From IMG/VR virus record IMGVR_UViG_3300043449_000402, positions 1-25,685 of that record: a DNA stretch of 25,685 nucleotides. One strand, given 5' to 3'. Below the pieces are notes generated by a model. That model did no database searches, was not told the origin of the DNA, and saw only the letters and a list, made by a program, of their open reading frames with translations. The first letter of the stretch is position 1. Every line of letters starts with the position of its first letter. The stretch is from a virus. Below, piece by piece: positions 1 to 25,685 of this stretch. Made by a program: the position numbers and the translations under genes.

Positions 1-943
1 CGACTGTCGCGTTCACAAGCGTGTTCTTCGACAAGTCGCTTCCGGCGTAATTAACAGCCGACAACGCACCACTGATCACGACGTTTTGTTTCACGCCGGA
101 ATTGTTCAAGCCGATTGTCGTCAAGTCGCCAAAGTTGTTCGATTCGTTTCCGTACTGATCGAAGAACTTTTCGATTCCGTTGAAATTGTACGAAAAGAAA
201 ACATTGACAGCGTAGTCAGTATAGAAAGTATTGTTGCTTGAAAGAACAAGTTCCCAATTCGTTGCATCGCTTGTCGGCGGCGTTGTCGTGTTTGTCGATG
301 TCTTGTGACGATACACGGCGTTCGCGTGTGTAACGTATTCGCCCGAAGCGATTGTCACCGGCGACGGCTTCCAAGTTCCGATGATATTGATTGCGCCGTA
401 CTTTGGCGCGCGAAAGATTGCTATTCCGGTTCGGTTCGGTTGTGCTTCGTTGTTTGTTTGAACGAACCAATTTTGATCATTGATATAATACGTTCGGTTC
501 TTCTTCAAAGTTCCGCCGCTGATCAAACTTCGAAACGCTGTTCGTGTGACACTGATCACTTGATTGTTCAAGTGTTCCGCCGCGTTCGCCGCTGTCACTT
601 CGTCGGCTGTTCCGGCGGCAAGTTTGATGTCAGTGTTCGGCGCGTGTGCGATTTCGCCGACGCTTGACAGTTGCCAAACAGCCGGATTCGTTGACGGCGT
701 CACGCCCGTTGACGGCGTCGCGGAAACGTGTTTCCAAATGTTGTTCGCATACGACACGAAGATCGTTCCGGTGTATGTTGTCGCCGGCGCGTACGGCGTC
801 AAACTTGTTCCGCTGTTCGCAAGTTTGAGCGCGTTGTATGTTTCAATCCAATTCTGATCTTCTTCGTTCCATGTCTTCGCGACGTTTGTCGTGACAAGAT
901 CGGGGTGTGTGAGTGAACGAAGTTTGATGTTGTTGATTGCCAT
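1..943 (-). CDS. Tail fibre/spike-like structural protein, 3' end beyond window
   Basis: The frame opens at ATG 943 (MAINNIKLRS) and stays open for 314 codons to position 1, so the C-terminus lies outside the window. Two similar aromatic modules, residues about 51-92 and 191-233, share a pattern of Y/W, a GxxV-like turn, a Thr/Pro-rich loop and a closing W (PAVW, TNWEL); this resembles small carbohydrate-binding-type modules that recur in phage fibres. From about residue 285 the sequence becomes short alternating segments (QNVVISGALSAVNYAGSD), suggestive of a beta-helix start. It lies 6 nt after the connector candidate, at the end of the structural operon. Role in adsorption or glycan binding is inferred from modules and position; no catalytic motif is visible. 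Confidence 0.6.
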   Translation of the reverse strand, partial: MAINNIKLRSLTHPDLVTTNVAKTWNEEDQNWIETYNALKLANSGTSLTPYAPATTYTGTIFVSYANNIWKHVSATPSTGVTPSTNPAVWQLSSVGEIAHAPNTDIKLAAGTADEVTAANAAEHLNNQVISVTRTAFRSLISGGTLKKNRTYYINDQNWFVQTNNEAQPNRTGIAIFRAPKYGAINIIGTWKPSPVTIASGEYVTHANAVYRHKTSTNTTTPPTSDATNWELVLSSNNTFYTDYAVNVFFSYNFNGIEKFFDQYGNESNNFGDLTTIGLNNSGVKQNVVISGALSAVNYAGSDLSKNTLVNATV

Positions 944-949
944 GTTTTT

Positions 950-1486
950 TTAATATCTTGAAGCCGCAAAGAAGTTCGGCTTGTTGTTCGCGATTGTTTT
1001 TCCGGTTCGATAGTCGTTGAACAAAGTGTAAACTTGTGGAAAAAGACAAAGAAAGTGAAGACATTCGTCAAGATACGCTTGTCCGGCGGCGCGCGCTTGT
1101 TGCGCGACGGCTTGCTTCGACTTCATGTCAACCGGCGTTGAAACGTCCGTGTCTTTTGACACAAGTCCGAAAGAAGTGTCAACGATGTTCTTCGTCAAGA
1201 TGTATCTTGAAAACGCGAACAATACGATCGACGCTTTCAAACCTTGAAACGTCAATGTCAATCCGGCGTCAACGTATGTTCCGCCGTTCAACAGTGATTG
1301 ATACTTGTCTTCATTTTTGTTGTTGATCAAGTCAGTGAACGCCGCGTTTCCGAAGACCGGCTTGACGTCCAAGTTTTGAGCGTGAAGTATGTTCGGCTGA
1401 AGAAACTTTTCTTCGTCAACAGTCTTTGAGATTTGAACGTACGGCGCGAAGTCCGCTTTCGTGACAAGAAGATCAAGTTGATTCAT
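950..1486 (-). CDS. Putative head-tail connector/virion protein (unknown)
   Basis: A 178-residue protein starting MNQLDLLVTK, whose ATG overlaps the portal stop as ATGA, so translation is probably coupled. It is mostly helical, with no signal peptide and no cysteine cluster apart from CLHFLCLF near the C-terminus. The position directly after the portal gene, together with the size and helical character, fits an adaptor-type head-tail connector, but no diagnostic motif is visible and it could be another virion protein. The leader before the ATG is CAA-rich and at the same time encodes the Thr/Pro tail of the portal. I recognise the family only loosely (small proteins next to portals in Bacteroidota phages). 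Confidence 0.5.
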   Translation of the reverse strand: MNQLDLLVTKADFAPYVQISKTVDEEKFLQPNILHAQNLDVKPVFGNAAFTDLINNKNEDKYQSLLNGGTYVDAGLTLTFQGLKASIVLFAFSRYILTKNIVDTSFGLVSKDTDVSTPVDMKSKQAVAQQARAAGQAYLDECLHFLCLFPQVYTLFNDYRTGKTIANNKPNFFAASRY

Positions 1487-2802
1487 GTTGTTGGCGTTGT
1501 TGTTGGCAAAGGTGTTCCGTTGACGATAGCCGCCGCGACAGCGTATTCAAGCGAAAACGCTTCGACCATGAAGTTTATCTTTTGCATTGAAGACAGTGTC
1601 GTTGATTCAAGAACGGCTTGCATTGATTGAAGACCGCCGACGCCGATACGATCGGCAAGTGTTCGCGTATCTTGAATCTTTTCGCCCGTGATCGCAAGAA
1701 CTTCGAAAAAGAAATCTTGTTCGGGAATCGGTTCGAACCAACTTTTCAAAGCAAGTTCAAACGACTTCGCAAGTTGATTTCGTTCGTCGTTTGTGCGTTC
1801 GTCGTACACTTCCTTCGATTCTTGAATTTCTTTTGTCAGTCCGAGCGAACCTTGAACAGAAATTGAGTGAAGCGCTTTCGGTTGATTGTACGCGCGAATG
1901 ATATTTTCGCGAACGCTTTCTTCCGTGAACTTGAACTTTTCGTCGTTGTCAGCGCTTTCAAGTTTCTTCAATTCCGGAACATCTTCGTTCGTCGGCGATT
2001 CGACAACAAGAATCTTGTGTGATCTGTCGAAGCCGACGTGTTCATTTATCTTGTCAACGAAGTCTTGTCTTTCGCGTTCACTTTCGAAGACACCTTTGTA
2101 CACAAGAATATAGTCACACAACCAACCGGTGACGATCTGTCTGTTTTTATATATCTTGATTCCGGCGTCCGACATTACGTCTTCGAAGACCGGATCGCAA
2201 ACGGCTTTCGGATACACGTTGTGTCCTTCGTCTGAAAAGTACACAAGATGTCCGTTCCAATTTGTGAAACCTTCGGCGGCTTCGATTTGCTGTTGAATCA
2301 TTTCGACGTCGTCCGTGAACAAGTCAACAGTCTTGACTTGCTTTTCGTCGATCTTGTTGTTCTTTTCACGCGCCCAATCGTCGAAAACTTTCGCTTTCGT
2401 GACGACGCCGCGATCGTCCGGAAGCATCAAGCGAACGTATTCGAACGGAACGTGATTGATTCCGACGACTTCAAGAAGCGCGTTGTATTGTATGTGATAC
2501 GCGTAGCCGAAAAACATTGCGCGATCTTTGCACAAAAGTTTGTGAATCGCGCCGACAGTCTGTTTCTTTTCGTTGACGATCAAGTTTTCAATCGCTTCGC
2601 TTGTGAATCCGCGTCCGCGCAAGTGTTTCGCGAATAGATTCGTGCAAGCCGTCGCGACGCCGCTTGAATTGATAGCATTTCGAACGCGTTGCGGATACGA
2701 ATTGTCAAGATCGTACTTTTGAATCTTGAAGTTTTTGTCGTCGGCAAATTGAAGACGCCGCTTCAACGGCGACGGAACGACAACATTTGCGCCTTTCGAC
2801 AT
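1483..2802 (-). CDS. Phage portal protein
   Basis: A 439-residue protein with the overall pattern of phage portals: an N-terminal segment followed by SSGVATACTNLFAKHLRGRG (residues about 46-65), a helical region leading to FGYAYHIQYNALLEVVGINH and FEYVRLMLPDDRG, where portal proteins describe a local chain reading nearly as 'coordinates of the wing domain', and a charged helical C-terminal half. It would form the dodecameric ring at the capsid vertex through which DNA is packaged by the large terminase. Length is in the usual 400-550 range. The C-terminus ends in a Thr/Pro tail (PLPTTTPTT) made of CAA/ACA-rich DNA that serves as leader for the next gene. It lies after the capsid genes, whereas portals usually precede protease and capsid. 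Confidence 0.75.
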   Translation of the reverse strand: MSKGANVVVPSPLKRRLQFADDKNFKIQKYDLDNSYPQRVRNAINSSGVATACTNLFAKHLRGRGFTSEAIENLIVNEKKQTVGAIHKLLCKDRAMFFGYAYHIQYNALLEVVGINHVPFEYVRLMLPDDRGVVTKAKVFDDWAREKNNKIDEKQVKTVDLFTDDVEMIQQQIEAAEGFTNWNGHLVYFSDEGHNVYPKAVCDPVFEDVMSDAGIKIYKNRQIVTGWLCDYILVYKGVFESERERQDFVDKINEHVGFDRSHKILVVESPTNEDVPELKKLESADNDEKFKFTEESVRENIIRAYNQPKALHSISVQGSLGLTKEIQESKEVYDERTNDERNQLAKSFELALKSWFEPIPEQDFFFEVLAITGEKIQDTRTLADRIGVGGLQSMQAVLESTTLSSMQKINFMVEAFSLEYAVAAAIVNGTPLPTTTPTT

Positions 2803-2820
2803 TTCTTCTTCGTGTTTGTG

Positions 2821-3318
2821 TTATTTCTTTGACTTCTTGTTCACTTCTTTCGCCGCTGTCTTGACTTCCGGCGCTATTTCTTCAACGCTTTCAACGACAG
2901 TTGTCGTCTTCTTGCGTGAACTTGAACCGGCTTCGATGTCTTTTTTCCAATCTTCCGGAAAGACTTCAAAATGTTTGATCATCGTGTTGTTTTCTTTCAA
3001 GACTTCGCGCGCGACGTCGTCGGAAAGATTGTCGTTTGTCAGAACGACAGACAATCGACTGAAATAGAATTGAACGTTGTTCTTGAATTGATACTTTTTC
3101 GCTGTCATTGTTTTTCCGTTTGTGTTGTTTTCGACAAATTGCTTCAACCTTCGCAACGACAACAAGACTTCGTTCGGACAGCCGTCACAACCGGCGCTTG
3201 TCTTGAAGATTTCTTCGTGTAATGATACGAAAGTTGACTTGACTTCGCTGTCAAGAATGATCGCGTCAACAGTTGCAAAGGAAAGAAACGCTTGAACTTT
3301 TTCAACTTGTTCTTTCAT
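2821..3318 (-). CDS. Unknown virion-module protein with charged C-terminus
   Basis: A 165-residue protein starting MKEQVEKVQAFLS. Residues about 40-60 carry a small Cys motif (SAGCDGCPNEVLLSL) and the centre has an aromatic stretch (YQFKNNVQFYFSRLS). The last 35 residues are Lys/Glu/Ser/Thr-rich and probably disordered. It sits between a hairpin terminator and the portal gene, with its stop 18 nt before the portal ATG. A structural or assembly role is likely from position only. I do not recognise a family with certainty. Confidence 0.6.
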   Translation of the reverse strand: MKEQVEKVQAFLSFATVDAIILDSEVKSTFVSLHEEIFKTSAGCDGCPNEVLLSLRRLKQFVENNTNGKTMTAKKYQFKNNVQFYFSRLSVVLTNDNLSDDVAREVLKENNTMIKHFEVFPEDWKKDIEAGSSSRKKTTTVVESVEEIAPEVKTAAKEVNKKSKK

Positions 3319-3335
3319 GTCGCTAATTTAAGAAA

Positions 3336-3361
3336 ACAAGCCGACTGAAAAGCCGGCTTGT
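3336..3361 (-). terminator. Hairpin terminator after the capsid/tube genes
   Basis: An 8-bp perfect inverted repeat (ACAAGCCG/CGGCTTGT) with a 10-nt loop lies in the 86-nt gap between the tail-tube candidate and the next gene. On the minus-strand transcript the hairpin is followed by TTTTCTTAAATT, giving a classic intrinsic terminator shape. The other strand also has a T-rich flank (CTTTCTTTTTG), so it could act in both directions. Only 17 nt separate it from the next ATG, leaving no room for a promoter, so partial read-through must supply the portal genes. Confidence 0.6.
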
Positions 3362-3404
3362 CTTTCTTTTTGTGAATTGCGATCACCTATTCAAGCCGTT
3401 CGAA

Positions 3405-4250
3405 TTAAGGTGCGGCGACAAGTAACGAAGCGACAAGCGTTTCGGTGTTCGCGGCGTTCGTATCGAACAACAGACACGGAAGTTTCGCTTCGCGCGCGTA
3501 TTCCGCCGTCTTCAACGTGACACTGAAAGCGCCGAGCGTTTCCGTATCGTTCGAAGTCCGTTCGATTGCGTTTCCTTTCAATCCACTTCCCGCGCCGAAG
3601 ACTTCGTATTTCGTCGAACTGTCGCTTGAAGTGAAATTGTTTTCGATGATCGCGACGAAGTTTCCGTCTTTCATCTTCGCAAGTTGCGTCCGCGTTGCGG
3701 CGTCAATCTTGAAGACAAGAAACTTCAATTCGTGTTCGAACTGATTGACATACGTTCCGGCGATCATTGTCACTTTCGGTTCTGTCGATTGAAGTTGTCC
3801 TTCAACTTTGAAGAACTTCTTCCCTTGTTTCATGTTGATGTCAGTGATCAAGTGTGCGTTCGTTCCGGAATAGACGATTGAAGAAATATCGTCTTTGTTC
3901 GCGATCAAGAAGTTCGCGACAACGCCGGAAGTCAAGTCGTTCGGACACGGAATCGTGATGTCGGCGTCGATTGCGACGCATCCCATGAAAGCGACGTTCG
4001 GTTCAAGAAACCGGAACGCGCGCCGTTCGCTAAACTTGAAGCGCGAAGCAATCGAAACGCTGAAAGCAAGCGCCGTGATCAACGCGCTGATTTGAACGAC
4101 GTTCGAAAGTACATTCGCATCGCCGACAGTTGTCGCGTCGCCGCCGGTGGCGACAGCGCTTGCAATCGCAAGCGAAAAGATCGCGCTGATAAGAAACGAA
4201 AGAACGACACGCGCCTTTCGAATGTTGTTGTTTGACAAGAAGTTTTTCAT
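3405..4250 (-). CDS. Putative major tail tube protein with hydrophobic N-terminal extension
   Basis: A 281-residue protein. Residues about 88-281 follow a pattern I associate with tail-tube proteins of Bacteroidota phages: DITIPCPN near the domain start, then a short NKDDISSIVYSG segment, LITDINMKQGKKFFKVEG, FEHELKFLVFKID, IIENN, then KYEVFGAGSGLK, SNDTETLGAFSVTLKT and a KLPCLLFDT close. Ahead of this lie two hydrophobic helices, residues about 15-35 and 51-70, unusual for a tube subunit. The ATG at 4250 has an A-rich leader and lies 36 nt after the capsid gene; the internal Met89 lacks such a leader, so the long form is favoured. A terminator follows. Alternatives are a decoration or other virion protein. 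Confidence 0.55.
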   Translation of the reverse strand: MKNFLSNNNIRKARVVLSFLISAIFSLAIASAVATGGDATTVGDANVLSNVVQISALITALAFSVSIASRFKFSERRAFRFLEPNVAFMGCVAIDADITIPCPNDLTSGVVANFLIANKDDISSIVYSGTNAHLITDINMKQGKKFFKVEGQLQSTEPKVTMIAGTYVNQFEHELKFLVFKIDAATRTQLAKMKDGNFVAIIENNFTSSDSSTKYEVFGAGSGLKGNAIERTSNDTETLGAFSVTLKTAEYAREAKLPCLLFDTNAANTETLVASLLVAAP

Positions 4251-4286
4251 GTTCTGTTTTGTTTTGATTGTTTGACTTCTTGTTTT

Positions 4287-5381
4287 TCAGTACAACGCTT
4301 GAATCATGTTGTCAAGACCTACTTTCGCGTCCATCTTCACAAGGTAGTCGGCGTACATTTTCGCGTCGTCTTGTGAATACCAAACTTGAAGACCGTCAAG
4401 CGCGCCGACGCTTTCAGTTCCGATCATTAAGTTTTCGCGGTGCGTCAAGATTGCGCGGTGCGGAAGTGTCGTCGCGACGTTTGCGCTTGTTGTTCCAATG
4501 TACGAACGAAGCGTTCTGTCCCAAATTGATATCGGAACAATTTCGATTCCGTTTGAATACAGTTTCAACATTCCGTCTTCAACACGCTGATACGAAGCGT
4601 CGATTGAACCGACTGATTTTCTTTCGCGTTCGTACTGATCGGCGATTGATTGCGTTGACAGAATCACAAGTTCGTTGCGCGGCATTGAACGAAGACGCAA
4701 GTCAGCGCCGAACCAAAGATTGTCAAGCGCTTTCGTGATCACTTGATTCGTCACGTCGGCGGAAGTGAACGCTTGCGCGGCGAAAGTTGCGCCGGTGTTT
4801 CGCGTTGTCAAAGTTGTGTCACTTGTGCGACGATTTCCGTCGGCGGCGACGATTGCGAACGCTTGTTTCCAAAGTCCGTCAATCGCGTTGAAGAACTTCA
4901 ATTCACCGGCGACAAGATTGTTGTTTGTTCCGGCGGCGATTGCAGTGTCGCCGAACCATGCGTGACGTTGAAGCGTTTCTTGAATCATGTCAGACAGTTG
5001 CATCGCGATGAACATTCCGATTTCAGTTCCGGCAAGATCGGGCTTGTCAGTTCCTTCTTTCAACATCCAAGCGGTGAAAGAAGCGTCGAACGTGTCGAAA
5101 CATTCCGCGAAACGATCGCCGATTTTCTTCGGTGACCAAGTTTTGTTAATTGTCGCGGAAGACAACGTCGTGTTCGCTGTCGTGTCGCAATTCGAACGAA
5201 CGTAACCGGAAAGACCGGCGTGACGTTTGAACGCGATTAGTTGCGCGTCGGATTTGATACCTTCGACGATTTGCATGATTGACGTCACGTCGGGGCGTTG
5301 ATAGAAACCTTCGAACAACGTCTTCGACATTTCTTTGACGACGTCCGGTGTAACGGAAGGAAGTCCGGTGATGATTGGCAT
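4287..5381 (-). CDS. Major capsid protein (HK97-fold type)
   Basis: A 364-residue protein in the usual size range for an unprocessed HK97-fold capsid subunit. It follows the protease/scaffold gene and has the richest A-tract leader in the window, both expected of the most abundant virion protein. Features include an N-terminal helical part, the KTWSPKKIGDRFAECFDTFD segment, a helix with MQLSDMIQETLQRHAWFGDT (residues about 126-145), and a C-terminal beta-rich portion with RAILTHRENLMIGTES and LDGLQVWYSQDDAKMYADYL, a common layout of the P-domain and A-domain end in Bacteroidota phage capsids. There is no clear cleavage site and no delta-domain coiled coil at the N-terminus; scaffolding is probably provided by the preceding gene. 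Confidence 0.8.
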   Translation of the reverse strand: MPIITGLPSVTPDVVKEMSKTLFEGFYQRPDVTSIMQIVEGIKSDAQLIAFKRHAGLSGYVRSNCDTTANTTLSSATINKTWSPKKIGDRFAECFDTFDASFTAWMLKEGTDKPDLAGTEIGMFIAMQLSDMIQETLQRHAWFGDTAIAAGTNNNLVAGELKFFNAIDGLWKQAFAIVAADGNRRTSDTTLTTRNTGATFAAQAFTSADVTNQVITKALDNLWFGADLRLRSMPRNELVILSTQSIADQYERERKSVGSIDASYQRVEDGMLKLYSNGIEIVPISIWDRTLRSYIGTTSANVATTLPHRAILTHRENLMIGTESVGALDGLQVWYSQDDAKMYADYLVKMDAKVGLDNMIQALY

Positions 5382-5423
5382 GATCTTGTTTTTTTATTTT
5401 TTGTTTGACTGTTTTTTTTTTGA
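5382..5423 (-). promoter_or_regulatory. A-rich leader of the major capsid gene
   Basis: The 42 nt between the protease stop and the capsid ATG read on the minus strand as a run of ten A, then ACAGTC, then AAACAAAAAATAAAAAAAC before the ATG. There is no purine Shine-Dalgarno core. Ribosomes of Bacteroidota depend little on Shine-Dalgarno pairing and prefer A-rich unstructured leaders, so this is read as a strong translation initiation region. Confidence 0.5.
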
Positions 5424-6011
5424 TTATTTCTTGCGACGAATCTTGTCGAATTTCGCGGCGATTTGATCGGCTTGAATTTCGTTTTCTGTCTTCGCGTTGT
5501 TTTTGTTTTGATTGAAATTCGCTTGTGGCGAAGGCGGAACGAAGTTCACTTTCAGCGTCTTCAAGTGATTTGTGACAGTGTCAAGTGTATTGATCAACTG
5601 ATCGCGTTCGTTTGTCACGCTTGAAAGATTTGTGATCTTGTCTTCAAGCGATTGAAGTTTCGCTTTCAACGATTCGTTTTCTTTCTTCAAGTTTTCGATT
5701 TCTTCGTCGCTTGAAGTTTCGGCGCTTGCTTCTTTCACTTCCGTGATCACGCCGCCGGCTGTCACAATCACTGTTCCGTCTTCAAGCGTGTGTTCGCCGT
5801 CCGGCGCGCTTGAACCGTCTTCAACAAGTGTGACAGTGTCGCCAACAGCGATCTTGTCGCCTTGCATTTCGATGTTTAATTCTTTGCCGTCGGCTGTCTT
5901 GACAACAGACGCGACCGGTGAATCTTGTGTGTTCACCGGCATTCCAAGCCGACGAAGTTCGTTGAAAGCATTCGCGACGATTGACGCCGCTGTCTTGATG
6001 TTCTTTTTCAT
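5424..6011 (-). CDS. Possible separate scaffold protein from internal in-frame start
   Basis: Within the protease gene, ATG 6011 (MKKNIKTAAS) is preceded by an A/CAA-rich stretch (AAACAAACAAGAACAACAAA then TTGAACAA) that looks like the leaders of independent genes in this window. Initiation here would give a 195-residue protein with only the beta domain, coiled coil and basic tail. Lambda C/Nu3 is the established precedent for a scaffold made from an internal start in the protease gene. The leader also encodes a Gln/Lys-rich linker, so the resemblance could be fortuitous. Confidence 0.4.
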   Translation of the reverse strand: MKKNIKTAASIVANAFNELRRLGMPVNTQDSPVASVVKTADGKELNIEMQGDKIAVGDTVTLVEDGSSAPDGEHTLEDGTVIVTAGGVITEVKEASAETSSDEEIENLKKENESLKAKLQSLEDKITNLSSVTNERDQLINTLDTVTNHLKTLKVNFVPPSPQANFNQNKNNAKTENEIQADQIAAKFDKIRRKK

Positions 6012-6578
6012 TTGTTCAATTTGTTGTTCTTGTTTGTTTTTGATTGCTTGAACCGGATCAACAACAGCCGTCGCGAAGTTCAAAGAAAGAACTTGATCAA
6101 TCGGAAGCGGCTTGTCTTCTTTCATTATTTCAAGAAGCGCGTTCGCGTCGCTTCCGGTGTATCGGTTGTAAAAATCCGCAAGTTTGACTTCTTCTTGACG
6201 AAGTTCGTCGGCGCTTCGTTGAAGATCGTCCGCCGTTCCGAAGTAGCCGTTTGAAGGCGGATGAATCAAGAAGACAGTGTTCCGCGTGACTTCGCGTTTC
6301 TTCGCAATCAAGAAGATCACTGTTGCGGCGCTTGCGACTGTCCCTTCGGCTTTCGTGACGAACGGCTTGCCGACACTTGACAAGAAATCAAAAATCGCGT
6401 ATGCTTCATAAAGCGCGCCGCCGACGCTGTTGATGTGAAGAACAATTTCTTCAACGTCTTTGTCAAGTTTTTCAATTTGATTCTTGACAGTTGCGACACT
6501 TATCACACCCCAATCTTCCGCGTCACTTCCGTGAAACGGAACGATTTCACCGTACAAATAGACGTGTCCTTGTTTCAT
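5424..6578 (-). CDS. ClpP-type prohead protease fused to scaffold domain
   Basis: A 384-residue protein. Residues 1-175 are a ClpP/S49-like serine protease: HINSVGG (48-54), catalytic Ser83 in GTVASAATV, His106 in FLIHPPS and a probable Asp155 in MKEDKPLP, close to the AVVDPV end of the fold. Residues about 213-270 form a small Gly/Asp-rich beta domain, 273-325 a coiled coil (EIENLKKENESLKAKL) and the tail is basic (IRRKK). This is the protease plus scaffold arrangement, where the coiled coil guides capsid assembly and the protease then clears it. Met190 (position 6011) is a convincing internal start. The gene lies directly before the major capsid gene. Confidence 0.82.
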   Translation of the reverse strand: MKQGHVYLYGEIVPFHGSDAEDWGVISVATVKNQIEKLDKDVEEIVLHINSVGGALYEAYAIFDFLSSVGKPFVTKAEGTVASAATVIFLIAKKREVTRNTVFLIHPPSNGYFGTADDLQRSADELRQEEVKLADFYNRYTGSDANALLEIMKEDKPLPIDQVLSLNFATAVVDPVQAIKNKQEQQIEQMKKNIKTAASIVANAFNELRRLGMPVNTQDSPVASVVKTADGKELNIEMQGDKIAVGDTVTLVEDGSSAPDGEHTLEDGTVIVTAGGVITEVKEASAETSSDEEIENLKKENESLKAKLQSLEDKITNLSSVTNERDQLINTLDTVTNHLKTLKVNFVPPSPQANFNQNKNNAKTENEIQADQIAAKFDKIRRKK

Positions 6579-6584
6579 TCGTTA

Positions 6585-6614
6585 CAAATGTAGATTTGTT
6601 TTCAGTCGTTCAAG
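6585..6614 (-). promoter_or_regulatory. Candidate Bacteroidota-type promoter before the protease gene
   Basis: The minus strand carries TACATTTG at 6592-6585, an exact match to the Bacteroides -7 consensus TAnnTTTG, and CTTG at 6614-6611, one mismatch from the -33 box TTTG, with 18 nt between them. Transcription would start within a few bases of the ATG at 6578, giving an almost leaderless message. It lies in the 31-nt gap between the small HTH-like gene and the protease gene, a sensible place for extra expression of capsid genes. Single short matches are weak evidence. Confidence 0.3.
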
Positions 6615-6867
6615 TTGCCGATTGTTGCAAGTTCGAAAGCATGATCTTTCGCGCACGATAGACTGTCGTGACTTCAACCTTGAATCGTTCCGCGACATTC
6701 GCCGTGACAATCGTTTTCGGAACGTTCGGCTTGCGACGAACTTCTTCTTCGAACTGTTCTGTCATTTCGAAATATACAACGGCTTTCGAACCAATCAAGC
6801 CGGCGCGAACAAGATTCGTCAAGACACCTTGATCACGAAGTTCTTTCAACAAATCAAAGATTCGCAC
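6610..6867 (-). CDS. Small HTH-like protein after the tape measure gene
   Basis: The protein-like part of this frame begins around VRIFDLLKELRDQGVLTNLV and runs to the stop at 6610; a GTG at 6867 gives 85 residues and a 14-nt overlap with the tape measure stop. The open frame extends to 7062, but that part reads as Ser/Arg-rich shadow of the tape measure gene, so it was not used. The C-terminal third (AERFKVEVTTVYRARKIML) looks like the recognition half of a helix-turn-helix. It lies in the +1 frame relative to the tape measure gene. Function is unknown; possibilities are a small DNA-binding protein or a tail accessory. The start is uncertain, and ATG 6765 would give a much shorter protein. 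Confidence 0.5.
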   Translation of the reverse strand: MRIFDLLKELRDQGVLTNLVRAGLIGSKAVVYFEMTEQFEEEVRRKPNVPKTIVTANVAERFKVEVTTVYRARKIMLSNLQQSAT

Positions 6868-9800
6868 GACTTTCGACGATTTGAACGCGTTGTGAAACAG
6901 TGTTGATGTCTTCAACAGTGACAACCGGCGACGGCATTGAAGCGACAGCCGTCGCGATTCCTTGTGCAAGAACATCGCTGTCGAAGATCGGCGCGCTGAT
7001 TGTCGAAGACGTGAATCCGCCGTCGGCGAACGGACGAACGCCGGTTCGATTCCATCTTTCAAGCGCTGAAAAGAAAGCCGGTTCTTGTCGAAGAACGCTG
7101 TTTCGAATCACAAGTTCCGTTCCGGCTTCGCCGATCAAGCCTATCGACGGACGCGAAAACATTCCGCCGTTCGCGAATGTTCCGACGTTTGTCGGCGAAT
7201 AGTCGTCAACGACGTTGAACAGCGAATCGGTTGAAGAAGTCAATCCGCCGTCGGCGAACTTTTGTGCAAGAACTTTCGCGACACCTATTCCGGCGCGAAT
7301 GTAAGCCGCTGTCGATTGCGCCGCGTATGTCGCCGCGCCCGCGCCGCCGGCGGTGACAGCGTTCAACGGATTCAAAGAAGCGTACAAAGCAATCGCGGAA
7401 AGTTCTTTGTTCAAGTTCACAAGAATTTCGGCGACTGATATTGCTTTTTGTGCGATTGCAAACTTTCTTTTTGAAGAAGCGGCTTCCGCGTCAATTCGCG
7501 CGACTTCTTTGTTGTATTCTTCTTGCGTGATTTTCTGATCGTCAAGCGATTGTTTCAACGCGTCTTTGCTTTGATCGAAACGCGCTTGTTCATTTGACGA
7601 CAGTTGTCCAAGCGTGTCGCCGATGAAAGCGGAAACGTCAAGAAAGTTTTGTGTCGAAATTTCAAGAAGTTCTTGTTCACGCTTCAACGCTTCGTCTGTA
7701 TTCGCGACGCGCTTCGTGTTGTTGGCGACTTGATTGTCAAGACGAAGTTGTTGAAGTCCGTTCACAAGATTCGTGATCGTCGCTTGTGTTTCGACTTCCG
7801 TCTTCGTTTCGCGATCATTGAAATCTTTGTTCAACGCCGTGATTCCGTCGTTGTATTCCTTTTCACTGATCTTCTTGTCGGCAAGTTGTTTGTCAAGCGC
7901 CGCTTTCGAAGTGTCAAAGAACTTCTTGTCTTCGGCTTGTCGCGCGCCTTGTGTTTGAAGCGCGACGTTCAATTCATCTTGAAGACGACGTTCTTTGATC
8001 TTGAACATTTCGTTTTCGAATTGTTGTTGTGTGATCAACTGATTCGACAACGACAGACGAAGCGCGTCTTCTTCCGCTTTGTACTTCGAATTTATTTCGC
8101 CTTGTTGAATTGACGCGTTGTTTTTGATAATGTCAAGACGTTCTTTCGCCGACAAGTCAGCGTATTTCTTCTCGATGTCAACAATTTTCAACGCGCTTTC
8201 TGTCGCGATTGCGGCGCGCAAGTCTTCTTCTTCTTTCGAAGTCCCTTTGATCGCGTCAAGTTTGCGACGAACAGCCGACAGTTCAATCGCAATTTCACGC
8301 GAACGTCCGTCAAGAATACGCGCGTTTCGAATGTCTTCCGTCTGTTGAAGAAGATTGTTTCGCGCGTCCGTTGCGTTCTTGTCAATTTCAAGAAGTTTTG
8401 TTTGATAGTCCGATTCAATCTTCAAGCGTTCCGCCGCCGACAAGTCACTTGCAAGAAGCGCCGCTTGTCGTTCTTTCGCCGCAATTTCTTTTCGAAGTTC
8501 AACCGTCGCCTTTCCTTCAAGTTCAAGTTGTTTCAAGTTGTTGTTCAAGATTCCGACGCGCGCGCTGATTTCTTCTTGTTGCGCCGCTTTCAAAAGTTTC
8601 GATCGTTCGGCTTGATCGTTCGCGTCTTTGTTTTTGAACTGATCTTGAAGTTCCATCAACTTGACTTGTGCGTCGATCGCCTTTTGTGAATCTTCGTCGC
8701 GAAGTGTCTTGCTTTTTTCAAGCGCCTTGTTTCTGTCAAGAATCACATTGACTTCTTCTTGTTGGAACTTGATTTGTTCTTGCAAGATTTGCTTTTCTTT
8801 TTCGCTTGCTTTCTTTGAAGCGTCAAGCCTTTCGGCTGTTGTCTTTGTCTTGTCTTGTTCAATCTTGCGAAGATTGCCGGCTTCAAGCGCAAGTTGTTTT
8901 TGTGTCAAGATTGAATCACGTCGCGCGTCTTCAAGTTCTTGTTCACGCTTCTTCAAATCGACAGCGCCTTTCGCCGCTTCTTTCGCGTCACTGAAAAGAT
9001 TCTTGAAACCGGAAACAACGTTGTCAAAACTTATCTTCTTGATTGCTTCGTCGAAGTTCGTGAACAGTTCAACGATCACGCCGCCGACTTGCGCGACAGC
9101 GCCGATGATCACGTCGAAGACAGCCGACACGCCGGCGAACGCTTGTTCAAGTTTTTCAGCGCCTTCTTCCGTCTTCGTGAAATACGCGACAAGCGCGCCA
9201 ATCGCCGCGACAATCGCAAGAACAATCGCGCCGATTCCGCTTGCAATCATTGCGACGCGAACTTTCTTGAACGCGCCCGAACCTTTGTCGCCGAACTTGT
9301 CACTTGCATCGCCCAAAGTTTCAAGACCTTCGGACACTGTTTCTGTCGTTGTTGACACGCCTTCAACGCCGGAAGTGAAAGTTGAAAATGTTCCGCTTGC
9401 GTCGTTCGTGACAGAAATCCAATTTGAAAAAGAATCAATCGCGCCGTTCACGCTGTCGCTGATTCCTTTCGTCGTATCGACGACAGCCGACGTGACTGAT
9501 TTGAAACCTTGAACGACGTTTCGAACATTGCCAATCGCGCCGCCGAACAAGCCGGTTTGTTCGAACGCTTCTTTGATTGATTCCGCGTAGTTGCCGACGT
9601 TCGTTCTTCCGTCTTTGATTTCTTGATCGAAAGCAATGATTGCTTCTTTCGCTTCGCGAACTTGTTCCGCCGCCTTCAAGTATTCTTCCGTCAATTCGAT
9701 TGTTCCGTCGGCGTTCTGTTTCAACGTGCCGGCAAGAAGTTTCAAGTTCGTTTGTGCGATCTGTTGTTGACGAAGAAGTTGTTCATACGAACCGGCGTTC

Positions 9801-10069
9801 GCCGCGTTCGCTTTGTTGATCAAGTCAAGTTGTTTGTTGTAATTCTTTTGTTCTGTTGTCAACTGTCGAAGATCGCTGTTCAACAAGACAAGTTCTTTTC
9901 GAAGTTTTCCTTCCGTCTTTGTGTCACCGGCTTTCACGGCGTCGTCAAGTTTCTTGCGCGTGTCAACGATATTCTTGTTCAAGTTCTCAATGTCTTTTTG
10001 AGTGTCAAGAATATCTTTCGCGATCTTCGCACGATCAAGCGAAACTTCAAGAATGATGTTTTTTGCCAT
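6854..10069 (-). CDS. Tail tape measure protein
   Basis: At 1071 residues this is the longest gene here. Long coiled coil covers residues 1-155, followed by a Gly/Ser/Thr-rich segment, two hydrophobic segments (about 272-297, MIASGIGAIVLAIVAAIGAL, and 317-336) and a second very long coiled coil rich in Lys, Glu, Gln and Ala. The C-terminus has the FADGG/FANGG and IGLIGEAGTELVI pattern typical of tape measure proteins. It sets tail length and is thought to help DNA cross the host membrane; at about 0.15 nm per residue the tail would be near 160 nm. The gene starts 8 nt after the distal tail gene, and unlike most phages it follows rather than precedes distal tail genes. Confidence 0.9.
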   Translation of the reverse strand: MAKNIILEVSLDRAKIAKDILDTQKDIENLNKNIVDTRKKLDDAVKAGDTKTEGKLRKELVLLNSDLRQLTTEQKNYNKQLDLINKANAANAGSYEQLLRQQQIAQTNLKLLAGTLKQNADGTIELTEEYLKAAEQVREAKEAIIAFDQEIKDGRTNVGNYAESIKEAFEQTGLFGGAIGNVRNVVQGFKSVTSAVVDTTKGISDSVNGAIDSFSNWISVTNDASGTFSTFTSGVEGVSTTTETVSEGLETLGDASDKFGDKGSGAFKKVRVAMIASGIGAIVLAIVAAIGALVAYFTKTEEGAEKLEQAFAGVSAVFDVIIGAVAQVGGVIVELFTNFDEAIKKISFDNVVSGFKNLFSDAKEAAKGAVDLKKREQELEDARRDSILTQKQLALEAGNLRKIEQDKTKTTAERLDASKKASEKEKQILQEQIKFQQEEVNVILDRNKALEKSKTLRDEDSQKAIDAQVKLMELQDQFKNKDANDQAERSKLLKAAQQEEISARVGILNNNLKQLELEGKATVELRKEIAAKERQAALLASDLSAAERLKIESDYQTKLLEIDKNATDARNNLLQQTEDIRNARILDGRSREIAIELSAVRRKLDAIKGTSKEEEDLRAAIATESALKIVDIEKKYADLSAKERLDIIKNNASIQQGEINSKYKAEEDALRLSLSNQLITQQQFENEMFKIKERRLQDELNVALQTQGARQAEDKKFFDTSKAALDKQLADKKISEKEYNDGITALNKDFNDRETKTEVETQATITNLVNGLQQLRLDNQVANNTKRVANTDEALKREQELLEISTQNFLDVSAFIGDTLGQLSSNEQARFDQSKDALKQSLDDQKITQEEYNKEVARIDAEAASSKRKFAIAQKAISVAEILVNLNKELSAIALYASLNPLNAVTAGGAGAATYAAQSTAAYIRAGIGVAKVLAQKFADGGLTSSTDSLFNVVDDYSPTNVGTFANGGMFSRPSIGLIGEAGTELVIRNSVLRQEPAFFSALERWNRTGVRPFADGGFTSSTISAPIFDSDVLAQGIATAVASMPSPVVTVEDINTVSQRVQIVESRANL

Positions 10070-10077
10070 GTCTATTT

Positions 10078-12297
10078 TTAAGCGATTCGAACAAGTTCAA
10101 CTTTGCAAGATTTGCCGTCAATCCAATTTGAAATTTTGTTGACGTAGAAATACGCGGCGAATTGACGGAAGTACACCGGAACAGCGAAGTCAAAGTTCGC
10201 GACGTCTGTCGCCGTCAACAACAGTTCAATCGTGACAATCTTCGCGCGTTGAAGTGAATCAATCAATTCAAGATAGTTTTCTTCAATCAACGAATTGTTG
10301 AAGCCAAGACTTGACGCTTCGTTTCCGTCGATAAAATATGTCTTGAAGTATTCTTTTGTTGTGACGCTGTTCCAAAGATTGTTGTTTTGATCGTACACGT
10401 TGAACTGAAAGTCGGAAGAAGAAGCGTCAACGATATTTTTGTAAGCATACAAAACGCGCGGCTTCGGTTTCAATGTATCACCGTTGAAGTCTTTGAAAAG
10501 TATTTCAGACATTGAAAGACCTTCACAAGAAAAAGTTTGTTCGCTTGCGGCGAACGGAAGCGTGATCACGTCTTTCGAAGAAGACAAGTTTTGATCGTCA
10601 ATCGCGAAAAATGAATCGCCGTATTCCGGCGCGACGTTTTCGTCTTCAAGATATTTCATCTTGTTTGTTTGACCGTATTCGTTCAAGCGAAACTTCAAGT
10701 TGAACGTGTCGTCAACAATTTTGTCAGACCAATCACGCGCGATCGTTCGATTTGAAACGACTTCTTTGAATTGAACAAAGCGAATGTTTTTCGCTTGCGC
10801 GTCCGGAATCAAGATCAAGCCGAACATTTGTGCGAACGCTTTCAAGAAGTTCTTCATTGACAAGTTCGGCAAGTTTCCGGCAAGATCAATCACGCCGGCT
10901 TCGTGCGTTGCTGTCGATTGCACAAGACCGAATTGAACGGAATCACTTTTCAACTTGACTTCAAAAGTTGTGTTTTCAGTGAATCCGTATTCATATTGAT
11001 TCGGATATGAAAAAGACAGCACTGAAAGAAAGTTGTCTTCAAGTGTTATCCAAAGCGGTTCATCTTTGAAAAGAAAAGTTTCAACTTCAAGTTTGAAGTC
11101 GTATTCAAAATAAGTGTTGTTTTGATCAACATTATCAAGACACGGAACAAGAACTTGATTGTTTGAAATAACACCGTTGAAACGCGACGCTTTCACGAAC
11201 CAATAACTTACACCGGCTAAGACGTCGCCCGTTGCGCGATGAAAAACTTTTCCGCGAACTGTCACAACATACTTTCCGGCGACGCTTGCGCGAAAGATTG
11301 TTCGCGGATATGTCGGAACTTGCGGAAGACCTTGCATCAACATAAAAGATTCCGGCGGATAGTATGTCGGCGAAAGTTGATTGTTGACAAGACTGAAAGA
11401 CAACATTGAATTGTTGTCGCAAGTTCCGTTATCAATTCCGAAAGTGTAAGCGCTTGAAGCAATTCCGGCGAAAGGTGTTGTGACGAAGTTTGTCGGATCG
11501 TTTGATTCCGGCGGAACAAGCGGCTGAAATAAGTCCGGAAGATTTCTTGCATATAAATCGTTGACAATCGAAACAAGAACAAGTTCGTTTTGAAGTGTCA
11601 TTTTCGCGTAGCCGAAACACTTGATAAACTGATCACTGTATTTCAATTTTTGTTCAACGATCGGAAGAAATAATCTTTCAAGACGACTGTCATTGAAGAT
11701 ACTTCCGTCGAAAGTATATTCGCCGAACGTGAAGATTGCTTCGATGATCTTGCGAAAAGAAACAGCCGGTCGATTGTGATCATTCGCGCGAATCACGCGA
11801 TTGTTGTCGTTGATGAATCCGGTTTGATACAACGGCAATATCACGTCGGCTGTCGCCGCCGCCGTCCAAAGTTGAAACAACGAAGTCCAACGATTGTCAA
11901 TGAATCGCGGAAGATTGACAGTTGTGAAATCAATGTCGGCAAGATTCAAGCCGTCAATCTTCTTGAAGAAGTCCGTCAATCCGCTGTAAACTGAAAGACG
12001 ATATTTCTTTTCCGCTTCTTCAATGATCGCGATTCCGTCACTGATCACTTCGATTCCGCTTGCGACAACCTTCGCTTTGATTTGTCGATACGGCAAGAAT
12101 GTTCCGCTGAAAACTTGTTCCGACGCTTCAACGATTCGACGATTGTTGTCAGTGATCGGAAGCGTGAACGATTGCGTGAAATTCGCTTGACGATCTTGAA
12201 GTTCGGCGATGTCGTTCGCTTGAATCGTCAACGCGATCTTCGTGTCGTCGTCAAGATCAACACGCTGTTCGTTCAAGAACAAGATTTGTTCTGTCAT
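10078..12297 (-). CDS. Distal tail/baseplate-hub-like protein
   Basis: A 739-residue protein whose N-terminus (LTIQANDIAELQDRQANFTQ, then FTLPITDNNRRI) has the pattern I recognise from large tail proteins of Bacteroidota siphoviruses: a domain that states a small ordered beta structure, followed by long beta-rich parts. Near residues 480-520 is a helical NLSMKNFLKAFAQMFGLI segment followed by KNIRFVQFKEV, often seen in tail hub proteins. It probably forms part of the tail tip between tube and fibres. No enzymatic motif is visible. Neighbours are the tape measure gene downstream and another large tail protein 2 nt upstream, supporting a shared tail-tip complex. Confidence 0.6.
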   Translation of the reverse strand: MTEQILFLNEQRVDLDDDTKIALTIQANDIAELQDRQANFTQSFTLPITDNNRRIVEASEQVFSGTFLPYRQIKAKVVASGIEVISDGIAIIEEAEKKYRLSVYSGLTDFFKKIDGLNLADIDFTTVNLPRFIDNRWTSLFQLWTAAATADVILPLYQTGFINDNNRVIRANDHNRPAVSFRKIIEAIFTFGEYTFDGSIFNDSRLERLFLPIVEQKLKYSDQFIKCFGYAKMTLQNELVLVSIVNDLYARNLPDLFQPLVPPESNDPTNFVTTPFAGIASSAYTFGIDNGTCDNNSMLSFSLVNNQLSPTYYPPESFMLMQGLPQVPTYPRTIFRASVAGKYVVTVRGKVFHRATGDVLAGVSYWFVKASRFNGVISNNQVLVPCLDNVDQNNTYFEYDFKLEVETFLFKDEPLWITLEDNFLSVLSFSYPNQYEYGFTENTTFEVKLKSDSVQFGLVQSTATHEAGVIDLAGNLPNLSMKNFLKAFAQMFGLILIPDAQAKNIRFVQFKEVVSNRTIARDWSDKIVDDTFNLKFRLNEYGQTNKMKYLEDENVAPEYGDSFFAIDDQNLSSSKDVITLPFAASEQTFSCEGLSMSEILFKDFNGDTLKPKPRVLYAYKNIVDASSSDFQFNVYDQNNNLWNSVTTKEYFKTYFIDGNEASSLGFNNSLIEENYLELIDSLQRAKIVTIELLLTATDVANFDFAVPVYFRQFAAYFYVNKISNWIDGKSCKVELVRIA

Positions 12298-12299
12298 TG

Positions 12300-13841
12300 T
12301 CAGTTCTGTATTGTGTAATAAGCCGGAAGTTCAACTTGTATTTCGAACTCTATTGTGTCGGCTGTCGTGAAATGTTTCAACGATTTCGGAATCGGACGAA
12401 CAGAAAGCCAAGCGCGTTCCGGTTCTGTCGCAAGTTTCGACTGATCGACCAACAACAACACGTTCGGCGATTGATAGATTGTTCTGATTCCGTTGAAGTC
12501 TTCAAGTGAAACGACGCCGCCGAGCGAAAGAACTTTTGATTGATTCGCTTGAAAGATTGTCTTTCGACGATTCGACACTTCAAGATCGTCACCTTCGTCG
12601 ATGAAAGTTCCGTCTTGTGAAGATTGATATTCGACTTCTTGTTTGTTTTCGAACAGCCAATAAGAAAAGCCGCCTTTCGAATTTCGCCAACAAAGATAGA
12701 TCGGCGACGTTCCGCAAGGTCGAACGATCTTGACGAACTTGTGTTCTGTCACGTCTTGTCCGGTTGCGATTGCCGGCGAAGAAACATTTTGCGAATAGCC
12801 GGCTTCGACGTAACCTTCGACGGCGTATCGTTGCGCGACTACGTTTGAAATTCGAAGCCAAACTTCGACGACGCTTGTGTTCGCATACGGCGTCGCGTTC
12901 GCTGATTCTTGAAGCGTCAAACGATAAACGCCGTCAACGTCAAAGAATTGTGTCAAGTCTGTTGACGTTGTCGAAATCACGGCGTTTTGTTCGTTGCGCT
13001 TTGTTTCGTGTGCGTTCAACGATCGCGCGATTTCGCCGGTGTTGATGTATGAAAGTGAAAACGGATATCCGACAAAGTACGTCGGACGCTCAAAGTCACA
13101 CAAAAACTTCGCGCGTTGAACAAGAATCGTGTCGTAATTGTTCACGTTCAAGTTGAACGGCGTGAAGTCACACAAGTTTTGTCCGTAGTCTTCAAGAAGA
13201 TACTTCGTCGCGTCGATGAAAAAGTATTTCGTCTTGTCGTTCAATTCGACGTTGTTTGAATCACGATAAACTTCGCGAAACGAAAATTCAAAACTTCCGT
13301 AGCAAGCCGGATCGCGCCAAGAAAGAACGTCGTATTCGAACAAGTTTTCTTTCGACACAAAGTTGTTCAAGAAATTTTGAGCGTCGAATTTTGCGACGCC
13401 TTGCGTGTTCGGAGTGATTCGCGCCGTTCCGAAAGACACGTCGTCTTGATTGCCGATTGCGTTCAATCCGCGCAATTTGATTTCGATAAAATAATTGTTT
13501 CGCTTCAACAAGTTCAAGAATCCGCTTGTGATGTTCGGATCGAAAGACGCGTCAATTTCAATCACTTGAAAGAAGAACGCCGTTTGTGACGACAGTACAT
13601 TGAACACGCCGTCAAGCGCGCTGAAATACACTTGTTCACCTTGCGCGATTTGAAGCGCGTCGGGATGTTGAAAAAGACTGATTGAAAACGCGATGTTTCC
13701 GTTCAAGTTTACAACGCTTGAAACAACGATGTCTTGTCGAAGAAATTCGAACAAGTACGGATGACGCGAACAATTCCAACGACTGAACCGATCGTCGTAT
13801 TTCTTGTGAAAGCGTTCCGGACGCTTCGTGATTGTGATCAT
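12300..13841 (-). CDS. Large distal tail protein (beta-rich)
   Basis: A 513-residue protein starting MITITKRPERFHK; its ATG overlaps the stop of the preceding gene as ATGA. The opening reads like tail-tip proteins of Bacteroidota phages, with PYLFEFLRQDIVVSSV and a run of beta strands with repeated F/Y-x-V/I patterns, GFSYWLFENKQEVEY, and a C-terminus rich in aromatic and Ser residues. No coiled coil, membrane segment or catalytic residues are evident. Position between the neck proteins and the hub-like protein suggests a baseplate or tail-tip component that might carry receptor-binding parts. The assignment is from context and character only. Confidence 0.55.
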   Translation of the reverse strand: MITITKRPERFHKKYDDRFSRWNCSRHPYLFEFLRQDIVVSSVVNLNGNIAFSISLFQHPDALQIAQGEQVYFSALDGVFNVLSSQTAFFFQVIEIDASFDPNITSGFLNLLKRNNYFIEIKLRGLNAIGNQDDVSFGTARITPNTQGVAKFDAQNFLNNFVSKENLFEYDVLSWRDPACYGSFEFSFREVYRDSNNVELNDKTKYFFIDATKYLLEDYGQNLCDFTPFNLNVNNYDTILVQRAKFLCDFERPTYFVGYPFSLSYINTGEIARSLNAHETKRNEQNAVISTTSTDLTQFFDVDGVYRLTLQESANATPYANTSVVEVWLRISNVVAQRYAVEGYVEAGYSQNVSSPAIATGQDVTEHKFVKIVRPCGTSPIYLCWRNSKGGFSYWLFENKQEVEYQSSQDGTFIDEGDDLEVSNRRKTIFQANQSKVLSLGGVVSLEDFNGIRTIYQSPNVLLLVDQSKLATEPERAWLSVRPIPKSLKHFTTADTIEFEIQVELPAYYTIQN

Positions 13842-14326
13842 GTTGTTTTCAATTTATACACTTTCGAAGAAACTTCAAAGAAGAAGTCGTCTGTCAAGTC
13901 GGCGATCAACGATTCAATTCTTTCTTCCGTTGTCAACGACTTCGCAATGTCACGAAATTTATTTTCGCGCCAATTCTTTGTTCCGCTTTCGGCGATCTTG
14001 CGACGAATAGCGAAAATGATTCCGGCGTCTTCGTCGATGTCTTGAATGATTCCGCGCGCGATCGCCCAATTTGCAATTCGTTCGAACGGCGGAAGACCGC
14101 CTTCGCCGCGTCCGTCTTCAAGAAAAGTGTTTCCGCGTTGATTGACGCCGAACGCGCGTCCGCCTTCAATGATCAACTTTTCAGTTGACGGCGTGACTTC
14201 CGTTCGCATCGTGACGCTGTCGTATGTTTCGCCCGTCGCGACGGCGTTTTCTGAAAGCATTCGCGCAAGAAGTTCGCCGATAAAGTTTTCGCCGAACTGT
14301 TCAAGTCGTTCGATCGTCAAAGACAT
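13838..14326 (-). CDS. HK97 gp10-like tail completion/neck protein
   Basis: A 162-residue protein with an N-terminal helix (LEQFGENFIGELLARML), ATGETYDSVTMRTEV, a Gly-rich hairpin (GGRAFGVNQRG), then GGLPPFERIANWAIARGI and a loop leading to FAIRRKIAESGT. This order (helix, T-G-x-x-x-x-S strand, then the P-x-x-x-I-x-x-W-A helix and the A-x-R-R-K-I-x-x-x-G helix) is characteristic of HK97 gp10-type tail-completion proteins, which join tail to head. It overlaps the preceding gene by 10 nt and the next by ATGA. A confident role as neck component, with moderate certainty about the exact ring. Confidence 0.65.
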   Translation of the reverse strand: MSLTIERLEQFGENFIGELLARMLSENAVATGETYDSVTMRTEVTPSTEKLIIEGGRAFGVNQRGNTFLEDGRGEGGLPPFERIANWAIARGIIQDIDEDAGIIFAIRRKIAESGTKNWRENKFRDIAKSLTTEERIESLIADLTDDFFFEVSSKVYKLKTT

Positions 14327-14757
14327 TGATAGGCGATTTCTTCTTTGATTGCTATTGTGAAAGAAAAGCCGAAGCCGGCAAGATTCGCGTCACCTTTGTG
14401 AATCAATTCGACGCGACGAACTTCGCCGATTCCTTTGTTCCGGCTGTCGCGACTGATATTCGTGATGAATCGTTGAAACACCGGCGTCAATTCGAACAAG
14501 ATTGTTTCGAACGCTGTTCCGTCTTCGTCGGCGTCGAAGTCAATAGGCTTGCAAAGTTCGCCTATCACAAGATACTTCGTTGACAGTGTGTGAAAGTTCA
14601 ACGTGTCCGTCGGACGTATGTCGTGAATCCATACGCGCGGAAAGTGTGTGACGTCGTCGATGTTGTCGTGCCACTTCGCGCCGCGCCCGAACTTCGCGAC
14701 GCCCGTCGTTGTTTCAGCGTTTTCACGCAAGATCAAGTCGATTGTTCGTCTGTTCAT
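14317..14757 (-). CDS. Putative tail terminator/minor neck protein
   Basis: A 146-residue protein with FPRVWIHDIRPTD, YLVIGELCKPIDFDADEDGT, FITNISRDSRNKGIGEVRRV and ELIHKGDANLAGFGFSFTIA. The alternating strands with a central F-[IE]-L-T-P-V-F helix-like part resemble tail-terminator and minor tail proteins that cap the tube at the head end. Overlap with the chaperone extension (ATGA) and with the HK97 gp10-like gene (10 nt) places it in the neck group. Family known to me only by pattern, so the ring identity is inferred from order and length. Confidence 0.5.
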   Translation of the reverse strand: MNRRTIDLILRENAETTTGVAKFGRGAKWHDNIDDVTHFPRVWIHDIRPTDTLNFHTLSTKYLVIGELCKPIDFDADEDGTAFETILFELTPVFQRFITNISRDSRNKGIGEVRRVELIHKGDANLAGFGFSFTIAIKEEIAYQCL

Positions 14758-14987
14758 TTTCGTCGCGTTGCTTTCTGTTTGTCTTGAAGTATTCGATTCA
14801 ATTTCTTTTGATATTGCGCTTCAAGCGCTGTTCGTTGAAGCGTCAACAGCGCTGTCGCGTAGTCGATATGAAACGCTTCGTCCGGCGTGATTGTGTACGT
14901 CTTCGCGATCGCGTACAACACGTTGAACTGTTTGAACACCTTGAATCGTTCGATTCCGGCTTGCGTTTCTTCGTGTTCGTGTTTCAC
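14754..14987 (-). CDS. Tail assembly chaperone extension (-1 frame partner)
   Basis: This frame can open at GTG 14987, overlapping the stop of the upstream gene (GTGA) and giving 77 residues, but it stays open without a stop for at least 55 nt farther back, past a run of ten T. It lies in the -1 frame relative to the upstream gene. The content is a compact helical domain (FNVLYAIAKTYTITPDEAFH, then ALLTLQRTALEAQYQKKLNR) with a basic tail, as in C-terminal extensions of tail assembly chaperones. The likely product is therefore a fusion made by frameshift at the T10 run, with free translation from GTG as an alternative. Confidence 0.65.
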   Translation of the reverse strand: MKHEHEETQAGIERFKVFKQFNVLYAIAKTYTITPDEAFHIDYATALLTLQRTALEAQYQKKLNRILQDKQKATRRK

Positions 14988-15571
14988 GCTGATTGTCGCG
15001 TTTTCAACTTTTTGTTGTTGATGTAACCAATCAAAAAAAAAACAGTTTCCGGAATCATTGTCACGACTGTCGATTCAAGAACAAGTTCTTGAACGGCTTC
15101 GACGTTTTCAAGAATCCACTTGTTTTCATCGTTCAATTTTGGCGCGTAGTAACACGCGACAACCGGCGCGACGATTTCTGAAATATGCGTTTTGTTTTCG
15201 ATTGCTTTTTCAAGAACTTGTTCCAAGTACAATTTTTGTCCAAGTCGTTCGCGCTTCGGATCAACAATCGCGTTGACTTCTTTCGAACCGATCTTGATCT
15301 TGTCAGCGCGCTTGACAGCGAACAAGTCAATGTCTTTTTCGACGAACGTCAACGCCGGAAGAACTTCGTTTGTGAAACTTGAACAATCAAAGTTCAACAG
15401 CGTGTCGAAGTTGATTCCGGTGAATATCGAAATCAAGCGCGCGTTCGCGAAGTTGTCGGCTTTTTCGATTTCGTCTTTGTGTCGATTCAAGTCACGATAC
15501 TGTCGAACAGTTATTTCAGACCACTTCGTCGGAAGTGTGTACGGATTGCCGTTGATAAGAATCGGAATCAT
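14984..15571 (-). CDS. Tail assembly chaperone, 0-frame product
   Basis: A 195-residue protein from ATG 15571 (MIPILINGNPYTLPTKW). An in-frame extension to 15673 reads through the preceding gene in another frame and lacks a suitable leader, so the ATG with its ACAACAACACAACAACACA leader is chosen. Residues 15-60 (WSEITVRQYRDLN, ARLISIFTGI) look like small tail assembly chaperones, which bind the tape measure protein while the tail is built. At 15042-15033 the coding strand has ten T (codons GTT TTT TTT TTG), near the 3' end; a -1 shift there gives a 272-residue fusion, like lambda gpG/gpGT. The gene lies about 5 kb from the tape measure gene rather than next to it. Confidence 0.6.
   Translation of the reverse strand: MIPILINGNPYTLPTKWSEITVRQYRDLNRHKDEIEKADNFANARLISIFTGINFDTLLNFDCSSFTNEVLPALTFVEKDIDLFAVKRADKIKIGSKEVNAIVDPKRERLGQKLYLEQVLEKAIENKTHISEIVAPVVACYYAPKLNDENKWILENVEAVQELVLESTVVTMIPETVFFLIGYINNKKLKTRQSA
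15033..15042 (-). other. T10 slippery site for -1 frameshift in the chaperone gene
   Basis: Ten consecutive T on the coding strand contain T TTT TTT in phase with the 0 frame (codons GTT TTT TTT TTG). A -1 slip here continues as FDWLHQQQKVENATISV straight into the downstream chaperone frame, without a stop. Homopolymers of this length can support ribosomal or transcriptional slippage. Confidence 0.65.
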
Positions 15572-15797
15572 TGTGTTGTGTTGTTGTGTTGTTGTCTTTG
15601 AAATCTTTGTTCCACTTTCCAAGCGGACACGAAGCGAAAGCGAAGCGAACTTTCGCCGGCATGAAACAGCCACAAAGACGAATCGTCGCGCCGTCGTGAA
15701 CTATTTCTTCGCCAATTATGAAAGTTCCGCAAGAAAGCGTCAACGATTTGAAGTGATCGCATCGTTGACACTTTTCAAGACGTTCGTCGCTTGTCAT
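15516..15797 (-). CDS. Small Cys-rich (zinc-ribbon-like) protein
   Basis: A 93-residue protein from ATG 15797 (MTSDERLEK), one base after the preceding stop; a TTG 12 nt farther back was rejected. Residues about 10-60 contain CQRC, SCG, LCGCFMPAK and a closing CPLGKW, a zinc-ribbon-like set found in small proteins beside packaging/tail genes of Bacteroidota phages. The last 30 residues are Asn/Thr/His/Ser-rich and overlap the first 56 nt of the chaperone gene, including its CAA-rich leader, so the tail may be a by-product of that leader. Metal binding is inferred from the Cys spacing; the role is unknown. Confidence 0.6.
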   Translation of the reverse strand: MTSDERLEKCQRCDHFKSLTLSCGTFIIGEEIVHDGATIRLCGCFMPAKVRFAFASCPLGKWNKDFKDNNTTTQHNDSDSYQRQSVHTSDEVV

Positions 15798-15798
15798 T

Positions 15799-15996
15799 TC
15801 ACTTTTCAACGATTGTCGCTTTCATTTCATTTCGTTTCGCGAACGCGATTGCGCCGCGCTTTGCGTGCCACTTCTTGAAGTAATTTTGTGAAACAAACTT
15901 CGCGCGATTGCTTCCGTCGGAATAGACAAGAAACTTTCCGCTTCCGTCGCTGTTTGATTTCACGAAGATAGTCACTTTTTCTTTTTTCGTTTTCAT
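15799..15996 (-). CDS. Small basic hypothetical protein
   Basis: A 65-residue protein from ATG 15996 (MKTKKEKVTIFVK). The frame stays open to 16149, but the extra part reads through the upstream gene and the ATG has a typical leader (AACAACAATCAAACACACAA). The protein is Lys/Arg-rich with beta-like FLVYSDGSNRAKFVSQNYFK in the middle and ends KATIVEK. No family recognised. It might be a small nucleic-acid-binding protein, inferred only from charge. Confidence 0.5.
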   Translation of the reverse strand: MKTKKEKVTIFVKSNSDGSGKFLVYSDGSNRAKFVSQNYFKKWHAKRGAIAFAKRNEMKATIVEK

Positions 15997-16028
15997 TCTG
16001 TTGTGTGTTTGATTGTTGTTGATTGTTG

Positions 16029-16241
16029 TCAGTTGTTTGATGTATGTTGTGACGACTTGCGTCGTTCGTTGAACAGACGATTCAATTTGTTTGTGTGCTT
16101 TTCTTTGATGAAGATTCGCTTCAACACGTCGTTCGCGATCGCGTTGCAATCGTCACAAACGGCGTCGCGATTTGTTGTCAACTGATCACAAGCGTCACAC
16201 TTGCGACGGCGCTTGAACAGCGACAAGAAAAACTTCTTCAT
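16029..16241 (-). CDS. Small CxxC-CxxC zinc-finger-like protein
   Basis: A 70-residue protein from ATG 16241 (MKKFFLSLFKRRRK); a TTG two codons earlier was rejected. Residues about 15-33 carry CDACDQLTTNRDAVCDDC, a two-CxxC zinc-ribbon spacing. The N-terminus is hydrophobic/basic, which could be an amphipathic helix, and the C-terminus is basic and Ser/Asn-rich. It lies between the large terminase (64 nt upstream) and the small basic protein (32 nt downstream). Function unknown. Confidence 0.5.
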   Translation of the reverse strand: MKKFFLSLFKRRRKCDACDQLTTNRDAVCDDCNAIANDVLKRIFIKEKHTNKLNRLFNERRKSSQHTSNN

Positions 16242-16305
16242 GTTCAATAATAAGAAAACAACGCGAATCTTCGAAACTTTTTCGCGACAGTTTTCGACAA
16301 AGTTT

Positions 16306-17490
16306 TCAAAAGTGAAACTTCGCGCCGGAAAGCCGTCGCGCTTGCGACAGCCGTCGCCACGTCGCCGCGTAGCGTGTCGCGTCGATTGCGTGATTGAAGA
16401 TGTCGATCGGCGTGTTCGTTCGCTTTCCGGACTTGTCAGTTTCGAAAGAATAGTTTCGAAGTTCTTTGATCACGTTGACGCTTCGACGCGTGACGTTGAT
16501 TCGCGCGAACTGTTTGATCACGTCGATTCCGGCGTTGACGCTTCCGCTTCCTTTGATAGCCGGCTTGATGTTCACGCCGCGATCTTCAAGTTCTTTGATT
16601 GATTTCGGTTCGCTTGAATCCGCGACGACTGTCACGCGCGGCGACAAGTCAAGCGCGACGATCAACTTGTGAATGTCAGCGTTCGTCAAGCCGGTTTGAT
16701 AGGCGACTTCGTCGATGAACAATTCGCCGTTGTGTTCGCGGACGTCAACGATTGCCGTCGGATCGTGCGTGAATCCAAAGTCAACGCCGATTGTTCGTTC
16801 GCGCGCGTCCGGAAGATCGTCAATGATATTGAAATCCGGAAAGACAAGACCTTCAAGCGTTCCGACTTCGCCGTCGCCGTACACGCGAAACCAATTCGCG
16901 AAACGCGGATTGTCGCGACGCGATTCAATTTCGTCGCGAATCCGGCTGTCAAGATATTCGTTGTCACGAAACGTCGATTTGATGAAAGCGCCGTTCTTCA
17001 TTCGCGCTTCGTCTTGAAGAAAGTCTTCGTGAATGTAGAAACTTTGAACCGGATTGAAGTCGAAGAACGTCGTGATCTTCGTTCGAATCAACAGTTGATC
17101 GACTGTTTCGCTGTCAACGTTGTTGCATTCGTTGACGAAAAGAATGTCGCGACGCGCGCCGCGAACTTTCGCTTCGTTGTCAGCGCTGAAAAACTCGATC
17201 GTTGACTTGTTGATTCGATACGTGTTGTCTGTCTTGTTGTGATCTTCGCGATTGTACGCGCCGCCGGCTTGAAGTATCTTGAAGAAGTCACGCATCGCGC
17301 CGCGCTTCAAGTGCGGCATTGATTCCGCGACGACGCTGATCAACAAGTTGTCGTTCGTCAACGCTATGAAATACAACAGTTGCAAGATTGAAAACGTCTT
17401 CGACGAAGAAGTTCCGCCTTGATTGATAATGAAACGACAGCCGTCGGCGAAAGCGACGGCGTTCTTTGTGAAGACGCTTGTTGTGTTCAT
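16306..17490 (-). CDS. terL: Terminase large subunit
   Basis: A 394-residue packaging motor from ATG 17490 (MNTTSVFTKN), overlapping the preceding stop as ATGA; a longer opening from 17553 was rejected. The ATPase has Walker A GGTSSSKT (25-32), Walker B DILFVNE (115-121, with Glu121 as catalytic carboxylate) and the coupling motif DFNP (144-147). The RNase H-like nuclease has Asp237 in GVDFGF, Asp291 in VVADSSEPKSI, and the closing DIFNHAIDATRYA (Asp363 or Asp370). It cuts and translocates concatemeric DNA through the portal. All key residues are intact and length is usual for the compact type. It stands 5' of tail genes rather than directly before the portal. Confidence 0.93.
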   Translation of the reverse strand: MNTTSVFTKNAVAFADGCRFIINQGGTSSSKTFSILQLLYFIALTNDNLLISVVAESMPHLKRGAMRDFFKILQAGGAYNREDHNKTDNTYRINKSTIEFFSADNEAKVRGARRDILFVNECNNVDSETVDQLLIRTKITTFFDFNPVQSFYIHEDFLQDEARMKNGAFIKSTFRDNEYLDSRIRDEIESRRDNPRFANWFRVYGDGEVGTLEGLVFPDFNIIDDLPDARERTIGVDFGFTHDPTAIVDVREHNGELFIDEVAYQTGLTNADIHKLIVALDLSPRVTVVADSSEPKSIKELEDRGVNIKPAIKGSGSVNAGIDVIKQFARINVTRRSVNVIKELRNYSFETDKSGKRTNTPIDIFNHAIDATRYAATWRRLSQARRLSGAKFHF

Positions 17491-17972
17491 CGCTGTTTGA
17501 ATTGCTTCAAGTCTTTCACTTTGACAGTGTACGTGTCGCAACGATACGCCCACTGTCGAACATTCAATTCGCCTTTCACAAAGAAGTCAGCGATTTCGAA
17601 GAAGTCTTTCGGACGAATGTAGCCAACAAGAAACGCTTTCTTCAACGTCTTCAAGACGTACACGAAGAAGAAGAAGTCACACTTTTGTTCGATGTTGAAC
17701 GCCGGAATGTCAATCGCGAAGTCAGACGTCGGCTTCGCGATTGACGCGCGCGTCTTGACGTCGATCTTGAATCCGTTGACGATCATGTCGAAGTCGAACG
17801 TCGAAGTGAAATCGACGGAACACGTTTGACTGAAATAGTCGAAGACGACGATTTCGCCGATCGCGCCGACGATGTTCGCTTCGCCTTCCGTGATACTGTT
17901 GTTCAACGCGCCGAAAGCGAAATGATCTTTCGCCCGTTCAAGTTGTTCGTTTGTGACGTTGACTTCAATCAT
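17487..17972 (-). CDS. PD-(D/E)XK-type nuclease
   Basis: A 161-residue protein with the restriction-endonuclease-like pattern: GAIGEIVVFDYF (Glu40 in the first helix), then STFDFDMIVNGFKIDVKTR with an acidic strand (Asp60/62) and D71-x-K73, followed by a stretch of hydrophobic strands (CDFFFFVYVL, AFLVGYI). These are the canonical elements of the fold. It overlaps the small and large terminase genes (ATGA at the large one), so it might trim DNA at packaging, resolve branches or mend ends; this is inference. Alternatives include a Holliday-junction-resolvase-like or homing-type nuclease. Confidence 0.65.
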   Translation of the reverse strand: MIEVNVTNEQLERAKDHFAFGALNNSITEGEANIVGAIGEIVVFDYFSQTCSVDFTSTFDFDMIVNGFKIDVKTRASIAKPTSDFAIDIPAFNIEQKCDFFFFVYVLKTLKKAFLVGYIRPKDFFEIADFFVKGELNVRQWAYRCDTYTVKVKDLKQFKQR

Positions 17973-18408
17973 TGTCTTTCTTCGCGATTCGTTTCAACGC
18001 GTCGGCTGTCGCGATGTCAATCACGTTGATCACCGGAGCGATGTTCAACGATTCGCCGTCTTTGCCGGCAATTTGCGTCACCGGCTTTCCGTGAACGCGT
18101 GAAAGCATTGTTTCAATCACGTCAAGCGAACCGCGTTGAACAGACTTCGTCAACGAAGCGGCGACAATTTTTTCAAGCATCGTCGCGCGATCGTCGTTGA
18201 ACACGCGCTTCAACTGATCGAACGTCAATGTCAGCAAGTTTGAAAACGTGTCTTCGATTTCGCGCTTCGTGAAACCTTTGTCGATGATTTGTGAAACGTA
18301 CTTTCGCGGACGTCCGATCGGATTTCGAACTTCGCCTTTTTGAATCGGCTTCAATGTTCCGCCGTGTTTTCCTTTGATCGTCTTCGGTTTGTTCTTTTCT
18401 TCTTTCAT
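17965..18408 (-). CDS. Putative small terminase subunit
   Basis: A 147-residue protein from ATG 18408 (MKEEKNKPKT); the extended frame to 18504 lies in the ParB-like gene and was rejected. The N-terminus is basic and has the KGEVRNPIGRPRKY motif common to small-terminase-like DNA-binding proteins of phages (DUF5681 type). A helical part follows with EDTFSNLLTLTFDQLKRVFN, the stretch TMLEKIVAASLTKSVQRGSL and VIETMLSRVHGKPVTQ. It would recognise packaging-site DNA and load the large subunit. It lies two genes upstream of terL, with a nuclease gene interposed, and overlaps that nuclease gene by 8 nt. Confidence 0.7.
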   Translation of the reverse strand: MKEEKNKPKTIKGKHGGTLKPIQKGEVRNPIGRPRKYVSQIIDKGFTKREIEDTFSNLLTLTFDQLKRVFNDDRATMLEKIVAASLTKSVQRGSLDVIETMLSRVHGKPVTQIAGKDGESLNIAPVINVIDIATADALKRIAKKDND

Positions 18409-18422
18409 GTCAGTTGTCGTGA

Positions 18423-19028
18423 TTAAGTCGATACGAAGTTGCCGTCGATTGTGACGTTGAAGTTCTTGTTTTGTTGTTTGATTGCTTTGGCAACCTTCGC
18501 GCAAGTGTGTTCCGGAAGTTCGAATTTCAGAACGAAGTCTTCGTGACGTTCGTGACTTACTTCAACGACAGCCGTGTTGATCTTTGGTTCTTCCGGTTCT
18601 TCAAGAATGTCAGCGTCGATCGTCGGAAGTTCAATCGCCGCGTCTTCAAGTTCTTCAAGTGTGTACTGTTCGAACAGTTTCGCGAAGTCCCAATCGCCGA
18701 AAGACGCGTTGTCTTTGACGATGAATTGACGCGCTTGTTCTTGTGTCAGCGAAGACGCTTTGATCACCGGAACGTGTGTGAATCCGACTTCTTTCGCCGC
18801 CTTGTGTCGCATATTGCCGGCAAGAATCACGTTGTTTTCATCGACAATGATCGGACGAAGTGAAAGCATTTCCGGAAACTGTCGAATCGACTTGACAAGT
18901 TTCTTCAAGTTCGCGTCTTTGATTGTTCGCGGATTGTTTTCGTTTGATTTGATCGCGTCGATTTCGACAAGTGTCGTTTCGAATGTCGGCGATTCGTTCG
19001 CGACGGCTGTCGCTTTCTTGTTTTTCAT
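18423..19028 (-). CDS. ParB-like (ParB/Srx fold) protein
   Basis: A 201-residue protein from ATG 19028 (MKNKKATAVANES), chosen over the longer opening because of a (CAA)n leader. Residues about 18-110 show the ParB N-domain layout: LVEIDAIKSNENNPRTI, LKKLVKSIRQF, LRPIIVDENNVILAGNMRHK, then AAKEVGFTHVPVIKAS. GNMRHKAAKE is the box II position (usually GERR). The rest is acidic (EELEDAAIELP, EEPEEPKI) and then a short beta-like end. Phage ParB-like proteins are often found by terminases and DNA-modification genes; some are nucleases or CTPases, but no specific activity can be claimed here. No partner ParA is visible. Confidence 0.7.
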   Translation of the reverse strand: MKNKKATAVANESPTFETTLVEIDAIKSNENNPRTIKDANLKKLVKSIRQFPEMLSLRPIIVDENNVILAGNMRHKAAKEVGFTHVPVIKASSLTQEQARQFIVKDNASFGDWDFAKLFEQYTLEELEDAAIELPTIDADILEEPEEPKINTAVVEVSHERHEDFVLKFELPEHTCAKVAKAIKQQNKNFNVTIDGNFVST

Positions 19029-19050
19029 TTGTTTGTTGTTGTTGTTGTTG

Positions 19051-19380
19051 TCAGACTTCGTGAATGTCAATGTCGAAGACAAGTTTCATCGCTTTCTTTT
19101 TGATTCGATACACGCGATCAAGCCGCGTCGCCGGTGACTTGACGTCTTCGACTATTGTTTCGCCGTTGCGTTGATAGACGAAGTCAGCGACGTACGTGAA
19201 CAAGCGCTTGTTGTTCGACGAATGAATTTCGAACTTGACTTGACGCTTCAAGCCGCTGATTTCTTTCTTCCGAACAAGATCACAAAGAACGATGAATCGC
19301 GCCGCTTCTTTCTTCGAATCGAAGATGTCGCTTCCGACGGCTGTTCTTTTGTTTCCATACTTCGAACGCGTTGCTTTCAT
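19051..19380 (-). CDS. DUF1064-family phage nuclease-like protein
   Basis: A 109-residue protein with SKYGNKRTAVGSDIFDSKKE at the N-terminus, then LKRQVKFEIH, FTYVADFVY and IVEDVKSPATR. This is the DUF1064 pattern, a PD-(D/E)XK-type fold with Glu25, Asp66 and Glu78-D-x-Lys81 as likely active site. Such small proteins occur in replication/packaging regions of many phages and may resolve branched DNA. The ATG overlaps the stop of the preceding small membrane protein (ATGA). Length matches the family. Confidence 0.75.
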   Translation of the reverse strand: MKATRSKYGNKRTAVGSDIFDSKKEAARFIVLCDLVRKKEISGLKRQVKFEIHSSNNKRLFTYVADFVYQRNGETIVEDVKSPATRLDRVYRIKKKAMKLVFDIDIHEV

Positions 19381-19544
19381 TTCTTTCTTTCTTTCAGTTT
19401 AATGAATCCGAAGATTGTCATTGCGATTGACATTGAAGTCAAGACAGTCTTGTTGAACACGTCTTCGACTTGAAGCGACAGTGTCAACGCGGCGACGCCG
19501 GTGACAATCACAATAGTCGATTCAATCGTTCTGATCAACTTCAT
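19377..19544 (-). CDS. Small two-helix membrane protein
   Basis: A 55-residue protein, MKLIRTIESTIVIVTGVAAL at the start, with stop overlapping the next ATG (ATGA). A hydrophobic segment at residues about 10-24 (TIVIVTGVAALTLSL), a short acidic loop (QVEDVFNK) and a second at 33-48 (TSMSIAMTIFGFI) end in a basic tail (KLKERKK). This is the layout of a two-helix hairpin, as in small holins. It overlaps the previous gene by 23 nt. The role is inferred from the set of three adjacent membrane proteins. Confidence 0.6.
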   Translation of the reverse strand: MKLIRTIESTIVIVTGVAALTLSLQVEDVFNKTVLTSMSIAMTIFGFIKLKERKK

Positions 19545-19629
19545 TGTCTTTCGCTTTCAATAATGAAACAAAGAATATCACGAAGACTGTCGCGTATGCG
19601 ACAAAAAAGTGAACGAAGATTGAAATCAT
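19522..19629 (-). CDS. Very small single-helix membrane protein
   Basis: A 35-residue protein from ATG 19629 (MISIFVHFFVAYATVFVIFF), overlapping the upstream stop as ATGA; farther upstream the frame is a shadow of the neighbouring gene. One hydrophobic helix (residues about 2-24) is followed by a charged tail (KAKDNEVDQND). Candidate holin/antiholin or spanin-like partner, or an unrelated small membrane peptide. Its reality rests on tight coupling with its neighbours. Confidence 0.5.
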   Translation of the reverse strand: MISIFVHFFVAYATVFVIFFVSLLKAKDNEVDQND

Positions 19630-19868
19630 TTCTTTCGGATTCGTTGTCGATAGTAAGCAAGAAACAAGCCGCGAATCAAGAACGCGCTTGTGAACGCCGT
19701 GAACGCGGCGACGTATGTGATCACCGGAAGAAAGACTTCGAACAGCGTCAAGTTGAAGACGTCGTTCCACTTCGCGCCGATCTTCGCAATGATCAAGAAG
19801 TTTTGAATCAAGATCAACGCGCCAATCACGACGCCGTGAACTTTTGTGTCAAGTTTCAATTTTGTCAT
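19626..19868 (-). CDS. Holin-like two-helix membrane protein
   Basis: An 80-residue protein with a charged start (MTKLKLDTKVH), a hydrophobic helix at about 12-30 (GVVIGALILIQNFLIIA), an aromatic-rich loop (KWNDVFNLTLFEVF), a second helix at about 46-69 (LPVITYVAAFTAFTSAFLIR) and a basic end (RQRIRKK). This fits holins in size and layout, although no endolysin is in the window. ATGA overlaps at both ends join it to the neighbours. A structural or superinfection-exclusion membrane protein is an alternative. Confidence 0.55.
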   Translation of the reverse strand: MTKLKLDTKVHGVVIGALILIQNFLIIAKIGAKWNDVFNLTLFEVFLPVITYVAAFTAFTSAFLIRGLFLAYYRQRIRKK

Positions 19869-20128
19869 TTTCGTTTCTTGTTTGTGAATAGTTTAATCAT
19901 TCCGCGCTTTTTCTTGTCGATCAAGTGTCCGTTGACACTTTTCGCAACGACTATCACGCGAATACAGTCGTCGCAAGTCACCGGCGTCGGCGCTTCTTCC
20001 GGAAGCATTTCTTCGCGGCGACTGTCGTCAAAGAAGTATTTCTTCAAGTTCACGCCGCAAAGCGTCTTCTTGTCGTCGCTGAAAAAGTTCGAAACGCAAA
20101 CACCGTTCTTTGTCTTGAAGTATTTCAT
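19865..20128 (-). CDS. Small Cys-containing protein of unknown function
   Basis: An 87-residue protein from ATG 20128 (MKYFKTKNGVCVSN), overlapping the upstream stop and the next start (ATGA each). Four cysteines are spaced as GVCVS, TLCGV and TCDDCIRVI, reminiscent of a zinc-binding site, and the C-terminus is basic (DKKKRGMIKLFTNKKRK). I recall proteins with VTCDDCIRVI-like motifs in phages but cannot name the family. Possibly a small nucleic-acid-binding protein. Confidence 0.5.
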   Translation of the reverse strand: MKYFKTKNGVCVSNFFSDDKKTLCGVNLKKYFFDDSRREEMLPEEAPTPVTCDDCIRVIVVAKSVNGHLIDKKKRGMIKLFTNKKRK

Positions 20129-20724
20129 TTGATCACTTTCATGTCTTTCAATTCAAAGTAAATTGACGCGACGCTTTCAAGACGTTCAAGTCGTGATTGA
20201 TTCGATTTCAAGCCGTGTCCGAAGACGAACTTGTGAAGTCTGTCAAGCGTCAACGGCGCTTCTTCCGTCGTGAAAAAGAATCGCTTTGTGAAATTAAACA
20301 GATCGAACAAGTCAATTCCGACGACGTGTTCAATCGGATACTTGAACTTCGACAAGTTGAATGTCAGCGCGAAGATGTCAGCGCAAGCCGACAGCGACAC
20401 GAATGTCGAAGATCGTTGACAAGCGTTTTCAATGTAGATCAACGCTTCTTCAATCAACATTCCGTTCAAAGCGAACGCGCTTGCGTCAATGTATCGTTGT
20501 TCAAATTGTTGTTTTTCATCCGGCGTCATTTGTTCCGGCTTGATCAACTGATCAAACTTGACAAAGACTTCGCGCGAATCGTCGTGAAAGACGATGAAAG
20601 AAATCGACACGATCGTGATTCCGATTGTTTCAACGTCAACAAAAATCGTTTTCTTTGTCGAGTTGTGAATAGTGTTGTGACGCCGGTTGTCTTCGTGACT
20701 TCCGGCGTCGTCTTTTTCTTTCAT
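20125..20724 (-). CDS. DnaQ-like exonuclease domain, probably degenerate
   Basis: A 199-residue protein. Residues 26-46 (TIFVDVETIGITIVSISFIV) match the first exonuclease motif of the DnaQ/DEDD fold, with Asp30 and Glu32. A second-motif Asp could be Asp116 in SACADIFALTFNLSKF. The third motif is poor: the C-terminus (SRLERLESVASIYFEL) keeps the helix shape but lacks the usual His/Tyr and Asp, so catalysis is doubtful. It would otherwise be a 3'-5' exonuclease for replication or mRNA. The start overlaps the upstream stop (ATGA). The N-terminal 24 residues are polar and unlike the core. Confidence 0.6.
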   Translation of the reverse strand: MKEKDDAGSHEDNRRHNTIHNSTKKTIFVDVETIGITIVSISFIVFHDDSREVFVKFDQLIKPEQMTPDEKQQFEQRYIDASAFALNGMLIEEALIYIENACQRSSTFVSLSACADIFALTFNLSKFKYPIEHVVGIDLFDLFNFTKRFFFTTEEAPLTLDRLHKFVFGHGLKSNQSRLERLESVASIYFELKDMKVIK

Positions 20725-21554
20725 TTCTTTTGTTCGAACAGTGTTCCGGCTTGTTCGCTGTCAAGAATCTTTTCAAGATATTCGACAAGCGTCCGTCGTT
20801 GACATTCACTTTTCAACTTGTCTTCGTTGAAGTCGTCTTCAATCCGGCGACGTTCTATCGTTGAAGACGCTTGAAGAAGATTGTTTTTCTTTTGACGCGA
20901 CAAATCTTTTCGAACTTCTTCTTTGAACGCCTTCATTTCTTCAAGCGATCGTGTTTCAAGTCCGGCGTCTTTGAAGTGTTGATAGGCTTTGCCGAACGCG
21001 AAGAAGTCCGGCGCGCGTTTCAATTCTTTTGTCAATTCGACAAGCGCGTTGAACGCTTCTTCGTTTGTCATTGTGTCTGTCTTTGTCTGTTTGTCGACGT
21101 TGATTTCGGCGATTCGATACGCTTTGAACGCTTGAAGTTTGCGCGTGTACTTGAATTGATTGACGACGGCTGTCACGAAGTCGATATTCAAGTTGTGAAA
21201 GTGATGAATCCGGTCGCCAAGTTCGCCGATCATGTTCAATTCGAAAGCCGTTTCAAGTTCGGCGACTGTCATTGTTCGATAGTGCTTGCGAAGAAAGTTG
21301 ATCAAGATTGAAGTTTCGATGTCAGTCGGCGGCGTTTTGATTCCGCACACAAGACCAATCTTCGCAAGCGTCTTTCGAAGTATGTCTTCGGCTTGTTCTT
21401 CCGGAATGTTCAACAGCATCGGCGACGAAGCGACAGCGTTGACAATCATTGCGTCGATGTTCGACAGTTCTTTCTTGACTTCAAGGCGTTGCAAATTGAA
21501 TCCAAGATTCGACTGAAAGACTTCGATTTGATTTGTTTGTGTTTGAATGTTCAT
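20721..21554 (-). CDS. Replication-associated protein of unknown type
   Basis: A 277-residue mostly helical protein from ATG 21554 (MNIQTQTNQIEVFQ); the leader ACACACAACACAACAAA resembles those of other genes, and the longer opening at TTG 21587 was rejected. It contains a LRKHYRTMTVAELETAFEL stretch with an IGELGDRIHHFHNLNIDF continuation, then FKYTRKLQAFKAYR and a long charged helical C-terminus (KEEVRKDLSRQKKNNLL). No P-loop is visible. It follows the replication initiator, overlapping it by 74 nt, as helicase-loader-like genes commonly do, so a loader or adaptor role is an inference from position. Confidence 0.55.
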   Translation of the reverse strand: MNIQTQTNQIEVFQSNLGFNLQRLEVKKELSNIDAMIVNAVASSPMLLNIPEEQAEDILRKTLAKIGLVCGIKTPPTDIETSILINFLRKHYRTMTVAELETAFELNMIGELGDRIHHFHNLNIDFVTAVVNQFKYTRKLQAFKAYRIAEINVDKQTKTDTMTNEEAFNALVELTKELKRAPDFFAFGKAYQHFKDAGLETRSLEEMKAFKEEVRKDLSRQKKNNLLQASSTIERRRIEDDFNEDKLKSECQRRTLVEYLEKILDSEQAGTLFEQKK

Positions 21555-22419
21555 TTTGTTGTGTTGTGTGTTGATTGTTGCGTTCAATTATTTCGTCAAG
21601 AAAACAGTTTCCGTGAAGATACGTCAACGGATTCTTTCGAAACTGTTTGTCCGGCGTTGCGGCGATGTATTTCGGAAGATGTTCTTTGATCTGTTCACGT
21701 TCACTTGAAGACAGTTTTTCGAATTTCAGTTGACACTTGTGACGATCGACTTTCTTGTCGTACAAAGACCAAAAAGATTCAAACGAAAACGACGCTTCTT
21801 TTTCTTTTTTATTGTCATTGTCATTGTCATTGTCATTGTCATTGTCACGTTTTCGCTTAACATGGGGTGAATGTTTGACAGTTAAGCGACTTGAAGTTTT
21901 CTTTTGTTTTTCAATTACTTGCAAAGATTTCGCGACGTCGTTTTCTTCCGGTTGCGCGTCGTTTCGCGACGGCTGTTCGTCGTTTCGCGACGTGATCGCG
22001 TCGTTTTCTTTCGTGATCGCGCTGTCGTTTTCGTCGTTTTCGCGACGCGATTTCAAGATCGGACTTCCGCCGCGACGTCCGTTTCGCTGATTCGTTTCGC
22101 GCTTGTTCTTGTCACGCAACAATCGTCGCGAAAAGATCACGCCGTCTTCGTCGCGACTGAAAACTTTCGACGATTCAAGTTCGGCGATCAATGTTGTCAC
22201 TTCTTCCGGCGTCGAACGAACAAGTTTCGCAATCAACGTCACCGGCATCGCTTCGCCGTTCAACGTCAAGTGTCCGTACTGTTCGCCGTCGTGCATCAAG
22301 AAAAGAAGTTCAAGCCAAAGACCGCGCGCCGCAAGCGAACAAAGTTGCAATCTTGTGTCAGTTTGCCAATCCGAACAATACAAATGAAGATACGGCAATT
22401 TGTTTGTTGTTTGATACAT
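21481..22419 (-). CDS. DUF1376-like replication initiator with repetitive linker
   Basis: A 312-residue protein from ATG 22419. Residues about 8-100 (YLHLYCSDWQTDTRLQLCSL, then RGLWLELLFLMHDG, then a winged-helix-like PEEVTTLIAELESSKVF and GVIFSRRLLRDK) match the DUF1376/replication-initiator N-domain. A polar linker follows with xND repeats (RENDEND, TKEND, SRNDEQP, SRNDAQP, EEND) and a run of Asp-Asn (residues about 192-203). Residues 210-280 (FESFWSLYDKK, FRKNPLTYLHGNCFLDEII) are the C-terminal domain often seen in such proteins. It probably opens the origin, which may lie within the linker repeats. A hairpin and a (CAA)n leader precede the gene. Confidence 0.7.
   Translation of the reverse strand: MYQTTNKLPYLHLYCSDWQTDTRLQLCSLAARGLWLELLFLMHDGEQYGHLTLNGEAMPVTLIAKLVRSTPEEVTTLIAELESSKVFSRDEDGVIFSRRLLRDKNKRETNQRNGRRGGSPILKSRRENDENDSAITKENDAITSRNDEQPSRNDAQPEENDVAKSLQVIEKQKKTSSRLTVKHSPHVKRKRDNDNDNDNDNDNKKEKEASFSFESFWSLYDKKVDRHKCQLKFEKLSSSEREQIKEHLPKYIAATPDKQFRKNPLTYLHGNCFLDEIIERNNQHTTQQNEHSNTNKSNRSLSVESWIQFATP
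21811..21846. repeat. Hexanucleotide repeat ATTGTC x6
   Basis: Six tandem perfect copies of ATTGTC (GACAAT on the coding strand), 36 bp, encode alternating Asp-Asn in the replication initiator linker. Copy-number changes keep the frame, so the run can vary in length between strains without breaking the gene. Confidence 0.9.
21957..21992. repeat. 15-bp direct repeat with 21-bp period (iteron-like)
   Basis: CGTCGTTTCGCGACG occurs at 21957-21971 and again at 21978-21992, a 21-bp period matching the repeated heptapeptides SRNDEQP/SRNDAQP. Related partial copies flank it (TTTCGCGACG at 21929-21938 and near 22040, and GTCGTTTTC several times). Two-turn spacing inside a replication initiator gene is reminiscent of iterons in lambda-type origins. 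Confidence 0.5.
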
Positions 22420-22456
22420 ACTTTTGTTGTTGTTGAAGTGTTGTCTTTTGCGAAAC

Positions 22457-22484
22457 AGCGCGCGACGCCGTAACGCCGCGCGCT
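22457..22484. promoter_or_regulatory. GC-rich hairpin ahead of the replication initiator
   Basis: An 11-bp stem (AGCGCGCGACG / CGCCGCGCGCT, one G-U on the transcript) with a 6-nt loop lies in the 75-nt gap between the DUF736-like gene and the initiator. On the minus-strand transcript it is followed only by GTTTCG, so terminator function is weak there; on the plus strand it is followed by TTTTCG. It may act as an attenuator, RNA processing site or partial terminator. Confidence 0.5.
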
Positions 22485-22494
22485 TTTCGTCACG

Positions 22495-22698
22495 TCATTT
22501 CGGTTCGATCTTGCCGTTGAAGTATTCCTTGAAGTTCTTGTCAAGTTTCGGCGTTCCGTCTTTTTCTGTCGCTTTCCAAAGTGACGCGCGAAATTCTTTG
22601 CCGTCGATTGTGACGATTCCGGTGAACAGCGGCGCGCGCTGATTGTCCGACGTGTTGTGAAACAAGATGATCTTGTCGTTGTTCTGTTGTTGATTCAT
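22495..22698 (-). CDS. Small DUF736-like protein
   Basis: A 67-residue protein from ATG 22698 (MNQQQNNDKIILFHNT); the longer opening to 22824 is a shadow of the upstream gene. The core LFTGIVTIDGKEFRASLWKA resembles small DUF736-like proteins of phages and mobile elements, typically one beta sheet with a TG-x-[IV] strand and a W-x-K element. Possibly a single-strand DNA-binding or replication accessory protein. Its start overlaps the end of the winged-helix gene region closely (13 nt gap). Confidence 0.5.
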   Translation of the reverse strand: MNQQQNNDKIILFHNTSDNQRAPLFTGIVTIDGKEFRASLWKATEKDGTPKLDKNFKEYFNGKIEPK

Positions 22699-22711
22699 TG
22701 CTTTTTGAAGT

Positions 22712-23029
22712 TTAACTTTCGAAGATATTGATTTGAGTGACAACCGGCTTGAAATACCAACAGAAATTGACAGCGCCGGCGCTTTCATTCTGTTTGAACT
22801 TTGTCTTGACGATCTTGTTTTCACGCGTCAAGTAATTGATCGCGCGTCGAACGCTTGTCAATTCAATCGAACAGCCAAGTTGACGCCAAACGTCACGCGG
22901 CGTCAATAGACGCGACGGCTGTCGCTTGAATAGTTCAAGAATCAATTCGTTTTGATTGCGCGCGCGCTGTTCTTGACGCGCGTATTGTTCGCCGGTGACG
23001 GCTGTCGTGTTGTGAAAGTTGTTGTTCAT
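22712..23029 (-). CDS. Winged-helix DNA-binding protein
   Basis: A 105-residue protein whose ATG overlaps the upstream stop (ATGA). After a polar Asn/Gln/Arg-rich start, residues about 28-85 read as a winged helix: ELILELFKRQPSRLLTPRDV, then the recognition-helix candidate SVRRAINYLTRENKI and a short beta wing (VKTKFKQNESAG). The arrangement (helix, helix with PRDV, turn, recognition helix) is of the phage regulator/replication kind. It may regulate the early block or assist replication; specificity is unknown. Confidence 0.6.
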   Translation of the reverse strand: MNNNFHNTTAVTGEQYARQEQRARNQNELILELFKRQPSRLLTPRDVWRQLGCSIELTSVRRAINYLTRENKIVKTKFKQNESAGAVNFCWYFKPVVTQINIFES

Positions 23030-23412
23030 GTTGTTGAAGAAGTGTTGAAGTTGTTCATTTCTGTTTTCAAGTAACTGATCATTGTTCGCGTCGCTTCGAT
23101 TGAATAGTGAAGTTCTTTCGCTTGCGCTTCGGCGTACGTCTTGAAGAAGATTTCACGCGCACAATCGCCGTTGACGATCATTTTCAAGCGCGTCGCGTTC
23201 GATTCGTTTGAAGTCTTGACGACAGCCGCCGTCTTTTCGTTGAAGATCGTTTCTGTCAGAGCGACGTTGAACGCCGACAACGGAAGCAAAGCGACCAAGC
23301 GCGAAAGACGTTCAACAAGTTCGACGCCGTTTTGACTGTCGATTGTCAATGTCAGTTCGGACTTGATCGCTTCGCAAATTTCAGCGACTTCTTGAAGTCT
23401 ATCGTTTGTCAT
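23026..23412 (-). CDS. Unknown helical protein
   Basis: A 128-residue mostly helical protein, ATG at 23412 overlapping the preceding stop (ATGA). The front half has LQEVAEICEAIKSELTL and LVERLSRLVALLPLS, the back half has FFKTYAEAQAKELHYSIEAT and RTMISYLKTEM. Two cysteines (EICEAI, GDCAREI) are far apart. It stands between the winged-helix gene and another unknown protein in the early block. No function assigned. Confidence 0.55.
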   Translation of the reverse strand: MTNDRLQEVAEICEAIKSELTLTIDSQNGVELVERLSRLVALLPLSAFNVALTETIFNEKTAAVVKTSNESNATRLKMIVNGDCAREIFFKTYAEAQAKELHYSIEATRTMISYLKTEMNNFNTSSTT

Positions 23413-23900
23413 TTGCGCGAAACTTCAAACGATGTTCTTTCGCCTACTTTCACCGGCGGCGTGACGGTGCAAGATTCGCCGGTTGTTTCATCGACGATTG
23501 TCATTGTTGACTTGATCGCCTTCAACACGTCTTCAAGTTCTTTCTTCTTTTCAAGAAGCGGCTTCAAGTCTTCAATCACGCGCGTGTACACGGGGTGATT
23601 CGTTGATTGATAGTCGTACTTTCCGCCGGTGTTCTTGCGCTTGATTCGAAAGCCGTACACTTGAACACCTTCTTTTTCCGGCGCGTGTTGAAGTTCGTGA
23701 AGAACGTCTTCGTGAATAATTTCTTCGACGCGATCAAAGACGAAAGACAAGAATCGCATCTTCGCGACAGTCTTCGCGGCGCTTTCGTGTCCGTCTTTCA
23801 CGCGCTGAATAATTTGTTCGGCGACTTCGTGAATCGCGATGTCGTTGTTTTGTGGTGACAGCGATTCAATCGTTGTCAAAAGTGAATCTTTCTTTTTCAT
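23409..23900 (-). CDS. Unknown protein of recombination/replication block
   Basis: A 163-residue protein starting MKKKDSLLTTIESLSP. The helical first half includes VKDGHESAAKTVAKMRFLSF and VFDRVEEIIHEDVLHELQHA, followed by a beta part (GVQVYGFRIKRKNTGGKYDY) and a long helix (LKPLLEKKKELEDVLKAIKS). The end is Val/Thr-rich. The pattern of helix plus YDY-containing loop resembles small proteins near single-strand annealing genes in siphoviruses, but I cannot name the family. It follows the Rad52-like gene by 23 nt, with an ACAACAACACTTCAACAAC leader. Confidence 0.55.
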   Translation of the reverse strand: MKKKDSLLTTIESLSPQNNDIAIHEVAEQIIQRVKDGHESAAKTVAKMRFLSFVFDRVEEIIHEDVLHELQHAPEKEGVQVYGFRIKRKNTGGKYDYQSTNHPVYTRVIEDLKPLLEKKKELEDVLKAIKSTMTIVDETTGESCTVTPPVKVGERTSFEVSRK

Positions 23901-23923
23901 GTTGTTGAAGTGTTGTTGTTGAA

Positions 23924-24871
23924 TTAAGATTGTGAAGATTGAATGTCAATAAGCGTTGAACGCTGTTCGTCTGTCAGTCGATACTTGCGTTCAATCGTTG
24001 CGATCTTTGCGCCTTTCGTTTTGACGTATTCGCAAGCAAGATCGAAAGCGCCGGCGACTTCGCTGATTGAAAGACGCGCGTCTTCGATCGGCTTCTTGTC
24101 AATGATTTCGCCGCGTTCAACCGGCTTCGCTGTTTTCGACTTCGCGCTGTCGCTTGTTTTCGTGACTTGTGACGGCGTTTCTTTTTTCGCCGGCGTGTTG
24201 ATAGGCTTGTTCGGTGAATCGTCGCACAAGCCGCGTTCTTTGAAGAACGGCGGCGCATCTTTCTTGCGCCACTGCGGACGCTGTTTGCCTTCGATCCAAA
24301 CTTTGACGGCGTTCTTTGCAATCCAAGCGTCAACAAAATTCTTGTCCCAAAGTTCGCCGAAAATTCCGACGTCTTTCGCGCAACGTGTCAGCGCGTCCGA
24401 CTTCGCGCTTTCATACGCTGTCGCCCATGATTCAAGCGGATTCGTTTTGTGATACGTCGATTCGCCGACGGCTTTCGAAACGAAACACTTTCGAATGATC
24501 AACGCGCCGACGAAGAACACTTTTGTTTCGTCGCCGATGTCTTCCGCTTTCACTTCGACTTCGATCAAAGACCACTGTCCGATTCCGACAGACTTGTTCA
24601 AGCGTTCGCGCGTGAACACTTGCGGAACATAGATCAAGCCGTCCGGTCGAAGTTGAACATTCACTTCGTTCACCGGTGCAAGAAGTTTGTCGCTTTCTTC
24701 CGGCGTCAAGACAAGTTCGGACGCGCCGCGAAACAAGTCGAAGATCGGCGTCTTTGAAATTTGTTGATCGAACTTTTCAATCGCTTGAATCGGTTCGTGT
24801 TGATTGAAGTCTTCGTGAACGACAAGTGTCGTGACTTCTTGCGCTGTCGCGCCGTTTGATTTCGTTTTCAT
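23924..24871 (-). CDS. Rad52-like single-strand annealing protein
   Basis: A 315-residue protein with ATG at 24871. Residues about 45-195 show the Rad52/Sak pattern: GQWSLIEVEVKAED, ALIIRKCFV, then NPLESWATAYESAKSDALTR, CAKDVGIFGELWDKNFVDAW and KNAVKVW. The AYESAKSDALTRCAKDVGI segment (152-170) is the signature helix for DNA annealing. Residues 200-275 are a Lys/Ser/Thr/Pro-rich linker and the last 40 form a helical end. Such proteins pair complementary single strands during phage recombination. No partner 5'-3' exonuclease is clear in the window. A 48-codon reading frame directly precedes it. Confidence 0.72.
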   Translation of the reverse strand: MKTKSNGATAQEVTTLVVHEDFNQHEPIQAIEKFDQQISKTPIFDLFRGASELVLTPEESDKLLAPVNEVNVQLRPDGLIYVPQVFTRERLNKSVGIGQWSLIEVEVKAEDIGDETKVFFVGALIIRKCFVSKAVGESTYHKTNPLESWATAYESAKSDALTRCAKDVGIFGELWDKNFVDAWIAKNAVKVWIEGKQRPQWRKKDAPPFFKERGLCDDSPNKPINTPAKKETPSQVTKTSDSAKSKTAKPVERGEIIDKKPIEDARLSISEVAGAFDLACEYVKTKGAKIATIERKYRLTDEQRSTLIDIQSSQS

Positions 24872-25014
24872 TCTGTTGTTGTGTTGTGTTGTTTTTGAAG
24901 ATTGAAGATGTAAAGAAGTGAACCGTCACGCGTCACGCAAAGCGACGGCGCGATTCCGGTTTTCGTTTCTATCCAATTTGCAAGAAACGGACTGTTGACG
25001 ACGATCGTTTTCAA
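24868..25014 (-). CDS. Possible 48-residue gene with TTG start
   Basis: Starting at TTG 25014, which overlaps the previous stop (TTGA), a 48-codon frame (first residues MKTIVVNSPFLANWIETKTG) stays open until a TGA that overlaps the annealing-protein ATG (ATGA). Such perfect stitching on both sides suggests a real small gene in place of a 139-nt gap. The last residues are Gln/His/Asn/Thr-rich because they also form the CAA-rich leader of the next gene. No family is recognised; a TTG start makes it uncertain. Confidence 0.45.
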   Translation of the reverse strand: MKTIVVNSPFLANWIETKTGIAPSLCVTRDGSLLYIFNLQKQHNTTTE

Positions 25015-25166
25015 GCGCTGATCTGTTGTCGAATCATTTGTTCAATCATTGCGTTGAAGTTTCCTTCGGCGTGTTTGTTTGCAAGACGTTGAACAGTGTC
25101 AATGTCTTCTTGTCGAAGTCGAACGCTTCGAACGACTTTCGGCTTTCGTTTGATTTTCTTGATCAT
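25011..25166 (-). CDS. Ribbon-helix-helix (Arc-type) DNA-binding protein
   Basis: A 51-residue protein from ATG 25166 (MIKKIKRKPKVVRSVRLRQE). The basic strand segment VVRSVRLRQEDIDTVQRLAN and NFNAMIEQMIRQQI form the classic ribbon-helix-helix layout of Arc/MetJ-type repressors. A TTG further upstream was rejected. It may regulate the adjacent replication/recombination block or itself. The role is inferred from fold. Confidence 0.6.
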   Translation of the reverse strand: MIKKIKRKPKVVRSVRLRQEDIDTVQRLANKHAEGNFNAMIEQMIRQQISA

Positions 25167-25206
25167 GTTATTTGTGTTTGTGCGAAGATAGTATTTCAAT
25201 CGTAAT

Positions 25207-25683
25207 TCAGAAAGAACTTGAAGAAAGAATTGAAGACAGTGTCTTGATGTGCGTCTTCAACTGTTGTTCAAGATTGACGACGTATGTCTTCAAAGGAATC
25301 GCAACGACTGTCGCCAAAGCGACACGACAAACGATCTTGTCTTTGACGAACGTCTTTGTCGCCGGCGTCACGACACGCGCCGCGAATCGCGCCGCTTCGC
25401 TTCCGGTTGTGAAGAAGTACGGAAACGAAGACAAGTCAGTCGTGAAGACCAAGTTCGGCTTTCGGACGACGACGTATGTATTCGAATTGTCTTCTTCAAT
25501 CGGTTCGTGATTCAATTTGCCGACGATCACGTCTTCGTCAAAACTGTCTTTCACTATTCCGACAACGACGAACAGCGCTTCGGAAGTTTCGAACGCGATT
25601 GTCTGTTTCAACTGTTCGATTGTTTCAAGTTCACGACCCTTGTCGCGAACACTTTCAAGAAGATAGTCTTTCAATTCTTTCAT
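25207..25683 (-). CDS. Unknown protein, 158 residues
   Basis: ATG at 25683, two bases before the window end. The N-terminus is helical and charged (MKELKDYLLESVRDKGRELE), then IAFETSEALFVVVGIVKDSF, a beta-rich middle (TYVVVRKPNLVFTTDLSSFP), AARFAARVVTPATKTFV, and CRVALATVVAIPLKTYVVNL and a polar helical end rich in Leu and Ser. Some hydrophobic strands look like a beta fold rather than membrane helices. No motif recognised and the upstream context is outside the window. Confidence 0.5.
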   Translation of the reverse strand: MKELKDYLLESVRDKGRELETIEQLKQTIAFETSEALFVVVGIVKDSFDEDVIVGKLNHEPIEEDNSNTYVVVRKPNLVFTTDLSSFPYFFTTGSEAARFAARVVTPATKTFVKDKIVCRVALATVVAIPLKTYVVNLEQQLKTHIKTLSSILSSSSF

Positions 25684-25685
25684 GT

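What the first reader, a model, noticed from the sequence alone, without database searches (positions are those of the whole stretch)
14754..15571. Probable -1 frameshift at T10 joins tail chaperone to its extension
Seen: the coding strand has ten T at 15042-15033, in codons GTT TTT TTT TTG, near the 3' end of the 195-residue chaperone frame. The -1 frame is open from there (FDWLHQQQKVENATISV) into the next reading frame, which has only a GTG start overlapping the stop. Known: tail chaperones of lambda (G/GT) and many siphoviruses use -1 frameshifting, and T TTT TTT is an efficient slippery heptamer. Inferred: a 272-residue fusion is made at low frequency, by ribosomal or transcriptional slippage.
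Basis: partly seen in the sequence, partly recalled or inferred. Interest (0 to 1): 0.75.

Follow-up and report, generated by a model that had tools for sequence, protein, structure and literature searches.

The report
Poly-T frame switch in phage tail gene
A run of ten Ts near the end of a phage gene probably lets the cell make a second, longer protein in a shifted reading frame; the same run, never shorter than nine Ts, is kept in about 190 related virus sequences, which suggests that the RNA copying enzyme rather than the ribosome does the slipping.

Summary
In detail: on the minus strand T10 (15042-15033) lies in GTT TTT TTT TTG of a 195-aa ORF, and the -1 frame is open to 14754, giving a 272-aa fusion. 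Searches seeded only on the extension fetched 145 distinct junction sequences, all with a 0 to -1 switch at nine or more Ts (117 T9, 26 T10, one T11, one T12). In all, 191 distinct sequences in 54 clusters (70% identity, window included) agree, with no T7 or T8. One relative, L220, encodes both parts in a single frame. The run sits in several codon registers, yet the total never falls below nine (compensation p = 0.002, three clusters). No downstream RNA structure is conserved. Nine is the length at which bacterial RNA polymerase slips efficiently (PMC5009743, PMC1088944), so transcriptional slippage is favoured over ribosomal -1 frameshifting; no experiment separates them. A lambda G/GT-like chaperone role is likely by analogy only: no known chaperone family or solved fold matched clearly, and the gene follows the terminase instead of adjoining the tape measure gene.

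The parts
14984..15571 (-). 0-frame ORF, 195 aa (G-like product), ATG start, TGA stop
   Evidence: family profile built without the window finds it at E = 2e-7, N-terminal 57 residues; AlphaFold2 pLDDT 82.5
15033..15042 (-). T10 slip site, codons GTT TTT TTT TTG; contains an in-phase T_TTT_TTT and exceeds the 9-T length
   Evidence: conserved as T>=9 in 191 distinct relatives
14754..15035 (-). -1 frame extension, 93 aa from the slip (FDWLHQQQ...KATRRK), stop TGA at 14756-14754
   Evidence: equivalent extension conserved in relatives; the window's own extension is too diverged for the profile to detect (E about 1.2)
14985..14987 (-). GTG overlapping the 0-frame stop TGA (14986-14984); only separate start for the extension, basis of the reinitiation rival
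   Evidence: no ATG in 50 of 54 clusters and no ATG/GTG/TTG in 33 of 54
14317..14757 (-). next gene (146 aa); its ATG overlaps the extension stop (ATGA)
   Evidence: the same 4-base overlap occurs in 29 of 54 clusters
16306..17553 (-). terminase large subunit, upstream landmark
   Evidence: PHROG terminase large subunit E = 1.4e-36; the gene also follows a terminase in L006, L220 and Nonlabens phages
6854..10069 (-). tape measure protein, 1071 aa, about 4.7 kb downstream of the fusion
   Evidence: PHROG tail length tape measure proteins E = 3.5e-5 and 1.3e-4

Best explanation
The gene makes two products: a 195-aa protein by ordinary reading, and a 272-aa fusion in the -1 frame made by slippage at T10. 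The slip is most likely by RNA polymerase: on a T run at least as long as its RNA-DNA hybrid (9-10 bp) it adds one U (or drops two), so a share of the mRNAs is read by normal ribosomes straight into the extension. The two proteins probably work like lambda gpG and gpGT, chaperoning the tape measure and recruiting the tail tube protein. Shown: the sequence architecture, and its conservation with a minimum run of nine Ts. Inferred: that RNA polymerase is the slipping machine, and the chaperone role. Separate estimates: frame switch 0.95, polymerase as the slipping machine 0.6, chaperone-like role 0.75; the confidence below is for the frame switch with polymerase slippage.
For: Frame switch: of 236 locus records in which both domains are found by profile, 235 are 0 to -1 with T9-T12 (190/43/1/1), and the one exception is a natural single-frame fusion. 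Without duplicates this is 191 junction sequences, 54 clusters with the window. 145 of these came from searches seeded on the extension alone, so they were not selected for the run. The extension aligns as a conserved domain (LSFRxRL...KWGWY...). The +1 frame stops within 0-8 codons in all 54 clusters. Transcriptional reading: minimum length nine in every register (2+6+1, 3+6+1, 2+6+2, 1+6+2, 1+9+0, 2+9+0, 2+9+1). Clusters with only one T in the first codon (TCT, GCT, GAT) always carry at least two Ts after the two TTT codons, against 5 of 51 others (Fisher p = 0.002). There is no T7 or T8, although seven Ts would suffice for a ribosomal heptamer, and no 3' structure (mean z -0.23, 54 clusters). 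In the cluster representatives other T>=9 runs lie in intergenic stretches, mostly terminator-like. Literature: slippage is efficient at 9 As or Ts and U_UUU_UUU is a weaker ribosomal site in E. coli (PMC5009743); a 9A/9T run with its length conserved among homologs is a stated criterion for purposeful transcriptional slippage (PMC1088944). Chaperone role: tail-module context, G/GT-like architecture, weak PHROG 166 'tail protein' hit in 3 members (best 8e-5), weak BFVD hit to a protein named tail assembly chaperone (E = 0.046).
Against: Any T run of nine or more also contains an in-phase T_TTT_TTT, so ribosomal slippage is not excluded. The flanking Ts partly encode conserved hydrophobic or aromatic residues (V/L/I-F-F-Y/W), which would lengthen the run without selection on length. 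The compensation test rests on only three clusters and does not model phylogeny. The window's extension has no detectable sequence similarity to the others. The gene adjoins the terminase, not the tape measure gene, and no solved structure or chaperone family matched. No RNA or protein data exist here.
Confidence: 0.6

Rival explanations
1. Same two products, but made by ribosomal -1 frameshifting: two tRNA-Phe slip together on U_UUU_UUU, as at lambda G/GT.
For: An in-phase T_TTT_TTT is present in all junctions; the known tail chaperone systems of lambda and relatives are ribosomal (PMC5009743); lengths 9 and 10 could follow from conserved V/L/I-F-F-Y/W residues.
Against: No run of 7 or 8 in 191 sequences although 7 would do; losses on one side are made up on the other; no downstream structure (the window itself z = -1.8); U_UUU_UUU is a weaker site than A_AAA_AAG in E. 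coli (PMC5009743).
Confidence: 0.32
2. No fusion: the extension is a separate protein made by termination and reinitiation at the GTG that overlaps the 0-frame stop (TGA), as in many phage operons.
For: GTG overlaps the stop in the window; in Nonlabens phages an ATG overlaps the stop (TAATG) and a 55-aa gene is annotated there.
Against: 50 of 54 clusters have no ATG and 33 no ATG/GTG/TTG in the relevant stretch, and 0-frame stops lie 16-79 codons beyond the run; it would not explain the conserved run or the conserved -1 coding between run and stop; L220 is a natural fusion.
Confidence: 0.04
3. The frame switch is real, but the protein is not a tail assembly chaperone; it could be another assembly or packaging factor made in two forms. 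(This concerns function and can hold together with either slip mechanism.)
For: The gene follows the terminase in the window, L006, L220 and Nonlabens phages; no Pfam chaperone family, no PDB fold match; PHROG family of unknown function.
Against: Two-form proteins with a short -1 extension in the late operon of siphovirus-like phages are typically tail assembly chaperones (Xu 2004, as cited in PMC3711429 and PMC5009743); weak tail and chaperone hits; a tape measure gene lies downstream on the same strand.
Confidence: 0.22
4. Sequencing or assembly error in a homopolymer, or a decayed gene.
For: Long homopolymers are error-prone.
Against: The same run recurs in many independent assemblies and in two cultured phage genomes; both reading frames are conserved as protein.
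Confidence: 0.01

Closest known systems
Lambda gpG/gpGT tail assembly chaperone (-1 programmed ribosomal frameshift)
   Different: The slip site is T>=9 instead of a G_GGA_AAG-type heptamer (lambda's heptamer from my own knowledge); the gene follows the terminase and is four genes before the tape measure gene; no sequence similarity found by the family searches.
Thermus thermophilus dnaX and Shigella mxiE/spa13 (programmed transcriptional slippage)
   Same: Slippage by RNA polymerase inside a coding sequence gives two products; dnaX uses a run of nine.
   Different: Those are bacterial genes; here it is a phage assembly gene. In dnaX the slip makes the shorter product; here, as in spa13 and mxiE, it would make the longer one.
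Insertion sequence elements with 8-10 A runs (Deinococcus, Nostoc; Baranov 2005, PMC1088944)
   Same: Run of about nine conserved among homologs; a fusion ORF in the shifted frame.
   Different: Transposases rather than a tail-module protein.
Nonlabens phages P12024S/L gene pair 38/39 and 40/41 (PHROG 32199 and 38404)
   Same: Homologous first ORF, T9 in CTT TTT TTT TAT, open -1 extension.
   Different: Annotated as two hypothetical proteins; frameshift not recorded.

Membership tests
[quoted passage not shown]
   Window and 191 distinct relatives
Lambda-type tail assembly chaperone (G/GT) | Lies directly before the tape measure gene (between tail tube and tape measure genes) | tested here: not met
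   The gene follows the terminase region; four genes and about 4.7 kb separate it from the tape measure gene at 10069-6854
Lambda-type tail assembly chaperone (G/GT) | Sequence or fold similarity to known tail assembly chaperones | tested here: inconclusive
   No Pfam hit, PHROG unknown or weak 'tail protein'; no PDB fold hit; one weak BFVD hit named tail assembly chaperone, E = 0.046
Lambda-type tail assembly chaperone (G/GT) | Short form binds the tape measure, long form recruits tail tube; both absent from virions | not testable with these tools
   Needs biochemistry
Programmed transcriptional slippage | Coding A or T run of about 9 or more | tested here: met
   T10 in the window; T9-T12 in all slip-type relatives
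Programmed transcriptional slippage | Run length conserved among homologs, independent of codon register | tested here: met
   Minimum nine in seven register types; compensation p = 0.002; rests on few non-standard clusters
Programmed transcriptional slippage | mRNAs heterogeneous in run length | not testable with these tools
   Needs cDNA sequencing
Programmed -1 ribosomal frameshift | In-phase slippery heptamer X_XXY_YYZ | tested here: met
   T_TTT_TTT in phase in every junction, but automatic for any T run of nine or more
Programmed -1 ribosomal frameshift | Stimulatory 3' stem-loop or pseudoknot | tested here: inconclusive
   No excess folding in the 75 nt downstream over 54 clusters, mean z -0.23; stimulators are not obligatory and pseudoknots were not modelled

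The most novel reading that the evidence does not exclude
A widespread family of aquatic phages, apparently of Bacteroidota, makes its two tail-assembly proteins by programmed RNA polymerase slippage at an obligatory run of nine or more Ts, replacing the ribosomal frameshift used by lambda and its relatives; the protein ratio would then be set by the RNA polymerase.
Probability: 0.5. Interest if true: 0.75.

Novelty: new variant of a known kind. Interest (0 to 1): 0.58.

Why it matters
It adds a large, so far unannotated family of two-form phage proteins, with its slip rule readable from sequence, and it offers a clean natural test of whether the conserved two-product tail chaperone scheme can run on transcriptional instead of ribosomal slippage. 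A simple rule (T>=9 near the end of the gene after the terminase, open -1 frame) would correct the annotation of many metagenomic phages; in the cultured Nonlabens phages the pair is now split into two hypothetical proteins.

Tried and rejected
PHROG and Pfam scans of the window proteins gave no function for the gene. Terminase-seeded search for close relatives found none. Integrated copies are nearly absent: 1 of 395 Bacteroidota genomes. Mixed alignments of first and second domains failed in MAFFT. The model of the natural fusion L220 had low confidence (pLDDT 66.9, pTM 0.48) and was not searched. Foldseek against PDB gave nothing (best E 2.2) and the VIA-align second look only Z up to 2.6; the tool warns that an unlisted fold is not excluded. 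Flavobacterium phage 6H has a distant homolog of the first domain (E 3e-5) without T9: TGT TTT TTC TAT, with the -1 frame closing at once, so it is not a slip-type member. The search used FFYHLGND as one of its patterns, so its 63/63 result is biased; the extension-seeded searches are the fair test. Library searches for a published account of this family's frameshift or of transcriptional slippage in tail genes found none; the library is open-access only.

Full report
OBSERVATION. The coding (minus) strand has ten T at 15042-15033, in the codons GTT TTT TTT TTG of ORF 15571-14984 (195 aa). In the -1 frame the reading continues FDWLHQQQKVENATISVKHEH... to a TGA at 14756-14754, giving a 272-aa fusion. 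The only listed start for the second ORF is a GTG overlapping the 0-frame TGA. The window has only two homopolymers of eight or more; the other (5412-5421) is intergenic. With the window's own codon usage, the expected number of coding T>=10 runs is 0.087, and the four residues V-F-F-L would be written as T10 about 1.3% of the time; Phe is mostly TTC here.

RELATIVES. A search with the 195-aa protein found one distant group (L002-L009), which already had T10 near the same point in another codon register, TCT TTT TTT TTT CGT, with an open -1 frame. That led to Nonlabens phages P12024S and P12024L (T9; two genes annotated as hypothetical; PHROG 32199 and 38404, function unknown) and then to 63 IMG/VR loci, all with T9 or T10 in those examined. 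That search used FFYHLGND as one of its patterns, so I repeated it with the extension domain only. All testable slip-type loci there again had nine Ts or more.

NUMBERS. Over all locus records with both domains found by profile, 235 of 236 switch from frame 0 to -1 at T9-T12. The exception, L220, is a natural 229-aa single-frame fusion right after a terminase gene. Without duplicates there are 191 junction sequences (162 T9, 27 T10, one T11, one T12); 145 of them came in through the extension-seeded searches. They form 54 clusters at 70% identity, the window being one. A profile built without the window finds the window's first ORF at E = 2e-7, mainly the N-terminal 57 residues. The window's own extension is not detected by the extension profile (E about 1.2), so its homology to the other extensions rests on position and on a loose resemblance, not on a significant score.

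LENGTH RULE. Runs occur in seven register types. The commonest is xTT TTT TTT TNN (42 clusters). Where the first codon contributes only one T (TCT/AGT, GCT, GAT), at least two more Ts follow the two TTT codons, against 5 of 51 other clusters (Fisher p = 0.002; three clusters only, phylogeny not modelled). There is no T7 or T8. In all clusters the +1 frame stops within 0-8 codons, and the extension stop overlaps the next start by four bases in 29 of 54, as in the window. Other T>=9 runs in the cluster representatives lie in intergenic stretches, mostly after a hairpin-like sequence upstream of this gene.

MECHANISM. A ribosomal heptamer needs seven Ts; RNA polymerase slippage is efficient at nine As or Ts (PMC5009743), and selection against such runs appears at nine in many bacterial genomes (PMC1088944). 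PMC1088944 states that a 9A/9T run whose length is conserved among homologs is very likely used for purposeful transcriptional slippage. In E. coli U_UUU_UUU is much less shift-prone than A_AAA_AAG (PMC5009743). I found no excess of RNA structure in the 75 nt downstream (mean z -0.23 over 54 clusters; window -1.8). Together these favour transcriptional slippage, but a T9 run always contains an in-phase T_TTT_TTT, and the flanking Ts also encode conserved residues, so ribosomal slippage remains a serious rival. How these hosts' RNA polymerases and ribosomes behave on such a run was not found in the literature searched.

FUNCTION. The first ORF folds with fair confidence (pLDDT 82.5, pTM 0.75). 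Foldseek finds 33 BFVD proteins at E <= 0.001, none with an assigned function, including the Nonlabens one, and a weak hit named tail assembly chaperone (E = 0.046). Nothing was found in the PDB. Three family members touch PHROG 166 'tail protein' (best 8e-5). The gene is among late genes with a tape measure gene about 4.7 kb downstream, but it follows the terminase region. A G/GT-like chaperone is the best reading of the architecture; it is not filed as a member of that family because the expected position is not met and no similarity was established.

RIVALS. Reinitiation at the overlapping GTG could serve in the window, but 50 of 54 clusters have no ATG and 33 have no ATG/GTG/TTG in that stretch, and 0-frame stops lie 16-79 codons past the run. 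Sequencing error is ruled out by recurrence in independent assemblies and two cultured phages.

Noticed in passing
L220:2000-2689: Single-frame version of the two-domain protein (229 aa) right after a terminase gene, without any T run; the only natural fusion seen.
   Followed up: partly
L247:10355-10939 (Flavobacterium phage 6H, minus strand): Distant homolog of the first domain (E 3e-5) with TGT TTT TTC TAT and no open -1 frame at that point; another -1-frame ORF of about 95 codons follows close to the 0-frame stop.
   Followed up: partly
L107:711, L131:2474, L180:1971, L212:1837: Between terminase and this gene many relatives carry a hairpin-like sequence followed by T9 and then a GTTATATATATATG-like stretch just before the ATG: a likely terminator plus promoter for the operon.
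   Followed up: no
window 5412-5421: Ten As on the coding strand just after the stop of the Clp-protease-like gene (5424) and about 30 bases before the ATG of the next gene (5381), in an A-rich leader.
   Followed up: no
window 15516-15809: Cysteine-rich small protein (CQRCDHFKSL...GCFMPAK...CPLGKW, PHROG 13558) overlapping the start of the gene; a similar Cys-rich ORF lies upstream in L006:1248-1676.
   Followed up: no
window 1483-17553: Module order is terminase, putative chaperone, tail genes, tape measure, Clp-like protease, then further probable structural genes; the protease and later genes come after the tail genes, unlike lambda.
   Followed up: no
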